This document shows positions 1 to 64,000 of a stretch of 64,000 nucleotides of DNA, in pieces; position 1 is the first letter of the stretch, and each line of letters begins with the position of its first letter. A program made the position numbers and the translations under genes. Origin of the DNA: Calothrix sp. NIES-4105 (lineage in GTDB: Bacteria > Cyanobacteriota > Cyanobacteriia > Cyanobacteriales > Nostocaceae); contig NZ_AP018291.1 of the NCBI RefSeq assembly GCF_002368415.1, positions 248,001-312,000 of the forward strand, given 5' to 3'. Below the pieces are notes generated by a model. The model was not told the origin of the DNA, did no database searches, and saw only the letters and a program-made list of their open reading frames with translations.

Positions 1-954
1 ACCGCTGTTCTCAGCTTTTTGACGTGCATACTTAACTTCTTCAATAGATATCCTTTCAGCTTCTAAACCAACAGCGTAAGCACGCGCCAAAAATAATTAT
101 TTGTTATTTTTTCGACCGTATACCAAAACCAAAGTGATATCTCTGGGGTCATACCTTAAGATGACTTTTTCACCTGCGTAAGCTCCTAAATTTTCTCCCC
201 TGTAGCGAAGACCAGAAAAATTGAGATAGCCACTGTCATATACTACCCGCTCTGTTGCTTTCATCAAGCAAACATCAAGGTCTCTTTCGCTTAATAACGT
301 AGGAGGTGACTGTAGCCCTTGTTCCCAACGTTCAACTCGGCTTTGCTTTGAAGTTAGGGGATTTGCTTGACTTCTAGCATCTGGTTTTTGATTGTAATTG
401 TCAACTATGTACCCCAAAATGAGTTTTTCTAACTCTGAGAGTGTTATGCAAGCTTTTTCTTCTGCATCCTCCGGACGATCTTTCACGCTTGACCCCGTAT
501 AACCAGGCATTTCGGAAAGCAAGCCACTCAAAGTTCTAAAAGGTCTTTCTACAATTCCTCCTTGCGAGGGGTGACTTCTAAGTATAGGCTCAAAATTTAA
601 TTGGTCAGAAATCCATTCCACCAAATGTTTTGAACGAAAGTCTTTACCTCCGTCAGTAAAAACATATTTAGGCACCCCATAAGCACTCCATTTACAACGA
701 AGCTCGTATTCAGAACCATAGCGTTTTGGCAAAATCCCATTACGCAATGACAATGCGACAACTTGAGAACTAGGTGGATTAAATCCTAGACGAAATCCAA
801 CTATGCAGCGAGAGTAGCAATCTATTACCGTAGTTAAGTTAGGACGACCGATTTCTTCGCCATCCTCATCAACCAAAAGGATATCAGCTTTAGTGTGATC
901 AATTTGCCAAACTTGGTTACTGTACTTAATAGATATTTCTCGACATAAGCCAGT
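1..954 (-). pseudogene. tnsB: TnsB-like DDE transposase, 5'-truncated and interrupted by a stop (runs off window start)
   Basis: Remnant of a Tn7-like/CAST-type TnsB transposase, the strand-transfer enzyme that works with TnsC. All three catalytic acidic residues are readable: D in WQIDHTKAD (about 889-909, upstream of any start codon), D in VFTDGGKDF, and E in GGIVERPF. A Mu-type C-terminal beta-barrel follows (YRGENLGAYAGEKVILRYDP). Two lesions are visible. The frame is closed by TAA at 955-957, so the N-terminal DNA-binding domains are missing. An in-frame TAA at 97-99 stops the protein just before FLARAYAVGLEAERIS, the normal continuation of this family, which stays open to base 1. The longest ORF with a start (TTG at 876) lacks the first catalytic Asp. 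No tnsC, tniQ, cas12k or CRISPR array is in the window. A relic rather than an active transposase. Confidence 0.85.
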
Positions 955-972
955 TTATTTTGTTAATTTTTA

Positions 973-1452
973 CTAATTTGATTTGATTTGTGCGTAGCGT
1001 TTTGAAGTCAACCGTTTGATGTCATCACGGTTTTTATTCGCTTCAATTATTACTTGTTCAAGGTCGTATCCTGATGCTACACCGATATATAAGTCTACTT
1101 CTGATAAATCGATACGCTGCTTAATTTTGAGTGCATCTGATAGATTGCAATCTTCAAGTAAAACTAGAAATTCATCACCTCCAACACGATAAACATTGTC
1201 TTTATCACGAACAATCTTCTTTAGCAAAGATGCAACCCTGATGATTAATGCGTTACCATCTTCATAGCTTTTTTCTAGGTTTACTCTTTGTAAACCTTTA
1301 ATATCTACAGCTATTACAGCTATTTGGCGAGGCTGATTTAACAAAGTTTCTTGGAGTGCGTAATGGTTGAGACACCCTGAAAGCGAATCATGCCTTGCTA
1401 GTCTTTCTAGTTCCCTAATTCTTTGAAGTAAATGAGCTATAACTTGTATCAT
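973..1452 (-). CDS. Small GGDEF-domain protein (diguanylate cyclase-like)
   Basis: 159 residues, essentially one GGDEF domain, which makes cyclic di-GMP from two GTP. The signature GGDEF is at residues 91-95 in the context RVGGDEFLVL, and the metal-binding Asp is in AVDIKGLQRVN near residue 50. A short N-terminal helix (HLLQRIRELERLARHDSLSG) is the usual linker that couples sensor domains to GGDEF, but no sensor precedes it, so this may be a trimmed enzyme. The C-terminal part of the domain is short. The start codon overlaps the stop of the upstream small secreted-protein gene by four bases (ATGA), suggesting translational coupling. It lies next to the broken end of the tnsB remnant. Activity is inferred from the intact motif only. 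Confidence 0.75.
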   Translation of the reverse strand: MIQVIAHLLQRIRELERLARHDSLSGCLNHYALQETLLNQPRQIAVIAVDIKGLQRVNLEKSYEDGNALIIRVASLLKKIVRDKDNVYRVGGDEFLVLLEDCNLSDALKIKQRIDLSEVDLYIGVASGYDLEQVIIEANKNRDDIKRLTSKRYAQIKSN

Positions 1453-1664
1453 GCTTTTGCTTGCGTCACTAAATAAAGTTGACCATTAATTACCAAATAA
1501 AGTCCACCACTGTCAGAGCCATTCCTACACCTATGTGTTTTTGGAGTCTGCCCTCTTTTACACCAAGGAATATCTGGAACTCCCTCCAAAGACTCAGCTT
1601 GGCTTTTACTTGCAAGTAAGAGCATAGACACTAATAAAATTTCTACTAAAATTATTGGTTTCAT
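1449..1664 (-). CDS. Small secreted or periplasmic protein
   Basis: 71 residues. Residues 1-23 form a signal peptide: MKP, then a hydrophobic run (IILVEILLVSMLLLAS), then a likely AXA-type cleavage after SQA. The mature part is about 48 residues, with two cysteines (PWCKRG and HRCRNG) that could form a disulphide. I do not recognise a family. The gene ends in a four-base overlap with the GGDEF gene and probably shares its transcript. The small size lowers confidence, but the signal peptide and coupling support it as real. Confidence 0.55.
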   Translation of the reverse strand: MKPIILVEILLVSMLLLASKSQAESLEGVPDIPWCKRGQTPKTHRCRNGSDSGGLYLVINGQLYLVTQAKA

Positions 1665-1680
1665 TTTACTTATTTCTAGT

Positions 1681-2196
1681 TTAATGAATTACAGCGGATG
1701 GATTATTATTTGTAGCTCTAAGATTTAATGACAAAATATTTATCCAATTATCAGGCACCATCTTTTTGTTAACTCGAACCTCTTTAGCTTCAAGCCATCT
1801 ACTGGCTAGCTGGCGCCCAAAGCTAATTACTTCATCGTCAGAGCCAAATTCATCATGCTCTTCACGATAAATTGTCCATTCTTTCCCATCTACCACTATT
1901 TGGTATACGGATTTAATGCAATTCATCGTAATTAAAGCTGCGACTGCTTCAAGACAACTCTTCGCTTTCATTGAAATACCTGTTTTTGATGAGGCAGGCC
2001 CAAACCACCACCTATCACTAAAACCTATAACTCCAATCAATTTATTCTTTGATTCATTAACTATTGTAAATACATTAGTATCAACCTTTTGGGTAACAAG
2101 GTTTTCACTTTTGTATTCCTTTTTAATCGCTGACTGTAATTTATCCGATGAGTTTTGATTCTCTGCTAAAATCATACTTGCCATTATTTTCTGCAA
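1681..2196 (-). CDS. Hypothetical protein
   Basis: 171 residues, family not recognised. It has a soluble alpha/beta composition with a Trp-rich patch (DRWWFGPAS) and an acidic stretch (EEHDEFGSDDE). There is no signal peptide or membrane segment. The ORF starts MQKIMASM, so the true start could be any of three ATGs. It lies 16 bp upstream of the small secreted-protein gene on the same strand and may head a three-gene unit with that gene and the GGDEF gene. A strong hairpin lies just upstream at 2212-2246. Confidence 0.5.
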   Translation of the reverse strand: MQKIMASMILAENQNSSDKLQSAIKKEYKSENLVTQKVDTNVFTIVNESKNKLIGVIGFSDRWWFGPASSKTGISMKAKSCLEAVAALITMNCIKSVYQIVVDGKEWTIYREEHDEFGSDDEVISFGRQLASRWLEAKEVRVNKKMVPDNWINILSLNLRATNNNPSAVIH

Positions 2197-2211
2197 GGAA
2201 TTTATTGGTGC

Positions 2212-2255
2212 CCTACCCTGGCTGCCTGAGAAACTTTCAGGGTAGGACTTTTTGT
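2212..2255 (+). terminator. Hairpin with a T-run, terminator-like on the plus strand
   Basis: A perfect 9-bp inverted repeat, CCTACCCTG at 2212-2220 and CAGGGTAGG at 2238-2246, is followed by ACTTTTTG. It reads as a rho-independent terminator on the plus strand, though no plus-strand gene lies upstream in the window. On the minus strand it would sit in the 5' leader of the 1681-2196 gene. Alternatively it is a relic of a lost gene. Confidence 0.4.
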
Positions 2256-2364
2256 AAGCTGATTTCTTGATTGAAAGTTACCCCTCTACAAGTTAGCTTA
2301 TGTGCTTTGCACGCTTATGATACCCATGATACTCTGGATGTGTCAATAAATACAACAGAGTAAT

Positions 2365-3045
2365 ATGAGAAAACGGAATTTTGATGGAACATACCGAGAT
2401 ACGGGCATGGGTGGCAAGAATTCGTATAGTAAGTTGGTACGATTTCCTGAACCTTATGGCAGATGGTTAGCCGACATTGATAATCCAACCGAGTTTATAA
2501 GGCAGTGCGTTATAGAGAAGTTTGATACGTTGATGACCGCTAAATTGTTAATGCTCAACCCAGACACAATAATTGATAAGACTGTTAAGAACTCAGAACT
2601 AACTAATCAATACATAAGTTCTAATATATTGAATGCTATTAGAGAAGCCAAGTTGGAAGGTTGGCATATCGTAGCAGTATCTAACCAGGAGGGAATCGAG
2701 CGAGGGCAGAAAACTCTTGATGTGTGTAAGGACGAAATGCAGGAATTAAATGATGCAGCGCGCACTAGTAATGGTCAGCCGTTATTTGATTACATAATTT
2801 TTTGTTCACATTGCGTGAAAGATGGTGATACTTGTTGGGTTTTAGATTGTAAGCAAAACGTCTGGATTATGAAGGAGGGAGTTGGGCTAGTGCGTAAACC
2901 TAACCCTGGTATGTTATATCTTGCCTGCTACTTGGTAAAGTCTCATCCTTGGCGCACGCTTATGATTGGTAACTCAATCGATAGAAAAGCAGCCAGTTTG
3001 GCTGGTATAGATTTTCAAGATTTTGAAGAATGGTTACGCAGCTAG
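2365..3045 (+). CDS. HAD-IIIA-like phosphatase-fold protein with a degenerate catalytic site
   Basis: 226 residues. The segment VAVSNQEGIERG matches HAD motif II of the GmhB/polynucleotide-phosphatase branch (usually TNQSGIGRG). RKPNPGML matches motif III, and LMIGNSIDRKAASLAGIDF matches motif IV, where an Asp is normally found in GDS. The expected motif I (DxDGT) appears as LMLNPDTIID, so the nucleophilic Asp seems to be Asn. An N-terminal segment of about 45 residues (YSKLVRFPEPYGRWLADI) is not part of the HAD core. The 3' end overlaps the convergent NADAR gene by 12 bp. It may be a catalytically dead or nucleotide-binding variant. The substrate is unknown. Confidence 0.55.
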   Translation: MRKRNFDGTYRDTGMGGKNSYSKLVRFPEPYGRWLADIDNPTEFIRQCVIEKFDTLMTAKLLMLNPDTIIDKTVKNSELTNQYISSNILNAIREAKLEGWHIVAVSNQEGIERGQKTLDVCKDEMQELNDAARTSNGQPLFDYIIFCSHCVKDGDTCWVLDCKQNVWIMKEGVGLVRKPNPGMLYLACYLVKSHPWRTLMIGNSIDRKAASLAGIDFQDFEEWLRS

Positions 3046-3921
3046 TGTTACCATTCGAGTTTTATTAGTGGCATGATAATTATAGTTACTATCATCCGAA
3101 TCGTGCTTGATTAACAGCCCATATTGAGTGTTTGATAAATTTTGACTATTTGACCAAGTAACGCGCGTGTAGCACTTTGAATCAAGATAGTCTTTGATTG
3201 TATCAGTTAGTGCTTTGAAAGAATTGTCACATAAGTATATTTGGGCGCCAAGGTCGATAAGGTTATCAAGTCGAGTCGCAATTTCTGGTGTCATGGCGCC
3301 AATTGGGCTTCCATATACAGCAACACTTACTCGTTGTGACGGAAGCAAGCTTGTTTCATAGTGAGTTGCAGAATTTAGTATTTTTTCTTGAGGTAAGCTA
3401 GGCGCCAATCTATCTAGCAACATATTATTTAGCGTGCGTAGTTTGTCGCTATCATCGAATGTGTACGAGTTGGTGTCGATTGGTTCGTTGCGGATAAGCA
3501 TTAATAGCCTACCTAAATAGTTGTTGCCTGATTGCTTGTTGGGTATGGCAAACCATTTTGGTGATATTTTGCAGGGTATACCCCAAATGTTATCTTTCCA
3601 ATTGTTCCATTCTACTAGGTATTCTATGCCGATTGCTTTTAATTCGTTATTCCATGCAGGCTGACTAAACTTTTGTGTTAACGCAATGTACATTACGGCT
3701 AACTTTATGGATTCCCAGTCATTTCTAAGTTTAAGTTTGCGTCCTACTTTTTTACTATAACCAGGTTCCAATGCCGCCATGTTCACTCTTTTTTGTAAGT
3801 TGAGTGTTTTTGCTGCTTGGTATGCATTTTCAACACTACAATAACTGATACCATCAATTATTATAGGGTTATCTAGTTTAACCATATTGCTAAACCAGTT
3901 GTTAATGTATTGAGTAACCAC
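3034..3921 (-). CDS. NADAR domain protein with a C-terminal SLOG-like domain
   Basis: 295 residues. Residues 1-150 match the NADAR (YbiA-like) family: WFSNMVKL, the conserved VENAYQAAKT, then WNNWKDNIWG and NNYLGRLLMLIR. Characterised NADAR proteins are glycosidases acting on ADP-ribose attached to guanine or on riboflavin-pathway intermediates, and some are antitoxins of DarT-type ADP-ribosyltransferases. Residues about 195-265 (VAVYGSPIGAMTPEIATRL...GAQIYLCDNS) have a Rossmann-like pattern resembling SLOG nucleotide-binding domains. That assignment is tentative. It ends in a 12-bp overlap with the convergent HAD-like gene. An XRE regulator lies 50 bp upstream on the same strand. No DarT toxin was found nearby. 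Confidence 0.7.
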   Translation of the reverse strand: MVTQYINNWFSNMVKLDNPIIIDGISYCSVENAYQAAKTLNLQKRVNMAALEPGYSKKVGRKLKLRNDWESIKLAVMYIALTQKFSQPAWNNELKAIGIEYLVEWNNWKDNIWGIPCKISPKWFAIPNKQSGNNYLGRLLMLIRNEPIDTNSYTFDDSDKLRTLNNMLLDRLAPSLPQEKILNSATHYETSLLPSQRVSVAVYGSPIGAMTPEIATRLDNLIDLGAQIYLCDNSFKALTDTIKDYLDSKCYTRVTWSNSQNLSNTQYGLLIKHDSDDSNYNYHATNKTRMVTLAA

Positions 3922-3971
3922 AAATCATGTTTCCTACTAATTTATTACAATTTGAAGCGGAGCTGTAATTA

Positions 3972-4322
3972 TCATTTTGAATTCTGATTTTCGCCTAGTG
4001 TAATAAATACGTATTTAGCAAACTTTTCATCTTGATTAAGTCTTTTCATAAATGGTATAAATTGAGGGTAAGTTTCTCCTAAGATTTTAAATAACAAATA
4101 AGCATTGCTTTTAATTCGCCCACTACTGATTAATAGGTCGTTGTAGTTGAGATTTAGGCATTCTGCTAATTTGTAAATTATTTCTTCACTAGGAGGGTAA
4201 TCATTGCGACCATTTTCAAGCTTTGATAAATAAGTCACATCAAACTCTATTATCGAAGCTAATTGACGCTGGGTTAGTCCTAAGTTTTTACGTTGTAAGC
4301 GTATAGTATCAGCAAAGTTCAT
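3972..4322 (-). CDS. XRE-family HTH transcriptional regulator
   Basis: 116 residues. The N-terminal 65 residues are a classic XRE helix-turn-helix: IRLQRKNLGLTQRQLASIIEFDVTYLSKLENGRNDYPPSEEIIYKLAECL. The C-terminal 50 residues (SSGRIKSNAYLLFKILGETYPQFI) are probably a dimerisation tail. It lies directly upstream of the NADAR gene on the same strand, so it probably regulates that unit and itself. Specific operators were not identified. Confidence 0.85.
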   Translation of the reverse strand: MNFADTIRLQRKNLGLTQRQLASIIEFDVTYLSKLENGRNDYPPSEEIIYKLAECLNLNYNDLLISSGRIKSNAYLLFKILGETYPQFIPFMKRLNQDEKFAKYVFITLGENQNSK

Positions 4323-4387
4323 AGTCTATATAAATGCATAAAAGCCAGTCCCTGTAACAGGATTGGAATTGTGAATACTTAAAGATA

Positions 4388-4759
4388 TCATTCAATTATT
4401 TGTAGTTTTGGCGCCTTACGTTTTAGGTTGCCTTTATCATCATCTCCGTTTTGAGTGATTGTTGGATGATATTTACAATCCTTTGTATTGCATTTAAACT
4501 CCCAATGGTTATATTGAGATTTGTCTCGGCGTTCTACTAATACTACTTGGTCTTTATATATTTTAGTTTTACCACTAATAGTATATGCATTGCCAAGTGC
4601 ATAGAAACCATATTTAGTATAAACAATTAATTGAATTTGAAATATACCAAGGTCGTTATATACCACTTTGGCTTTACCTTCTTTTAACCACCTCCGAGTT
4701 CTGCTTGGTTTTGTCGGCATTAATGGTTTCCCATCTGGTGATAATACTGGTACTCGCAT
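4388..4759 (-). CDS. PLMP/RRXRR-domain protein: IscB/IsrB N-terminal domain without a RuvC nuclease
   Basis: 123 residues from the ATG at 4759, chosen because GGAGGA lies about 8 nt upstream. The ORF is open to 4804 but that stretch is probably RNA leader. Residues 1-45 are the PLMP domain that begins IscB/IsrB OMEGA nucleases: VPVLSPDGKPLMPTKPSR followed by TRRWLKEGKAKVVYNDLG. In IscB/IsrB a bridge helix and split RuvC come next. Here the sequence switches to about 75 residues (YALGNAYTISGKTK...WEFKCNTKDCKYHP) with two cysteines and a basic tail, and there is no RuvC or HNH. Either an internally deleted relic or a nuclease-free derivative kept for its RNA-binding part. The leader upstream resembles a HEARO/omega-RNA. 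Confidence 0.65.
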   Translation of the reverse strand: MRVPVLSPDGKPLMPTKPSRTRRWLKEGKAKVVYNDLGIFQIQLIVYTKYGFYALGNAYTISGKTKIYKDQVVLVERRDKSQYNHWEFKCNTKDCKYHPTITQNGDDDKGNLKRKAPKLQIIE

Positions 4760-4787
4760 AAAGAGATAATCCTCCGAGTAATAGTTA

Positions 4788-5110
4788 ATAGTCCCTTCGC
4801 CCAACGCGATTATGATGTCTTGGCTTTACCCAACGCCACTGATAAGGTGGCTGAAATTTAATCCGAACTAGGGAAAAATTCGGTAGTTTTTGCAGAACCG
4901 CGTCTCATGGGCTATTCAACACTTAAAGTCGCAGGGATTACCCCCCACAATCCCTATCCTCCGTAGGTTAGGGTAGTTGAATTTGAATAAGCATCAGTTT
5001 GTGCTTAACCCTTCCAATTAATTCGTCTGGAATATTATTAAGCTTATCGGCTTTGATAATGCGCGCTTATAGCCGAATCATCTTGAATAAGCGGTATGCT
5101 TGGTATAAGT
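4788..5110 (-). ncRNA. Candidate omega-RNA (HEARO-like) leader upstream of the PLMP gene
   Basis: About 320 bp without a credible ORF, immediately 5' of the PLMP gene as HEARO/omega-RNAs are with iscB/isrB. On the minus strand the 3' end reads GGGCGAAGGGACTATTAAC just before the gene, close to the GGCGAAGGG..TTAA end I recall for omega-RNAs. Several helices are visible: GCCAC(CTTATCA)GTGGC near 4836-4852, a GGGATT/AATCCC pair near 4933-4955, CCGAA(TTTTTCCCTAG)TTCGG near 4863-4883, and upstream hairpins at about 4990-5006, 5013-5033 and 5048-5076. Boundaries are approximate. Any guide would lie at the 5' end (highest coordinates). Assignment rests on synteny, structure and recalled consensus, not on a covariance search. 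Confidence 0.55.
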
Positions 5111-5266
5111 GTTGTCAAAATCTACAATCACCCCAGCAATTAATTCAATGTTTAACTTCCGAGACATGCCTTTAATACTTATATTACTTACAACCACACC
5201 AGTATGGTAGTCATATTACTGAAAAAATCTTTTTTATTTTTTTTATTATCTACCGTTGAATTAAAT

Positions 5267-5563
5267 AAACAAAGTTCTACAATTTCTGTTGCTGCTCTAA
5301 GTATCAATCAGCCTCTGGGAACGTTTATAGCGTATAATTATATACCTAATTTTTACGTTAAATTCCTAACGTCACGCCGTGTTGTCTTGATATCACTGCT
5401 GTCCAAATTGTTCAACTTTTTTATTTAACTTTGGGTCAACGGCGCCCTTAAAAATCGTAAGTTGATTTTTCTTGCCCCAAATTGTTTAACTTTATTTTTA
5501 TGGTGCCTGTAATGGACAACGGAAAATAAGGGGTTTCAGCCTCTGAAATTGTTGAACTTTATT
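5267..5563. repeat. Iteron-like 18-bp repeats (AAATTGTnnAACTTTnTT)
   Basis: Four copies of AAATTGTnnAACTTTnTT lie upstream of the coiled-coil/winged-helix gene: an inverted copy at 5267-5285 and direct copies starting near 5405, 5479 and 5546, spaced 67-74 bp. The stretch 5111-5690 otherwise has no convincing gene. The repeats could be binding sites for the protein encoded at 5691, operators, or replication iterons. Nothing else here marks an origin. Confidence 0.45.
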
Positions 5564-5690
5564 ATCTTGTTACAGCAGGGCGCCTTCTTTGTCGTTTAGA
5601 TAGGAACAGATTTCGGAAATCTTAATTATCTTGATGTCTTGATGTATAGTAAATTTGTTGAGATATATTGAACTTGGGTAATAAAACCAA

Positions 5691-6497
5691 ATGTCATCAA
5701 CTGTAATAGATTATAAAGCTGAGGTCATTCAGAAGCGTAATGATTACATTAGGGAGTGGCAGCAATATAATGATTATATTGCGGAGCTGCAAGGATTGCG
5801 CTTGCTTTTGGAGAAAGACCTGCAAATTATAAATAGCAAGATTAGTATGTACAGGACTCTTGCGACAGAAATGCTGATGGCAATAGCAGGTTACGACAAG
5901 TTTATAAAATTTGCTGACGGTGTTAGTCAAGAAAACAATACAAATTCTCAAAAAGTGGAGGTTATAACCCACATACCTGACTGTGTTGTGGCGTCGCCTA
6001 ATTCTGCTAATGGCTTAAATAATGAATCAATCATTAATGAAAATGAAAATGAGCCAGCTATAGTAAATTCGTTTCAAAACAGTTCTCATGCGACAGTGGG
6101 GGATGTTACAAGTCAGGAGAGTGATATTAGTGAATCTGCGGTAAAAACAGAAGTTAATCAGGTAAAGAGCGGAAAAACTGAGGAGTATCCACTTTTAGAT
6201 CTACTTTCATCAAATGGTAATGATAATGATACCAAGACTGTTGGTAGAAAAGCTAAGTACAGACTAAAGCAGGAGTATGTGGGATTGGGTATAGCTAAAG
6301 CGGCCGAATTTTTTATGTCGCAAACGCCTGGGCAGAAATACCACGTTAATGCTTTGGTTGATGCATTGTACGATGGAGTGAATGATAGTAATGCATTGGG
6401 AATATACAAAACCGTTTCTACACAATTATCAATGGCATCAAAGAAAAAAGGCAAAATTAAAAAGCATTCAAATAAGGGGACGTACTATTATTCCTGA
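5691..6497 (+). CDS. Coiled-coil protein with a C-terminal winged-helix (HARE-HTH-like) domain
   Basis: 268 residues. Residues 1-70 are strongly helical with heptad character (RNDYIREWQQYNDYIAELQG). The middle, about 85-185, is low-complexity and Asn/Ser/Glu-rich. Residues about 190-268 look like a winged helix of the HARE-HTH type: LGIAKAAEFFMSQTPGQKYHV, then KTVSTQLSMASKKKGKIKK and GTYYYS. A DNA-binding or chromatin-like adaptor role is inferred from the fold pattern only. It stands alone on the plus strand behind a region of iteron-like repeats that it might bind. A hairpin at 6777-6811 lies 280 bp downstream. Confidence 0.6.
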   Translation: MSSTVIDYKAEVIQKRNDYIREWQQYNDYIAELQGLRLLLEKDLQIINSKISMYRTLATEMLMAIAGYDKFIKFADGVSQENNTNSQKVEVITHIPDCVVASPNSANGLNNESIINENENEPAIVNSFQNSSHATVGDVTSQESDISESAVKTEVNQVKSGKTEEYPLLDLLSSNGNDNDTKTVGRKAKYRLKQEYVGLGIAKAAEFFMSQTPGQKYHVNALVDALYDGVNDSNALGIYKTVSTQLSMASKKKGKIKKHSNKGTYYYS

Positions 6498-6776
6498 TAT
6501 TCAATTATATTCTGTCTGAAAATAAATTAGACAACTCAGCGTACAGTATACATTTACTGCTGCCGGATAACCGTTTGACCGAAAATAAACTTTATAGCAA
6601 TTAAGCTATTTTGATTTAACTACTTACATTTTATTTGATGACCATAATTGCTTACTTATTCATAATAAATATAGTGTGTTCCTATTACCATAAATTACTA
6701 CTAATAGCAAGGTACTTTGACATAATATTTTAGTTTATAATATATGGTAAAGTATAAATTCTTATAATAAAATAAA
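6498..6776. other. AT-rich intergenic stretch
   Basis: About 280 bp of very AT-rich sequence after the 5691-6497 gene, leading into the 6777-6811 hairpin. I see no gene, tRNA or clear repeat in it. Confidence 0.4.
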
Positions 6777-6811
6777 ACACTATAGTTGACATTGAATGCT
6801 AACTATAGTGT
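6777..6811. terminator. 11-bp perfect hairpin (terminator-like)
   Basis: ACACTATAGTT and AACTATAGTGT form a perfect 11-bp inverted repeat around a 13-nt loop in an AT-rich region with no gene. It is followed by GTGTTATTTATT rather than a clean T-run, so it may be a terminator or a protein-binding palindrome. Confidence 0.35.
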
Positions 6812-6860
6812 GTGTTATTTATTACGATGCTTAGGAGGACGCTGAACTCACGAAAGAGCG

Positions 6861-7013
6861 AGGGCGCCTCAATACTGCTCGGTTAAGGAGATTTTGCGTT
6901 AAGGCAAGCAGAGGAGCAAGGGCTGAAAGGGTTGCAGGGAAAAGATTTTTTCTTCCTCTGCATCCCTGCCTCCCTGCATACCTTGCTTATCCGAGCAGTA
7001 TTGGAGGGCGCCT
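6861..7013. mobile_element. MITE-like element with imperfect terminal inverted repeats
   Basis: The left end has AGGGCGCC then TCAATACTGCTCGG. The right end carries the reverse complement of AATACTGCTCGG followed by GGCGCC. Together they form terminal inverted repeats of about 24 bp, each end holding one GGCGCC. The core of about 100 bp has CCCTGC-type short repeats (6950-6978). No transposase is encoded. It sits at the 3' side of a degraded reading frame (7014 onward), so it probably inserted into that gene. No clear target duplication was seen. Confidence 0.6.
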
Positions 7014-7231
7014 TTACTTCACATCCAAATGCTTGATTGAAAATATCAATGAATTCTATAGTGACTGGTTTTTGAACTTCCACTCTTGACCACAATGAAG
7101 TGTTGGTGTCTATGATGCTGTATGCCAAATCGACTTCGCTACGTGTTAACCAATCAAACAGTGCTTGTAAATCTTCAAGCTTTGTTTTCTGACATTGTTA
7201 AAATAGCTGCATCTTCAATTATAGAACCTGC
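7014..7231 (-). pseudogene. Degraded hypothetical gene, frameshifted and cut by the MITE
   Basis: On the minus strand, from about 7240 an ATG opens MEAGSIIEDAAILTMSENKA and then stops. The next frame continues KLEDLQALFDWLTR and on through LAYSIIDTNTSLW to FNQAFGCEV, then runs into the MITE at 7013. A single missing base near 7180 would join the two halves. The longest intact ORF starts at TTG 7128 and is completed by MITE sequence, so it is an artefact. The original family is not recognised. Confidence 0.45.
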
Positions 7232-7395
7232 TTCCATAGATTTAGAAATATTATGCTATTGAATATTTTAACTAAATTGCTGCTTGGTTAGCACTCATAA
7301 GCGTAGCTTTGGTAAAATGGCGCGTTGTGTAAAAGATGTCTGCGGGTTAAAGCAGTTGGCTGTGTGTACCCGCAGACGCTTACCTTCTTGTAGTA

Positions 7396-7857
7396 CTATA
7401 TTGCGAGAACTTCTTCTCGTCGCGCGTAGTCTACCTGACCAGGCGCCGTCCAAACTTCGACCAATTCGTTTGTTTTATCCTCCCAGATACCACGAGATAT
7501 TTTGATGCGAGTGCCAGCAGGAAATAACTTTGTAATCTTTGTACCTTCATGCTCGCTACATAACTCTAATTCACCAGTAGTTATACCGTCAACTAGTTCT
7601 GAATTTTCAAGCATTTGATTGTAGTTGGCATGTAAATCGGCTTCGGTTTTATTAGCTGATAAAATATCAACAAACTCATCCCATTCCTGCGAAGTTAATC
7701 TTTCTTTGATTTCAGCAAGCTTTTGACCAAAATCGATTTGAGCATTGAGGTAATTCTCCATAGCCTCTTTAATTGCATCACTTTCTGCCAAACTTGGATT
7801 GTTCGACATTAGCTTGTGAGCCATTATTGCAATCGTATCGAGATAATCGTTCGTCAT
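7396..7857 (-). CDS. Hypothetical protein
   Basis: 153 residues from the ATG at 7857, preferred over the ATG at 7866 because AAAGGA lies 9 nt upstream of it and directly abuts the other. The N-terminal 100 residues are helical and charged. The C-terminal 45 (AGTRIKISRGIWEDKTNELVEV) look like a small SH3-like beta barrel. No family is recognised. Two tandem copies of the shared promoter-like motif lie just upstream (7897-7967), so it is probably transcribed alone. It is the last gene of a long run on the minus strand. Confidence 0.6.
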   Translation of the reverse strand: MTNDYLDTIAIMAHKLMSNNPSLAESDAIKEAMENYLNAQIDFGQKLAEIKERLTSQEWDEFVDILSANKTEADLHANYNQMLENSELVDGITTGELELCSEHEGTKITKLFPAGTRIKISRGIWEDKTNELVEVWTAPGQVDYARREEVLAI

Positions 7858-7896
7858 ACAAGACATTCCTTTAAGTGTATGTATGTGTATCCATAG

Positions 7897-7967
7897 GAAT
7901 GTCCGTATGGGTAGTAATTATATTGATACGCTACGTTATATGTCAGTATGGTAGTAATAACATTGAA
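7897..7967 (-). promoter_or_regulatory. Tandem promoter-like motifs upstream of the 7396-7857 gene
   Basis: Two similar segments lie about 40 bp apart. On the minus strand each reads roughly (T/A)TCAATRTnATTACTACC followed by an ATAC-rich tract and GACAT. The same TTCAAT..ACTA core precedes at least nine other minus-strand genes in this window. The tandem arrangement suggests either two start sites or a regulator-binding repeat. Confidence 0.45.
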
Positions 7968-7973
7968 ATTTAT

Positions 7974-8813
7974 TTAATTTATTGATTTGAAAATTGCGTC
8001 ATTGCCTTCATTGTACCACCACCCCTGGCATCGATTAAGTAATTCGCAAAGTAGAATTATTTGGTGGGCGAATATAATACCCTTCCCATACTCAATATCT
8101 TCTACTTGGATAATAGTGTGAATTATCTCATATAACCCAAATACGTAATTATCTCCCCAATCATCTTCAAAGCATGTGCTAGCTATTACTTGCATCACTC
8201 CAAGCAATTGAATTGCTGCATCTGGCTGGGAAGATTTGAGCGCTTCGATGGCAAGACGTGTATTTTCTGCATGGTTTTCTTTACCATCAAAGAAACACGT
8301 ATAGTATGGTTCTAATTCAGGTTCATCTAATTCAATAATGCCATTTGGGGATTTTGAATCAAATGTAAACGGCATTGCAAAGCATGAATTAGCGGACATG
8401 CTACCGGGTAAACCACTAGCTAAATATAATTCAATTTTTGATGGTGCTGTTGTCTTCATTGGTGAGTTCCATACCCTATCCCTCCTCCACATCCAACGTA
8501 TACTATGATTGATGGCGCCTTGTAGTGTTAAATAAGTGCTACTAGTTTGAATAGGCATACGCTGCTTACCCGAATTTGTGAAGAAATCTCTCCAATTTTT
8601 GAAATAAGTTATCTCCTCAATATTGTTACTACTATTACTATTACTCCACTCATCAATTACTGCTTTCCAATTATAATTGGCGCCTTGATGCATTATCAAA
8701 TACCACTGGTTTGTACCTGGATGTTGAACATATACTTCAGTTGATACTGATTGGATTAAATATCCGTTCTCATTAATGCAAGTAGGATAATATGTGACTA
8801 ATCTTTGTATCAT
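7974..8813 (-). CDS. Hypothetical protein
   Basis: 279 residues, family not recognised. Rich in Trp and Asn, no signal peptide or membrane helix. Two parts can be seen: residues 1-150 with aromatic beta-like segments (GTNQWYLIMHQGANYNWKAV) and a helical C-terminal half (HAENTRLAIEALKSSQPDAAIQ). Starts 2 bp downstream of the XRE gene on the same strand, so it belongs to the methyltransferase-XRE transcript and may be a partner or passenger of that module. Confidence 0.55.
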   Translation of the reverse strand: MIQRLVTYYPTCINENGYLIQSVSTEVYVQHPGTNQWYLIMHQGANYNWKAVIDEWSNSNSSNNIEEITYFKNWRDFFTNSGKQRMPIQTSSTYLTLQGAINHSIRWMWRRDRVWNSPMKTTAPSKIELYLASGLPGSMSANSCFAMPFTFDSKSPNGIIELDEPELEPYYTCFFDGKENHAENTRLAIEALKSSQPDAAIQLLGVMQVIASTCFEDDWGDNYVFGLYEIIHTIIQVEDIEYGKGIIFAHQIILLCELLNRCQGWWYNEGNDAIFKSIN

Positions 8814-8815
8814 AA

Positions 8816-9118
8816 TTATTTAATTTCATTGACTACATTCATCATTGCTAGTACTTTGGGATGTATAATGCTAGCTATATTATCTGAATCACTTACTATT
8901 TTAGGATTATCATACCATTCAGCAATCAGAAAGACTTCACTCACTTTTACATTAAAAACGGCGCCAATTTTGAATAATTTATCAAGACTCGGTGTTGCAT
9001 TATTGTTTTCAAGCTCGCATATGTATGACTTTGATAAACTAGTGGTCTTAGCTAAGTCGTGCTGTTTCAAATTATGAGTTGTTCGTAATAATTTAATAGC
9101 TCTACCAATATTTTTCAT
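8816..9118 (-). CDS. XRE-family HTH regulator following the C5-methyltransferase
   Basis: 100 residues. The XRE helix-turn-helix covers residues 5-60: IKLLRTTHNLKQHDLAKTTS, then LSKSYICELENNNATPSLDKL. Its ATG begins directly after the TAA stop of the methyltransferase gene, so the two are translationally linked. By position it resembles controller (C) proteins of restriction-modification systems, although those usually precede the genes they control. No restriction endonuclease is recognised beside it. Confidence 0.85.
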   Translation of the reverse strand: MKNIGRAIKLLRTTHNLKQHDLAKTTSLSKSYICELENNNATPSLDKLFKIGAVFNVKVSEVFLIAEWYDNPKIVSDSDNIASIIHPKVLAMMNVVNEIK

Positions 9119-10375
9119 TTACTTTATTGCTTCCCTGCATTGAGAGATTATCCAAGTCATTACTGCGGGTGTAACCGCATTACCAAGCAACTTTACTTTA
9201 ACTTTCTTGCTACCAATTAATATCGTTTCATTACTAAATCCCATACCTAATTTTAATTCGTTAACATCCAACATTCGGAAACCACAATCTTCGACATTGA
9301 ATGAATGTGGTACCGCAAGCGCATGACGTGGATTGGTAGTAATAGTTGGTAAAGGTTTATCTATATTGCTTGTTGCATCATCACGGCTATAATACTGAAC
9401 GAGGAAGGGGGGAGGTGTTACGAGTGCATGTTTCTCATGAGTAGTAATTGTCGGTAGGGGTTGTCCTACAGCAGCGGCGCCACCCGAACTATAATAACTA
9501 GTAATAAAAGGGGTATTTTTATACTTCTCCAATTGCTGCCTAATTCGATTCAATGTGTTTGGTGACAATGGAGTATTACGTTCACTAATTAGTGGCGCCT
9601 CTATACTCCAATCTATAATCGATGCGGCACTCTTAATGTCAGGAGTTACTATCACAGGTTTGGCGAGACGTTGTGAGCATCCAGTACATATGTATAGATA
9701 TTGTTGTTTGTACTTTCCGATTTTACATGTTGGCTTCTTCCACCACTGAGTTGCATTTATTCGACTATTGCAGCTAGCACAATAGGTGCCTGGTGTATGG
9801 CTGAGATTTGGAGTGGGGATCGACTTTCTCCAAAATATAATGAAAATTCGGTCACGACTTTGAGGTACACTGAAAAATTGACTATTCAGTGAAAGTATTT
9901 TGTACTTGTAACCCAGTGAGGTTATCTCGTGCAACCACTTATCGAATAAATGGTACTTACTAAATTCCACGACGTTTTCAACAATTGCAAACTTTGGTTG
10001 AAGATATTGAGTGAAGCGAACCACTTCATACGCTGTGAGTCGTGATTGTTCAGCGTTTTGGTCGATAACTTCATCTTCGAGTAGGTTCAATTGTTTATGG
10101 AGTGTGGGTTTTACTTTACCACTGGCCACGGTGTGCGCGCGGCATTCTGGTGAAAATAGCGCAAACGTTGGGTATTTAGGATATCTATCAACATTGCATG
10201 TTTTTAGATTTACCAAATCATGTTCAGTATTCGGATGGTTGGCTGCGTGGCATTTAATTGCTGTTTTTTCGTGGTTTGCAGCATGAGTAACACTGATTCC
10301 AGCTGTTTTGGCGCCAGTTGTCGAACCACCCATGCCACAAAAAAAGTCAATCGCTGTTATATTTTGGTTTTTCAT
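9119..10375 (-). CDS. C5-cytosine DNA methyltransferase (phage/orphan type)
   Basis: 418 residues from the ATG at 10375, where the family core begins; the ORF is open from an ATG at 10405. Conserved motifs: I AIDFFCGMGGSTTG; IV FSPECRAHT, with the catalytic Cys in a P-E-C context typical of phage-type enzymes instead of PPC; VI ENVVEF; VIII SVPQSRDRIF; X LLGNAVTPAVM. The target-recognition region holds a probable zinc finger (CASC...CTGC) and two similar blocks (SYYSSGGAAAVGQPLPTITT and QYYSRDDATSNIDKPLPTITT). It transfers methyl groups from SAM to cytosine. No cognate endonuclease is adjacent, so it may be an orphan or part of an unrecognised R-M set with the XRE gene. Confidence 0.9.
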   Translation of the reverse strand: MKNQNITAIDFFCGMGGSTTGAKTAGISVTHAANHEKTAIKCHAANHPNTEHDLVNLKTCNVDRYPKYPTFALFSPECRAHTVASGKVKPTLHKQLNLLEDEVIDQNAEQSRLTAYEVVRFTQYLQPKFAIVENVVEFSKYHLFDKWLHEITSLGYKYKILSLNSQFFSVPQSRDRIFIIFWRKSIPTPNLSHTPGTYCASCNSRINATQWWKKPTCKIGKYKQQYLYICTGCSQRLAKPVIVTPDIKSAASIIDWSIEAPLISERNTPLSPNTLNRIRQQLEKYKNTPFITSYYSSGGAAAVGQPLPTITTHEKHALVTPPPFLVQYYSRDDATSNIDKPLPTITTNPRHALAVPHSFNVEDCGFRMLDVNELKLGMGFSNETILIGSKKVKVKLLGNAVTPAVMTWIISQCREAIK

Positions 10376-10418
10376 GATTGATGAATTGAAGCATGAGTAG
10401 CCCATGCTTCAAAATTAA

Positions 10419-11630
10419 CTATTGTTTACTATTTATATACGCTTCGTACTGTTTCAATGTCATCAATTGTGCATAACATTTACCGTCTTCGTACTTGCAA
10501 GCTATATGAACCGATTGCCTATCCTCAGTGTGATTCCACTCGTCGCCACCAAGGAATGAGTTTCCGCCCATTCTCAGTGGTCTGATTTCATCCTTATATA
10601 AGTCATAATACTCTTCGCTTATCTGGCGCCATTGCGGTGTGTCCCAGTTATAGTCTTCATGAACCCACGGGGAAGCAGAACCAATGGTGCCAGGTTGAAT
10701 ATCTTTATACTCCTCATGCCAGTTGTGAATGCAGCTGTACATTGAGGGTCTGAATCCGAGTGACTCGATATGCAGGCAGCGAGTATGTAATTCCTGTGGT
10801 GTGATTTTTTCGTTACCCAGGTCTGCATCGTAGTCAACCATTACACCCTTCCATCTGATACGCCCATCGTAGTATCGAAACATATGCTCGATACCGCAAT
10901 ACCAGTTGGGAGTATATTCATATTCCGTGATTGCTTCGTACCTTCTGGTTTTGAACTCACGAAGAGTCATGAGTTGGGCATAGTATTTGCCATTTGACTC
11001 GCGAACTGCCATATATACTGCTTGTCCATCCGAGGTATCAGTTTCAGATTCCGTTACCATGAAAGCATTAGTTCCAATTGTCTCCACAATGGCATTATGG
11101 AAATAGTGGTTATAATGCTTTTCATCGATTTGGCGCCAAATTCTAGTTCCGCAAATAAAATCATCTTTTACCCACGGGTTCGCTGAACCTACACTATTTG
11201 GTTGAAGTTTTGCATATCTTTGCCAATAATGTACGCAGTTGTGTTGAGTGGGTTTCAAACCGAGTAACTCTATATGTTGGCAGCGCGTATATAATTCGAT
11301 GACGGCAGCGTGTTCTGCTTTCCAGTCTGTGAATGAATAATGGTCGAGGATTTCCCCCTTATATTTCACATATCCATTATTTTTTAGTACCATGCCTTCG
11401 ATATTATGGAACCAGTCAACATAGTTATTATCTATAACCATTTGGTAAACTCGTCGCAGTTCATTGATTCCTTCTTCGGTACAGAATCCATTAATAGCAC
11501 TTTGTGTTAGTTCCAAATGCCGTGCTGATAATTGGTTGCCATCTGATGTGGTGCCAATTATTTCGATTACCATTTCATATATTTCTGGGGTAGGATTAAC
11601 TCTTTGTAATTTGGTTTCATCAGTAATCAT
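10419..11630 (-). CDS. Two-repeat protein of a plasmid-encoded family
   Basis: 403 residues from the ATG at 11630 (GAGG about 4 nt upstream); a TTG start at 11666 is possible. It contains two copies of a unit of about 150 residues, with LYTRCQHIELLGLKP...WVKDDF..RIWRQIDEKHY and LHTRCLHIESLGFRP...WVHEDY..PQWRQISEEYY. Each ends in YAQLMTLREF or YAQLMTLKQY. The protein at 13876-14427 is a single copy of the same unit. No known domain is recognised. Conserved Cys, His and Trp positions suggest a structured, possibly ligand-binding unit. A shared promoter motif lies at 11684-11697. Function unknown. Confidence 0.7.
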   Translation of the reverse strand: MITDETKLQRVNPTPEIYEMVIEIIGTTSDGNQLSARHLELTQSAINGFCTEEGINELRRVYQMVIDNNYVDWFHNIEGMVLKNNGYVKYKGEILDHYSFTDWKAEHAAVIELYTRCQHIELLGLKPTQHNCVHYWQRYAKLQPNSVGSANPWVKDDFICGTRIWRQIDEKHYNHYFHNAIVETIGTNAFMVTESETDTSDGQAVYMAVRESNGKYYAQLMTLREFKTRRYEAITEYEYTPNWYCGIEHMFRYYDGRIRWKGVMVDYDADLGNEKITPQELHTRCLHIESLGFRPSMYSCIHNWHEEYKDIQPGTIGSASPWVHEDYNWDTPQWRQISEEYYDLYKDEIRPLRMGGNSFLGGDEWNHTEDRQSVHIACKYEDGKCYAQLMTLKQYEAYINSKQ

Positions 11631-11683
11631 GGCGCCTCGAATTGGTGCAAATTGTAAATGTTCCAAATATTATGCGTAATAGT

Positions 11684-11697
11684 GTAGTAATATTGAA
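11684..11697 (-). promoter_or_regulatory. Promoter-like motif upstream of the two-repeat protein
   Basis: On the minus strand: TTCAATATTACTAC, then TTACGCATAAT 8-10 nt later. It matches the TTCAAT...TACRCAT pattern seen before many genes here and lies about 60 bp from the chosen start. Confidence 0.4.
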
Positions 11698-11701
11698 TTA
11701 C

Positions 11702-11953
11702 TTACTCCACTACTTGAATAACTGCTTTTAAATTAAATGTAAAATCTTCATCGACATGCTCACAATCAGGGTTGAAACATGTAAACGTTAATTGTTTGGG
11801 AATATGCCTTGCAGTATAATATGTATTGCAGAATAGCTTTTCAACTACGCTTTCGTAATTGGCAAATCCTTCTTGACAATAGGGACATACTGCAACATCT
11901 TCAATTGCGCTTGCATCTACATCCGCCCATTCTGGGTTTAAATTGAATGACAT
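11702..11953 (-). CDS. Small zinc-ribbon-like protein
   Basis: 83 residues. CPYC near residue 23 and CFNPDC near residue 59 form a plausible four-cysteine zinc site, with an aromatic segment between (LFCNTYYTARHIP). The rest is acidic. No named family is recognised. Its start overlaps the end of the ASCH gene by 16 bp, so it is probably co-translated with it. Confidence 0.55.
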   Translation of the reverse strand: MSFNLNPEWADVDASAIEDVAVCPYCQEGFANYESVVEKLFCNTYYTARHIPKQLTFTCFNPDCEHVDEDFTFNLKAVIQVVE

Positions 11954-12411
11954 TGTTGTAATTCCTGTTCGACGAGTTTAATTAATTCGTTTGATGCTTT
12001 CCACGGTGCCGCCTGCATACCAGTAGTTTTGATTGGCGCATTGAACATTATTTTATTAGTAGCGTACCAAGCAACGCGACCTGGTTCCCATATACCTAAT
12101 TCAATTTCCTGTGCTGACTGTTCTTTGATAAATTCATCAGTCATCTTAGTAGTATCAGTTAGGGTACATATCCCGATGGCGCGACCAAGAGCGGGTTTGA
12201 AATCACTACCCAAATATTTATTAGCAATAGCTTGCGCTGCGGAGTCAGGTTCTTGTGCAGAACAATGAATTATTAATTGGGTGGGTAGTGGACATCGTAC
12301 TCCGCGTGGACGGGTTTCCAATATTTTGATATCCATGATGAACAAGTAGCACCAAGGATACCACATAGTAAGTCCTTTCATAGGTGATAGATAGATTGGT
12401 TTAGGCGCCAT
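11938..12411 (-). CDS. ASCH-domain protein
   Basis: 157 residues. The opening PMKGLTMWYPWCYLFIMDIK..ETRPRGV, followed by LIIHCSAQ and GRAIGICTLTDT, matches the ASCH fold. This is a beta barrel related to PUA domains that binds RNA or nucleotides, with some members being N4-acetylcytidine amidohydrolases. The conserved GLTM..PW..L and K..E.R elements are present. It overlaps the zinc-ribbon gene by 16 bp. RNA-related function is inferred from the family. ASCH proteins are common on phages and plasmids. Confidence 0.7.
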   Translation of the reverse strand: MAPKPIYLSPMKGLTMWYPWCYLFIMDIKILETRPRGVRCPLPTQLIIHCSAQEPDSAAQAIANKYLGSDFKPALGRAIGICTLTDTTKMTDEFIKEQSAQEIELGIWEPGRVAWYATNKIMFNAPIKTTGMQAAPWKASNELIKLVEQELQQCHSI

Positions 12412-12432
12412 TTTTATAAATGGCGCATGAAT

Positions 12433-12882
12433 TTATTGAATTGATAAAATGTAATTCATCAGCTTACGACAGTAAAACTGCTTTTCATCTATATCATACC
12501 AAAAGGCAATCATTTCATTACCTATTCTAACCACAAAATCTATTAATAATTTTGTGGATGTCTCATCATTCTCCAGCCATTGAATATAGAAGTTATATTC
12601 GTATGGACTCATATCAAGGTATACATTGTACCAAGTCGAATCAATCTTGACTTTTTTGCCATTATTGATTGCTTGGTAAAATTTATGCCTATCTATGTCG
12701 CTGCATTCATAATTAAACTGTTCTTTCTCCTGATGCTTATCTAGCAATCCCGCATTTGCTAACCTTTGCTGCATGATATGGTCAGGCGCCGCCGATTGAT
12801 TAAATCCATCTTTGAATTGGAATGTACCTGTGTAATCATCGTAAAAGCAGTTACTTTCGATGTAACGTTTTGTAGCACTCAT
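12433..12882 (-). CDS. Hypothetical protein
   Basis: 149 residues, family not recognised. Rich in Tyr, Phe and Asp/Glu (CFYDDYTGTFQFKDGFNQ; FYIQWLENDETSTKL). No membrane segments. It sits between the ASCH gene (21 bp downstream) and the 12896-13216 gene (13 bp upstream), so these are probably one transcript. Confidence 0.5.
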   Translation of the reverse strand: MSATKRYIESNCFYDDYTGTFQFKDGFNQSAAPDHIMQQRLANAGLLDKHQEKEQFNYECSDIDRHKFYQAINNGKKVKIDSTWYNVYLDMSPYEYNFYIQWLENDETSTKLLIDFVVRIGNEMIAFWYDIDEKQFYCRKLMNYILSIQ

Positions 12883-12895
12883 AATAGCTCCTTAA

Positions 12896-13216
12896 TTATA
12901 ATGAAAGTCTTAATTTTGTATAATCTTCAAAGAAGTTTACTAACATGTCCCAGTAAACATCTTCATACTTTTCTCCAGCTTTACATTCCCCTTTCTTTGC
13001 GGAGATGAGCATGAATTCCATTACGTACAAATCTGATACGCAGGTAATTTTGACGTAGTTTGCAATTTTACTACCCTTAAATCTAAATGAAATGCCGTCT
13101 GGTTTTTCTTCTTCCTTAAAATTCCAGGCACTAATCATCGACGTTAGCTTACCCATACCACCTAATTGGCTGATAATGGTTTGAGCAATAAAAGACAACT
13201 TATTATTTGTTTGCAT
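12896..13216 (-). CDS. Hypothetical protein
   Basis: 106 residues, family not recognised. An amphipathic N-terminal helix (KLSFIAQTIISQLGGMGKLTSMI) is followed by beta-like segments (GISFRFKGSKIANYVKITCV). It may head the 12433-11702 transcript: a copy of the promoter-like motif lies at 13259-13276, about 45-60 bp upstream. Confidence 0.5.
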   Translation of the reverse strand: MQTNNKLSFIAQTIISQLGGMGKLTSMISAWNFKEEEKPDGISFRFKGSKIANYVKITCVSDLYVMEFMLISAKKGECKAGEKYEDVYWDMLVNFFEDYTKLRLSL

Positions 13217-13258
13217 TATCTATCCATAAAAGTAATGTGTATAATGCAACCGTAGGTT

Positions 13259-13276
13259 GAGTAATAATATTGAAAA
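13259..13276 (-). promoter_or_regulatory. Promoter-like motif upstream of the 12896-13216 gene
   Basis: Minus strand: TTTTCAATATTATTACTC, with TATACACAT further downstream before the ATG. One of the recurring copies. Confidence 0.4.
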
Positions 13277-13352
13277 AATAAAAAATCATCTTTATATAAT
13301 TTTTATTAAATAAGAAATAACCTTACGTTTAATGGTAAGATTATTACTTATT

Positions 13353-13886
13353 TTACTTTTGAACTAATGCAATGCCTGGTTTTGATACAATGCCTTTGGG
13401 TTGGATAGTTTCACTGATAAATCTGATTAATTCTTGATTGGTATAATACTTTTGGAAAGTATTTTTACTTGTTCGTATTTCACCAATCCGATTTTTACTA
13501 GGGTTATGCAGTTGAACCGCTATAATTAACCATTTTTGTGTAAGTGTCCAAGCCCATTTGAGAACAGATGCTCTTTCTATTGGACATTCGATAACATTAA
13601 TCACAAAGCAAAGCGAAATGATTTCTGTTGGCTGTATTAAGTTATATTGGGGATAGTAGTATGGGTCAAATCCTGCTGCATTAATACCTTGTCGGTTAAG
13701 TAGATTGCAGTCGCTGCGATGTCCACATCCTATGTCTAATAATTGACAATTTGGGTATATAATGCCTTTTTCAATGGCGTGTTTGATTGGTTGGGATAGT
13801 AATGTACGCTGGATAGCAGTTTTCCAGCGCGCCGATTTCCACTGTGTGTAATCCAACCATGTGGGTCTAGGGCTTTCAATCATCAA
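13353..13886 (-). CDS. Methyltransferase resembling the DNA phosphorothioation-associated family
   Basis: 177 residues. ARWKTAIQRTLLSQPIKHAIEKG, then LLDIGCGHRSD (SAM motif I), FDPYYYPQYNLI and FVINVIECPIERASVLKWAW closely follow the pattern of putative methyltransferases annotated as phosphorothioation-associated (found with dnd genes). No dndB-E gene is in this window, so the link is by family only. The start overlaps the end of the single-repeat protein gene by 11 bp. The protein is short; in longer relatives this domain is followed by further sequence. The target is unknown. Confidence 0.7.
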   Translation of the reverse strand: MMIESPRPTWLDYTQWKSARWKTAIQRTLLSQPIKHAIEKGIIYPNCQLLDIGCGHRSDCNLLNRQGINAAGFDPYYYPQYNLIQPTEIISLCFVINVIECPIERASVLKWAWTLTQKWLIIAVQLHNPSKNRIGEIRTSKNTFQKYYTNQELIRFISETIQPKGIVSKPGIALVQK

Positions 13887-14427
13887 TCTTTTCCCTAATT
13901 TTAACTTTGAATTCTTTGAGCGTCATTAATTTGGCATAAAATCGATGATTATATTCTTTGCAAGCCAGGTATACACCATTTCCCATATCATCATGAGTAT
14001 AAGGTTCACCTGCAAGAAAACCATTATTTTTCATTGTGATAGGGGGTACAGAATTAAGATACCAATCGTAATGTTCTTCGTCGATGCGGCGCCATATATC
14101 TCTACTTTCGCAGTAGTCATCAACAACTAAAGGGTATGCACTAGGCGAGTTGATATTTGGTTTAAGATTTTTATATTCCTCCCAGTCGCGGGACACATTG
14201 CGTATGCATGGGATTATTCCAAGCGACTCAATATGTAAACATCTAAAATATAATTTATTTACTGCTGTTTCTTCATTCCAAAATTTATACTTTTTATCTC
14301 TAACTGCTCTGCCTTTGTAACACACAAACCTATCCGAATCATAAACGTGCATGTGATATCCACATCTTAAGTAGATATTTTTATTTTTTAATATTTCCAA
14401 AATTGCCAATTTTAGTTGATTAAACAT
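13876..14427 (-). CDS. Single-repeat paralogue of the 10419-11630 protein
   Basis: 183 residues. It carries the same unit as the two-repeat protein: LYFRCLHIESLGIIPCIRNVS, DDYCESRDIWRRIDEEHYDWY, NNGFLAGEPYTHDD and FYAKLMTLKEFK. The presence of one-unit and two-unit forms within 3 kb points to local duplication. It overlaps the methyltransferase gene by 11 bp, so the two are probably co-expressed. A promoter-like motif lies at 14470-14484. Confidence 0.65.
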   Translation of the reverse strand: MFNQLKLAILEILKNKNIYLRCGYHMHVYDSDRFVCYKGRAVRDKKYKFWNEETAVNKLYFRCLHIESLGIIPCIRNVSRDWEEYKNLKPNINSPSAYPLVVDDYCESRDIWRRIDEEHYDWYLNSVPPITMKNNGFLAGEPYTHDDMGNGVYLACKEYNHRFYAKLMTLKEFKVKIREKIDD

Positions 14428-14469
14428 TGATTTTTTTACAAAAACTGTTTAATATAATTGTGTTAACTT

Positions 14470-14484
14470 AGTAATTATATTGAA
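14470..14484 (-). promoter_or_regulatory. Promoter-like motif upstream of the single-repeat gene
   Basis: Minus strand: TTCAATATAATTACTA followed by TTAACACAATTATATT. It lies 43-57 bp before the ATG at 14427. Confidence 0.4.
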
Positions 14485-14525
14485 AAAATAAGTAGAGATA
14501 ATTTCCCTACTCCCCAAATTGTTAA

Positions 14526-17500
14526 TTACAGGTCGAATAAGCTCAGTTGTTTGGTTGATGTTTTGGTCAGTGGTGTTAGTGCTGGTGTCGGTGTGGAAGG
14601 AGTCGTACTTACTTTTGCTTCAACTTTTATAGTTTCAGCCACACTTGTACTTTGATTCCTTTGTATATACTCAGTTAACCATTCAACGCCTTCGACTGGT
14701 CGTTTTAGTAGCATGTTTACTACTTCTTGACTCAATGTGGTGGCGCCAACACTTTTATCCCGTAACTCCCAAAACTCACCTTTATCATCGTCAACTGTAT
14801 CATTCGACTCATTTGACTCATTCAATTCCTCTGATTCTTCGTTGCTTTCAGCACCTGACGAGACAGCACTATCATGCTCCTTCAAAATAGCTTCGATATC
14901 AGCTAGTCTGTGCTGCACAGTGTCGATTTGTTCCATACCATCGAATTGTTTGTTAACTAACGATTGGCATCTAACAATTTCGACGCGCACGCTATCGATT
15001 TCCCGGCTGAGTTGAATTAGATAGTCGGGTAGCAGTGTAATTAATTCATCAATACTATTGAGTATATTACTTACTTTCAATGGCACTTTAATACCATTGA
15101 TTTTGGTGTCAAAGTCGTAGATAGCATTGAGATGTAGTTTAATTTCTACATCTTTCTTGTAAACATCATACTCCCCATATACACTGAAATTGCGATACTC
15201 ACCCAGTAATGTGGTTAATTGTTTCTTGGCAGCTAATACTAATTTACGATTATTACTAATCGCATCCCCAATTTGAGTCCTTTCTAGTATTGAAGGTATT
15301 CCACCTATTGATGATATATCCTCCTTGACTAATTCAACCTTTGATATAAGATTATCGAGTATCAGTTGCCATTTTCTTGTCTCATATGACAATGAGAATT
15401 GTTGTTGTTCATGGGTATTTAACTGCGATAGTAATATGTTGAGTCCGGAGCGTAGATTTGCTTCTTCCACTAGCAAGGGATTACCAATAGCAAGTGACTT
15501 GACGACATTGAATGAGTAAACAACCTCCTCACAGTTTTCAATTTCATCTTCGTCACCATTGAAGAAATCTTCGATAAACTTCTGCTTCGTTGCCAATGCC
15601 TGCCATCTCAATGCATCCAAACGTTCGGTTATATACCGAATAATGGTGATAGTTTTTACCTTATTGCTTACACCGAGTAGTTCACCGTTACCTTGCCGTT
15701 CTCCGCGACCATTGCGTTGTTTGTCATCAGAAGGGCGCCAGGGAGCATCGAGGTGATGCATGAACTCAATGCCGCGTCTGTGTACATTACAACCAGTACC
15801 AAGTTTACTAGTACTACCGAGTACTATACGAACCTTACCCTGTTCGATAAGTTTGTATAATTTGGGTCGTGAGTCAGCATCCCAATTATGAATGAATTCT
15901 ATTTGTGATGCAGGAATACCGAGTGCTGTAAGTAGTAGTTTCATGTAATCGTATACATTGTACTTATCAGGCTTCGGCGTACTGTAATCACAGAATATTA
16001 GTTGTGTTCGTTTGGTGTGATGGCTGGCCTTCCATATTTGCCATACATTCCATGCACACTCGTGTAATTTACTACCAAGTGCTTCGGATGTTTCACCGAG
16101 TAGGCGTGCAGTTAAGGCGCACTTATTGAAGTCGGTGGTCAACCATAGGTAGTTATCTTCATCTGGCTCAACTTTTCTATCCTCGATATCAGTAGCGCGT
16201 TGGTATGCGTCGCTGAGGAATTTGAGTTGTGCCTCGGACGGTTGAACGACTACATCAATATATTTGGCTTCGGGGATTTCTAGCTGTTTAGCAACTTCGG
16301 GGTGTGTGTGTCGATTTACGATATCTAGGAATTGTTTGCATATCGCACGCAGTGGTTGGAGGTTACAAAAGCTTTTGAATCGCGTGACGACTTTGTATTT
16401 CCCACTTGCTGATATTTCGGCGCCACTGGAGACAACACCGAAATACGACATGAATTTATCGAAGGCACTTGCACCGATTTTATCGAGTTCCCGTGATGCA
16501 AATGTTCTTAACCAAGTGAACACTTCGGTAAGGGAATTATTGATAATAGTTCCAGTGGCGCCAACAGTCTTACCACCATTTTTTATTATGCTATTCAACG
16601 CATTACCACTGACGTGTAACATTTTCATATAATTGTCAGTAGCACGCTGGCTCCAATTGGTAAGGATACCCTTGATATAGCCCATCTTGGTTATTACCGA
16701 TAGATTCTTAAACATTTGAATCTCATCGATGCCAAGCCAATCAATTAGCAAACGTTCAAAGTCAATATGTCCGTCTTTACGTATCGAATTTACTACTTTG
16801 TAGATTCGATGCTCAATAGACCTGAGTGTACGTTGAATTTGTTTTGCGGCACCTCTATCATCACGCTTCACTTCTTCCAAATAATCTTGGAGTATCGCCT
16901 TTTCTCGATTCAGAAATTCGAGTTGATATTCAGTCGATAATGCGAGGGAGAAATATTGAGAATGGGTCAATATTACCCCATCAAAATCAGCACTAGCTAA
17001 TGCAGCAGTAAAGTATTTCCTGTTATCTGCATTCAAGTTATTTAATATCAGGACATTCGCTGTAGGATACAACTTTTTCCAATCATTGAATAACTGTTGC
17101 TCGGTGCCATTCAATGCTACGAGTACGGGACGTTTTGCTAACCCCAACCTGCGACATTCCATAATCGCAGCAATCAGCGTGTACGACTTACCAAATCCAA
17201 CTTCGTGCCCAACAAATGTGGTTCCGCATTGAATTATTCGTGCCACTGCATCCTTTTGCCAAGGTCGCAGCTTGATTAGCGGATTCATGCCTGGAAATGT
17301 CAGATACGAACCATCGTATTTCCTGTCTACGTACACATTGACAGTTTTGTTGTAATGTATACATAATTCAATGCTTCGTTTCTTATCTACCCATATCCAA
17401 TCAGCAAAAGCTTTCTTCAAAAAGTTTGCTTTATTGCGTGCTTCCTCCGTCGCCTTATTTGATGCTTTAACATCAAATTTCTTATCTTTATCGTATAAAG

Positions 17501-19727
17501 TTACACGAGGGTCTTGTTGATTGAGTACGTATTGGAGTATTTCTATACTAGATAAATAGCCAGTACCATATTCAACGGTATCCCTTGAATATCCACTAAC
17601 CACCCAGCACGCTATGTCCTTTGTATCGACTCTGCGTACTTTTGCCCTACTGACACCCATTACTTCCAAGGCAAACTGTTCGTAGTAATTGCTACTTATC
17701 CACCCGGCGCCTGGTTGTGCTTTGATGTGTTTCTTGAACAGTGTTTCTTGTTTGACGGGCGATAATTTATCCCATTTAATACCGAGTGCTTCGATACAAT
17801 CATACTTAATATCACTTGCCGCATTCGGTAACATCGGTAACGGTAATGATGCTTTCAATGCCTCAACATTACGAGGTAATGAATGTTTGGATGCAATATC
17901 CAATTTCTCGACTATATTACCACTGAGGTATGCTTCTTTTAATTCCCATTTTTCAGTAATAGGGTTGAAGTAAGCAAGACTATCATTTTCAAGTAATTCA
18001 ATTACTTCTGATGTTGAATTATTAAGTAATTGGGCAATATATGATAAATCGAATTTACCTTTATTCGCTAGTGATAGTGAAATAGCATCGTAGATATTGG
18101 ATGCAGTAGTTGGCGCCACGCTATATTCAGCGATGCGCTTGTGGAATATATCAGCGACAGTGGATGATTTTTGTTTTTCAAGTCCCCTTACCAGGTAGTA
18201 ATTTGGGTCACTACCGAGTTTATTAACATTTTTCTTATCGTTTACTTTACCCCATTTATAAATGAAATTTTCATACTCCTGCTTCAATTTTTGCTGAAAT
18301 GGTGTAATATCCTCATGATTTGTTTGTGCGTTTATACATTCAATTGTTGCATTACGCAATCTCCAAAATGATTCGATACGCTCTATCTCAATATTTTTGA
18401 TTTTGACTAAGTTTGAACGTTGACGTTGATAAACCCGCCCGTTATGTAGGCAGAATGTCATTTCTTTGACATGCTGTAGTTCAGGAGGAATGGGAATTAC
18501 ATCATTTTTCAATGTGTCATGAACATAACACTTATCAATTTTAATAGCATCAATGGCGCTTTGGTTATCTCGTCCATCACCGAGTAATGCAAAACCATCA
18601 CCATATAATTGATTTACTGTTGCACTACCGAATAAATGTTGAATGCCTGCATATATTTTGTCTTTTAATTCTGCATGTCTAATACTGCCTGGATTGTCAT
18701 TGATTTGTTTTTGATATTGTAGGTCATGCTTTCTGCCATTGAATTCCTTGTGGTAGTATTCATTAAGATATGCTTCGCTAATTTCACCCTTATCATCAGG
18801 TTGCCAGTTTTGAGGGTCAATGATAACTTTCTTGCTAGTAACCCATATTGGTAATGGTTCATCAACAGCACTTTCAACAGGTTCAATTTTCTGGAATAAT
18901 AGAAAGTCGGTAGTAACCTGTGTGTTCGCTACCTCTTTGAATGCCGTATTGGGCAATCTGAATGCAGTTACTAATTTTAATTCCTTGCTCAAATATTCCC
19001 GAAATCTTTCACTTCCTGGTGCATCAAGAGTATAACTCGACGTTATAATGCCGATTAACCCGCCGATACGTACTAGTTTTGCGAGTTTGGCAAGGAAGTA
19101 ATTATGTATTTTCAGCCCCAGGTGATCAAATTCGGGGTCGCTAATGCCCAAACTACCAAATGGCACATTTGATACAGCCAAGTCGAAATAGTTATGTGGT
19201 AATTGGCAGCGCTCGAATGGCAAGTTATGAATTACCGCGCGTGGATAAAGGTATTGCGCTATCGCGGCGGAGGTGGGGTCAATTTCTACCCCGTATAGTT
19301 CACTTTTTTCGAGATAATGAGGTTTCATTCCCCCGAAGAATAACCCCGTTCCACATGCTGGCTCTAATATCCGACCGTTTTTGAACTCCGTTTTATGGAT
19401 TACATTCCATATAGCTCGAATTATTGCTGGGTCAGTGTAGTGTGCATTGAGCGTCAACGCTGCTGCATCTTTATACCCTGTTTCACCTAATAATTCTTTG
19501 AGTCGAGATTGTGCGTCACGCTCCCATCCTTGTGGGTCGAGTTTGAAAACTGGCGCCAAGCTACCCCATCCACTGAACGATGCAAGGTCTATTAATTGTT
19601 CGCGTGTCGGTTCATTCCCCAATTTTTGTAACTTTTTCAGTGTTAATAGCGCGCGCTCGTTTCTACCCCATCGTTCTTTGGGTGAAGACTTGAGGTTTGA
19701 TTCAATAACAGAAGTGGTGGTATACAT
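14526..19727 (-). CDS. Giant N6-adenine methyltransferase-SNF2-type helicase fusion (DarB-like)
   Basis: 1733 residues. The N-terminal methyltransferase has motif I ILEPACGTGLF (120-130) and motif IV NVPF (187-190), a variant of NPPF. A superfamily 2 helicase follows: Walker A GHEVGFGKSYT near 840, DEIQ near 1004, and motif VI QRNGRGERQGNG near 1345. A coiled-coil region and an acidic Glu/Ser/Asn linker precede the C-terminus. Similar fusions are carried by phages and conjugative elements; P1 DarB is one and protects DNA from type I restriction. The last residues, TKQLSLFDL, form a bacterial sliding-clamp-binding motif. The start is supported by GGGGAG about 5 nt before the ATG and a promoter motif at 19765-19781. 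An antirestriction role is inferred. Confidence 0.85.
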   Translation of the reverse strand: MYTTTSVIESNLKSSPKERWGRNERALLTLKKLQKLGNEPTREQLIDLASFSGWGSLAPVFKLDPQGWERDAQSRLKELLGETGYKDAAALTLNAHYTDPAIIRAIWNVIHKTEFKNGRILEPACGTGLFFGGMKPHYLEKSELYGVEIDPTSAAIAQYLYPRAVIHNLPFERCQLPHNYFDLAVSNVPFGSLGISDPEFDHLGLKIHNYFLAKLAKLVRIGGLIGIITSSYTLDAPGSERFREYLSKELKLVTAFRLPNTAFKEVANTQVTTDFLLFQKIEPVESAVDEPLPIWVTSKKVIIDPQNWQPDDKGEISEAYLNEYYHKEFNGRKHDLQYQKQINDNPGSIRHAELKDKIYAGIQHLFGSATVNQLYGDGFALLGDGRDNQSAIDAIKIDKCYVHDTLKNDVIPIPPELQHVKEMTFCLHNGRVYQRQRSNLVKIKNIEIERIESFWRLRNATIECINAQTNHEDITPFQQKLKQEYENFIYKWGKVNDKKNVNKLGSDPNYYLVRGLEKQKSSTVADIFHKRIAEYSVAPTTASNIYDAISLSLANKGKFDLSYIAQLLNNSTSEVIELLENDSLAYFNPITEKWELKEAYLSGNIVEKLDIASKHSLPRNVEALKASLPLPMLPNAASDIKYDCIEALGIKWDKLSPVKQETLFKKHIKAQPGAGWISSNYYEQFALEVMGVSRAKVRRVDTKDIACWVVSGYSRDTVEYGTGYLSSIEILQYVLNQQDPRVTLYDKDKKFDVKASNKATEEARNKANFLKKAFADWIWVDKKRSIELCIHYNKTVNVYVDRKYDGSYLTFPGMNPLIKLRPWQKDAVARIIQCGTTFVGHEVGFGKSYTLIAAIMECRRLGLAKRPVLVALNGTEQQLFNDWKKLYPTANVLILNNLNADNRKYFTAALASADFDGVILTHSQYFSLALSTEYQLEFLNREKAILQDYLEEVKRDDRGAAKQIQRTLRSIEHRIYKVVNSIRKDGHIDFERLLIDWLGIDEIQMFKNLSVITKMGYIKGILTNWSQRATDNYMKMLHVSGNALNSIIKNGGKTVGATGTIINNSLTEVFTWLRTFASRELDKIGASAFDKFMSYFGVVSSGAEISASGKYKVVTRFKSFCNLQPLRAICKQFLDIVNRHTHPEVAKQLEIPEAKYIDVVVQPSEAQLKFLSDAYQRATDIEDRKVEPDEDNYLWLTTDFNKCALTARLLGETSEALGSKLHECAWNVWQIWKASHHTKRTQLIFCDYSTPKPDKYNVYDYMKLLLTALGIPASQIEFIHNWDADSRPKLYKLIEQGKVRIVLGSTSKLGTGCNVHRRGIEFMHHLDAPWRPSDDKQRNGRGERQGNGELLGVSNKVKTITIIRYITERLDALRWQALATKQKFIEDFFNGDEDEIENCEEVVYSFNVVKSLAIGNPLLVEEANLRSGLNILLSQLNTHEQQQFSLSYETRKWQLILDNLISKVELVKEDISSIGGIPSILERTQIGDAISNNRKLVLAAKKQLTTLLGEYRNFSVYGEYDVYKKDVEIKLHLNAIYDFDTKINGIKVPLKVSNILNSIDELITLLPDYLIQLSREIDSVRVEIVRCQSLVNKQFDGMEQIDTVQHRLADIEAILKEHDSAVSSGAESNEESEELNESNESNDTVDDDKGEFWELRDKSVGATTLSQEVVNMLLKRPVEGVEWLTEYIQRNQSTSVAETIKVEAKVSTTPSTPTPALTPLTKTSTKQLSLFDL

Positions 19728-19764
19728 AATACTCCCCTTAATTTTTGGGTGTATGTGTATATCA

Positions 19765-19781
19765 CTAGTTATTAAATTGAA
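19765..19781 (-). promoter_or_regulatory. Promoter-like motif upstream of the methyltransferase-helicase
   Basis: Minus strand: TTCAATTTAATAACTAG followed by ATATACACATACAC. It lies 38-54 bp before the start and has one of the clearest TACACAT elements in the set. Confidence 0.45.
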
Positions 19782-19793
19782 ATATTATAGATA

Positions 19794-20036
19794 CTACATT
19801 GCAATACCGAATCCCTGTTTTTGTGCTTTTTCGGGGGATAGTCCATGCGACATCAAGTACCTCACCTCACCCGATGGTTGGACATAATATTTCGCCTCAA
19901 AGTTGGCGCCATTGATAACTATGAACCTTCCTTCCTTCGCTTCTTCGACTTCATATTGAATGTGCGCCACATTATAATCGCCTTCCACTGCGAGGATATC
20001 TTCTAAGATGTCGGGTGAATTAATATACCTTGCCAT
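19794..20036 (-). CDS. Small hypothetical protein
   Basis: 80 residues, family not recognised. It is rich in Glu, Tyr and Val, with a C-terminal helix (SHGLSPEKAQKQGFGIAM). No zinc or membrane motif. It lies between the clamp-loader terminator hairpin (20081-20128) and the promoter of the methyltransferase-helicase. Real but of unknown role. Confidence 0.45.
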   Translation of the reverse strand: MARYINSPDILEDILAVEGDYNVAHIQYEVEEAKEGRFIVINGANFEAKYYVQPSGEVRYLMSHGLSPEKAQKQGFGIAM

Positions 20037-20080
20037 AAAATATACTGGGTATTAAGTATATTTATACTAGTATATTATAC

Positions 20081-20128
20081 AAAAAAAGAAAATAGTATCG
20101 GAGTGGCTCTTGAGAGACACACCGATAG
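20081..20128 (-). terminator. Rho-independent terminator after the clamp-loader genes
   Basis: On the minus strand an imperfect stem (ATCGGTGTG...CACTCCGAT) with loop TCTCAAGA is followed within 15 nt by TTTTCTTTTTTT. It lies just past the stop of the delta-prime gene. A related hairpin with the same loop is at 35029-35064. Confidence 0.6.
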
Positions 20129-20133
20129 ATGCG

Positions 20134-20952
20134 CTACATAGGAATAAGTAGGTTATCCCAAACAGCGTGCGCCGAAACTTTATCGATAAACTGTACGGCA
20201 GCAGTGCATTTGCCAAGTAGGTGGGGGTCTTTAAGGCTGGTCCACCATGTTACACCGAGTAGTTGCAGTAGTAGTAGCTGCGATGAGTGGTCGAGTTTAC
20301 TGATTTCATTGCTGTGGTTCAATGCCTCGCACGTTGTTTTGGGAGGGGTGGATAGGTTTTCAATAAATGGTGATAGCTCATCCCATACTTCGAGTATTTG
20401 TAGTGCCCTACCCGGACTACCATATGAAGCACTAATTATTGCCTCATGTACATTTGAATGACCGTTATTTTCCAGTACTGTAACTACTTCATCATTGGAT
20501 AACTGTTTAAAATCGATACGATGACACCTGCTATTGATGGTGGGTAGCATTTCATGATTCGATACAATTATTATCGTGATATATGATGGTGGTTCTTCGA
20601 GTGTTTTCAATATTGCATTGCTGCATTTTTCTGATAACCCACCTTCTGCATTAATGATTACTACCTTCCGAGTTCCAATAGCTGGTTTGGTGGCACACCA
20701 TGCGGATGCTTCCCGCATTTGTTCAATTTTGATGGTAGGTTTATTAGTAGTGGCACCTTCTGGTAGGACTACCAATAATTCGTACTTCGACTTGATTAGA
20801 TATTGAGCGAATAGTAAGGTCGCTTTGAATTTACCGATACCCGATATCCCAGTAAATAGGTATGCGGGTGCAATATTACCAGCATTGATAATATTTTGTA
20901 GCATTGTTATAGCTACTTCGTTCCCGATTATCTCATTAAATAATGTGTTCAT
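20134..20952 (-). CDS. holB: DNA polymerase III delta-prime-like clamp-loader subunit
   Basis: 272 residues. An AAA+ clamp-loader fold: IIGNEVAITMLQNIINAGNIAPAYLFTG, then a P-loop GISGIGKF, KVVIINAEGGLSEKCSNAILKTLEEPP and NSRCHRIDF with the SRC arginine motif. The P-loop ends in GKF rather than GKS/T and the DExx box is replaced by NAEG, so ATP hydrolysis is doubtful, as in typical delta-prime. It lacks a recognisable zinc module, and at 272 residues is shorter than chromosomal HolB. It overlaps the delta gene by 17 bp, consistent with coupled synthesis of two clamp-loader subunits. Confidence 0.85.
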   Translation of the reverse strand: MNTLFNEIIGNEVAITMLQNIINAGNIAPAYLFTGISGIGKFKATLLFAQYLIKSKYELLVVLPEGATTNKPTIKIEQMREASAWCATKPAIGTRKVVIINAEGGLSEKCSNAILKTLEEPPSYITIIIVSNHEMLPTINSRCHRIDFKQLSNDEVVTVLENNGHSNVHEAIISASYGSPGRALQILEVWDELSPFIENLSTPPKTTCEALNHSNEISKLDHSSQLLLLQLLGVTWWTSLKDPHLLGKCTAAVQFIDKVSAHAVWDNLLIPM

Positions 20953-21895
20953 TGCTTAACTTAGTCATTTCTACTATACGGGTGATTAGTGAATTATTTG
21001 AGGCGCCTGTTTTTAACTCATATTCGAGTTTAACGAGTACCGCTAATATATTACGCAGTCGTAATAATGAACAACTGCGAACTTCCTGTTTGAGGAAATA
21101 AATCCTCGAAGGGTTATAAACATTCGCAATTGATGCTATTTCTACATCACTTTTATTTTCGATGATTCCCGCTTTGACGGCAACCCATGTACGGAAACAT
21201 GTTTGTAATGCAGCGGTAATTTGCAGTGGGTGTGTATTTTCCAGTTGATTCAATTTACTATATGCGTCCTCTGTTTTACCATCAAGGCAGTACTTAGCTA
21301 ACTGAATCGAATTGCTGTAATTATTACTAACTAGTTCTTGCAAAGCCTCAATTTCTACATTATCTTTATCTCCTACGTATAATTTTATTTTAGTCAATTC
21401 TGAGTTGATGAGTTCGCTGTTGGTGCCGATATTTTCAACCAAATATTGAATTGCTTCATTTGAAAGGTTGAATCCTTTCATAATAGCAGCGTCTTTTATA
21501 TAGGTCGATAATTCGCGTGTATTCCATTCAGAAATACGTAGGAACTCTTGCATTTTCCCATATTTGAGTAATTCCTTTACTACTACTGTGTTACTAGCAG
21601 GTTTTTTGCTAGTAGTAATGAGTAGTATGTTGCCAGAAGGTGCCATTTCTAATTTACCTTTGATAATCTTTTTAGTATTGTCAGCATCTTTGAATAAGCA
21701 GTCATTTGACACATGAATTATTTTACTATCACCCATGAGTGGAGGTGTAAGCAATTCATTGACCACTGCTTGAGCATTACTATCATCGGGAAGTAGATGA
21801 TAGTTTAGCACTTCGTTATCCAATGTGCTTTTGATTTCCTCAACACGTCGCTTCATGTTGAATTGGTCATCACCGTATAATATGTATACTCGCAT
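20936..21895 (-). CDS. holA: DNA polymerase III delta-like clamp-loader subunit
   Basis: 319 residues. The opening VYILYGDDQFNMKRRVEEI, then LLTPPLMGDSKIIHV, and the later ELIN-SELTKIKLYVGD and SIQLAKYCLDG-K-EDAY follow the HolA pattern. These correspond to the degenerate AAA+ domain, the lid and the C-terminal collar helices. HolA opens the sliding clamp. It is followed by delta-prime with a 17-bp overlap and preceded by a promoter-like motif at 21934-21949. Length is close to chromosomal HolA (about 330-340). Confidence 0.85.
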   Translation of the reverse strand: MRVYILYGDDQFNMKRRVEEIKSTLDNEVLNYHLLPDDSNAQAVVNELLTPPLMGDSKIIHVSNDCLFKDADNTKKIIKGKLEMAPSGNILLITTSKKPASNTVVVKELLKYGKMQEFLRISEWNTRELSTYIKDAAIMKGFNLSNEAIQYLVENIGTNSELINSELTKIKLYVGDKDNVEIEALQELVSNNYSNSIQLAKYCLDGKTEDAYSKLNQLENTHPLQITAALQTCFRTWVAVKAGIIENKSDVEIASIANVYNPSRIYFLKQEVRSCSLLRLRNILAVLVKLEYELKTGASNNSLITRIVEMTKLSNEHII

Positions 21896-21933
21896 ATTTT
21901 TGTAATAAATGTTAATTATATATGTGTAATACC

Positions 21934-21949
21934 AGCTATTAGCATTGAA
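21934..21949 (-). promoter_or_regulatory. Promoter-like motif upstream of holA-holB
   Basis: Minus strand: TTCAATGCTAATAGCT, then TTACACATATATAATT 15 nt after TTCAAT. It lies about 40-55 bp from the holA start. Confidence 0.45.
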
Positions 21950-21971
21950 TTAATAGCTAGTATGTTATGGG

Positions 21972-22649
21972 TCATTCATTCCTGAGTTTTCTTAATTGTT
22001 CAATAGTATCGATGTAGTTGAGTGCCGCTTCGATACCACCATCTTTGAATGCAATACTTGTTAATATGAAATCCGATTCGGTGGCGCCTTTCTCGTTTAA
22101 CATATTGATAAGCACAGTTGGCAATTCAATATTTCCAACCTTTGAAGTTTGGGATAGTTCCTGTTCGTTAATTCCCTTTTCTTGTAGTTTGCGAGATGGA
22201 AACGTTAACTTCTGTTGGTTCGTTTCGAGGGACTTAGCATTAATTCGACATATCTTGTTCCTATTTTTTGGGCGCCGAATTCGGTGTTTAACTATCACAG
22301 GGTTTTCGGGGAATTTTATTTCATAATGTTGGGGGATATCGAGTGATAGTTGTCCATATAAGTTATAATTAGTGTACCTTTGTGGGGGTAAAATATCACA
22401 TTTATATTCACCACTTTTAATTGGATGTCCGCTGAAGCGCAGTACGACTTTAATTGTATGTTTAATTTTAGTAGCAATATACTTCTCATCTGGTAATAGT
22501 ATTCTGTTTGCTTCTTCTGTCCATTCAATTTCAATAGTGCGTGTACCAGCAAGAATTGTGAATACTCGATAATGATGATGCGGACGTGTGGCGAGGAAAT
22601 TATTAAGCCACTCCCTTTGCTTTTTATTGAGTTGATTTTCTTTTCCCAT
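21972..22649 (-). CDS. Hypothetical protein co-transcribed with the family B polymerase
   Basis: 225 residues, family not recognised. The N-terminus is helical and basic (NQLNKKQREWLNNFLATRPHHH), the middle is beta-rich, a basic stretch follows (KHRIRRPKNRNKICR), and the C-terminal helices contain LPTVLINMLNEKGA. It begins 1 bp after the polymerase stop, so the two are almost certainly one transcript. The segment NQQKLTF could be a weak clamp-binding-like sequence, but I do not rely on it. A replication accessory role is suggested by position only. Confidence 0.55.
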   Translation of the reverse strand: MGKENQLNKKQREWLNNFLATRPHHHYRVFTILAGTRTIEIEWTEEANRILLPDEKYIATKIKHTIKVVLRFSGHPIKSGEYKCDILPPQRYTNYNLYGQLSLDIPQHYEIKFPENPVIVKHRIRRPKNRNKICRINAKSLETNQQKLTFPSRKLQEKGINEQELSQTSKVGNIELPTVLINMLNEKGATESDFILTSIAFKDGGIEAALNYIDTIEQLRKLRNE

Positions 22650-22650
22650 A

Positions 22651-24459
22651 TTAAAATAAACTTAGCTGTTGTACTGACCCACCGAGTAATTTTTCTGGTG
22701 CAATGATTTGAAGCAATTCTGCGCGTTTTGCATTGATTAACTGGGTGTAATAGGATTTGGAGTAATTACCAGAGGTGCAGATACCATTGACTCCGGTGTA
22801 GTAGGTAACGAATTGCTTGGGTTTACCGATTTTGAGTAATTCAATTTCGCTCTCTCTGATACGGCGCCGAATTACGAGTTTGTCGATAGGGTAGTTACCT
22901 GATTGAATTTGTGAAGAAAGCGATTTGTGGTATTCCTCAGCAGCTTCATAACTTTCAAGGAAATGAGTAAGGTATTGAATTGGGTGTTCGTTCTCTATTT
23001 TCGATTTGGCTCGACTACTCCATGAACCTTTTTTGACTACTTTATCTTCGGGTGTCCAGAGTAGATAATTTTTACACCCGTTTCCCGGTACATACATAGC
23101 TTTAGCAAAGTTTTCGAGTTTAATAGTGATACCCTGCGGCAGCTTTGCGATTAACTGTTGATGTACCGAGTGCGGGTCATCGTGCATGAAGTAGATACCA
23201 TCAGTATCGTATTCAATGATTGTTGCATCCATTTCTTGAATGATTTGGAGCATGAATTTGAGTAGGCGCCGGGAGTACGCACAAACGAGTGCAGCTGCTA
23301 CCATGTCATTGAAAGCGAGTTTGCCAGTACCGAGTAGACCATAGTAGCAATTGAGTATATTTTTTAACGCTTTTTGTCGATTACTGAGTTCGGGTATAGC
23401 TATAATGCGTTCGCGTTCACCCCTGAAATATTCAATCATTGCGAGTGATATTTCATCGATGTCGTACTTTGAGTGAAGTCCATAATTCCAAATTATCCAG
23501 GAGTGCATACCACTGATATCCACCTGGGCAATAGGTTTTGTGTGGTATAACCCAGTCAAGGCGCCTGCTAACCCACCTTGAAACTGCAATTTTTGTTCTG
23601 GTTCAGGATATTTTTTACAGGCTAGTTGTAACCCTCTACTCCATTTGCTGCCTGCACCCAGTAGGGTTAACATATCCAATCCTGTGTTGGGTGCTATATA
23701 TTTTTCATAATAGAAATCTGGTACTATTTTCGATGCGACAAGTGCTGTGTCTTCGAGGTCGAGTCGAAGGTATTTCTCAATTTGTGCCCACCCGTTTGAC
23801 CCCTCACCTTCATTCCAGCATCGAAGAATTTCTTCATATTCGAGTTCTAACCTTCGCTCATGCCGTAACCCCATATCGATGGGTACTTGTTTTAGTGATT
23901 TGCTATCACTAAGCTGGCGCCGATTACTATCCCATCGCAGTACACATATGTATACATCAACGTGTTCAATATTGTGTTGTATGGATATGGGGTGTACCTC
24001 TAATGGTTCATACCCGTATGGTATTGCGGTGGATACCCTGATTTTTCTACCACCAATTTTGAAAGGGTGTTTGATGCCATATATTTCGCATCGCTTTATA
24101 ATAAATGGTAGGTCAAAACTGATTCCATTATAAGTGAATAATATTTCTGGTTTTGTTTTACTAATAAGTGAGATGAAACCTTTTAATATTTTGCGCTCAT
24201 CTAGATGCATCAGTATGTTGACATTTTTTGACTGGTCACGGGTGCCAATTGCGTATATTCTATCAGCGACAGGGTTGAGTCCGCTCGTTTCGATATCGAC
24301 TATTGTGGTATCTAATTCAACGTAATCTTTGATATTATGGTGGGGTCGCCACGGTTTATTAGATTTTCGCTTATACTTCCAGAATATATCTAGTTTTTCT
24401 TCATCAACAATAAGCTTATTATTGACTTTACGAACTAAGTTTCGATGGTTGTATGTCAT
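22651..24459 (-). CDS. polB: Family B DNA polymerase with 3'-5' exonuclease and clamp-binding tail
   Basis: 602 residues. Exonuclease motifs: ExoI VDIETSG (D55, E57), ExoII YNGISFD (N111, D116), ExoIII YLRLD (Y230, D234). Polymerase motifs: A VDISGMHSWII (D314), B K366-x3-NCYYG, C EYDTDG (D418, D420). All catalytic Asp residues are present, so proofreading and synthesis are both likely. It is short for a family B enzyme (E. coli Pol II is 783). The C-terminus SVQQLSLF is a consensus bacterial beta-clamp-binding motif, matching the clamp encoded at 25827-27146. No terminal-protein (protein-priming) insertion is evident by eye. A promoter-like motif lies at 24496-24513. Confidence 0.9.
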   Translation of the reverse strand: MTYNHRNLVRKVNNKLIVDEEKLDIFWKYKRKSNKPWRPHHNIKDYVELDTTIVDIETSGLNPVADRIYAIGTRDQSKNVNILMHLDERKILKGFISLISKTKPEILFTYNGISFDLPFIIKRCEIYGIKHPFKIGGRKIRVSTAIPYGYEPLEVHPISIQHNIEHVDVYICVLRWDSNRRQLSDSKSLKQVPIDMGLRHERRLELEYEEILRCWNEGEGSNGWAQIEKYLRLDLEDTALVASKIVPDFYYEKYIAPNTGLDMLTLLGAGSKWSRGLQLACKKYPEPEQKLQFQGGLAGALTGLYHTKPIAQVDISGMHSWIIWNYGLHSKYDIDEISLAMIEYFRGERERIIAIPELSNRQKALKNILNCYYGLLGTGKLAFNDMVAAALVCAYSRRLLKFMLQIIQEMDATIIEYDTDGIYFMHDDPHSVHQQLIAKLPQGITIKLENFAKAMYVPGNGCKNYLLWTPEDKVVKKGSWSSRAKSKIENEHPIQYLTHFLESYEAAEEYHKSLSSQIQSGNYPIDKLVIRRRIRESEIELLKIGKPKQFVTYYTGVNGICTSGNYSKSYYTQLINAKRAELLQIIAPEKLLGGSVQQLSLF

Positions 24460-24495
24460 AATATATTTGATATATTTTTTTAATATACATTTGAT

Positions 24496-24513
24496 GTAGT
24501 AATAAAAATGAAA
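24496..24513 (-). promoter_or_regulatory. Promoter-like motif upstream of the family B polymerase
   Basis: Minus strand: TTTCATTTTTATTACTAC followed by an AT-rich segment with TGTATATTAAA. A weaker match than its neighbours (TTCATT for TTCAAT). Confidence 0.35.
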
Positions 24514-24545
24514 CTAATCAAGTAATAAATACTTGATTAATATTT

Positions 24546-25754
24546 TTAAACTAAATCGATTATTTGTTCGCGAATAACGTAATATATCCAGGCAGGCGCC
24601 TTTTTACCGTTAATACGTTCAAGATTTTGCCACGCAGCGTTGATATCATGGTTTGGTAATTGTTGTTTACCCCAAGCAATTGCGTCTGCTTCGGATTTCC
24701 AAGCGGTGTAAATAGGTACAAACTTTTCATCCAAGTCCATACGGGCAACTTCCATTAAAATCGCCTGTATCCAAATATCTGAAAATTCACCTTTGGTAAG
24801 GTTTTCTTTGTTGCTGAGTGTTGTAATAATGCGTTGCAATTCTTTATTATCCCACACTTGTTTTATAGGGTGGTCGGTGTAGGTAATGTATTTAAGGCAA
24901 GTGCTTACCATTGTAGTAAGAATTTTGTGAGGGCTTTTCCCACGCGCAAATAATGAGTTAATTATCAACTTTGCTTCTTTGTAATTAGCGGTTGCGAGAT
25001 GAACTAGTATTTTGTAAGCAGTTGATTCGTTAACGATTCCACAAACTTCCTCGATAACCTCTTTGGTAATTGGTTTACCCAATGTAAATAGTTGGTCAAG
25101 TAGCGTTTGTGAATCTCGCATATGACCGTTTTTCGCTTCCGATATTGCTATTGCTGCATCTAAGTCCAAGTCAAACTGCTCAAGCCGCGCAATATCTAAA
25201 AGTGCTGATGCAATAGCATCTACGCTTATTAGTTTAAATTCAAATGTTTGCGCGCGCGATTTAATTGTTGGAGGAACTTTTGATTCCTCAGTTGTGCAAA
25301 AGACGAATGTTACATTTTCAGGTGGTTGCTCGGTTGTCTTGAGTAGTGATTGCCATGCTTGGTTAGATAAAGAATGGCATTCATCAATAATGATTACTTT
25401 CCATGCCCCTGCAATAGGAGCAAACTGAGTGCGTTCGATTACATCGCGCATAGGGTCTACCCCGGAATTTGATGCAGCATCAATTTCTATTACATCAAGA
25501 TGGCTACTGTTATTGATGTTAATACATGAGTTACATTTGTTACACGGTACTATCTCGGACTGACAATTTATCATTTTGGCGAGTATTCGAGCAGTCGAAG
25601 TTTTGCCTGTACCTTTGGCGCCTGTGAATAAATAAACTGGTGCAATGCGTTGTTGAGTAACTGCATTTTGTAGAGTTGTAGTAGTGGTTTCTTGTCCTAT
25701 TACATCTGATAGGGTTTGGGGACGATATTTGAGATGAATTGGTTCGTATGGCAT
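24546..25754 (-). CDS. dnaX: DNA polymerase III gamma/tau-like clamp-loader ATPase
   Basis: 402 residues. HLKYRPQTLSDVIGQE, P-loop GAKGTGKTS, zinc module CNKCNSC, DECHSLSNQAW (Walker B) and SRAQTFEF (sensor/arginine) are all canonical for DnaX. It is the only clamp-loader subunit here with an intact P-loop and Walker B, so it is the motor of the loader with the delta and delta-prime proteins. It is shorter than many chromosomal DnaX proteins and has no obvious long tau extension. The last 100 residues are distinct. It lies between the polymerase and clamp genes. Confidence 0.9.
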   Translation of the reverse strand: MPYEPIHLKYRPQTLSDVIGQETTTTTLQNAVTQQRIAPVYLFTGAKGTGKTSTARILAKMINCQSEIVPCNKCNSCININNSSHLDVIEIDAASNSGVDPMRDVIERTQFAPIAGAWKVIIIDECHSLSNQAWQSLLKTTEQPPENVTFVFCTTEESKVPPTIKSRAQTFEFKLISVDAIASALLDIARLEQFDLDLDAAIAISEAKNGHMRDSQTLLDQLFTLGKPITKEVIEEVCGIVNESTAYKILVHLATANYKEAKLIINSLFARGKSPHKILTTMVSTCLKYITYTDHPIKQVWDNKELQRIITTLSNKENLTKGEFSDIWIQAILMEVARMDLDEKFVPIYTAWKSEADAIAWGKQQLPNHDINAAWQNLERINGKKAPAWIYYVIREQIIDLV

Positions 25755-25826
25755 ATGTAATGTACTTCGCGATTATGATGTGTAGCTATTTATTTCCCCC
25801 TTTTGACATAAGGGGGAGAAGGGATA

Positions 25827-27146
25827 TCAGGCAGCGACTTTCAATTTGCGACCTTTTGTTGAAGTATTTTTCTTTGTACTAATCTTTGTTTTTGGTGCGG
25901 GAGTGGTGTTTTCTGGAAGAGTGTCGTTATCATCGGACGCTGGTGCAGTTTCTTCTGTCGCTGCGGGTGTTTTAGCATCAGTAGTGAAACTGCTTCGCCT
26001 AATTTGTAATGGCATTACTAGTGCAGTTTGTTCTAGTAACCCACCAATAGGACATATTACAATTGGTGTAGTATGAGTATTACATTTGATTACAATTTCA
26101 TCAGTATCAATAGAGTTTATAGCCTGCGTCAAATAATCTATATTGAATCCAATGCTGATATCTTCTGATGTTTCTGTTTTTGGTTTAATGCTGATTGAGT
26201 CGTATGCTTCTCCATAGTCGGATGATTCAGTAGATACTATAGCATTACAATTATTAACACTAAAACTTACTAAAACAGATTTGTCTTTTTCATGAGCAAG
26301 GTTTTCTACACGTTTGATTGTTGCTTGAAAAGCTTTTCTTTCAACTGTAAATTCATAGATGAATTTTTTAGGAATTATGCTTTCAATAGCTGGGTAGGTT
26401 CCATCTAATAATCGAGATATTATTTTGATTTCCGGCATATTAATCTCTACAATTTTGCTAAATACATTAATCAAGCAATCGTTATTTTCAGCATTTCTTT
26501 GTAATACTTTTAGAATTGATGTAAGTATTTTTGCAGGTATTGTAAAGTTTAGTTGATTTTCATCTTCATCATTATTTTTATCTAATGACATGCAAATGCG
26601 CCCAACTCTGTGACCATCAGTTGTTGTTGTGTATAGCTTATCCCCTGTAATATTGAAATTAGTACCAGTAAGTACCATCTTTGTTTCATCACTGGCGGCG
26701 CCGTATAGTACTTTACTAATAGCCTTTTCAAATTTTAAAGCTGATAGTTTTAGTGTACCAATAGGGTCTGTGTCTTTGATAGAGTCTTCGATTTGAGGGA
26801 ATTCATCTAGATTGTTGTTGACTGCTAGTCGGCAAAGTCCGCTTTCGTATGTGATTGTTAGGTATTGCTCATCAGAGGAAAGTGTTAGTTCGCCGTTGAG
26901 AGTTAGTACTGTATCCTTGAGCTTTTTACCAATTACGGCAACACAACCTGATTCTTCTACATCAGCCTCAATTATTTGATTAATACTGAAAGATGCATCA
27001 GTACTTTTTAATGTTATTTTATTTTCTTCTTCGGATGCCTCTACGATTATACATCCAGTGATGGGGGTGCATGGTTTGCTAGAAATAGCTAAAACTGCTG
27101 ATTCTATGGCGCCGCTTAGTAAGGCTTGATTTATTTGTACCTTCAT
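25827..27146 (-). CDS. dnaN: DNA polymerase III beta sliding clamp with a C-terminal extension
   Basis: 439 residues from the ATG at 27146, where the family sequence begins (MKVQINQALLSGAIESAVLAI). The ORF is open to 27227 but that part has no clamp similarity. Three clamp domains are recognisable: SKPCTPITGCIIVEA, LYTTTTDGHRVG, DGTYPAIESIIPK, and the terminal ALVMPLQIRR, equivalent to the usual VVMPMRL end. Beyond it is an extra tail of about 60 residues rich in Thr, Pro, Ala and Lys that clamps normally lack. Two proteins in this window end in clamp-binding motifs, suggesting this clamp is a hub. It follows the 27236-28240 gene by about 90 bp. Confidence 0.9.
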   Translation of the reverse strand: MKVQINQALLSGAIESAVLAISSKPCTPITGCIIVEASEEENKITLKSTDASFSINQIIEADVEESGCVAVIGKKLKDTVLTLNGELTLSSDEQYLTITYESGLCRLAVNNNLDEFPQIEDSIKDTDPIGTLKLSALKFEKAISKVLYGAASDETKMVLTGTNFNITGDKLYTTTTDGHRVGRICMSLDKNNDEDENQLNFTIPAKILTSILKVLQRNAENNDCLINVFSKIVEINMPEIKIISRLLDGTYPAIESIIPKKFIYEFTVERKAFQATIKRVENLAHEKDKSVLVSFSVNNCNAIVSTESSDYGEAYDSISIKPKTETSEDISIGFNIDYLTQAINSIDTDEIVIKCNTHTTPIVICPIGGLLEQTALVMPLQIRRSSFTTDAKTPAATEETAPASDDNDTLPENTTPAPKTKISTKKNTSTKGRKLKVAA

Positions 27147-27235
27147 ATTTGTGGTAGTGTTATAGGTGGTTAGAGGGTCTGCATTGTCAGTAACTGTGTT
27201 TGGATGATGTCGCACAATTACTGACAAGTTAATTT

Positions 27236-28240
27236 TTAGTAGGGAGGGTTGTCGTTAACTTCGATGTCGTCATCTACTAAAGTTGCGGGTAGCAATAGCT
27301 TTCTTTCGACTCTGCCTTCTACTACAAGTCGATTATGTTCCTCCACAATGGGCGCCGCTTTTCCAATACTCATAGTGAGGTCAGGGTTTGTTGCAACAAG
27401 AGTGGCATACTCTTTACTCTTCCATTCGCAGAAGAAATCTAAGAAATTGCTGCCATCTTGTTTTGGTGTTTCATATTTTTCAACGATTGCCACCCACGAA
27501 CGGTTTGTAGCTTTCGGCTCAGTTTTAGGTTCGTGGGACGGGGCAAATGTGGGATTAAATACGCACATTCTATGAAACTCATCGTCTTTGGGGCACCTAT
27601 CTTCGCCATAAAAGTTTGCAAATGCAGTATCAATATCCGAGTAGAAAGCTTCTAATGCTATGTCAAACTTCACTAGCTGTACACCTTTCATGGTTATAGC
27701 AATAGGAGTGTCATGAAGGTTGTTATTGTTTTCATCTAGCACGAACGCAAAATAAAACCTTCTAAGAACATGCGTTGCCTTATTTTTGTTGTAAAATTCT
27801 CTACCATCATTTGTTTCAAGTATCATGTTGGCCAGAGTACCAGATGTTGTACCATCATCCAGGTCTTTTCGTGCTTCAGGGAAAGTGTAACTTTTTTGTA
27901 TAATGTTTAACCTTGGTGACTGGAGCAATATACCTGTTTCTTCTTCCCCATTAGAAAATGTGTGCTTATGCTTTGCTTCCTCACCTTTCCAGTTAATACG
28001 GGTAAGCGCAGCTTCTTTTATAAACAATCCTACTTTTGTTGGGTCTTGTATGTTTATGATTTGGGTTATCGGCGCCGAACTAATAGGTTTGTTATGTTTA
28101 GGGTCTAGGTATTTACTTGCTGCTTTCCTCCTTTCTTCTTCAGAACGGCGTTTACCTGTAATCCCTGATACAGTATTAGGTACATCAGTTTCAGTTTCAG
28201 TTTCAGAATTGAATGGAACTTTACCGTTTTTGATAGCCAT
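27236..28240 (-). CDS. Hypothetical replication-module protein, possibly single-strand-binding
   Basis: 334 residues. There is an N-terminal disordered region (KRRSEEERRKAASKYLDPKHNK) and a central domain including RLNIIQKSYTFPEARKD and HVLRRFYFAFVLDENNNNLHD. The very acidic C-terminal tail LVDDDIEVNDNPPY recalls the DDDIPF tip of bacterial SSB, though the final Phe is Tyr. It sits immediately upstream of the clamp gene. An SSB-like role is an inference from the tail and the neighbourhood; no OB fold was verified. I have a faint memory of a cyanobacterial DUF of this type but cannot name it with confidence. Promoter motif at 28291-28309. Confidence 0.55.
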   Translation of the reverse strand: MAIKNGKVPFNSETETETDVPNTVSGITGKRRSEEERRKAASKYLDPKHNKPISSAPITQIINIQDPTKVGLFIKEAALTRINWKGEEAKHKHTFSNGEEETGILLQSPRLNIIQKSYTFPEARKDLDDGTTSGTLANMILETNDGREFYNKNKATHVLRRFYFAFVLDENNNNLHDTPIAITMKGVQLVKFDIALEAFYSDIDTAFANFYGEDRCPKDDEFHRMCVFNPTFAPSHEPKTEPKATNRSWVAIVEKYETPKQDGSNFLDFFCEWKSKEYATLVATNPDLTMSIGKAAPIVEEHNRLVVEGRVERKLLLPATLVDDDIEVNDNPPY

Positions 28241-28290
28241 AATCTAGGCGTTTTTGTGCTATGTTTACGCATTGATTACGCATAGCGATT

Positions 28291-28309
28291 AAGTCATAAA
28301 TATTGAAAA
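28291..28309 (-). promoter_or_regulatory. Promoter-like motif upstream of the clamp-region transcript
   Basis: Minus strand: TTTTCAATATTTATGACTT, then GCTATGCGTAATC about 17 nt after TTCAAT. It lies about 50-70 bp before the 28240 start and could drive the SSB-like and clamp genes. Confidence 0.4.
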
Positions 28310-28344
28310 ATATAACGTTGTCTCAAGACAACAATTATATTTGA

Positions 28345-28578
28345 TTAGCTAGCTTTAATTTCACTTAACATTTTTTGTAAGTTCTGGATGTAGTTTTCCA
28401 ATAACTTGACAGTACGCTTAGAGAATTTTAGACTAACTGATTTATCTCGACCATCATATACTGCTATAGTTTGACGGATATTGCTACCATAAACAGTTAC
28501 CATACAACCTGAATGTGGCTCAAATATATATGAGGTGTAACTATTCCAAGTTGATTTTTTACTTTTACTGTGTGACAT
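28345..28578 (-). CDS. Small hypothetical protein
   Basis: 77 residues, unrecognised. A beta-like first half (YIFEPHSGCMVTVYGSNI) is followed by a C-terminal helix with heptad-like leucines (FSKRTVKLLENYIQNLQKML). It overlaps the upstream gene by 14 bp, a pattern of tight packing typical of the replication region. Confidence 0.5.
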   Translation of the reverse strand: MSHSKSKKSTWNSYTSYIFEPHSGCMVTVYGSNIRQTIAVYDGRDKSVSLKFSKRTVKLLENYIQNLQKMLSEIKAS

Positions 28579-28951
28579 TTTTGTCTCCTATTTTTAAGCT
28601 TATGTAGATTATAAACTGATTAATGCTTGTAATAAGTTTTTTGATTTCACCGATTAATGCATCTTCTAGCAACCAAGTTGGGCATTTCCATACTTTTGCC
28701 TCCCAGCGTGTGCCAAGTCTTTGAGATTTACGTACTTTGCATTTTTCACAGCATTTATGTTTGAAAAGCCATTCTTCAAACTGTAGTGCTTTTTCCTTTG
28801 AGTTAAACCCAAAGTATGTAGTAATTCGTTTTCCTTCAGGGTTTGTAATGGTAGCAGCGCGTGTACCATACATGTTGATGCTCCAACCTTCTGCATCAAT
28901 TTTTTCTTGATAAGTTGGTTTGATTTCTAATTTACTTACTGTGACATTCAT
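28565..28951 (-). CDS. Small hypothetical protein with a possible zinc site
   Basis: 128 residues, unrecognised. CCEKC near residue 67 plus a later Cys (WKCPTW) could bind zinc. The ending (LIGEIKKLITSINQFIIYISLKIG) is an amphipathic helix. It overlaps both neighbours (14 bp downstream, 4 bp ATGA upstream), so it is co-translated with them. Confidence 0.5.
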   Translation of the reverse strand: MNVTVSKLEIKPTYQEKIDAEGWSINMYGTRAATITNPEGKRITTYFGFNSKEKALQFEEWLFKHKCCEKCKVRKSQRLGTRWEAKVWKCPTWLLEDALIGEIKKLITSINQFIIYISLKIGDKNVTQ

Positions 28952-29601
28952 AATGATATTTCTGGTATTGCGTCAAAATCTTCTTGCACTGATTTGTCTT
29001 GCAGCCATGCTGTGTAGTAAAATTGATTTTCTACTGCTGTGGCATCAGTAGTTGGTTGATAATTTGTAAAATTGACGATGGCGCCAATTTTTTCTAAGTT
29101 TACTTGGTGTTGTTTAGCATCATACCAAAACTGGCAAGTTTCTTTGCTATCCGGGAATAGGTAAAGTAAAGATATGTTTTCGCATTCTATGGTGAAATTT
29201 TCACGTAGCAGAAATAGCCTTAACTTTGTTTTCCAGCTATTTTCTAGCCATTCAAGATTTTGAGCTTTTGGTATACTCCAATTAAAAGCTGTTACACTGT
29301 TATCGTTGATGACGATGTAGTCATAATTCTCAACTAAGTAGACATTATCATTAAACTGATATGATAAATCAGTGCTGTAGTATTTAGTACTTTCAATATT
29401 AGTGTACATTGAAATAAATTCTACCCATTCTTTAATTGGGTGATTGTATGCAAATTTATCAATTGACATTCCAAGAGATAATTGTTGCATTACAGTATTA
29501 AATTGAAAATGGATATCACTAATATCGTTGTTAGGCATTACTTGCCCAATGTGTTTTGGCGCCTTTTGTTTAAGAGCATCACTGTTGAAATACTGGTTCA
29601 T
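28948..29601 (-). CDS. Hypothetical protein
   Basis: 217 residues, unrecognised. Tyr- and Asn-rich with alternating beta-like segments (NVYLVENYDYIVINDNSVTAFNW). No signal peptide, membrane segment or cysteine motif. The first gene of a three-gene overlapping unit ending at 28345, and 55 bp downstream of the primase-like gene. An imperfect palindrome containing ATACGTTCATG lies just upstream of the start. Confidence 0.5.
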   Translation of the reverse strand: MNQYFNSDALKQKAPKHIGQVMPNNDISDIHFQFNTVMQQLSLGMSIDKFAYNHPIKEWVEFISMYTNIESTKYYSTDLSYQFNDNVYLVENYDYIVINDNSVTAFNWSIPKAQNLEWLENSWKTKLRLFLLRENFTIECENISLLYLFPDSKETCQFWYDAKQHQVNLEKIGAIVNFTNYQPTTDATAVENQFYYTAWLQDKSVQEDFDAIPEISL

Positions 29602-29656
29602 ACGTTCACACTTATTTTTAGCATGAACGTATAACGTAGTTCATATAATTGATTAG

Positions 29657-30604
29657 CTATGAATTATTCGCTAAGTAATATAAACTACGAATTGTACACC
29701 TTAAATTATTAAAAGTACTCCATTTATACGCACATAAACCAGGTGTGTATTTATGCGACATTTGACTCCACTCTTCCCATTGGGGAAGTAAACTAGTGCT
29801 AACAGATTTTAATGCCATACCTGTTTTTATCCAAGTATTGTAATCATCCGCGTACTTGGGATGTATTATGTCTAGTAGAATGGAAGCAATTTTGATTTCC
29901 TCTTGTGTTCCCTCATGAGTTACGCATTCAAAACGTGTACTTAGGATTTTGTAACGTTTTTGTTGATGGCGGGTCATCTGTTCTATGACCCAACGTGGCG
30001 CCTCTTCGACGGGTATAATCTTTGGGCTACCTTCCACCCATTTATACTGCTTACCTCTTGGGTGTAAGGAGGGTGGGAGTATGGAATTTAGGTTTGTACC
30101 GCGCAATTCAAGATGACTACCGTTACCAGCGTCAATAACCCTTGACTTTAGGTATGGATACATAGACAGGTCAGCTTTATAAATATACTGCTGCCGATTC
30201 TTTCTTCCACTTGTGAATGATACTGTTGGTGGAAGATATCTCTCTGCTAGTTTTTTTACCTCAAACTCGTCTATTTTGGCTAAAATATTTTGTTTTCCTT
30301 CGTTGATTTCGATAACTTTTCGGTATGCTTCTATACCATCACAGTCAATCGCTAGCAAAAACTCTTTACTATTGGCACCACATTTCAAAGCAAATCCAGT
30401 CGGTGTAGCATCCTGCCATCCTTTTTTTGTTTCTATGCGTAGTATTCCATTTTGGCGAATAAGCGTTTCTCCTAATTGATTAGCTGAGTAGGGGAGGCTT
30501 TGCCACCCTTTCCCTAACGCTACTTTCATTCGTGTAGGTACAATCAACCAATGTGGAGGGATTTCGGATAATCCCTCGATTAGTGCTTTAACTTGTGCTG
30601 ACAT
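29657..30604 (-). CDS. Archaeo-eukaryotic primase superfamily (PrimPol-like) protein
   Basis: 315 residues. The AEP/prim-pol pattern is visible: AIDCDG (D87, D89), SGRKNRQQYIY (normally SG+xG+H, 132-142), HLELRG with an acidic residue (E166), and ILPPSLHPRGKQYKW, the LPPS.H..G..Y.W motif of bifunctional primase-polymerase domains. Residues about 225-305 (EEIKIASILLDIIHPKYADDYNTWIKTGMALKS) resemble the PriCT-2-type C-terminal domain. No helicase domain is attached. It would supply primers for the family B polymerase. It lies 65 bp downstream of the DUF1998 helicase gene. Family is fairly sure; primer synthesis is inferred. Confidence 0.75.
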   Translation of the reverse strand: MSAQVKALIEGLSEIPPHWLIVPTRMKVALGKGWQSLPYSANQLGETLIRQNGILRIETKKGWQDATPTGFALKCGANSKEFLLAIDCDGIEAYRKVIEINEGKQNILAKIDEFEVKKLAERYLPPTVSFTSGRKNRQQYIYKADLSMYPYLKSRVIDAGNGSHLELRGTNLNSILPPSLHPRGKQYKWVEGSPKIIPVEEAPRWVIEQMTRHQQKRYKILSTRFECVTHEGTQEEIKIASILLDIIHPKYADDYNTWIKTGMALKSVSTSLLPQWEEWSQMSHKYTPGLCAYKWSTFNNLRCTIRSLYYLANNS

Positions 30605-30669
30605 AAAATGCGAACTACATTCACAACCTCCAAATGTAGTAAATGTAGATAAGCGTGATTATTATTCAA

Positions 30670-33369
30670 TCACTGCAATAGTTTCACGCCCAAATCTTTG
30701 AATAGATGTTCATTGTCATCCGGGCATTGATGCATTGTAGTACATCTGTGACAGCCGTGTTTACAATCACAGTTGTTAACTAAAGTTCGGGCTTTTTGGA
30801 CAACTTGCTCCCAATAATCTAAGAGTGTATTACAGGCGCCTGTGCCATTAGCTATGGTGTCAAAGAAATACCCTATTATTGAATTTTGGTTTTGGGTTAA
30901 ACTAAATTCTATATCCTTGCTGTTTGTTTCGTGCTTGACTAGAGGTAGCGCTAGCATCAGTTGATGGGCGAGTGTATGAATAACAAGCAACATAGGTTCG
31001 CAAGTAAATACCTTAGCTAACTCTCTACTCATTGTGCGTTTTCCCAAATGAATATCTTCTTGAATTGCTTGCCTTGTATTTAATACAACACCCTTGAAAT
31101 AGCTTGTAGCATTACCTGTTACCGATACTTCGATTGTGGGTGTTTCGTACTCTACGGTAATTGGGTTTTGGTAGTTTACATCCTCGATTAGTTCATCAAC
31201 TTCGATGTTCCTTAGCAAATTACTACATGCAGGGCACATTTTGTATCCTGTATAAATAGCTTTGTGGTGGTTGCGACATTTTTTGCGGTTACAAGTCCAA
31301 CGTAACTCTTTATTACGTAGTTCATACCCACTCACCGATTCTTTAAGAGAACCCCAAATAGGATTGAGAATTAAAAATGAATCTTCGGTTAATTTTACAT
31401 GTATTCTTTCACCTTTTCCTGCCTTAATGTTACTAATTTTTAATTCTGCTTTACATACTGTGTAAAGGGTTGTATTTTTGCTGATTGGCTTTAATATACA
31501 ATTACCTTCCTCTAAATCTAGACTTATTGCACGATATTTTACAGGATGCCCGTCAAAGTCTTGTGCCGGGTAGATGGCGCCTTGATATACTTCCCTAATT
31601 GCAATACTTTTTGAGCTTGACTCAAATTCCTCGCCAGTTTCTTGATTTATGTATTCAATATTGCCTCCTTCACCACGCATTTTAATATTGGCGTGGTAGT
31701 AACCTAGATTTGAATTAGCTTCAATGCGGTTATTGAATGATGGAAGAAGTTTTTCTTCATCTAGTAACTTTTGCATGATTTCTAATCCAAATGCACCGAA
31801 ATATTCTTCAATTAATTCAACTGTTGGTTTGCTTTCAACAGCCGCAGCAATTAGGTGGTTGGTAACTATAGATTCATAATTTTGATTGAAGCTGATAATT
31901 TCAGCTTTATCTGTAAATAGCTTATCAGGATTATCCGCATAGTACCCATCAATCACACTTTGCTGGGACGGGATAAATACTATCAACCCTTCTCCATGTC
32001 TTCCCGCACGCCCCATTTGCTGACGAGTACTAAGTATTGTTCCTGGGTACTTGCAGATGATGGTAGCAGAAATATTACTAATATCTACACCAGCCTCTAG
32101 GGCACTGGTTGACACAATACCTTTGATTTTTTCCTTTAACAAGTCGCTAATTATTTCAGAGCGTTGTATTGGCTTCATACTCCCATAAAAACAAGAGCAT
32201 TTATTTGCTAAATCGCTTCTATCTCTAGCAATAAGTATTTGACGAGCTTTTGCAGCAATAGCTTTACTTTGCGCGCGGCTAATAGCAAAGCAGATAGTTG
32301 TTACATCAAGCTCAATCAATTTTGCTAGACAGATAGCAGCATCTTGAGTAGATGTTTTACTATTACGTAAGCATACAAATTGTTTCTCAAATGATTTGGC
32401 ACCACTCGATTCGATAATTGCTAAATCATCCTGCGAACGATTTGAAATCAAAGAAGCAATTCTTTTAGGATTTCCAATAGTCGCGGAAGCAAAGATATAT
32501 CTAATATTGTGCGGGTTACCTCCTAGCATATCTATTTTTAATTGCATCCTTTTGTTCAGCCATGCGAAATGGGCGCCAAAAGTTCCATTATAAAGGTGCA
32601 TTTCGTCTATAATCACTAACTTTATATTTAACAACGTCTGAATTAATTGATGGTTGTTTCCTTTACTGGCTTCTAAGTCGTGATTCCAAGCATCAGGTGT
32701 TGCTAATATAATTGTGGGAGTATTGGCATACTGCTGTAATCTTTCTCTACGAGGTATATCGCCATTAATATTCAAAACTTTGGGGCGAATATTTTCTGGA
32801 ATATGCTGAACAATTTCTTTAATTTTACGTGATTGGTCAAGGGCTAAACCCTTTAAATTAAAGAATATAAGTACCGATTTGTTCTCCATGCACTCCTGTA
32901 ATGCAGGAATCAAAAAAGCTAGTGATTTTCCACTACTAGTTTGTGTCAATAGTGCAATATTCCTATTTTGCTTATATGCTTCCCATGCTTCAATTTGATG
33001 CGAATATAATTGAGTAATTCCTGTTTGAGCTAGCGCATTTCTGATTATAGAATTAATATTGCTAGGTATTGGACTAAATGTGCCTTTTACACCATCAATT
33101 TTGGATATATGTGACAGCAAGCTATGTTTATTTAGGAACGCTGTAAAAAATCCATACTTCACTTCATTGGTGATAGGCGCCTTACCCATTGGCATTAAAT
33201 CGCCACTTTCAACTAGTTCGTGCCAACCATCAATCACTTCTTCAGTTGTACCTATTTGAACTATCAATTTTTTCGCTATAATAGCTTTGATTAAGCCAAC
33301 TCCTAATGTATTGATATACACTGCTTGTGAGGTTTCCAGCCATTTGGGCAAGCTTAAATTTGATTGCAT
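30670..33369 (-). CDS. DEAD/DEAH helicase with DUF1998 C-terminal domain (MrfA/YprA-like)
   Basis: 899 residues. A superfamily 2 helicase core: LYSHQIEAWEAYKQNRNIALLTQTSSGKS (Q motif and Walker A, about 122-149), DEMH near 256, FASAT, STSALEAGVDI and QQMGRAGRHGEG (motif VI). The C-terminal part has CNRKKCRNHHK...CPAC and the four-Cys signature CDCKHGCHRC of DUF1998 near 870. MrfA proteins unwind DNA in mitomycin-type repair. Similar proteins occur in defence and plasmid loci. It heads the replication region behind a promoter motif (33411-33429) with GGAGG in the leader. The role on this element could be repair or replication restart. Confidence 0.85.
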   Translation of the reverse strand: MQSNLSLPKWLETSQAVYINTLGVGLIKAIIAKKLIVQIGTTEEVIDGWHELVESGDLMPMGKAPITNEVKYGFFTAFLNKHSLLSHISKIDGVKGTFSPIPSNINSIIRNALAQTGITQLYSHQIEAWEAYKQNRNIALLTQTSSGKSLAFLIPALQECMENKSVLIFFNLKGLALDQSRKIKEIVQHIPENIRPKVLNINGDIPRRERLQQYANTPTIILATPDAWNHDLEASKGNNHQLIQTLLNIKLVIIDEMHLYNGTFGAHFAWLNKRMQLKIDMLGGNPHNIRYIFASATIGNPKRIASLISNRSQDDLAIIESSGAKSFEKQFVCLRNSKTSTQDAAICLAKLIELDVTTICFAISRAQSKAIAAKARQILIARDRSDLANKCSCFYGSMKPIQRSEIISDLLKEKIKGIVSTSALEAGVDISNISATIICKYPGTILSTRQQMGRAGRHGEGLIVFIPSQQSVIDGYYADNPDKLFTDKAEIISFNQNYESIVTNHLIAAAVESKPTVELIEEYFGAFGLEIMQKLLDEEKLLPSFNNRIEANSNLGYYHANIKMRGEGGNIEYINQETGEEFESSSKSIAIREVYQGAIYPAQDFDGHPVKYRAISLDLEEGNCILKPISKNTTLYTVCKAELKISNIKAGKGERIHVKLTEDSFLILNPIWGSLKESVSGYELRNKELRWTCNRKKCRNHHKAIYTGYKMCPACSNLLRNIEVDELIEDVNYQNPITVEYETPTIEVSVTGNATSYFKGVVLNTRQAIQEDIHLGKRTMSRELAKVFTCEPMLLVIHTLAHQLMLALPLVKHETNSKDIEFSLTQNQNSIIGYFFDTIANGTGACNTLLDYWEQVVQKARTLVNNCDCKHGCHRCTTMHQCPDDNEHLFKDLGVKLLQ

Positions 33370-33410
33370 AATTACGCCTATGCTTTAATGGACACCTCCA
33401 CATACATAGT

Positions 33411-33429
33411 ACTAGTTATGGTATTGAAA
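33411..33429 (-). promoter_or_regulatory. Promoter-like motif upstream of the DUF1998 helicase
   Basis: Minus strand: TTTCAATACCATAACTAGT, then TACTATGTATGTGG. It lies about 42-60 bp from the start, in the divergent gap with the EF-hand-like gene. Confidence 0.4.
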
Positions 33430-33507
33430 ATATTAACTTTACCTTTCTGTAATTATAATTTATTATTTAATATATATATTAAATAAATTCATTTATTACT
33501 GATAGAT

Positions 33508-33915
33508 ATGGATACAGCACAAAAATTTGATTCTAACCAAGTAGCTCTTGTACGTGAGTCTTTGAAGGAACTACTGGCGCCTGAAGATAAAGCATTTTAT
33601 TTAGATAGCATAGCAGATTCTGGCATCAACGAAGAAAATGTAGATAAGCTGAAAACAGGAGATATAGATAATTTACTTCTATATTTAAATTCTATAGAGG
33701 CTACTCCTGAGTATTACGCAAAAGTTTTTGCTGCAATCGAGTCACACTTGCCCGATTATCTAGTTAGTCATTTTGCAAATTCTGATAAAGATAATGATGG
33801 TGTTACGCTTGCCGAAGAACTGAGACTAGGAACTAATCCTAGTGTGGCGGATAACCATTATCGTTCATATGCAATCCAACGCTCACAACAAATCGATAAT
33901 GGTATAGATTTGTAG
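33508..33915 (+). CDS. Small acidic protein with an EF-hand-like calcium loop
   Basis: 135 residues. NSDKDNDGVTLAEELRLGTNP near 91-111 matches the DxDxDG..d..E...GTDP calcium loop found in thrombospondin type 3 repeats and dockerin-like EF-hands. The rest is helical and acidic with no signal peptide, so it is probably cytoplasmic. It is divergent from the helicase gene and convergent with the HNH-like gene, with a terminator hairpin between. Role unknown. Confidence 0.6.
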   Translation: MDTAQKFDSNQVALVRESLKELLAPEDKAFYLDSIADSGINEENVDKLKTGDIDNLLLYLNSIEATPEYYAKVFAAIESHLPDYLVSHFANSDKDNDGVTLAEELRLGTNPSVADNHYRSYAIQRSQQIDNGIDL

Positions 33916-33948
33916 AAAAAAGGCTGCTAGATTTGGGCTAGCAGCCTA
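33916..33948 (-). terminator. Terminator hairpin between convergent genes
   Basis: A perfect 10-bp stem, AGGCTGCTAG/CTAGCAGCCT, with a 7-nt loop directly follows the TAG of the EF-hand-like gene. The T-run is on the minus strand (TTTTTT at 33916-33921), so it best terminates the HNH-like gene transcript while probably also stalling the plus-strand one. Confidence 0.7.
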
Positions 33949-34014
33949 TAAAGTAACATAACGTATTCCACATTAATAGCTATGTGTAGACATAAGTAAT
34001 TATGCTGAATGGCA

Positions 34015-34884
34015 CTATTCATAAATCAAGATACTAAGTATTTCGTTAGGTATAATCCCATATTTTTGTGAGAGGATAGAAATATTTGATTCTCCTTTAG
34101 CGTGTTCTTTACGAATGGCAGCTATTACATTTTTTGAAATAGTATTTTTTGATTTGACTATAGATTTTTGCGCCTTTGGCTGAATTAATATTTTGGGATT
34201 AATACCACACTTTAATAAGTTATTCATATTTTTAGATTCTTCTCGTGTAACCCAACAGCAATTGTTTGGGAAAAAACCCTTTGTGGGGTCAATGCGTGCA
34301 ATTACACTACCCTTGGGTGCTGGTCCCATTTGGTCATAAAAAAGCTGAAAACTGTTAACCCACTCTGGATACATCTCAATCCCAGCCTCTTTGTTCTGCT
34401 TGTAAGATGCATTGTTTTCATTAAAACAAATAGTTTTTAATCGCTGCCAAGTTTTATACTCTTTTGACTTATATAATCCATGAATAACTCTATTTTCTTT
34501 AACGCGCGCTTTTTGCACGCAACCACAACTTGTAGTACTCCCGCTCACTAGGTTACGACTTCTAACATATTTTTCATTACCACATTCACATCTAACTTTA
34601 ATTAATATTTCACTATTATTATCGCGCTTAATTTCACTGCTAATTACTGTTAATAGATTTATTTTTCTACCAACTTCTGGTACATTGGCTTTACGAGTAT
34701 TACCTTTTTTCTTAGCAAGATTACTTACTTTTAAATCTTCTTTATCAACATCGACCACTTTAAAAGTTTTTTTACATACGCATTTTACTTTCGTTTCATC
34801 TTCACTCGGCTCATTAATTACAATCAAATCCCCAAAACTTTTACCTATTTTAAAAAACTGTTTTTCTTTTTTAACTTTACTCAT
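34015..34884 (-). CDS. HNH-like phage-type endonuclease with zinc ribbon
   Basis: 289 residues. Residues 80-125 hold a zinc-ribbon pattern (VRCECGNEKYVRSRNLVSGSTTSCGC). Residues 130-215 follow a motif common in phage homing-type nucleases: HGLYKSKEYKTWQRLKTIC, EMYPEWVNSFQLFYDQMG, and IARIDPTKGFFPNNCCWVTREE, with the R-x-D and N-C.W core. The Lys-rich C-terminus ends in helix-turn-helix-like segments (AAIRKEHAKGESNISILSQKYG). An N-terminal half-repeat of the ribbon (VKCVCKKTFKVV) is also seen. Probably a selfish or recombination-related nuclease. DNA cleavage is inferred from the family. Confidence 0.6.
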   Translation of the reverse strand: MSKVKKEKQFFKIGKSFGDLIVINEPSEDETKVKCVCKKTFKVVDVDKEDLKVSNLAKKKGNTRKANVPEVGRKINLLTVISSEIKRDNNSEILIKVRCECGNEKYVRSRNLVSGSTTSCGCVQKARVKENRVIHGLYKSKEYKTWQRLKTICFNENNASYKQNKEAGIEMYPEWVNSFQLFYDQMGPAPKGSVIARIDPTKGFFPNNCCWVTREESKNMNNLLKCGINPKILIQPKAQKSIVKSKNTISKNVIAAIRKEHAKGESNISILSQKYGIIPNEILSILIYE

Positions 34885-35028
34885 GACTTAAACAGTTATT
34901 AAAGCTCGATAACTATACTAACATAAATACTTATCTTGTACTTAAAACTCATCAGCATTTCTGTAATATCTGATACATTTTGCTTCGTTTATTATGCCAT
35001 GTATTGTATAACATGTAACAATCTTTTC

Positions 35029-35064
35029 ACTATTAGAGTGGTTCTTGAGAGCCACTCCGATAGT
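35029..35064. terminator. Hairpin downstream of the 35073-35969 gene
   Basis: GAGTGG...CCACTC stem flanked by ACTAT...ATAGT. On the minus strand the loop contains TCTCAAGA, as in the terminator at 20081-20128. There is no good T-run, so termination is less certain here. The shared stem-loop suggests a duplicated regulatory or RNA-processing element. Confidence 0.45.
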
Positions 35065-35072
35065 GAATTGAA

Positions 35073-35969
35073 TTAATGGGTTTTGGTTTTGAGAAGCAAA
35101 TGCTTTTTGATCTGATTTTCGTGATAGTTGGTTATAAGCATTTTCTTAAAATCAGCGCGCGTTGCTTCTAAGTTTTTGAACAGTTGGTCAATTTTGTATG
35201 AAAAGGTTACTTGCTGACGAGTGTATACCCAGACCAGTTGATTTATTTTATACGCATCTTCAGTATCATAAAGCGTATATGCAATTTGTTGGTAGAAGTT
35301 ATTGAGCGTAAATGGTTGCCGTTTGGCACTTGTCCGAATGTCAACAATTGTGCCATCAATAATTATCTGGCAATCAGCGTGCAGTGTGCTGCTTAACTCA
35401 AAAGTAGCGTTTGATGCTGCTAGTTTATCAATATTTATTAAATGTTCGATTGCGTACCATACTTTTGATAGGGCTGCGCTGATGTTTGAGACATCATCTA
35501 TACTAGGGCGCCATTGAGCAATGTAGTCTTCCGAAACGTTGAAATTTTTTCCTTCATCTTTAAAAAAGGGTTGGATGATTGATAAAGGTTTGTAGCTTCT
35601 ATAGTATCCTTCAAAGGCGCCGAGAAGTAGCATTTTGAACGCTTCTTCTTCGGTTGATTCGCTATTTGCACAACAGGTTTTGTTAAGGCTAGCTAAATTA
35701 AATCTTGTAAGTATTCTTCCGGCTAATGTGTCATTTAGCCAATACGTATTTTGTTGCTTTGAGGCAATAAATTTACGGAATGCGTAAGTAACAGCGTTAC
35801 CAACTAATGGAAAATTTGACATAGCTGTTGGTGTTATTATAGATGATTGTGACATCACTTTATTATGATTATGAATGATGTTTCCTACACCTTTATGATA
35901 CTTATCAGCAAACCACTTGCTAACAGGGGATGAGGGGTTGTTTAATTCTTTAGTTAAACTCATGTGCAT
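35073..35969 (-). CDS. PD-(D/E)XK nuclease-like protein (RecB/Cas4-type fold)
   Basis: 298 residues. HADCQIIIDGTIVDIRTSAK followed by NNFYQQIAYTLY matches the core of the RecB/Cas4-type nuclease fold: an Asp in a beta strand, then xDI-x-T, then the Q-x3-Y helix. The catalytic Lys is replaced by Arg (DIRT), so activity is uncertain. The preceding 190 residues are helical. It is preceded by a promoter-like motif at 36001-36022. It could process ends during plasmid replication or transfer, which is inference only. Confidence 0.5.
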   Translation of the reverse strand: MHMSLTKELNNPSSPVSKWFADKYHKGVGNIIHNHNKVMSQSSIITPTAMSNFPLVGNAVTYAFRKFIASKQQNTYWLNDTLAGRILTRFNLASLNKTCCANSESTEEEAFKMLLLGAFEGYYRSYKPLSIIQPFFKDEGKNFNVSEDYIAQWRPSIDDVSNISAALSKVWYAIEHLINIDKLAASNATFELSSTLHADCQIIIDGTIVDIRTSAKRQPFTLNNFYQQIAYTLYDTEDAYKINQLVWVYTRQQVTFSYKIDQLFKNLEATRADFKKMLITNYHENQIKKHLLLKTKTH

Positions 35970-36000
35970 GAAATATGATTATTTCAAATCTCATGCGTAG

Positions 36001-36022
36001 CTATTGTTACTTTAATTGAAAA
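36001..36022 (-). promoter_or_regulatory. Promoter-like motif upstream of the PD-(D/E)XK-like gene
   Basis: Minus strand: TTTTCAATTAAAGTAACA, then GCTACGCATGAG, with 15 nt between TTCAAT and TACGCAT. It lies 32-53 bp before the start. Confidence 0.45.
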
Positions 36023-36023
36023 T

Positions 36024-37148
36024 TTATTTATCTATTACTACAATCGTCCAATCGCCATTTAGACTATTGGCGGCTATTTGCAACTGTTTTTGAATTAGGC
36101 GAGTACGTTCGTTAAAGTCTATAAAACTTTTACGCTGACGGCAAGTGATAACAAAGCTTGGTATTTCTGGCATCCATTGTAATTTTCTTTTAGCCACTTC
36201 AACTACATCTACATGTGGACAGCTTTTTGTGATGTGATTATATATTCGTGTACGTTGAGCATCATCTAATTTGATTAATTGGGTTTCATATGAACTAGAC
36301 TCTAACCTCTCATTCAAACCGTTGATCACTTTCTGTGGCGATAAGTCAATTATACCTAAGCTAGCCAATTGACAAATATCTTGGTATTTTGGCAAATTTG
36401 CTTCACTGATAGTTAATTCAGTATTTGTTAGTAAAGCGTGAACTGCTACCCAAATATCAGTACAAGCTTTATCTAAATTTTTAGCAATATTCGTAAATTC
36501 TTCTCTTGAACTAACATAGTTTTCAAAAATATTAAATTCTTTATTTTTAATCTTATTTATAATATAATAATCAAATGTATAACTTTCAGGATGACAATTG
36601 TCGTTATCTACTAATTTTAATAAATATTTTATATACCATTGTGTAAATGGCTTCCATAGTTGAAAACTATTTGAGCTTACACTTTCGACTCCTTGCCAAA
36701 ATTTTAATTCTCTTCTAAGTATATTTCCTGGTTGTGTTTTTATTGCGTTTATGATAATGTCTTCTAAAACACATTGATTTGTTGTTAAAAGAGCTATTCC
36801 TATGTAAATGATTTTTTGGCGCCAAACTAGCCTTGGGATTTCGTATACTTCAATTTTGTTGTTAGGCGCAATTCTATAACTTAATTTTTTGTTTACGGTT
36901 TTATCTAAATATTTTTGTGTAAGAGCGTCGGGTGCAATTCCTACTTTATGTGGAACTTGAGTAGGTAAAATCAAACTGAATAAACCAGCTATTATTACGA
37001 CTGGTAAAATTACTTTTAGTAGTACTGAATCATTGAACAGTTTACTATTGTAGCATTGGTAGGCAACCAATCCTGAAACAATTGCTGCACAAATTGTACA
37101 ACATAATACATATATCCGACCGATAAAGGGAGCTATGTTGAACTTCAT
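36024..37148 (-). CDS. Membrane-anchored hypothetical protein
   Basis: 374 residues from the second ATG (37148). The ATG at 37154 is equally possible. Two membrane helices are near the N-terminus (GRIYVLCCTICAAIVSGLVAY and LLKVILPVVIIAGLFSLILP). A cytoplasmic part of about 300 residues has no recognised family. It overlaps the start of the divergent membrane methyltransferase gene, so the two starts cannot both have a separate upstream leader. Confidence 0.55.
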   Translation of the reverse strand: MKFNIAPFIGRIYVLCCTICAAIVSGLVAYQCYNSKLFNDSVLLKVILPVVIIAGLFSLILPTQVPHKVGIAPDALTQKYLDKTVNKKLSYRIAPNNKIEVYEIPRLVWRQKIIYIGIALLTTNQCVLEDIIINAIKTQPGNILRRELKFWQGVESVSSNSFQLWKPFTQWYIKYLLKLVDNDNCHPESYTFDYYIINKIKNKEFNIFENYVSSREEFTNIAKNLDKACTDIWVAVHALLTNTELTISEANLPKYQDICQLASLGIIDLSPQKVINGLNERLESSSYETQLIKLDDAQRTRIYNHITKSCPHVDVVEVAKRKLQWMPEIPSFVITCRQRKSFIDFNERTRLIQKQLQIAANSLNGDWTIVVIDK

Positions 37149-39414
37149 ATACATTACGACACTATCAGTTTCTGCTTTTTTGTTATTTTCAATACAATTA
37201 CTGGTAGCTAAGATAATGCTACCTGTGCTTGGAGGTTCACCGAATGTTTGGATAAGCTCGAACCTATTTTTCCAAGTCCTACTTTTAAGTGGGTATTATG
37301 TATCAACTATACTATCACGCATTCATCTGAGCCGTTACATATACTTAGCATTTATTCTAGTGGCAGCCTTTATTTTGCCGTCACAATTAAAAGTAGATAT
37401 TGGTGTACCGATAGATGAACCAACAGTTTGGGTGTTTAAATATTTATTGATTAGTGTGGGTTTGCCTGCGTTGTTGTTATGTACGGTGGCGCCGCTTTTG
37501 CAGTTTTGGTATGGTAAGGCGATGCCTGGTAGCAATCCATATTTGTTATATGCAGCATCTAATCTTGGAAGTTTTTTAGGTATTTTGGTTTATCCGTTAT
37601 TAATTGAGCCTCGTTTAGAGTTAGATATACAGTTTCAATTATGGCGTAGTATTTATTTAATATTACTAGCTACAATTGTAACTATCATATTTACTACATT
37701 TCAATCAGGAAATTGGGATATAAACTTTCAGACTGGGAATAGTGAAGATAATGATTATCCAATGGTAGAGCCAAGTTTGTTGGAAAAGTTACGTTGGATA
37801 TTTTTTGCAGCAATACCTGTGAGCTTGTCATTGTCCCTTACATCTTATATTACGCAAGATATAGGTTCTTTCCCTTTGCTTTGGGTTTTACCTTTAGGGT
37901 TATATTTGTTATCGTATATACGTGGATTTAAACCATTAAATAAACCAACTTTTCTCGCAAGCCCATATAAATATGTATTAATCGCATTAGTATTTTTTGG
38001 GTTTAATTCTTATTTACCAATACCACCACAAGTAAAATTTTTGTTATCAACAATTTTGTTTTACCGAATATCATTGAATGTTCACAATTATTTATATCAG
38101 TTTCGCCCACATGTTTTTTACTTACCACAATTTTATTTGTTTACGTCGCTTGGTGGCGTTGCTGGAGGATTGATTAATGCAGTTGTGGCACCTACATCGT
38201 ATAAATTTACTATAGAATATGCTATTTGCTTGATATTGTGTTTATTGATTAATCCAATAACCCAAGTTAGTGTCACTACACATGAGGTTCGTAGTAAGTT
38301 GTTGTTGGGTAGTGGCTTTTCGCTGAAACAGTATAATATACAGCCAAGTATTTTGGATAAAAATACTATTTACATTATTTTGTTAGCAATTGGCGCAATT
38401 GAGTATATTTTATTTTGGGGAGATTGGCATCAGCCTAACTTTAAAACTTATGTTGGTGTTTTAGTACCTTTGGTTTTGTTTGGTATTGCGATATTGAAAC
38501 TAGATTCAACCAAGTTTCAAAAGGCTGTTGTGCTAACTTCGTTGGTCGGTATATTGTTAGTGTTTAAACCTTTTGGTAACTATCTGTTTGCAGATAGGTC
38601 ATATTTTGGGAATTTACAGGTAATAAGGTCGGACAATAACGGTGGTTCAAGGATAATGCTACACGGGATAACGATGCATGGTTTTCAGAGTGACAGCATG
38701 ATGTCATCTCCACCATCAGGACTCGCGGCGCCAGGTTTAGCTTACTATACTGCTGTTAAAGAGGTTGTAGAAAAGATAAGTGATGATTATAATCGCTCTA
38801 TCAAAATAGGCATGGTAGGCATGGGTGCTGGGATAAGTGCTATGTATACTTCTAGTTCAGATGTGCTTGATTTCTATGAGATTGACCCATTGGTAATTAA
38901 GGTAGCAACTGACACCAAGTATTTTACTTATATAAATAAATCACCTGCGAAGATAAACATTATTCAAGGTGATGCTCGGCTATCACTTTCAATTTCAACT
39001 CAGAAATATGACTTACTTGTGCTAGATGCTTTTAGCTCTGATGCAATTCCCACACACCTACTAACTAGAGAAGCATTTGAAATATACAGTCGTCGAATGA
39101 ATCCGGATGGTGCGATACTTGTACATATCAGCAATAGGTATTTTGACTTGTCGCAGGTGGTTGCTGCAACAGTACATGGATTAGGGAAAGACATCTTGAG
39201 AAAAGATTATAACCCTACACCAGAAAATGGGATTCTTGGTGAAGCGCAAGCTAAGTGGCTAGCAGTAGGCTTGAAGGAAACATTGAATAAGTATGTTGAT
39301 GAATGGAGTGAAGTGGTTATAGATAGTGACATTAAACCTTGGACTGACGATTACGCCAACCTACTTGGCGCCTTAAACTTTTTGCGTAATAACGTGCATA
39401 CCAAAAATCAATGA
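37135..39414 (+). CDS. Membrane-fused spermidine synthase-like protein
   Basis: 759 residues. The N-terminal 450 residues contain about ten or more membrane helices (SVSAFLLFSIQLLVAKIMLPVLGG at the start). The C-terminal 230 residues are a spermidine-synthase-type Rossmann domain: IGMVGMGAGISAMY (SAM/aminopropyl site), FYEIDPLV, IIQGDARLSL and YDLLVLDAFSSDAIP. This architecture is widespread in bacteria under the name fused MFS/spermidine synthase. The actual substrate is unknown. It starts inside the 5' end of the divergent 36024-37148 gene. It ends 11 bp before the convergent 39426-42302 gene. Confidence 0.8.
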   Translation: MLNFIYITTLSVSAFLLFSIQLLVAKIMLPVLGGSPNVWISSNLFFQVLLLSGYYVSTILSRIHLSRYIYLAFILVAAFILPSQLKVDIGVPIDEPTVWVFKYLLISVGLPALLLCTVAPLLQFWYGKAMPGSNPYLLYAASNLGSFLGILVYPLLIEPRLELDIQFQLWRSIYLILLATIVTIIFTTFQSGNWDINFQTGNSEDNDYPMVEPSLLEKLRWIFFAAIPVSLSLSLTSYITQDIGSFPLLWVLPLGLYLLSYIRGFKPLNKPTFLASPYKYVLIALVFFGFNSYLPIPPQVKFLLSTILFYRISLNVHNYLYQFRPHVFYLPQFYLFTSLGGVAGGLINAVVAPTSYKFTIEYAICLILCLLINPITQVSVTTHEVRSKLLLGSGFSLKQYNIQPSILDKNTIYIILLAIGAIEYILFWGDWHQPNFKTYVGVLVPLVLFGIAILKLDSTKFQKAVVLTSLVGILLVFKPFGNYLFADRSYFGNLQVIRSDNNGGSRIMLHGITMHGFQSDSMMSSPPSGLAAPGLAYYTAVKEVVEKISDDYNRSIKIGMVGMGAGISAMYTSSSDVLDFYEIDPLVIKVATDTKYFTYINKSPAKINIIQGDARLSLSISTQKYDLLVLDAFSSDAIPTHLLTREAFEIYSRRMNPDGAILVHISNRYFDLSQVVAATVHGLGKDILRKDYNPTPENGILGEAQAKWLAVGLKETLNKYVDEWSEVVIDSDIKPWTDDYANLLGALNFLRNNVHTKNQ

Positions 39415-39425
39415 CACTACTTATC

Positions 39426-42302
39426 TTACACTTCAATCTCCTCTTTTTTGGTACGTGGCGTAGGACGAGGTGTTTGTTTAGTTTGAGTTTCTTGCTTTGC
39501 TTGTGCTTGCTTTTGGGTTAAATTTTGAGTAGGAGTAAATTGTTGATTAATTTGTTCTAAACGTAATTCTTTTAAATCTTGAATGATGTCATTTTTATTC
39601 ATGAAACTAACTGTAGCGTTTGGGTCATCACTTTCTTGCGCCATTGCAGTTTTATGTGTAATAATTTTGTCGTACATTACGCATTGGTCGGGTATTGTTG
39701 CTTTACCTGGAGTTCTGTCTATTCTATCTTTTACTTCTTTGAGTCCTTCTTCGATTTCGGCTGCATGTGCTGGATTTTCTTGTAATTCATCTACCATTTG
39801 TACCCATTCTTTTTGTACCCAAGGATGAATATCAACAGTAACTTGTCCTAGATTTCTATTGTCAGTATTAACTTCTATTTTTGTTGATATCTGTTCATTT
39901 ATTACACCAAAATTCATTTTTAAATTTTGGTTGCGCTTATAAGCGTTTTGGGAAATTTCTTTAATTTGGTTAATATCATAGTCAGATATATTCATTGTAC
40001 TGACTTTACTTTCAATACCATTTTCTGTTTTTTCTAAATCAAATTGTACTAACTTTTGCTCCCCTCTTCCATCATTACTATCTTTAGTTAGTATGAGCGA
40101 TGCACGATTTTCGTTTTCTGGGTCGCGTTCCCGTTTAATAGTAAAATCACCAACCGTTAATTCGTCTTTTTTGACTTGATTTAGTGCGTTATTAAGTATT
40201 CCTAATACTTCAGTTTCTTTAAATGATTGGAGTGTGTGTAGTGTACCTGCTAGTGCCAAACTACCAAGTTCGTTACCCATTTCGCGTATATCGGTTTGTT
40301 GTAAATCGGGTAAGCCTTTTCCTTCGTTAATTCGTTCAGCAACAATTAAAAATTCTTGTTTTTCAACGGGTGATAATTTATGTTGAGTTGTTTGTCTACG
40401 TAAATTATTTATTATATTACCTTCTTTGATATCAGGTGTACCATCTTTATTTAACTTGAATTCCATCAATGGTTCTTTGAACCCCTTTGCTTCATCCCCA
40501 CGACGATGAATACTAACTACACCATTTTGCTTGCGAATGGCAAAAGCATCACTACGGTAAATCCTACTTCCATCGGTTTCAATTGTGCCGTATTTTTTAA
40601 GCATCTCGGTAGCAGACAAAGCAATATTTTTATTATTTTCATATTCAACTTTAGTTTTTTCACCCTTGTGCTTGATTTCATATATGGGGATAACTGATTG
40701 CCTAGCCCACTGTTGCGCGCGTGGCTCGACTTCAGGATTTGATGCAATTGTTTGGTAAGTATAATTAGCTGATGGTTCTTCTTTTTCTTCAATCTTTGTT
40801 TTTTTGGCAACTGGTGGTACTTCCTCTTGTACTTCAGCGTTTTGCTTTTTAGGTACGAGTGTTGTTGCTTCATTCTGTTCCTCAATAGGGTCTTTTTTGT
40901 TAAAAATTATAGGTAGTTCTTTTTGTGTTTCAACTTGATTTGAAGGTGTAGGAGGAACTTCTGTATTTTCTTCATTAATTCTTACTTCGTTAGCGGTTGT
41001 CCCAGCTATAAACGTGGCGCCACTAGTAGATAAATTGTTTGTTCCTTGGTCGGTGGAAATCTCATATACCTCTTCGGTATTGCCTAAAGCATCTACTAAT
41101 TTACTTTTATTGTTAAGCTGATTATCAACTCCAGTTGGCAATTCACTTTGTGAGTACACCTCCTCTATATTAAGCTGCCCGTTCGGGGGTAATTCTATGT
41201 CACTAATTTCATTGATATACCCCTCTAAATTAGAAAATTCACTAACTTCATCATTTAATGTTTCAGTGTTGTTAAGTACGGGGGTGGGATTGACCGTTAC
41301 AGTCGCATTTTCATCCAATACCAAACCATCTGCATCATATTGGGGTGATTGATTAATCTCGTTTTGTTTATTAATATCGGGCATTTCATCTATTTGCGTA
41401 AATTCATCAATTTCTGTATTAATCTCGCTATTCAATTCTTCTGGGGACTTTTTTATATCAGTCTCAATAATTAACCCATCTGTATCATATTGTAAAGGCT
41501 GGCTTTCAACTAAGTTTTCATTATTTATATCATTTTCAGTATGCTTAATATCGTTTAATTTTTTAACGTTGTTTTCTACTACTTGAGATAGCATGTTATC
41601 AACAGATGTAATGAGGCTTTCTTCATCATTACTTTGAACTACATTTTCAATATTCCCTTTGCTTGGTGGCAGTAATAAGGGCGAGTTAGGTGGTAGTAAT
41701 CGGCTCAAAGGTTCGTATGCAGTATCAAGTATTTCTTCTTGACTTAATTCTTCAGTAAAAGCATTTTTTACTACTTCACCATTTTCTAACTGCGCGTATA
41801 ATACCTTAGTTTCGCCACTTTCTGTGGTAGCGGTTATTTGAATTGTTGGTGGTTCGTTTGAAGGATTGTAATGGTATTCTGTATTGCCTTCGGGTAGAAG
41901 CGAGATTAATCTAGTTGCAATGGTTTGTGCTTGGTACTCGGTAAATGGCTGTTCTATCTCCGCACTGTATTGTATTGGTTCTGAGTTCCACGGATTAGAA
42001 TTAATTTCTGTAAACTCATCAGCTATAATTGATTGAGTTTTAGCACTTGTTTCTGACTCTTTATTTAAATCAACTTTTTCCCATTTGTAGGCGCCAGGTG
42101 TATTTGGGTCTTCGACTAAATTGTATGTTTCTTCATCAACTTTTACAGCCACTTTTTTATTTTCTTGATGTTCTTGCCATTTTTCGTTTAGTTTCTTAAG
42201 CAGTTCCCATAATACTGTTGCAAATGCCTGAGCAGTCTTTACTGCATGTTCTTGTGTTTCAGTGTACGATTGGTCAATTCTATTATCTTTTTGGTCAAAC
42301 AT
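39426..42302 (-). CDS. Large acidic, low-complexity protein of the conjugation cluster
   Basis: 958 residues, family not recognised. Residues 1-500 are Asn/Glu/Thr-rich and contain repeated short units such as QYDTDGLIIE and QYDADGLVLDE. Residues about 560-900 look folded (AFAIRKQNGVVSIHRRGDEAKG; LGSLALAGTLHTLQSFKETEVLG; VTVDIHPWVQKEWVQMVDEL). The end is Gln/Thr/Lys-rich. No relaxase HUH triad or Walker motif was found. It lies beside the coupling protein gene on the same strand, so a transfer accessory or substrate-recruitment role is possible. A true relaxase was not recognised in the window, so this is a candidate to check. Confidence 0.5.
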   Translation of the reverse strand: MFDQKDNRIDQSYTETQEHAVKTAQAFATVLWELLKKLNEKWQEHQENKKVAVKVDEETYNLVEDPNTPGAYKWEKVDLNKESETSAKTQSIIADEFTEINSNPWNSEPIQYSAEIEQPFTEYQAQTIATRLISLLPEGNTEYHYNPSNEPPTIQITATTESGETKVLYAQLENGEVVKNAFTEELSQEEILDTAYEPLSRLLPPNSPLLLPPSKGNIENVVQSNDEESLITSVDNMLSQVVENNVKKLNDIKHTENDINNENLVESQPLQYDTDGLIIETDIKKSPEELNSEINTEIDEFTQIDEMPDINKQNEINQSPQYDADGLVLDENATVTVNPTPVLNNTETLNDEVSEFSNLEGYINEISDIELPPNGQLNIEEVYSQSELPTGVDNQLNNKSKLVDALGNTEEVYEISTDQGTNNLSTSGATFIAGTTANEVRINEENTEVPPTPSNQVETQKELPIIFNKKDPIEEQNEATTLVPKKQNAEVQEEVPPVAKKTKIEEKEEPSANYTYQTIASNPEVEPRAQQWARQSVIPIYEIKHKGEKTKVEYENNKNIALSATEMLKKYGTIETDGSRIYRSDAFAIRKQNGVVSIHRRGDEAKGFKEPLMEFKLNKDGTPDIKEGNIINNLRRQTTQHKLSPVEKQEFLIVAERINEGKGLPDLQQTDIREMGNELGSLALAGTLHTLQSFKETEVLGILNNALNQVKKDELTVGDFTIKRERDPENENRASLILTKDSNDGRGEQKLVQFDLEKTENGIESKVSTMNISDYDINQIKEISQNAYKRNQNLKMNFGVINEQISTKIEVNTDNRNLGQVTVDIHPWVQKEWVQMVDELQENPAHAAEIEEGLKEVKDRIDRTPGKATIPDQCVMYDKIITHKTAMAQESDDPNATVSFMNKNDIIQDLKELRLEQINQQFTPTQNLTQKQAQAKQETQTKQTPRPTPRTKKEEIEV

Positions 42303-42305
42303 AAA

Positions 42306-42575
42306 TTATTCTGCTAGTGGTAATCTATCGATTAAAGCGGAACCATTAAAAGAAGCAAATACTATTTGCTTGTCAAACTTTACTACTATCGTTTTAGGCT
42401 TGGCACCTAGGTTTGGCATCATATCGCAATATACTTTATCAGGATGATTCGCATCTTTATGGTAAACAATAATTGAGTCAAAGAAATGTTGCTCAATATA
42501 TGGGGGAAACTTACTACTCCAGCGAGGTAGTTTTTTGTATTTATCAATCTGTGCTTGCAGTTTTTTGGATATCAT
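42306..42575 (-). CDS. Small hypothetical protein
   Basis: 89 residues, unrecognised. Begins with a basic helix (SKKLQAQIDKYKKLP) and ends with beta-like segments (TIVVKFDKQIVFASFNGSALI). It is packed between the coupling protein gene and the 958-residue protein gene (3-6 bp gaps) and is surely part of that transcript. Confidence 0.5.
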   Translation of the reverse strand: MISKKLQAQIDKYKKLPRWSSKFPPYIEQHFFDSIIVYHKDANHPDKVYCDMMPNLGAKPKTIVVKFDKQIVFASFNGSALIDRLPLAE

Positions 42576-42581
42576 AACTAA

Positions 42582-44345
42582 TTAAAAGAAACCTTCATAA
42601 GCATCTACTGGGAGTGGGGCATTACCAGCTTGTACGGGTTGTTGCGGTATTGGGAAAAGCCTATCAACTTCGGCAACGCGCGCATCTAAATCTTCTCTGG
42701 TAGGGCGTTTTTGTGTGGAAATACGCGCCAATTCTTTAGTTAATTTATCCCACTCCATATCATTTGCATCCTTCATTTCGATGATGGCTTTTGGCACCTT
42801 AATTATTTTTTGAATAGGTATTGAGCCTTCTTTTTTATTGGCATATGCAGGATTAAATAATATACATTTACCAGGTGGGAGCTTGAGGAATTGAGCGGGT
42901 TCAAACATTTTACGAGTTTTTTCTTGAGGCGTAGTAGATGTGCTAGTTTTACCACTACTGTTGCTTTTTGATTTTTGGATATGCTTAATTTCCTCATCAC
43001 CTAGGTACGCACTGAATAATCGTGCTGATTCTTCCTCACCAGGATTGAATACAAATTTTGTACCACAGGCGCCAAGTATTGCCTTTGAGATTTCTTTACC
43101 ATATATCTTCTCCAACTGACCCATATTTTGCCACCCCAATAACCCACAAAACCCCTCACTTCGTGATTCATTAAGCCACTTAAATAAATCAGGCAAAAAA
43201 ATTGATGGTAATTCGTCCAATGATACGACGAGTGGACCTTCATTTTTACGTTTTTTGGCAATACTACGTGCGACGGTCATGTGAAGGATGGAACATAAAA
43301 GGGGTGATACGGCATCACGACGTTCACGGTCTAACCCAAATACGATTAATTGCTTGCGCCCAACACTGAGGGGTAGTGTAGTTTTACCAACAAAGCACCC
43401 TAATGTATTCTTAGCCATAAAGCGCGTAAACATGAGTGATGCAGTACCAGCAATACCTGACACTGTTTTTTCACTACCAGCTGAACTGAATAATTGACCA
43501 AAAGCTATCTTTACCCAAGGATTGAGTGGCGCCGCCATTAGTCGCTCCACCATTTTTTCACTACTAAGCAGTGCAGCAGCGGTCATAATATCAGCGAACT
43601 CATCAAATTCTTTGGTAAGCATTAATATAGCTTGTGTTAGCTGGTCACCCGCAGGACCGAAGAATGCATCTTCATTACCACCACCGAGCATACGAAAATT
43701 TTTATTGATTACAGTAGCTAACTGACGGGCTGTTTCAGCGTCTCCACTATCACGCAAAAAGTCGATAGGATTACATACTTCTGATTCAGGAAACCCTGGT
43801 GCAAAAATGTGTACGCTATACCCCATTCTCTTTGCGTATGCTGCAATACGCGATTGTGAAGGATATTTAAAGTCGTATAAAACAACACCATGACCTTGTT
43901 CAATTGCGGAGTAGAGCATAGGGTCGATGGCACTGAAAGATTTACCGCTACCAGGGGCGCCGATAACTGCTGTGCCTCGTTGCACATCTGGGATATATAA
44001 AGGTGTACCTCCACTGCCTTTGGGTAATTTTTGATTTTTGTATTTATGCTTGCCGATATATAGTGCAGCGCTATCACATTTAGGGTCATCGATTTGTTTA
44101 ATCCCCTTTTTTTTGGCAGCAGCTATTTCTTTATTGCCGCCCCAATATCCAGAAGCAATTTTATTTTTATTATTACCACCACTGAGTTTGCTTAAAATAA
44201 CCAATGCTGCTATACCTACAGCCATTGCACCATATTGAGGTGTCATGAATGGTTCAGTATATTTACTAAAATCAAAGTTTTGTGCTGGTTTTGTGGCAGT
44301 AACTTTAGTAGTTTGTGCAAATAGTGTGTTGTATTGTTGATTCAT
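42582..44345 (-). CDS. virD4: Type IV coupling protein (VirD4/TraG-like)
   Basis: 587 residues. A membrane helix near 35-55 (QYGAMAVGIAALVILSKLSG) anchors it. Walker A GAPGSGKS is at 129-136 and Walker B VVSLDELPS is further on, followed by SRSEGFCGLLGWQNMGQL and FNPGEEESARLFSAYLGDEEI, typical of TraG/VirD4 ATPases. These proteins pass the relaxase-DNA complex to the secretion channel at the inner membrane. Only one N-terminal helix is evident, while many relatives have two. It precedes the T4SS structural genes in the same orientation. Confidence 0.9.
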   Translation of the reverse strand: MNQQYNTLFAQTTKVTATKPAQNFDFSKYTEPFMTPQYGAMAVGIAALVILSKLSGGNNKNKIASGYWGGNKEIAAAKKKGIKQIDDPKCDSAALYIGKHKYKNQKLPKGSGGTPLYIPDVQRGTAVIGAPGSGKSFSAIDPMLYSAIEQGHGVVLYDFKYPSQSRIAAYAKRMGYSVHIFAPGFPESEVCNPIDFLRDSGDAETARQLATVINKNFRMLGGGNEDAFFGPAGDQLTQAILMLTKEFDEFADIMTAAALLSSEKMVERLMAAPLNPWVKIAFGQLFSSAGSEKTVSGIAGTASLMFTRFMAKNTLGCFVGKTTLPLSVGRKQLIVFGLDRERRDAVSPLLCSILHMTVARSIAKKRKNEGPLVVSLDELPSIFLPDLFKWLNESRSEGFCGLLGWQNMGQLEKIYGKEISKAILGACGTKFVFNPGEEESARLFSAYLGDEEIKHIQKSKSNSSGKTSTSTTPQEKTRKMFEPAQFLKLPPGKCILFNPAYANKKEGSIPIQKIIKVPKAIIEMKDANDMEWDKLTKELARISTQKRPTREDLDARVAEVDRLFPIPQQPVQAGNAPLPVDAYEGFF

Positions 44346-44446
44346 AATTTTAAGACATGAAGAAATAGAAGAAGCCGTGGTTTGACTTCTCCTGTGTGGG
44401 TGATTTGAGGGAGGGGAAACTTTGTTTTAGAGACAGTATCTATGTT

Positions 44447-45979
44447 TTATGGCTGACCCTGTATTGGTTTTGTTGGTACAGTTAGTGGTGTACCTAAAAT
44501 GATTGGGTCTTTTTCTCTGTATTCAAAAAAGGGCACCGGACCAATAAAGTATGGCGAACAACCTAAGTCTATAAAACCGCCACGTTTACAAATACGGAAG
44601 TACATATTACTTGTGATTGAGCCGTTTGCTTCATTTGGCTCCCATAACACCTGTTTGAAAGCTTTACCGAATGGGTGGCGACCTGTTGGTTCTTTACCAC
44701 CATTAAGCGATCCTAATATACCGAATCCACCTTTTACTTGCTGGTACTTTCCGCTCATCCATGCGGCGCCAGTAAGATTATCACTGCCGGCTACTTCGAT
44801 ATGAGCGCATTGTTTGTTGTAGCAGGGAACGTTAAAACCTTCTTGATAACTGCCGGATATTGATTTCCAACGCCCGTTTTCAACTTCTCTAAGCACAATA
44901 TCAACCTTGCCAATTAAAGTCGTATCTGGCACAGGTATTCCAGAGAATTGATTAAATGGAACTGATGATAATCCTGGCACTTTAGCAATGGTAGTATTTT
45001 GCCAATTTGCAAATTGATTAAGCTGTGCTGTGTCAATACCAGGTATTGAAGTAATTTTGTATTGTTTTAAGTCAATGTACTCACCTAATTCAATATCTTT
45101 AAGTTGAGGATTATTTTGTATTAATTCTCCAATTGTGCTGCCGTTGTTTGGAATTGATAGCTTACTCAAAAAATCAGCAATAGGTGGTACTGCGTCAACA
45201 GTCAAATTTGATAAACCTGGAATTGCTGCGACTAATTCGGGTAGCGTTTGCCAATCGAGCAATTGTAAATCACTAAGGTTGTAATCATCAAGATTAATGC
45301 CAGTTATTTTACTAATACTATTTAGATTAAGACTTTCTATTTTGAAATCAGTATCTTGGAAGTCACCTAATTCCATTACATCTCCAAGCGATTGCCCACT
45401 AGACCATACTCGTTTTTTCTTCATGCCGGGATTAGAATCTTTGACATTAGGAAATTCAACACTTCCACCCTCTGAGAATTTCATGTTATCAAAAGTCATG
45501 CGACTCCAGTCAGGTGTGGGGGCTTGGACTGTGTTTGCTGCGACTGATGGAGTTTGATTAATGTTTTGAGCATTAGCTTTTTGAATAAGCAAATTACTAA
45601 TATTATATCCGGTGCCATAACGAATCATCCCGTGTATCGCAATGCTAATTAATAAGCCAGTAAAAATTAAATAACGGTATACATTCATTTTTTGTTGCCT
45701 CCAGATATCTCCTTTGTTTGGAGTGTTAGGTGTAGGTTGTGTTGCATAACTGGTGTTAACAAATGGGACTATTGCTACTATATTGTCATTAACTTTTACT
45801 ACATTGATATCACCTTCATTGTTTGTATTTAGTGCATTATTGGCTATATGAATAACATTAAATTTTTCGTTTACTTTTAGTTTATCCTCTGGCGTGGGTT
45901 GAATTTCAGGGAAAACTTTTAACTTTGTTTTATTAATTGGTTCATCAAAACTCAAGTTAGTATCTACTTTTTGATTCAT
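44447..45979 (-). CDS. Type IV secretion-associated membrane protein
   Basis: 510 residues, no named family. One membrane helix near 100-120 (YRYLIFTGLLISIAIHGMI) with a cytoplasmic N-terminus. The periplasmic part contains a run of short Leu/Ile-rich units (LDDYNLSDLQLLDWQTLPEL, IDLKQYKITSIPGID). It ends with a Cys-bearing domain (CYNKQCAHIEVAGS, ICKRGGFIDLGCSPYF) that may form disulphides. The start is 2 bp from the next T4SS gene stop. Probably a channel or adhesin component specific to this transfer system. Confidence 0.55.
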   Translation of the reverse strand: MNQKVDTNLSFDEPINKTKLKVFPEIQPTPEDKLKVNEKFNVIHIANNALNTNNEGDINVVKVNDNIVAIVPFVNTSYATQPTPNTPNKGDIWRQQKMNVYRYLIFTGLLISIAIHGMIRYGTGYNISNLLIQKANAQNINQTPSVAANTVQAPTPDWSRMTFDNMKFSEGGSVEFPNVKDSNPGMKKKRVWSSGQSLGDVMELGDFQDTDFKIESLNLNSISKITGINLDDYNLSDLQLLDWQTLPELVAAIPGLSNLTVDAVPPIADFLSKLSIPNNGSTIGELIQNNPQLKDIELGEYIDLKQYKITSIPGIDTAQLNQFANWQNTTIAKVPGLSSVPFNQFSGIPVPDTTLIGKVDIVLREVENGRWKSISGSYQEGFNVPCYNKQCAHIEVAGSDNLTGAAWMSGKYQQVKGGFGILGSLNGGKEPTGRHPFGKAFKQVLWEPNEANGSITSNMYFRICKRGGFIDLGCSPYFIGPVPFFEYREKDPIILGTPLTVPTKPIQGQP

Positions 45980-45981
45980 AT

Positions 45982-46818
45982 TTACCTCGATTTCAGTTTT
46001 TCAAAAACAACATTTTCTGCTTCAGTTGTAGAATTTGGGTTGTTAGGACTTTGGTTATTATTTGGGTTAGGGATATTCCTTGGCGGCATTTCTAGATAGC
46101 TTTTGCCACCTATTCTCATAAGTTTTTCTATTACTTGCATTGAGACACCAGCACTTGAAGCTGCTAGTCTTAAATCTGTGCCTTTTGAGCGTTCTGTCAC
46201 TACTCGGTTTAACTTTTGCCACAATTGTCCATTAGCTGCTAGCCACTGATTATCTTGTGCGATTTTCATTCCTTGGGCAATAAATCTACTATCACTTAAA
46301 GCTGTGTAATCAGGAGTTCTTTGTGTAGGCTGATTTGATGCGATGGAAGAGGGAATAATTTCAATTTGACTGTATTCTGGTCTACCAGTTCCCGGTACAA
46401 TACTAAAGTGGTAAACTTTTTTACCACTGCTTGAGACAGTGATTACGGTAAGATGTGAGCCGTAGTAGGATGCTTTAGGTAAGCCAGGTATATTCACTTT
46501 ATTGATTCTGCGTATATGGATTAAGCCGGCGCCGACGTTTTCAGTAGAGCAATTGGGCATACCTTCGAGGCAACCATCGACATCAACGATAAATTGAGAT
46601 GGGTCGTCAAACCATATTTTTTGAATCACTTCACCACTGCTGTAAAAAGATATTGATACACCGTGTCCTGCCCAGACTTCGATAGTTTTTCCTGTAGCAT
46701 TTTCTCCCGTTACTTGTGAAGATTTTACTGTACGAACAATGCTTGCATTAGAGACTGATGGTAAGGATAAAAGCGAAAAAAATGATAATAGTAAAGTTAT
46801 GAATAATTTATTTTTCAT
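45982..46818 (-). CDS. Secreted TraK/VirB9-like type IV secretion protein
   Basis: 278 residues. Signal peptide (MKNKLFITLLLSFFSLLSLP, cleavage near SNA). The mature part begins with beta-strands in the style of VirB9/TraK (GHGVSISFYSSGEVIQKIWF), and a helical region follows. It ends Asn/Pro-rich (NPNNNQSPNNPN). Position directly after the VirB10-like gene supports a VirB9/TraK role in the outer-membrane core complex; sequence evidence alone is moderate. Confidence 0.55.
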   Translation of the reverse strand: MKNKLFITLLLSFFSLLSLPSVSNASIVRTVKSSQVTGENATGKTIEVWAGHGVSISFYSSGEVIQKIWFDDPSQFIVDVDGCLEGMPNCSTENVGAGLIHIRRINKVNIPGLPKASYYGSHLTVITVSSSGKKVYHFSIVPGTGRPEYSQIEIIPSSIASNQPTQRTPDYTALSDSRFIAQGMKIAQDNQWLAANGQLWQKLNRVVTERSKGTDLRLAASSAGVSMQVIEKLMRIGGKSYLEMPPRNIPNPNNNQSPNNPNSTTEAENVVFEKLKSR

Positions 46819-46828
46819 TTCACTTGCA

Positions 46829-48631
46829 CTATAACTGAACTGAGCGATTTATACGTAAGGTAATTTGTGAGTTATTGGGGATATACCAAACGTTTGGTCT
46901 ATTAAGAATTTCTGTTGTTGCGGTTCGAGTACGTGCGCCAACAGTTGAAGATAATGAACCAAAGGCGCCTTCAAGAAATGCACCTGTAATGTTGCGGTTA
47001 CCCCCACTTTTGCGTGTGCGTTGTCCACCGAGTGGGAGGTCGTCGATAGTTTCGTCTTGTCTGTTGATAACTTCGCCAATTTTTGCAAGTCCAGCGATAG
47101 AACCAAGAGTGACATCGTAACCAGCGATTTCTCCACCTTTACCTTTATATGGACGAGCGATTAATGGGTTTCCGCCTTTTGCCAAAACTGTGATAGTTCC
47201 TGCTGTTATGGGATATTCTGTACCGTCTTTAAGAATAGCGGCGACTTCCGCGTCCATACCAAATCCACCATCAATACCATTTACGGTAATTGACATTTGA
47301 GTGCCAGCAGGTATTGCAATGGCACCAGTGTTGCTTTTGATTGGTTCATTGAGTTGAGCGACGAAACGTAGGTTTTTATTAGGTTTATCGCCAGCTAGCA
47401 GCAAGGGTGTAACAAGTGTAGCCTTTGTTGTTGAACCAACTACTAAGTATTGTGGCGCTCGTTCATCAAGTATTTGTGATTCTTCTGGTTCATAATTAAC
47501 TTGTTGTACTAGATTTTTTTGTCTAACTTGAGGACTAAATTCAACAGTTCTGTTAATTGTTGTTGGTTCCCATTTTGGCGTCAATTTTTGGATACTATTA
47601 TTTTCGATTAAACCTTGGTTTTGATTAACATTTGAGGATATATTAGAATTGCTACTTCCTGGCCTGCGTGTTGATGTTGATGTTAACGTATCGTTAGGAA
47701 TAGTGGAAGTATTAGTAGAATTAGTTGTATTACTAGCGAGTATTGTGGTGGGTGTGGGAGAGGAAGTTTTAAGAGCATAGTTTATTCTGCCCATGCTGCT
47801 CAAATTGCGTAAGCGTTCAATATCGGCTAATGGGTCTGATTGTCTGCTGATATTGTTATCATTTCTGGCAATTGTTCTTTGATTATTGCCACCACTATTG
47901 TTTCTTGATGATGGGATGAATAGTCTAGGAATTGTTGGAGTAGTAGGACGTGATGCTATTGTTTGAGGTGCGCGCGCTTGAAATGTATTTCTATTTCCTG
48001 CTGGTGCTAGAGTCGTTGAAATATTATTATCGCGGATATTTCTTCGAGCAGGGCGCCGATAAAACGAATCGTCTGGGGGTACGGTTGACGTTTTCCTAGG
48101 GGTTGGTGTGGGTGTCACCTGATTTGTTGATGTAGTATTTGTTTTCTGGTTTGTAGTAGTTGAATTAGCATTGACTGTTGTAGTTTTATTTTTTTCTTCA
48201 GCTAGTTTATTTTTTTCTGTCGAAGTATCTTCTTTTCCGTTAAGATTTTTTAAGTCACTTTCTTGTTTCTGGAGAGCAAGTTTTGCGTAAGCTTCACCAT
48301 CTTGTTCTGCAACAAATGGCGTTAGTGTTGGTGTTGGTGTCAGTTCTGGAGTTTTTTTAGAAACATTGCTACCACCCATTAAACTATTTAAAGATAAATA
48401 AATAGCTCCGAATCCTAGTAAGAAAAAACCAGCAACGAAAGCACCTTTTACATAAGGAGATGTGACAAAATCATGTCTTGTAGTTATTTTTGCGGGGTCT
48501 ATTTTGTCACTTTCATTTTCTTCTAAATCAACTGATAAATCAGTTTCGGTTTGAACTAGCTTATCATCATCAATCGGTAATAACTCATTTACACTTGAGT
48601 TATTTGAATTATCATCCTTAAAATCTAACAT
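46829..48631 (-). CDS. virB10: VirB10/TraB-like type IV secretion core protein
   Basis: 600 residues. A cytoplasmic acidic N-terminus, one membrane helix near 70-90 (GAFVAGFFLLGFGAIYLSL), a long Thr/Asn/Pro-rich periplasmic linker (120-370), and a C-terminal TrbI/VirB10 domain: GSTTKATLVTPLLLAGD, IPAGTQMSITVNGID, GGEIAGYDVTLGSIAGLAKIGEVI, and VWYIPNNSQITLRI at the end. VirB10 spans both membranes and links the energy centre to the outer channel. The linker is long and repetitive. Confidence 0.8.
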   Translation of the reverse strand: MLDFKDDNSNNSSVNELLPIDDDKLVQTETDLSVDLEENESDKIDPAKITTRHDFVTSPYVKGAFVAGFFLLGFGAIYLSLNSLMGGSNVSKKTPELTPTPTLTPFVAEQDGEAYAKLALQKQESDLKNLNGKEDTSTEKNKLAEEKNKTTTVNANSTTTNQKTNTTSTNQVTPTPTPRKTSTVPPDDSFYRRPARRNIRDNNISTTLAPAGNRNTFQARAPQTIASRPTTPTIPRLFIPSSRNNSGGNNQRTIARNDNNISRQSDPLADIERLRNLSSMGRINYALKTSSPTPTTILASNTTNSTNTSTIPNDTLTSTSTRRPGSSNSNISSNVNQNQGLIENNSIQKLTPKWEPTTINRTVEFSPQVRQKNLVQQVNYEPEESQILDERAPQYLVVGSTTKATLVTPLLLAGDKPNKNLRFVAQLNEPIKSNTGAIAIPAGTQMSITVNGIDGGFGMDAEVAAILKDGTEYPITAGTITVLAKGGNPLIARPYKGKGGEIAGYDVTLGSIAGLAKIGEVINRQDETIDDLPLGGQRTRKSGGNRNITGAFLEGAFGSLSSTVGARTRTATTEILNRPNVWYIPNNSQITLRINRSVQL

Positions 48632-48669
48632 ACCTTTATTTCATCAAATATAATTTTGTTCATTTCGTT

Positions 48670-49497
48670 TTAATTTTTCTTTCTACCTAAATCTAAATCA
48701 ACAATTTGTACAATTTCTAGTCCTTGAGCTTTAGCTCTATAAATGTCCTGAGTCATATCATTAACTTTAGGCAGGTTTTGTGGGATATCGATAGCGCGTA
48801 CTGTAACTGTTTTATTAAACTCCACTCCTCTGCTCTGACTGCGTTCAGCATCGAAAGTAACAAGATTAGCAACCATGTCAACTTCCCACTTACCATCTTC
48901 TAGTTTACGTGGCGCGGATATATGGTTGGTAATTAAGGTGACTGTACCTTTTCCATTGAGAATACCATCAGGTATAGTTTCTGCAAGTTTTTGGAGAAAG
49001 CTTGCTCGAAAATCTTTTTCTTCAGATAAAGCAAATGCCGCTTTCCATACACTTATAGGAATCAATTTTTTGCCAGCATTGTCAGACTTAATTGGAGTAC
49101 CTTTATCAATAGTTTCAATGATTCTGCCATTTTCTTCGGAGCGAATAAGTCCGTTCCAAGTAAATATTTTAATCATGCTATTTGCAACAAAGTTTTTGAT
49201 TACTTCATTGCTTCTTTCATTTGGATTAGCAAAAGAACCAACTGCTGTGCTGCCATCTTGAAGTTGTATAAGTGACATACCGTTTGTATGTCTTGCTATT
49301 GAGCTAGTGGCGCCGTAGTTTGCAAGCAGTATTAAAAAAGAGAGAGATGCAGCGGCAGCACTTACTAAAGAAGATATGGCTACGGGGACACTAGTTACCT
49401 GACCATAGCTTAATAAACGCATTGGTTGCGCTTTAGATTTTTTGGTCGTAGATTGTTTGTCTGGAGTATCTGACTTTTTCTTTACTAAACCTAGCAT
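48670..49497 (-). CDS. VirB8/TraE-like type IV secretion protein
   Basis: 275 residues. A short cytoplasmic N-terminus, one membrane helix (VPVAISSLVSAAAASLSFLILL, about 37-58), then a periplasmic domain with beta-strands (GKGTVTLITNHISAP, WEVDMVANLVTFDAERSQS). This topology and its position just before the VirB10-like gene fit VirB8/TraE, an inner-membrane assembly factor. Sequence similarity is weak by eye. Confidence 0.6.
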   Translation of the reverse strand: MLGLVKKKSDTPDKQSTTKKSKAQPMRLLSYGQVTSVPVAISSLVSAAAASLSFLILLANYGATSSIARHTNGMSLIQLQDGSTAVGSFANPNERSNEVIKNFVANSMIKIFTWNGLIRSEENGRIIETIDKGTPIKSDNAGKKLIPISVWKAAFALSEEKDFRASFLQKLAETIPDGILNGKGTVTLITNHISAPRKLEDGKWEVDMVANLVTFDAERSQSRGVEFNKTVTVRAIDIPQNLPKVNDMTQDIYRAKAQGLEIVQIVDLDLGRKKN

Positions 49498-49533
49498 TAC
49501 TTTTAATACCTTTTGATAATGTTATTTGTGCTA

Positions 49534-50700
49534 TTAAGCTTTTTTCGCAGCAGTTGAAGCAGTTTTTGATGCGGCTTTTGATGCAGCAGCTCTTGCCATT
49601 CCAGCTTTGACTTCAGATGCACCGCTAGTAGCGACTGCTGCCCCAGCTCTTGCCGCTAGTTCACCGCCCTTAGCTACGGCACCCATTGTCGCCATACCAC
49701 CACCTGCACCTAAAGCGGTTGCAAGAAGTGGTGAAAGTAACCCTACGAATAAGAGGAAAATCATGGGTTGATTTGCTTGGGCGTTTGATACTAATTGCCC
49801 ACAAAGCCCACATATAATGTTGAAACTAAGCTTTGCTACACCAACACCCATTATTGATGAAAGCCAAGCAAATATAGCTTTTTGGCCGTATGGAAGTAGC
49901 GAGGCTCCAACTGCCATTGGTCCAAGTAAAGCTGTTAGGAGTAATGCAAATTCAATACACCATTGATAAGCATTATTTAGCGCGAGCAGTAATACTGTCA
50001 CGAGACTAGTAACAACTTCACCAACACCACCCATCGCTGCATCCCAAACCGAACCGATACCGCTGCCAACTGCGCCAACTGGGTCGTTTATTACGCTCAT
50101 AATGCCGTTGGCGACATTATCAAGAACACTAAGTGCGTCTTGTCCTCCTTGTGATATTTGTTGATTTCTATAAAATTCAGCAGCTTTCGCTTGCAATTTT
50201 TGTTTTTGTTCTGTTAAACAATCCGCAGCATCTTTTGATGTACCTAGTGAGCGGCAACGTTCTAGTGCAGACCCTATTTCTTTTTTAAGGGTGGTTTCAC
50301 CAATAGCGCTATTATATGCAGTTTCAAGGCTGGCGCCTGCTGCCGTTTCTTGCAGTATGTCATTGTTAATTACATTAATATAGTTTCTTGCTGATAATGT
50401 GGCTGTTTTTATCAATGCACCATCATTTACCATTAATGAAATAACTATAATTGGCCATATCCAGCTTGATAACGCTTTCTGGTCTTCTTGATTCATCCAG
50501 TTTTTTGCTAACTCCACCATATAAAAAAGTAGTGTAGCTAAAGCAAATAACCTAGCAACTTTTATTAATGCTGAATACAAGTTTCCATTAAGTGTTTGTT
50601 GCCACAATTGGTCAAACCCTTGCGCTATTTGTTGTGAACCGTTAGCAGCATTTTGAAGAATATCTGTTGATGAAGCAGCAAGAAAAGTAATATCTAACAT
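49534..50700 (-). CDS. VirB6/TrbL-like polytopic membrane protein
   Basis: 388 residues with about six hydrophobic segments (YSALIKVARLFALATLLFYM, WIWPIIVISLMV, VTSLVTVLLLALNNAYQWCI, ALLLTALLGPMAVGASLL). It ends in an Ala-rich, basic tail (AGMARAAASKAASKTASTAAKKA), as in many TrbL/VirB6 proteins. These form the inner-membrane part of the channel. The family is assigned from topology and position. Confidence 0.65.
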   Translation of the reverse strand: MLDITFLAASSTDILQNAANGSQQIAQGFDQLWQQTLNGNLYSALIKVARLFALATLLFYMVELAKNWMNQEDQKALSSWIWPIIVISLMVNDGALIKTATLSARNYINVINNDILQETAAGASLETAYNSAIGETTLKKEIGSALERCRSLGTSKDAADCLTEQKQKLQAKAAEFYRNQQISQGGQDALSVLDNVANGIMSVINDPVGAVGSGIGSVWDAAMGGVGEVVTSLVTVLLLALNNAYQWCIEFALLLTALLGPMAVGASLLPYGQKAIFAWLSSIMGVGVAKLSFNIICGLCGQLVSNAQANQPMIFLLFVGLLSPLLATALGAGGGMATMGAVAKGGELAARAGAAVATSGASEVKAGMARAAASKAASKTASTAAKKA

Positions 50701-50784
50701 TGTTTATATTATTAATAAAGCTACCTTTACATCAAAAATATAAAGATAGAGATATATCGTTTTTCTTTTTGAAAATTTAGATTT

Positions 50785-51597
50785 TTAGGGAGGACAGCTT
50801 GTCATTGTCGTACCTCCTGATGTTCCTGGTACTGCTGTTATTGTACATCCAGCAGTAGTGGTAAGCGTTGTGTATCCCGCAATTTCCATATGTTGAGCAG
50901 TCAAGCCATCAATTTGCAAATTTTCGCGAAGACGTTTGCTATCTCCCTGTTTAGCTATTTGAGATAGCATTAAATTTGTTTGTTGTGCGTCCTGACGTGC
51001 CTGTAAACCGTCAGTACGAGATTGAGCAATTATCGAAACAACTTGAGCATTTTGAGCTGCTATTACCTTTAAGATGTCTTGTGAGGCATCCATCTGTTGC
51101 GCTCCGTCTGCAAGTGCTTGGGCATCACTTACAGTTTGTGCAGTAGCATTTATTTCATTTCTGGTTCGTTGTTGTCCTTCATTACCTAAGACGCTTTCAA
51201 CACTAGCACGAGTAATTCCTTGTTCTAATGCATTTTGCTCAAATACGGCGCCTTGAATAATGTTGTTATCTTTTTGAGAAACCCCATTTTCAGCGATTAT
51301 TCCTCTAATGTTTTCACCTGCCGCTATTGGGTTAGGGGCTTGCATTATCCCTAATGATTCATTTACGGCATTCTGAGCATCTTGTTTTAACCCAGCCCAT
51401 TTTTGGTTAATAGTATTACTTGCATTAGTTTGTATTTGTTGAAAGTAGCTATTAACGCCTCCTAAAATACCATTGAAAAAATCATTAATGTTGAGTGAAA
51501 AAGCATAACTGGGTGCGGCTATAAATAGCGAAGCTATTCCTATAGTCCCAATTACTATGTTTTTTTTAGTTTTGCTTTTTGTTTTTTTGTTATTCAT
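50785..51597 (-). CDS. Secreted VirB5/TrbJ-like protein
   Basis: 270 residues. Basic N-terminus and signal peptide (IVIGTIGIASLFIAAPSYA, cleavage near residue 32). The mature part is long-helical and Gln/Ala-rich (FFNGILGGVNSYFQQIQTNA; NATAQTVSDAQALADGAQQM), with a short Cys-containing C-terminus (TAGCTITAVPG, TSCPP) that may form a disulphide. The helical secreted nature and position between the VirB4-like and VirB6-like genes fit VirB5/TrbJ pilus-tip proteins. Confidence 0.6.
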   Translation of the reverse strand: MNNKKTKSKTKKNIVIGTIGIASLFIAAPSYAFSLNINDFFNGILGGVNSYFQQIQTNASNTINQKWAGLKQDAQNAVNESLGIMQAPNPIAAGENIRGIIAENGVSQKDNNIIQGAVFEQNALEQGITRASVESVLGNEGQQRTRNEINATAQTVSDAQALADGAQQMDASQDILKVIAAQNAQVVSIIAQSRTDGLQARQDAQQTNLMLSQIAKQGDSKRLRENLQIDGLTAQHMEIAGYTTLTTTAGCTITAVPGTSGGTTMTSCPP

Positions 51598-51643
51598 ACA
51601 ATTGTTTATGAGATATAGTAGGACAATTTAAACAAGTTTTGAG

Positions 51644-54454
51644 TTATGCGACTTTCAGTGTTTTTAACCCTTTACTTAAAAGTTCTTTTGTTTCTTCGTC
51701 TTGCTCATCATCACGAAGCATACGCACAAACGCATCAGAGAATTTGACCATGCCGAGCATTGGATTGTGTTTATACTTGGTGAGGTATAAAGTGCGTAAT
51801 GCTTGTTCGTTAGGATTATTTGCAACAGCTGCAAGTAAACAAAATGCAGGATAATAACGACAAAAAGTAAGTTTACCGTTATCATCAAGTAACCACTGAG
51901 AGTAGATATTTTCTTTTTTTGGAAAAAAGGCTTCAGTGCTGTTGCGAGAAATTATCTCTTGAGGATAACAAAAGCGATTAATAAATGGTTCAACTGCTGA
52001 TGTTTGAATACGCCCAATTAGTCGGGTGCCAATGTTAGCAAATATTTTAGGCGCCGCTTTTGATTGAAATATACTTTCTGGCTCCTGCGCCGACAGAATT
52101 ACTCGTATACCAGCTTTGGCGCCATTCGCACATAATCGACCAATCAATTCAGCAATTGATTCAAAATTAAATAAGATTGGTGCCTCGTCAAGGAAAAATA
52201 TTGATGCCTTACTTGATAGCGCGCGTCGCAGTGCTGCGGAATAAGCGGATAATGCAAGAACTGCTGCATCTGATTCGCTACCTAGTGAGCGTAATGCGAA
52301 TACTAATAATAAAGCATCAGTACGAAAACTCGACGGTTTAGAGATAGATTGCCCGACTCTACTACTTAACCAAAATTTAAGACGTAATCTAATTTGGTTT
52401 AGTGCCTCAAGGATATCTTTACTGTTATTGGCAATTGAATCAAGTTTGACATACCCTGGTGAACACATATTATAAAAATCTTGCAACGTGGGAATATCAT
52501 TCCATTCTGTTGTGCCAAAACCTTTATCTAGTGCAAGTTTATAACGCAGTTTGATATCATCATCATTAAAAAAGGTTTCAATTGCTAATGTGATTATGCT
52601 TTCAATATTTGAGATTGTAGTAGGCATAACTCCAATTGGATTTGTACCTAGCACCATAACCATTAATGTTGATTTTAAGAATTCCTTAAAATCCGTCATT
52701 CTTTCCTTGATAATTTCTTGTTCATACCCCCTTAAATCTGGCAATTCAAATAAATTATTTGATTCTTTTGTGATATCAAAATAGGCACCTTCGTCACCCA
52801 TAAATTCAGTGTAGTCAGTAAATGTGCTACTACCATCGGGTTTTGGAAAATCGAGCGCAATTACTGGTATGCCTTGTGCCAACGCAGGTGTGAGTAATCC
52901 AGCGACTAATACTGATTTACCAGCCCGTGTTGTACCAAATACACAAAGGTTTTTGTGTTGGCTGTATAAATCTAGATGTACTGGTGTGCCGCCTTCTTCA
53001 GCGATAAGCTCAAAACCTTGTTTGTCACCAGTAGAAGTACAAACTAGTGGTGTAATGCCAGGTGCTTCGGAAGAAAAGTAAGGTAGGCGCCTGTTGAATG
53101 GTTTTGTAAGTAGATTTTCCCAGACGATTGGAGAGCATTGCAGCCAAGTTTTCCAAGCGTATTCGAGTTCTCGGTCAATTCGAGCAGGACGAAGGAAACA
53201 GCTTTGCAGGTATTTACACGCTTCGTCAAGTTTTTGAGGTGTGTCGCGATGGACGAGAAAGACGACAGCACTATGAATAGGAATACTGCCGCGAAGAATT
53301 GTTTCTTGTGCAGCAACTGCTTCTTCTATATTCATGTTAGCTTTTACATCTATACTCCCCTTGTCTGTGGACATTGCACTGGAAGTAATCGATTGTTTTG
53401 TAATACGCTGTAGTGCTACTTTTGCCAACGCTTGATTTGCTTTTGATAACTGACAAATGATTTCAGTATCAGATATTTTTTCTTTGCTTAGTACTCGCCA
53501 CAGATAGCGTAGTTGGTCATATTCGTCAACCCAACCTTGCGGTTTTTCGCTAAATTGAAGCACACCAATATATTTATCTTGTAATTGCACCCAATTTCTA
53601 TCAAGAAAGGGAACTGAATCTTCGTTTTCTAATATAAGGTGACGAATATGAAAATCGCTATTTTGTTCTTCGTGAAGCCCTTCTTCATTAAGAAAAAGTG
53701 GATTAGCTATTGAAGGTGGCTCACTATTATTAAACTGATTCCATATTATTTCCCAAATATTTTCTGGAGATAAGGCTTTAGCACTAAATCCCATTGTATT
53801 AGAAATAACTTGTTCCCACATTTGAAAACCAGATGCAAAGCTATCATTTAATATTGTTTCAATTCTTAGTTTACGTGTTTCGTGTATTTTTCCTGTAAAT
53901 GTTTGCCATTGCGTTTTTATATTTTTAAGCAATTTTTCAACCGGGTCATTGCTTTTCACATCTTGCGAAGATTTTACAGTGTATGTACACCAAAAACGTA
54001 GAAATTTGTTTTTACGAACGCCGTTGTTTGTTAGTTCGCGCGCACGTAATCGTTCAGAGCGAATTAGCAAATTCAGTTGTTCAAGTTTACAATCAGACTC
54101 GATTTTTCTTAATTCTTGCTGGCGCCATGAATCATCTGTAAACGAACCAAGGTGAACAGTGAGTGTTTCGCCTTCGGGTAGTTCCTTTAATCCTCCTTCA
54201 ATATTTTCAAATATAGGCAAAATTTGTTCTTCTGGTAGGGATGGATGTATACCTCGAATATCAAAGCAAAATTTTATCTGAACATCTTCTTTATTTGTAA
54301 GAATTAATGCGCCAATATTTCTACGCCCACCGAGTGAAATACTGGTAATACCTGCGAGGTGAGTAATGTCTTCAAATGGGGTTAATCCCCTGACTACCCC
54401 AAGTTGGTCGGTTTCAAGGGATTGTTTACCGATTTTTGGTTTAGTTGAAGTCAT
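51644..54454 (-). CDS. virB4: VirB4/TraC-like type IV secretion ATPase
   Basis: 936 residues. Walker A GTTRAGKS near 510 (LCVFGTTRAGKSVLVAGLL) and Walker B FFLDEAP near 755. SAQEPESIFQS and IGTRLIGRI after it match the arginine-finger region of VirB4. The N-terminal 450 residues are the VirB4 CagE-like domain. VirB4 powers pilus assembly and DNA transfer. It is longer than typical VirB4 (about 790-850). The start overlaps the VirB3-like gene by 4 bp (ATGA). Confidence 0.9.
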   Translation of the reverse strand: MTSTKPKIGKQSLETDQLGVVRGLTPFEDITHLAGITSISLGGRRNIGALILTNKEDVQIKFCFDIRGIHPSLPEEQILPIFENIEGGLKELPEGETLTVHLGSFTDDSWRQQELRKIESDCKLEQLNLLIRSERLRARELTNNGVRKNKFLRFWCTYTVKSSQDVKSNDPVEKLLKNIKTQWQTFTGKIHETRKLRIETILNDSFASGFQMWEQVISNTMGFSAKALSPENIWEIIWNQFNNSEPPSIANPLFLNEEGLHEEQNSDFHIRHLILENEDSVPFLDRNWVQLQDKYIGVLQFSEKPQGWVDEYDQLRYLWRVLSKEKISDTEIICQLSKANQALAKVALQRITKQSITSSAMSTDKGSIDVKANMNIEEAVAAQETILRGSIPIHSAVVFLVHRDTPQKLDEACKYLQSCFLRPARIDRELEYAWKTWLQCSPIVWENLLTKPFNRRLPYFSSEAPGITPLVCTSTGDKQGFELIAEEGGTPVHLDLYSQHKNLCVFGTTRAGKSVLVAGLLTPALAQGIPVIALDFPKPDGSSTFTDYTEFMGDEGAYFDITKESNNLFELPDLRGYEQEIIKERMTDFKEFLKSTLMVMVLGTNPIGVMPTTISNIESIITLAIETFFNDDDIKLRYKLALDKGFGTTEWNDIPTLQDFYNMCSPGYVKLDSIANNSKDILEALNQIRLRLKFWLSSRVGQSISKPSSFRTDALLLVFALRSLGSESDAAVLALSAYSAALRRALSSKASIFFLDEAPILFNFESIAELIGRLCANGAKAGIRVILSAQEPESIFQSKAAPKIFANIGTRLIGRIQTSAVEPFINRFCYPQEIISRNSTEAFFPKKENIYSQWLLDDNGKLTFCRYYPAFCLLAAVANNPNEQALRTLYLTKYKHNPMLGMVKFSDAFVRMLRDDEQDEETKELLSKGLKTLKVA

Positions 54455-54783
54455 GATGGTTTACTTAATTTTTTACCTTTTTGCTTTTTAATTGGTAGTG
54501 GAGGATTTACGATTGATACGTATTGTTTATAACCTCGTACTATTCTGGGTGTTCCAACAAATTTCCCTAGGTATGCTTTATTTGAGGATAAAGTCCACCA
54601 TGTCGCCCATCCCCAAGCAATAAATAATCCAGTTACGAACCAACTTGCTTGAAAGGCTGCGTTTACTACTATTAATCCAAATAATAGTATGAGTGTCCAG
54701 GGTACTATTTGGTCGGCAGGAAAAGGGCCAAGCCTGGGTTGGTCACCCAGGACTCGATTGACGGTACGAAAATCTCTAGGCAT
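54451..54783 (-). CDS. VirB3/TraL-like small membrane protein
   Basis: 110 residues with a paired hydrophobic region at about 28-68 (WTLILLFGLIVVNAAFQASW and FVTGLFIAWGWATWW), and a basic tail (PLPIKKQKGKKLSK). Its size, topology, and 4-bp overlap with virB4 fit VirB3/TraL, which is always next to VirB4 and sometimes fused to it. Confidence 0.65.
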   Translation of the reverse strand: MPRDFRTVNRVLGDQPRLGPFPADQIVPWTLILLFGLIVVNAAFQASWFVTGLFIAWGWATWWTLSSNKAYLGKFVGTPRIVRGYKQYVSIVNPPLPIKKQKGKKLSKPS

Positions 54784-54835
54784 TTTATAAATAAGTAGGA
54801 GCGTTTATTAGCAATCACCCCAAATCTTGTATTGA

Positions 54836-55450
54836 TTAGCCAACCACTAGTCCAGCAAGAGTATCACCAACCACAACGGTGATAGCTACTATAATGGGCG
54901 TTCTAGCTATTGTCTGCCAGTCTTCATCTTGCCGTGCTTTTTGTACAACTTGTACAAGTGAAATACCGAGATATAGCAAAAATAAACCTCTTAATACTGC
55001 AAATATGAATCCGATAATAGTTGGGTCAATATCAGGAAAATACGCTGTATTTTTGAAAAACTCTTCTGCTTTATTCAAGAATTGCGCGTTAGCTGGCGCA
55101 GTTGCCATATCTAATAAAAAAACCGTGCCAACCAAGCAAAACAGTACAGTATATACGTTGATACCGTATTTACGCTGCCATTTTTCAAAATTACAAAGCA
55201 GCGAATTTGCTTCTTTGGGCATTAATGCTACGCCAGCAGCAAGAAAAGCCAATGATGCTACTACCATGTTATGAATCGAAATGTCGGCAATCATTAGCCC
55301 TGTGCCAACCACCATCAATCCAACAATTGCACTATCTTCCTTGAAGCTACGGCGCCGATAAACATTTGTGGCTGCTGAGTAAGAATACTTGTTCCCGCAG
55401 TTATTGTCTTCTTGTTGGTTGTCGTAATCTTGGTAATAATTTTTTGTCAT
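54836..55450 (-). CDS. VirB2-like pilin precursor with a long N-terminal extension
   Basis: 204 residues. A hydrophilic start, two membrane helices (SAIVGLMVVGTGLMIADISI; MVVASLAFLAAGVALM), then a third (VYTVLFCLVGTVFLLDM) ending in ATAPANAQF, which looks like a peptidase cleavage site. The mature part of about 80 residues has two further helices (IIGFIFAVLRGLFLLYLGISL; PIIVAITVVVGDTLAGLVVG) in pilin style. It is first in the T4SS run, where VirB2 normally sits. The long leader is unusual. Moderate confidence. Confidence 0.55.
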   Translation of the reverse strand: MTKNYYQDYDNQQEDNNCGNKYSYSAATNVYRRRSFKEDSAIVGLMVVGTGLMIADISIHNMVVASLAFLAAGVALMPKEANSLLCNFEKWQRKYGINVYTVLFCLVGTVFLLDMATAPANAQFLNKAEEFFKNTAYFPDIDPTIIGFIFAVLRGLFLLYLGISLVQVVQKARQDEDWQTIARTPIIVAITVVVGDTLAGLVVG

Positions 55451-55911
55451 ACGATTTGGGATGTGTTTTTTGTCTTGGCTATTTATTTGTTGCCTTGCAC
55501 TTAAGCTTCGTTACTGGTATTCTCATGCCTGAGTACAACCAAACACATCTAATAAAATTCATATCTTGCAACTATTTGCGTTTATAATCCACCTTTAATG
55601 CATATATTTTTTGCTCAGAGTTTAATTCACGTGTATTTTACATAAATTTTTTATATGTCGTGTATGTCGTATATTTGGGTGTTCAGGGCAGTAAGTACTA
55701 CTGTCTTAGGGCAGAAAATTGATTAAGTACAATTATTTGCTTAGGTATATTTATTTAATGTATTTCAATATAATTTCAGCTAAGATATATATTTTAGCTG
55801 AAGCGTTATTTCTGTAAACCCTTGTGTTGCAATACTTATGAACTTTTATTTTGTTAGCCTAGTATTCATAAATTGTGTTGGGTAGGTGATAGCGGTTGTT
55901 GTGAAAGCAAA
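55451..55911. other. Intergenic region upstream of the T4SS operon
   Basis: About 460 bp of AT-rich sequence without a convincing gene. A short near-direct repeat (AGGGCAG at 55686 and 55709) flanks a stretch with GTACTACTG. The shared TTCAAT promoter motif was not seen here, so the transfer genes may be under different control. No terminator with a good T-run was recognised. Confidence 0.4.
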
Positions 55912-56439
55912 TCATTTTGGTGGTTTGATGAGATAGTTTATGAAAAGTTTATCGCCTACTTCGATTCCAAGTTTTTGAGCTTTTCCTGACGAGATTTCAA
56001 TGATTTGGTTTGCGGGTAGTTTACCGCCATATGCGGGGCATGGTTCTTTTTTACATGGTGTTGCATTTTTTACGATATCTTTTACTACGCCGTCGCGCAT
56101 AAAAATCATATCGAGTGGTACGTAGGTGTCTTTCATCCAAAGGCGGATAGGTTCCGCGTTATCAACAACAAAGAGCATCCCAGTATTTTCGGAGATTGAT
56201 TTACGGAATTTTAGTCCTAGTGCTAATTCTCTTCGGCTTCTTGCGACTTCAAGTTGAATTGTCTGATTATTTTTTGTGAAAGTGGCGCTTATTGGTAGTT
56301 GTTGAGGTTGTCGATTGTAAATACTCAGTGCAACAGGTACTGTAGCAAGTAGTATTGCAGCAATTGGTCCTACAACATTAATAAATTTGAGAAATAATTT
56401 TTCAATATTGATTGCTTTTTTGGTTTGGTTAAAGCTCAT
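55912..56439 (-). CDS. DUF192-family membrane-anchored protein
   Basis: 175 residues. An N-terminal membrane helix (FINVVGPIAAILLATVPVALSI) is followed by a DUF192 domain: LEVARSRRELALGLKFRKSI, NTGMLFVVDNAEPIRLWMKDTYVPLDMIFM and a C-terminal segment with EISSGKAQKLGIEVGDKLFI. The domain is a small beta-barrel of unknown function. Two cysteines (CKKEPC) are an addition. It ends 460 bp from the T4SS pilin gene and starts 11 bp after the AAA gene stop, so it probably shares that transcript. Confidence 0.75.
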   Translation of the reverse strand: MSFNQTKKAINIEKLFLKFINVVGPIAAILLATVPVALSIYNRQPQQLPISATFTKNNQTIQLEVARSRRELALGLKFRKSISENTGMLFVVDNAEPIRLWMKDTYVPLDMIFMRDGVVKDIVKNATPCKKEPCPAYGGKLPANQIIEISSGKAQKLGIEVGDKLFINYLIKPPK

Positions 56440-56450
56440 GTGTATCGTAT

Positions 56451-58091
56451 TTATCCAAAAATGTTAATATTACCGTTTGCGTAGATAGAGTCATCAATAG
56501 GACTGCTGGGTAAACCTTGTGCATCCGCTTTATCACGCATTGATTCAACTCTGTCAGCTTCACGAATAGCGAGTGGATTCATTTGGCGCCGTTCTTCAAG
56601 AATTGCTTCGATAGTTAGTTCGAGTGGGGGGCAGTCAGATTCATCCCACTTTTCACCTAAAATGTTGTTGTAAAATATTGTGCTAGCAGCACGCTCAACC
56701 ATCGTTTGAATTTCTGCACCAACACAACGATAAGTAGCTTTGATAATGCGGCGCCAATCTTCTTCACTCCAGGGGTCGTTACCGTTACGAAAACGTTTAT
56801 CAAATCTCGCTGCATTTATCTTGAAAATTGCGTAACGTTCTCCATTATTTGGTAAATCAATTTTAAATATATAGTCGAATCTTCCAGCGCGCGTTAGCTC
56901 TGGAGGCAACCATTCCATGCGATTAACGCTGGCAATAACGAATACATCACTGGTACGTTCCTGCATCCACGTTAATAATTTACCGGCGAGTCGTTTTGAC
57001 AAGTCGTCATCGCCAGCGAAACCTTTATCAAAATCATCGAAATATACAATTACTTGGTTTAATGTGTCAGCTAGCTTTAAAAGTTTGGTTAGTTTTGCTT
57101 CTGCTTGATTGCCAAAACTGCGGAAATTACCCCAATCAACTAGAATAAGGGGAATACCCATGTTTTGGGAGCAAGCCTTTGCTGAGTGAGACTTACCTGT
57201 ACCTGGTGGACCAACGAGCATCATGCCTTTTGGTACTTTCAAGTTGTATTGTTTGGCGCGTGGTGTAAGTAATCTTTTAAATTTTTTGAATGACTCTTGC
57301 ATTAGTTCCAAACCACCAATCTCCATTTTAGGTGGCTGTACAAATTCAATGTCGTAAAGTTTATTTAGTAAATTTACTTTATATGTTAAAAATAATTTTG
57401 TTGCAGTATCAATATCATTGAATTCAACAACTTTAGTTATTTCTTTAATACCATTAATAATATCTGATAAGTACAAACCAATTCCAGCACTAGCAATCCT
57501 TATGTAATCAGTATCCGTGTATAAATTAGGTAATAAATTATTGATTTGCAACTCGTTAATTATTTCTCCAATATTAGGTAATTCGTTGTACCATGTTGGT
57601 ATTTCGGCTGCGATGTCGTTTGATATTTGTAGCGACGAGCCAAGAAGTAAGATTGTTTTATCTTGGTTATGATTATATAGTTTAATATTTAATAGTGATG
57701 ATTTTACCCATTCAGATACTATAAAAAACTCTGTTTCTCGCATATCGACGCTTTGAATCCAAGGAAATAGGTTTTCAATAATTAAAATACCTTTCCCTTT
57801 ATAGGTTTTCCAAAAATTTAATACTTGGAAGTAGTCTTCTCGATTATGTTTATTTTGATGCGGCTGATATTCGTTAAAATCAAATATTGACAGTTTATTA
57901 TCTACATATTTTAATTGTAATAATTTATCTTCGTTTAAATTCCATAAATAACATGGTGTGTTAGTAGCCTCACACAATTTCGTCGTATTAAGCAAAAATC
58001 GATATCTTTCTTGTAGGGGGTTTTCGCAAGCAATGATGGAATTCTTGTCTTGAATCATTGACACAAGTGAGTCGAAGCTTGTTTTTATCAT
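56451..58091 (-). CDS. AAA ATPase (Ycf46-like)
   Basis: 546 residues. The N-terminal 270 residues carry no clear motif. The AAA module follows with Walker A GPPGTGKSHSAKA near 295, a Walker B of the form VYFDDFDKGF, sensor 1 IASVNR and the arginine-finger ELTRAGRFDYIF. It resembles Ycf46-type AAA proteins of cyanobacteria and plastids. The N-terminal half, with segments like IIENLFPWIQSVDMRETEFFIV, is typical of that family. It may remodel a complex linked to the adjacent T4SS or DUF192 protein; role unknown. Confidence 0.75.
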   Translation of the reverse strand: MIKTSFDSLVSMIQDKNSIIACENPLQERYRFLLNTTKLCEATNTPCYLWNLNEDKLLQLKYVDNKLSIFDFNEYQPHQNKHNREDYFQVLNFWKTYKGKGILIIENLFPWIQSVDMRETEFFIVSEWVKSSLLNIKLYNHNQDKTILLLGSSLQISNDIAAEIPTWYNELPNIGEIINELQINNLLPNLYTDTDYIRIASAGIGLYLSDIINGIKEITKVVEFNDIDTATKLFLTYKVNLLNKLYDIEFVQPPKMEIGGLELMQESFKKFKRLLTPRAKQYNLKVPKGMMLVGPPGTGKSHSAKACSQNMGIPLILVDWGNFRSFGNQAEAKLTKLLKLADTLNQVIVYFDDFDKGFAGDDDLSKRLAGKLLTWMQERTSDVFVIASVNRMEWLPPELTRAGRFDYIFKIDLPNNGERYAIFKINAARFDKRFRNGNDPWSEEDWRRIIKATYRCVGAEIQTMVERAASTIFYNNILGEKWDESDCPPLELTIEAILEERRQMNPLAIREADRVESMRDKADAQGLPSSPIDDSIYANGNINIFG

Positions 58092-58291
58092 TTGCGTGGT
58101 AATTAAGCCGGATTGTCGAAATGCATATGCTTTAAAAGGTACTAAGGTTGTAGCGTTGTTAGCATCTAATATTATTCGTATTTTTGCGATTTGGGTTGGC
58201 TAAGGTTTTGCAGCCAAAAATAAACATTTGTTAGATTTTCATTTTGAGTGTTTGATGTGATTCTATATATAGTTGGTTAATTTATGGGTTT

Positions 58292-59617
58292 ATGGACACA
58301 GTGTTGAAGGACACAACTGCGGATTCCTTTATCGAAGCGTTTGAATTAGCTTATAATATGAATGGCGTAAAACATCCTGCCGAGCGACTGAGTATTAATC
58401 TTGGAGATAATTTAATTTATGGGAAGGATAGTAGCGGCGCCATTGTGAATAAGCTTGACCCAAGTGCTGTGGCGCTACTTAGTGCTGTTGCTGTTGATGA
58501 GAAGCCGCCATTGGAACTTGCTCTTGAAGACCAGATATTAAATCAATCCGTAGATATTCAAATTGATAGGTTTACAGTACTGAGCTACTGTGATGGCGTG
58601 TATGAAGAAAAGCTATTACTTGAGCAGATTCATGAAGACGAGAAGCTAAAAGAGGCGTTTGTCGCTGTAAAAGATAAAGCTATTGCTGTAGTTCTATTAA
58701 GCACAAATGCTCAAGTTGGTGTAGAAGAAGCTAACCCATCTGATGTTTTGGACTTTGAGGAGCGTTTAGGAATAACAGTTTCCCCTACCGTTGATGAAGT
58801 TAAGGAGGTGGCACCGCAGGAAGTAATTATTGATGATGTTTACAAGAGTGCGTTTGTTGGGGAGCAAGCTTGTTGGGAAATTGAAGCAACTCCTAAAACA
58901 TTACAGATATTAGAAGAAGAGTTATTGAAGCAATCACGTTCTGTTTCTGTTGTGCCGAGTACTCAGCCGGAAGTGGAATCTAAAGTGAAGTTTGAAATTG
59001 ATGCTCAACCAATACCTAAACTACAACAGCAACCACCCACTCAAAACAGCTTTTTGAGTGATGATGAGCAAGCGTTAGTGTCTGAGATAGTTAGCGACCA
59101 TGAAGAAGCACCGCAAACTGAAACATCTGTTGTAGCAGTAAGTTTGGCTGACAACATGAGCATAAATTCAGGCGCCTCGCGAATGTTTGTTGCGACAGCG
59201 GAGAATAATTTAATCACCGCGATAGCAGAAACTGGAGATGCCGATAATAATGATGCGGTTGACGCAGCTAGTATAAATTTATTGCAAGCGAAAGATGTAA
59301 ATTTGCAGGTTGATGCTTCTTTACGTGACCAGCAAGCGCACAAACTTATGACGACTATTGTTGCTATTGGCATGGCAAGTGGGAAAAACGAAATTAGGAC
59401 TAAGGGGGGAGAGTACGTTGTTCAGTTGGGTAGTGATGGTAGTGCTTTGCTAAGAAGTGCAGCAGGTGTTATTTATGATGGACTACCTAATATCAAACAA
59501 GCTTCTATCAATTTGATGAGCAACTTCGATATCAACTCCTTATCTAAATCAGTTGAAAATACTGCTGCCTATATGCGCGAAGCAGAAAAAGAAAAAGAAA
59601 AGCAACTTGAAATCTAG
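58292..59617 (+). CDS. Hypothetical acidic protein
   Basis: 441 residues, unrecognised. Very acidic in its middle (EEANPSDVLDFEERLGITV). Ala/Asn-rich around 290-340, and the C-terminal end is a Lys/Glu helix (AAYMREAEKEKEKQLEI). No membrane segment or cysteine motif. The 200-bp gap at 58092-58291 is a divergent promoter region with the AAA gene. It begins a plus-strand unit with the two genes that follow. Confidence 0.5.
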   Translation: MDTVLKDTTADSFIEAFELAYNMNGVKHPAERLSINLGDNLIYGKDSSGAIVNKLDPSAVALLSAVAVDEKPPLELALEDQILNQSVDIQIDRFTVLSYCDGVYEEKLLLEQIHEDEKLKEAFVAVKDKAIAVVLLSTNAQVGVEEANPSDVLDFEERLGITVSPTVDEVKEVAPQEVIIDDVYKSAFVGEQACWEIEATPKTLQILEEELLKQSRSVSVVPSTQPEVESKVKFEIDAQPIPKLQQQPPTQNSFLSDDEQALVSEIVSDHEEAPQTETSVVAVSLADNMSINSGASRMFVATAENNLITAIAETGDADNNDAVDAASINLLQAKDVNLQVDASLRDQQAHKLMTTIVAIGMASGKNEIRTKGGEYVVQLGSDGSALLRSAAGVIYDGLPNIKQASINLMSNFDINSLSKSVENTAAYMREAEKEKEKQLEI

Positions 59618-59664
59618 CAGCACCTGTATAAATATTTTCTCCTTCGTCATTCAATAGTACGCAT

Positions 59665-60237
59665 ATGAGTGAAAAACCAGTATTCCCTATACTTTTGGTT
59701 CCCCCTAATGTTGATAGTCGTGAGTACACGCCAGTTATTTTGCCTATGGGCACTGGTACGGCGCCGATTGGTGCATCAGAGAAATTATTCGGTGATGCAT
59801 TGCTGCGTAGCTTTGGTGATTGGGTAAAACCACAGCAAATGATGTTGCCACCAGGCCACGATTTGCACTACACTGCGGACTTTTTAATAGTCGAACCGAC
59901 TACAGGTTTACACTTTGATATTGAAGTTGATGAGCCTATCAGCTTCTCGACAGGTGGCGCCACCCATTTTATTGGGGATGATGACTATAGGAACAAATGT
60001 TTTATTGATGCGGGTTGGTTAGTGGTTAGGTTTGCAGAGGAGCAGGTTTCAAGCCAGCCTTTGCGCTGCTGCCGATTTATTGCGAATGTCATTGAGAAAT
60101 ATACTGCCAACGATGTCGTGGCAGCAAAACTTAGTTCCATACCACGACTTGATAAGGTTCAGCAATGGACTAAATCTCAAGCATTAAAGTTGAAAAAACG
60201 TAAATATCGTCAAGGTTATTTAGAAGCACGCAAATGA
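59665..60237 (+). CDS. DUF559/VSR-like endonuclease-fold protein
   Basis: 190 residues. The core YTADFLIVEP, then HFDIEVDEP, then DDDYRNKCFIDAGWLVVRFAEEQV matches the restriction-fold pattern in which D, E-x-D and a D..R...GW.V.RF strand form the nuclease site (DUF559/VSR-like). The catalytic acids appear intact. No restriction system surrounds it. The C-terminal end is basic (LKLKKRKYRQGY). It overlaps the next gene by four bases (ATGA). Confidence 0.65.
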   Translation: MSEKPVFPILLVPPNVDSREYTPVILPMGTGTAPIGASEKLFGDALLRSFGDWVKPQQMMLPPGHDLHYTADFLIVEPTTGLHFDIEVDEPISFSTGGATHFIGDDDYRNKCFIDAGWLVVRFAEEQVSSQPLRCCRFIANVIEKYTANDVVAAKLSSIPRLDKVQQWTKSQALKLKKRKYRQGYLEARK

Positions 60238-60872
60238 TATCGACACAAGAATATTTAAAATCTATGCCATTCCAGAGATTCACTAATAATCCAATCTCGG
60301 TTGATGAGGCAGCATTTCAAACAGTTTGTTCGCAATTCATGTTTTTTAATAAACTGCGCTCGCTTCTTGTCAATGTTTATGGATTGTTATCGAGTGTAAC
60401 ATTACAAGTAAGTAAACTAGGTTTTCACTTAAAAAAAATATTTAACTATTTTAGCCGTGAAGGTAATGAATTTGATTTTTCCTTTATGTTTAGCCATGAA
60501 GTTTTAGTCGTCACTAAAAATCTTTCTGTTGCTGACCATCAATTCATCGGAGAAAAGATTCGTTTTTTTCTGCTGGAAGTTGTTGTAATATCTACAGGTG
60601 TTAAGGAAAAATATGGAAATAATTCAAGATTGTATATTTTGCTGAAAAATCTCTACACTTCACTATTGAATCTACGTAATTCAATAGTAAATAATTTGAA
60701 AAAATATTCGAGTTTTTATTGTAGAAAATTATATTACATATGCCCAATGAGCGATATAGCCAATTCGTTTGCGTATCAACAATCAATAGTCAAAGCGTTG
60801 TCTCTAGAGGTAGACTTAGTACTTTACAATAACAATCTTAGTGATGCAACCTGTTTAAATGATTTTCCTTAA
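60234..60872 (+). CDS. Hypothetical protein
   Basis: 212 residues, unrecognised. Rich in Phe, Leu and Tyr with helical segments (SQFMFFNKLRSLLVNVYGLL; LYILLKNLYTSLLNLRNSI). No clear membrane topology. Translation is coupled to the DUF559-like gene by an ATGA overlap, and its 3' end overlaps the convergent 60869-61162 gene by 4 bp. Confidence 0.5.
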   Translation: MISTQEYLKSMPFQRFTNNPISVDEAAFQTVCSQFMFFNKLRSLLVNVYGLLSSVTLQVSKLGFHLKKIFNYFSREGNEFDFSFMFSHEVLVVTKNLSVADHQFIGEKIRFFLLEVVVISTGVKEKYGNNSRLYILLKNLYTSLLNLRNSIVNNLKKYSSFYCRKLYYICPMSDIANSFAYQQSIVKALSLEVDLVLYNNNLSDATCLNDFP

Positions 60873-61162
60873 ATTAACTTTAATTCTAAAAATTTTGGTA
60901 CTAATTCCTGTTCATCTAAATTCAATGATAGTACTATTTTCATTTTGTCGTACAGTATCTGAAATTGCTGGGGATAATTGTTTAATATCATCTCCATCTT
61001 TTGTTTAATTGTTGTGTCGTTAACTTCTAATTTTTCACTCAGTCCATCAAAAAATATACCTGTCCATATTTCCATAATAAAATTTTCGGCATCAGGAGGG
61101 TAATCTATATCGCTTAGGACTATAGCGATTGCTTTTAATTCGTTAACTGTTAATGTTTCCAT
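60869..61162 (-). CDS. Hypothetical acidic helical protein
   Basis: 97 residues, unrecognised. Mostly helical (LTVNELKAIAIVLSDIDYP; DTTIKQKMEMILNNYPQQF). The protein is convergent with and overlaps the plus-strand gene by 4 bp. Small and isolated, so only moderate confidence that it is translated. Confidence 0.45.
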   Translation of the reverse strand: METLTVNELKAIAIVLSDIDYPPDAENFIMEIWTGIFFDGLSEKLEVNDTTIKQKMEMILNNYPQQFQILYDKMKIVLSLNLDEQELVPKFLELKLI

Positions 61163-61230
61163 ATATTTAACACTAAATGGCTGGATAACTACATTACATA
61201 ATTTTATATTTTATTGGAAAATAATTAAAT

Positions 61231-62230
61231 TCACTTGATTTTCAAAAGCACCATCTTTACCGGATATGGCACAAACTTAAATACTAATCTTTGAATTAAA
61301 TTAAACTCTCGGTCAAGATATTTATCTGGTAGGTCAAAATATGTTTTGACATCTACTATTTTGTATTCTTTATCCCATGAGTGAATATCAAGAGGATTAA
61401 GTAAGCCCCATGTAAATTCCGCATTAATCTTACTGAGGCTTGTATTTGCTGCGTTTTTACTTTTTTTAATCATGGATGGAGATATTAAATCAAATGCGAC
61501 TAAAGAACCCGGAAAATTATTTTTTATTGAGCTAAACACCTTTTTTACTTTCTTTTCGTCTAAGTATTGAAGTACCCCTTCTATTATGAATAAGCAAGGT
61601 TGATTACCTGGATTGGTTGCTGCTACTTTTTCAATCCAAGCATTATTTAATATTGAACCATTAATAAATTTACGATTGCTTTTTTCATTGACTAACTTTC
61701 TTCTTAAATTCATTGTATCAGGTAAGTCAATCTCGAAGTAGCTTATTCCATCGTTGTTTAGTCTTTCGCATCGAGTATTTAAACTTACTCCAACATCAAT
61801 AATCGTGCCTTGTGGAAATTTATCAATATAATCTCTAGCCCAATTATCTAGTAGTATTCCTCGAAGGATGCAGGCTAGTGCTAGGGTGTTTACTTTGTAT
61901 ATAAGCCTAAAAAAAAAGTTCATGCAGTTTTTGTGTCTCGTGGCGCCAGTTTAAAAAGCTTGTGTAATCAGGGTTTTGAGCTTTACGACTAAACACAACA
62001 ATTTGATGAGCCATTTCTACCTAAATTATACCAAAATTAACACCCTAGGCTAGTGCTGATTTTTTATCTTTATCAAATTTGCTGAAATCATATTCTAATT
62101 TTTCTACAATTTCTACCGATGCTGTATCAGTAATTAAACCTTCGCTTTTACGTGTTTCTATGTATCTTGCATAAAGTGGGATAAGTAGTGTTTCCCGTGT
62201 AGTGCCTAGTTTAACTTTATTTTTTTTCAT
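61231..62230 (-). pseudogene. LCM-family O-methyltransferase gene split by an inserted element
   Basis: Two ORFs are halves of one gene. The first (62045-62230) reads KVKLGTTRETLLIPLYARYIE, the standard N-terminus of the leucine carboxyl methyltransferase-like (PPM1) family. It stops in a TAG formed by the insertion. The second (61231-61923) carries the rest: ILLDNWARDYIDKFPQGTIID, FEIDLPDTMNLRRKLV and FIIEGVLQYLDEKKV. Between them sits the 166-bp element at 61882-62047, flanked by a 9-bp duplication GCACTAGCC. Removing it and one copy restores SALACILRGILLDNW in frame. As found it cannot make the intact protein. Confidence 0.85.
61882..62047. mobile_element. 166-bp MITE-like element with TIRs and a 9-bp target duplication
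   Basis: Left end TAGGGTGTTTA, right end TTAACACCCTA: 11-bp terminal inverted repeats with one mismatch. Direct repeats GGCTAGTGC at 61873-61881 and 62048-62056 are the target-site duplication. The element contains one GGCGCC. It also holds a 35-codon minus-strand ORF (61907-62014, MAHQIVVFSRKAQNPDYTSF at its start) of unknown meaning, probably a remnant of a transposon gene. The clean duplication shows recent insertion. Confidence 0.9.
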
Positions 62231-62396
62231 GGTGCCAGTGTTTGTAATGTATCGATTATTATAACCTGAGTGCTAGAATATGAAAAGAATCTTATCGTAA
62301 AAAAATAAGCGATACAATATGTATCACTTGTAAATTAATTACTTGGTATTTTTGTATTATAAAACATAGTAAGTAGCGCGGTTAATGCACCCAATG

Positions 62397-63236
62397 TTAT
62401 ATTGTAAGTTCTAAATTTAATGATTGGTAATGACTTGAGCGATAATTATATATTACCGTTTTCTTGCCAGATGCATCTAAATCGTTAATGCAATTTTGTG
62501 TACCACTGGGTTGCCCATGATGAACAGCAATTGCCATATTATGAACACCGGATAATTGACTTACCATCCATTTATTGCGTGCATCTAAGCAACTGGCGCC
62601 ACCAGCATTCGCGTAATTGCAATTTGATACGTATTGAATAAAATCACACTGCGACAATAGTAAGTGATATTTATCTTTATCGTTTTGGCGCCGACTTACT
62701 TACATCTTGATTGAGGCATGGCACGGCAGCAGTCAGGAATATTTTGATAGGATGCCCTTTTGATTTTTGGGCAAGTACATATTCGCACGCGGCAGTGTCG
62801 ATGCCTAACGCCATGCCACTAATAAAGTGGATAGCATTATAACCCCATTCAATCGAGCGTTTAATTGCGCGTTGAATTAGCTTGCCAAGGTGGGAGTATG
62901 CATTTTCACGCTCGGCATCTGAATCAAAACTTTGTATTCGATTGCCCGTGAACATTACGTTCATGGTATTCGAGGGAAGATGCTGATGTGCGAAAGATTG
63001 AGGCAACCAAACATTGTTGGGAATGTATGACGGGAACATATTTGCAATTTCATTCACTGAATACCCGCCATTTGACGTGCCGATTGCAGTAAGTAGGTAT
63101 TGTTTATCTTGCGTGTTGTCTGCCAAATCGCATAACTCTTCAATTTGGGATTTGATTTGGGATAATGGAATCGAACGCATACCCTTACTCAAATCTTTAG
63201 TAATTATGGCGTAAGTGGTGCCTTGTAACCCTGCTG
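62397..63236 (-). pseudogene. SLOG/DUF1273-type protein gene, frameshifted and 5'-truncated
   Basis: The frame at 62677-63192 carries SIPLSQIKSQIEELCDLADN and YSVNEIANMFP, an N-terminal part typical of phage-type SLOG fusions. It continues with VMFTGNRIQSF and FISGMALGIDTAACEYVLA, the SLOG core. Next, 62397-62657 carries WMVSQLSGVHNMAIAVHHG and PSGTQNC, the missing C-terminal half. At about 62683-62688 four As (CCAAAACG) are found where three would keep the frame through NDKDKYHLLLSQCDF. Upstream of the TTG at 63192 the frame stays open (SPAGLQGTTYAIITKDLSKG, also family-like) until the MITE at 63237. So the start is lost as well. Unless sequencing error or frameshifting is involved, non-functional. 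Confidence 0.75.
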
Positions 63237-63385
63237 GGGAGCAGCGCGATTTTGTTAGGTGCCGAAAATTAGGGGTATGAATCGCGTATTTCGAGGTGCT
63301 TTTAGCGTTAAAATTATATTTTTATTGAGAATTGGGCTATTTTATTGAGAATAAAACCCCAATTTAACAAAATCGCATTGCTCCC
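63237..63385. mobile_element. MITE-like element with 21-bp inverted repeats
   Basis: GGGAGCAGCGCGATTTTGTTA at 63237-63257 (one base over the twenty is trimmed in this quote: use its first 20) pairs with the reverse complement at 63365-63385, with 19 of 21 positions identical. The interior is AT-rich and encodes nothing recognisable. It cuts off the 5' end of the SLOG gene. No target duplication was identified. Confidence 0.6.
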
Positions 63386-63431
63386 ATTTTAAGTTATCTA
63401 GAATTTTACTATTTAATTCAAATTAATTAAT

Positions 63432-63467
63432 AAAAAGCTGGTTGTTCGTCATTGCAACCAGCTTTTC
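63432..63467. terminator. Bidirectional terminator hairpin
   Basis: AAAAGCTGGTTG and CAACCAGCTTTT form a perfect 12-bp inverted repeat with a 10-nt loop, with A-run and T-run on opposite sides, which fits a terminator for both strands. It lies between the MITE and the ISL3 remnant. Confidence 0.7.
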
Positions 63468-63561
63468 CATACAGGGTGCATTAATGATTTGTAACTTATT
63501 TTATGACAAATGGGTGCTAATATTAAAAATAAGTGTATATACATACCCGACAGCTATATAA

Positions 63562-63713
63562 TATGATGCAGTTAAAGCGGGTGTAACAATATCAATTAGC
63601 AATGGTCTAGTTGAAGGACATATCAACCGACTGAAAATGTTGAAGCGACAAATGTATGGTCGTGCCAAGATAGATTTGCTTGAGCGACGATTTTTACTGG
63701 CAACATAAAGAGC
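63562..63713 (+). pseudogene. 3' remnant of an ISL3-family transposase
   Basis: After a stop at 63559 the frame reads YDAVKAGVTISISNGLVEGH, then INRLKMLKRQMYGRAKIDLL and ends at TAA 63706. This is the C-terminal end of ISL3-family transposases (SNG..EG..NRLK..KR.MYGRA..DLL). About 48 codons survive. Just past the stop, GTTGCCAGTAAAAATCG read on the minus strand begins with a CTCTTTATG that resembles an ISL3 terminal repeat. The rest of the IS is gone. Confidence 0.75.
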
Positions 63714-63776
63714 AGACTTTAGTTATTGTTTTAGTTGCTTAAGTTTATTCAAGCTTGAAACCATAATCCTTTGCAT

Positions 63777-64000
63777 TTATTCAACCTCATTCATCACTGG
63801 AGCAAATAAATTTTTATCTGTTAATTCCACAGCCTGAGCAATTATTAATTCAGTATCCAATTCTCGTAAAGACCCTAATGCAATATACAAAAATTGGATA
63901 TATTCATTCTTGTGCTGCCTACCCATAACCTTCCGCTATATTTGCAGCTACAGAGACAGCACTCCGGCGAATCTGAGACGTTAATCCATAGAGTTCAGAT
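63777..64000 (-). pseudogene. Four-helix-bundle protein (23S rRNA intervening-sequence type), frameshifted, runs off window
   Basis: On the minus strand ELYGLTSQIRRSAVSVAANI then AEGYG is followed by a TAG. One base on, the next frame continues RQHKNEYIQFLYIALGSLRE and LDTELIIAQAVE to a TAA at 63777. The combined pattern is the four-helix-bundle protein family (IVS/avd-like). An extra G near 63921-63925 (GGTTATGGGTAGG) explains the frameshift. The 5' end lies beyond the window. Confidence 0.75.

Follow-up and report, generated by a model that had tools for sequence, protein, structure and literature searches.

Family C polymerases are generally regarded as inseparable from chromosome replication in bacteria. 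Escherichia coli Pol II, a chromosomal repair enzyme of family B, uses the beta clamp, so the premise of an earlier sequence-only reading of the present locus, that family C polymerases are the normal partners of bacterial clamps, was overstated. Pol II ends in QLGLF and shares this QLxLF-type end with the polymerase (PolB) analyzed here; unlike the latter, it is 783 aa long and has no adjoining clamp or loader genes. T4-type phages are another likeness, as mobile elements that carry a family B polymerase, a clamp and a loader together, but Kazlauskas et al. (2020, PMC7544198) liken their clamp and loader to those of archaea and eukaryotes, whereas those described below belong to the bacterial beta, DnaX, delta and delta-prime families. 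The same paper describes the bacterial PolB group G3, an EpsilonN-like clade reported to be closer to the catalytic half of eukaryotic Pol epsilon than to Pol II, and places PolBs of Nostoc and Salinibacter phages in it; its passages on G3 draw no link to a bacterial clamp or to plasmids. Chenard et al. (2016, PMC4916379) described PolB of cyanophages A-1/N-1 and of three cyanobacterial plasmids, which are of the same lineage as the PolB analyzed here. The main text of that paper contains neither the word clamp nor dnaX and does not link a clamp, a loader or a C-terminal motif to the polymerase. A. variabilis plasmid C and pP742402, both named there, are our loci L048 and L023; the paper also names pCC7120beta of Nostoc PCC 7120. 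Cyanobacterial plasmid relatives have also been noted for the POLBc of a red-algal plasmid (PMC4814812).

Both the occurrence of this PolB on plasmids and its group G3 had thus been published, in 2016 and 2020, respectively. In the accessible text of the open-licence literature, we found no description of a plasmid PolB with a clamp and loader, and the predicted clamp motif at the C-terminus of the plasmid PolB is the new, decisive feature. The explanation that we consider probable is a plasmid-encoded PolB-beta-clamp holoenzyme of mixed ancestry, which would copy the plasmid in maintenance and/or transfer. If true, this would let nature's own example tell whether one clamp can accept different polymerase families, show how large plasmids gain replication independence from the host, and provide a possible orthogonal replication system for cyanobacteria. 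The central claim is directly testable through the PolB tail motif.

Layout of the gene run

The window, which is the whole 64,000-nucleotide stretch analyzed, lies on a 394,733-bp contig (C2) of Calothrix sp. NIES-4105; a second contig (C1) bears the DnaE, PolA and DnaB matches. The gene set comprises PrimPol, DUF5895, DnaN, DnaX, PolB, an unknown, HolA and HolB, all on the minus strand, among which dnaN, dnaX, polB, holA and holB are referred to as the five core genes. The sequence-only reading had placed the named genes at these sites on a single strand; each was confirmed, and family profiles support the clamp, loader and primase. Comparison of the C2 ends revealed no overlap, so that circularity of C2 lacks support; the plasmid record nearest to it is a circular one. 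No clear origin-terminus pattern emerged from the cumulative GC skew of C2, and promoter- and terminator-like sites were not more frequent than in shuffled sequences.

PolB retains the catalytic residues of family B

PolB (22651..24459, 602 aa) contains a proofreading exonuclease domain that matched PF03104 at 48.1 bits (Pfam cut-off 23), and its polymerase domain matched PF00136 at 17.6 bits, under the cut-off of 23. No NCBIfam profile reached its cut-off; the identification rests also on motifs, phmmer and Foldseek. Family B structures were matched by phmmer (best E = 3e-17), and the structure model (mean pLDDT 68, with low confidence in the exonuclease part) matched 9N polymerase with the best Foldseek E value, 4.7e-22, at TM scores normalised by query of 0.41-0.50 among the matches listed. 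The fold predicted by the model is that of family B.

The acidic residues of Exo I, II and III (D55, E57, D116 and D234) were invariant in 26/26 rows of the PolB alignment, as were D314, K366, N370, D418-T419-D420 and K463-N464-Y465 in motifs A, B, C and KxY; no inactive active site was seen. The usual motif A of family B is DxxSLYPS. In the window PolB it reads DISGMHSW, with His in the steric-gate position; across the alignment, this position was His in 8 rows, the window included, and Tyr in 18. Because the steric-gate Tyr is not a catalytic residue (for its role, see PMC10639073), PolB still files as family B. The earlier statement that all exo and pol motifs are intact thus held for the catalytic residues but not for motif A, which is atypical. 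This motif, together with broken copies in some relatives, might suggest that PolB is inactive and that the module is in decay or survives as a selfish remnant. We consider this very improbable, because the catalytic residues are kept in all 26 rows, PolB has a dN/dS of 0.14 against its nearest relative, and open frames are found in plasmids of Nostocales, Chroococcidiopsis and Gloeothece.

By its sequence, PolB appears to fit group G3, a link that runs through the Nostoc and Salinibacter phage members named in PMC7544198; these phage PolBs are relatives of the window PolB, and the Glu in motif C is common to G3 and the window. This residue (E416) was present in 26/26 rows and absent from the Gloeothece plasmid PolB and cyanophage PolBs in another alignment. 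The PolB_SITDG type of cyanobacteria and algae, in which a hydrophobic residue replaces the first Asp of motif C (PMC7544198), was ruled out because motif C of the window is DTD. In a tree, plasmid and cyanophage PolBs were sister groups. The PolB and clamp trees, sampled narrowly from one phylum plus E. coli, support the proposal of mixed origin. A phage origin of the whole module was rejected: neither clamp nor loader was matched in the stretches covered around PolB of five cyanophages (25.7 kb for one and ~6.6 kb for each of the other four). A scan of viral contigs, limited by peptide patterns, found no relative.

A clamp-binding motif at the C-terminus of PolB

Directly before the stop codon, PolB ends in the putative clamp-binding peptide QLSLF (residues 598-602; 22654..22668), which equals the PolC consensus clamp-binding peptide (PMC3919608). 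The motif QL[ST][LI]F ended PolB in the window, in 14/14 fetched plasmids and in all 42 contig C-termini seen. It also ended 10/10 further pieces of PolB relatives that reach the C-terminus, two of which come from DNA already counted among the contig loci. It was found in 0/5 cyanophage PolB relatives. In the PolB alignment (A2), Q598, L599 and F602 did not vary in any of the 26 rows, in contrast to residues 589-597. PolB therefore carries what looks like a QLxLF-type beta-clamp client peptide, and clamp binding is predicted. Only 2 of the 416 ORFs on C2 had such a tail, namely PolB and a methyltransferase-helicase protein just downstream of holB (14526..19727, minus strand; 1733 aa), which ends in KQLSLFDL and whose homologue in Calothrix PCC 7716 ends in KQLSLFEL. 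Among the 44 loci in which the sequence extends 1.5 kb or more past holB, 32 had a further tail-bearing ORF within 3.5 kb.

Coupling of PolB to the clamp thus appears well supported by sequence, and the plasmid may consequently use its own machine rather than the usual polymerase of the host. The same tail would also suit a repair or lesion-bypass polymerase that, like Pol II with its QLGLF end, takes over the clamp at lesions or where a fork has stalled, while host DnaE copies the plasmid. The presence of DnaE on C1, the MrfA-type DEAD helicase with which the gene run starts (30670..33369, minus strand; profile match), the polB gene split by an insertion sequence in a sequenced plasmid and the His at the steric gate in 8/26 rows are in line with this explanation. 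However, kinship to Pol II is remote, with short local similarity only (best segment, 29% over 69 aa), and in 14/14 plasmids PolB is accompanied by a clamp of its own, a loader of three subunits and a primase, which a repair enzyme would presumably not need. A repair role is therefore unlikely in our view. The MrfA-type helicase may be a fork or repair helicase.

The clamp and clamp loader are of bacterial type

DnaN (25827..27146) is a bacterial beta clamp, with all three clamp domains (PF00712, PF02767 and PF02768) over their curated Pfam cut-offs; NCBIfam equivalogs were over cut-off for DnaN (TIGR00663), DnaX (TIGR02397) and HolA. The start of DnaN is most likely the ATG at 27146, which gives 439 aa, and not the TTG at 27227, which would give 466 aa, because homology begins at residue 28. 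The protein has a long basic C-terminal tail. At 21 positions that we take to be those of the clamp pocket, the window clamp was identical to the E. coli clamp at 11, and the host chromosomal clamp was identical to the E. coli clamp at 12. In a tree, nearly all plasmid clamps grouped together, separately from the chromosomal clamps.

DnaX (24546..25754, 402 aa), the clamp-loader ATPase, matched PF13177 at 132.7 bits (cut-off 27) and carries Walker A and B motifs, zinc cysteines and an SRA rather than an SRC motif; it is short, with little beyond the clamp-loader domains. HolA (20936..21895), the delta subunit, matched PF06144 at 44.3 bits (cut-off 21) and PF21694 at 39.8 bits (cut-off 27). HolB (20134..20952), the delta-prime subunit, overlaps holA by 17 bases, matched PF13177 at 98.8 bits (cut-off 27) and contains an SRC motif; it was under cut-off for all 25 NCBIfam families among the matches listed, of 60. 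With the ATPase motifs of DnaX, delta and delta-prime, these proteins probably form a bacterial clamp loader.

Conservation of the module among cyanobacterial plasmids

A search for the same gene set in other cyanobacterial plasmids, which had been proposed as a check, found all five core genes, with their order unchanged, in 14/14 fetched plasmids. This conserved order argues against a chance neighbourhood, which was rejected. All 17 cyanobacterial PolB plasmid records matched DnaN and DnaX. Each of the 14 PolB plasmids also had one PrimPol match, and the PolB-less plasmid AP018308 had none. The distances of the five core genes correlated with r of 0.85-0.99 (42 rows), and 0/2000 permutations reached the observed correlation for any gene pair, which points to co-inheritance. 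All five core genes were present in 31 of 44 further genome contigs. The other 13 lacked part of the set, and for eight of these the stretch covered was <15 kb; for L102, L103, L118, L124 and L126 it was >20 kb, and genes of the set were still missing. Gene order differed in L111. An IS element splits polB in plasmid C of Trichormus variabilis ATCC 29413, and likewise in strain 0441, indicating that disruption of polB does not prevent a plasmid from persisting.

At least 22 cyanobacterial plasmids had clamp and loader genes but lacked this PolB (among 60 DnaX records listed of 113). Such plasmids carry DnaN-DnaX-HolA, and AP018308, the one PolB-less plasmid tested, has no DnaE of its own. The core of the module might thus be a plasmid-specific clamp, with host DnaE as the user of the clamp and loader when it copies the plasmid, and PolB as an added accessory. 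We regard this as rather improbable, since the five PolB-less plasmid clamps examined formed a separate clade in the tree, no HolB was found in the stretch covered of three PolB-less loci with loader genes, and AP018308 has no PrimPol. In addition, the 402-aa DnaX of the window is hardly long enough to include a tau-like tail that binds polymerase, although relatives reach 503 aa. DnaX length was rejected as a clean mark of PolB and PolB-less plasmids because the two ranges meet: 401-503 aa (median 443.5) in the 42 PolB-associated rows and 495, 508 and 515 aa in PolB-less plasmids.

Other replication genes and a proposed mechanism

In a profile search, the DnaE, PolA and DnaB families matched C1 and not C2. 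Among families C and A and the PolB relatives searched, this PolB was the only polymerase on C2, which supports the suggestion that family B provides the only replicative polymerase of the replicon. DnaE was absent from C2 and was found on 0/14 PolB plasmids, or in 0/15 records when the PolB-less AP018308 is counted; the condition that the sequence-only reading had named as refuting, a family C polymerase on the same replicon, was thus not encountered. The self-contained system proposed in that reading lacks support, because no DnaB-family helicase was found on C2 or in the 15 plasmids, which may have a helicase of another type, and no initiator or origin was identified for C2.

Returning to the plasmid-encoded PolB-clamp holoenzyme, we infer that its parts would assemble, be active and act as a plasmid replicase. 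In the proposed mechanism, the G3-like PolB would bind the plasmid DnaN via its C-terminal QLSLF, and plasmid DnaX-HolA-HolB would open the clamp and load it at primer ends. The primers would be made by the plasmid PrimPol, unwinding would be performed by host DnaB or another helicase, and the template may be coated by an SSB from another site on C2. Most likely, the holoenzyme would serve to copy the plasmid during maintenance, after conjugative transfer or both, and would make it less dependent on host DnaE. More tentatively, and with some doubt, a conjugative plasmid lineage may have swapped its family C replicase for PolB with its own beta clamp and loader, the chromosome using DnaE; some members, the window included, have the His gate and may handle ribonucleotides unusually.

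Primase, DUF5895 and conserved proteins of the gene run

The 315-aa PrimPol-type primase (29657..30604) matched Prim-Pol PF09250 at 66.2 bits (cut-off 22.8) and PriCT_2 at 68.4 bits (cut-off 22), in agreement with its earlier description as primase-polymerase-like; Pfam detected no helicase domain within it. The protein formerly described as possibly SSB-like (27236..28240) is a DUF5895 protein (PF19247), whose resemblance to OB folds is weak and not significant. It ends in NPPY, and a PY end was present in 40/43 homologue rows (three records counted twice); the C-terminal ELPY of DUF5895 presumably resembles the SSB tip. Its structure model (mean pLDDT 59.5) gave SsbA and MCM chains as top Foldseek matches, at E of 0.19 or worse, and PDB sequences gave no match. 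With no significant fold match, DUF5895 is no more than a possible SSB. A canonical SSB lies elsewhere on C2 (37544-37831).

Three further conserved proteins, all encoded on the minus strand, have no assigned function. U225 (21972..22649), which starts one base after polB, had homologues in 35/48 contig loci and no Pfam, NCBIfam or PDB match. U128 (28565..28951) and U217 (28948..29601) matched no Pfam or PHROG family and had homologues in 28/48 and 23/48 contig loci, respectively. In two Chroococcidiopsis plasmids, the gene homologous to U217 is annotated as a PD-(D/E)XK nuclease.

A polB, clamp and clamp-loader module recurs on cyanobacterial plasmids

The gene run lies on the minus strand and begins, in transcription order, with an MrfA-type helicase (33369-30670) and a PrimPol with PriCT_2 (30604-29657). 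Two conserved unknowns separate PrimPol from a DUF5895 protein (28240-27236), which is followed by DnaN (ATG at 27146 to 25827), DnaX (25754-24546), PolB (24459-22651), the conserved unknown U225 (22649-21972), HolA (21895-20936) and HolB (20952-20134), the last gene of the run. The polB-U225 spacing is one base, and the first 17 bases of holB lie within holA. DnaN, DnaX and HolA reached NCBIfam equivalog cut-offs, and HolB was over its Pfam cut-off and below the NCBIfam cut-offs in the 25 families listed of 60 matched. In PolB, the exonuclease domain was over the Pfam cut-off and the polymerase domain under it. DUF5895 proteins (window 27236-28240) have a conserved C-terminal ...ELPY/PPY, which resembles the tip of the SSB tail.

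A tblastn search with PolB as query matched 24 plasmid records, of which 17 were cyanobacterial (query coverage 99-100%) and seven came from Deinococcus (identity 24-38%). All 17 cyanobacterial records were also among the DnaN and DnaX search matches. After exclusion of H6, H10 and H11 as near-duplicates by equal scores, 14 plasmids were compared; all 14 carry DnaN-DnaX-PolB-HolA-HolB in identical order, the recurrence that the sequence-only reading had proposed to look for, and each has one PrimPol match. Scanning the contigs of species genomes yielded 48 loci; of these, four were records already among the plasmids and were dropped. The remaining 44 stretches contained five core genes in 31 cases, four in two, three in five, two in one and PolB alone in five. 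Eight of the 13 incomplete stretches were <15 kb; the others (L102, L103, L118, L124 and L126) were >20 kb, with PolB broken or partial in L118, L124 and L126. In L111 all five genes are present with dnaN in last place. The plasmid module is thus real and recurrent. It is also uncommon, because PolB matches occurred in just 13 of 386 genomes drawn from the phylum, the window's genome included.

The module is whole in L106 (Calothrix brevissima NIES-22) and broken in L118 (Calothrix PCC 7716 chromosome record), both chromosome-sized records, which suggests integration of such plasmids. An IS element interrupts polB in two Trichormus variabilis plasmids. In plasmid C of strain ATCC 29413 (L048 9025-11730) it is the IS5-family ISAva7, and dnaN, dnaX, holA and holB are annotated intact despite the broken polB. 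Directly upstream of the module in four loci (L054 1795-4203, L045, L050 and L052) are annotated ThiF and Mov34/MPN genes, a ubiquitin-like conjugation set to which L054 adds a protein of the prokaryotic E2 ligase family. In the window, no such set was found among 30 proteins scanned with Pfam.

PolB is the only polymerase on C2 among the families searched

C2 has 394,733 bases of a 12.04-Mb genome in eight contigs (window, G000:C2:248001-312000). The window encodes a coupling protein of the TrwB/TraG type and has an under-cut-off match to TrbI, consistent with a conjugative element. Because of these conjugation-type genes and the identical gene order on a circular Calothrix PCC 7716 plasmid (384,612 bp), we strongly infer that C2 is a plasmid.

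We searched the genome for DnaE, PolA and relatives of this PolB. DnaE (PF07733) and PolA each gave a single match, on C1, and a relative of this PolB was found on C2 only, so the earlier view of PolB as the sole replicative polymerase seen there held for these families. DnaN and HolA matched on both C1 and C2, and C2 has an SSB at 37544-37831. No DnaB-family match was found on C2 in the genome search, those detected being on C1 and C3; the module is therefore not fully self-contained, contrary to the earlier proposal. It is likely to be the replicase of the plasmid.

The PolB tail carries a clamp-binding motif

PolB in the window ends in QLSLF, the peptide by which replicative PolC enzymes bind the clamp according to the consensus given in PMC3919608. 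QL[ST][LI]F was kept at the PolB C-terminus in all 14 plasmids, in 42/42 contig PolB C-termini (two of the 44 contigs stop short of the end) and in all 10 end-reaching pieces from the 386-genome draw, two of which (L029 and L028) duplicate the contig loci L108 and L122. In the 26-row PolB alignment Q598, L599 and F602 were invariant and L601 nearly so, with no conservation at residues 589-597. The tail was absent from five of five cyanophage PolBs and from the Salinibacter phage and D. grandis PolBs, and the cyanophage stretches examined around PolB had no clamp or loader match. E. coli Pol II, family B like the window PolB, ends QLGLF.

Of 21 positions lining the clamp pocket, the window clamp has the E. 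coli residue at 11; for the clamp of the host chromosome the number is 12. A long C-terminal clamp tail was present in 11 of 12 plasmid clamps aligned, whereas the E. coli clamp and the five chromosomal clamps of cyanobacteria in that alignment lack it. The sequences thus give good support to the physical logic of the module, a PolB working on a bacterial clamp.

Less probably, the clamp and loader serve host DnaE on the plasmid, with PolB an added accessory. The main support for this is the existence of PolB-less plasmids with clamp and loader genes: the DnaX search matched 113 records, and among the 60 that were listed, 22 were cyanobacterial plasmids without this PolB. The presence of such genes alone is therefore no sign of a plasmid polymerase. 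DnaN, DnaX and HolA adjoin in Aulosira AP018308, L160 and L162, and the L161 and L163 stretches have DnaN alone; AP018308, the one record examined, had no DnaE, DnaB-family or PrimPol match. Loci L160, L162 and L164 form a second class of cyanobacterial plasmid-type loci, DnaN-DnaX-HolA without a relative of this PolB. In a second DnaN tree including five PolB-less plasmid-type clamps, PolB plasmids fell on one side (90/81) and PolB-less ones apart (100/100).

Among 416 non-overlapping C2 ORFs of at least 60 aa, two had the clamp motif in the last 12 residues: PolB and a methyltransferase-helicase (14526-19727). In 44 loci the sequence includes holB and extends at least 1.5 kb past it; in 32 of these a second tailed ORF lay ≤3.5 kb from holB. 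One of the 32 is the Calothrix methyltransferase-helicase and the rest are 185-259 aa. These small proteins with QLSLF-type tails, found in many relatives (e.g. L049 13725-14396), are likely a second clamp client; none of four scanned had a Pfam family over cut-off.

PolB retains its catalytic residues with an atypical motif A

The claim that all exonuclease and polymerase motifs are intact stood for the catalytic residues: exonuclease D55, E57, D116 and D234, and polymerase D314, K366, N370, D418, D420 and the KxY motif, were invariant in 26 rows. It did not stand for motif A, which is atypical in the window (DISGMHSW; other members have DVSSLYPS, DISSMYPx or DISSMHPW), with His at the steric gate (Tyr in 18 rows, His in eight). 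According to PMC10639073, B-family polymerases conserve the steric-gate Tyr, and Pol δ and ε cannot incorporate dNTPs without it. PolB is under constraint despite this change, since dN/dS against the nearest relative was 0.14. The structure model was of moderate confidence (mean pLDDT 68.2), with palm and thumb well modelled and the exonuclease poorly so, and Foldseek placed family B polymerases on top (E 4.7e-22, query-normalised TM 0.41-0.50).

A 2016 paper (PMC4916379) reported this PolB in phages A-1 and N-1 and on three plasmids of cyanobacteria. Extracts of a 2020 survey (PMC7544198) assign Nostoc phage PolBs to bacterial group G3, with a motif C glutamate as hallmark. The window PolB shares this glutamate, whereas the cyanophage and Gloeothece PolBs lack it in our alignment. 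Among open-licence papers we found none linking this PolB to a plasmid clamp, loader and clamp motif together.

Ancestry and possible recombination of the module

Counting contig rows as plasmids and taking 18 clamps from the same class as chromosomal, the DnaN tree placed 22 of 23 plasmid-type clamps, the window's included, in one clade (97/88), with the 18 chromosomal clamps beside it and 12 rows from the rest of the phylum and E. coli outside both groups. The exception was the L111 clamp, on a long branch. The clamp-tree groupings are limited by long branches and narrow sampling. Plasmid and cyanophage PolBs formed sister groups, each one-sided (99/99).

Distances among the five core genes correlated at 0.85 to 0.99 (42 rows), and 0/2000 permutations were as high for every pair. 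The closest relative found was Calothrix sp. HK-06 (DnaN 94%, PolB 87%). However, dS against the nearest relative was 0.03-0.12 for HolB, DnaN, HolA and DUF5895 and 0.43-0.58 for DnaX, U225 and PolB. This inequality suggests that segments may have recombined within the module, which runs against a neat picture of co-inheritance. Neighbouring module genes differ several-fold in synonymous divergence between window 20134-28240 and L080.
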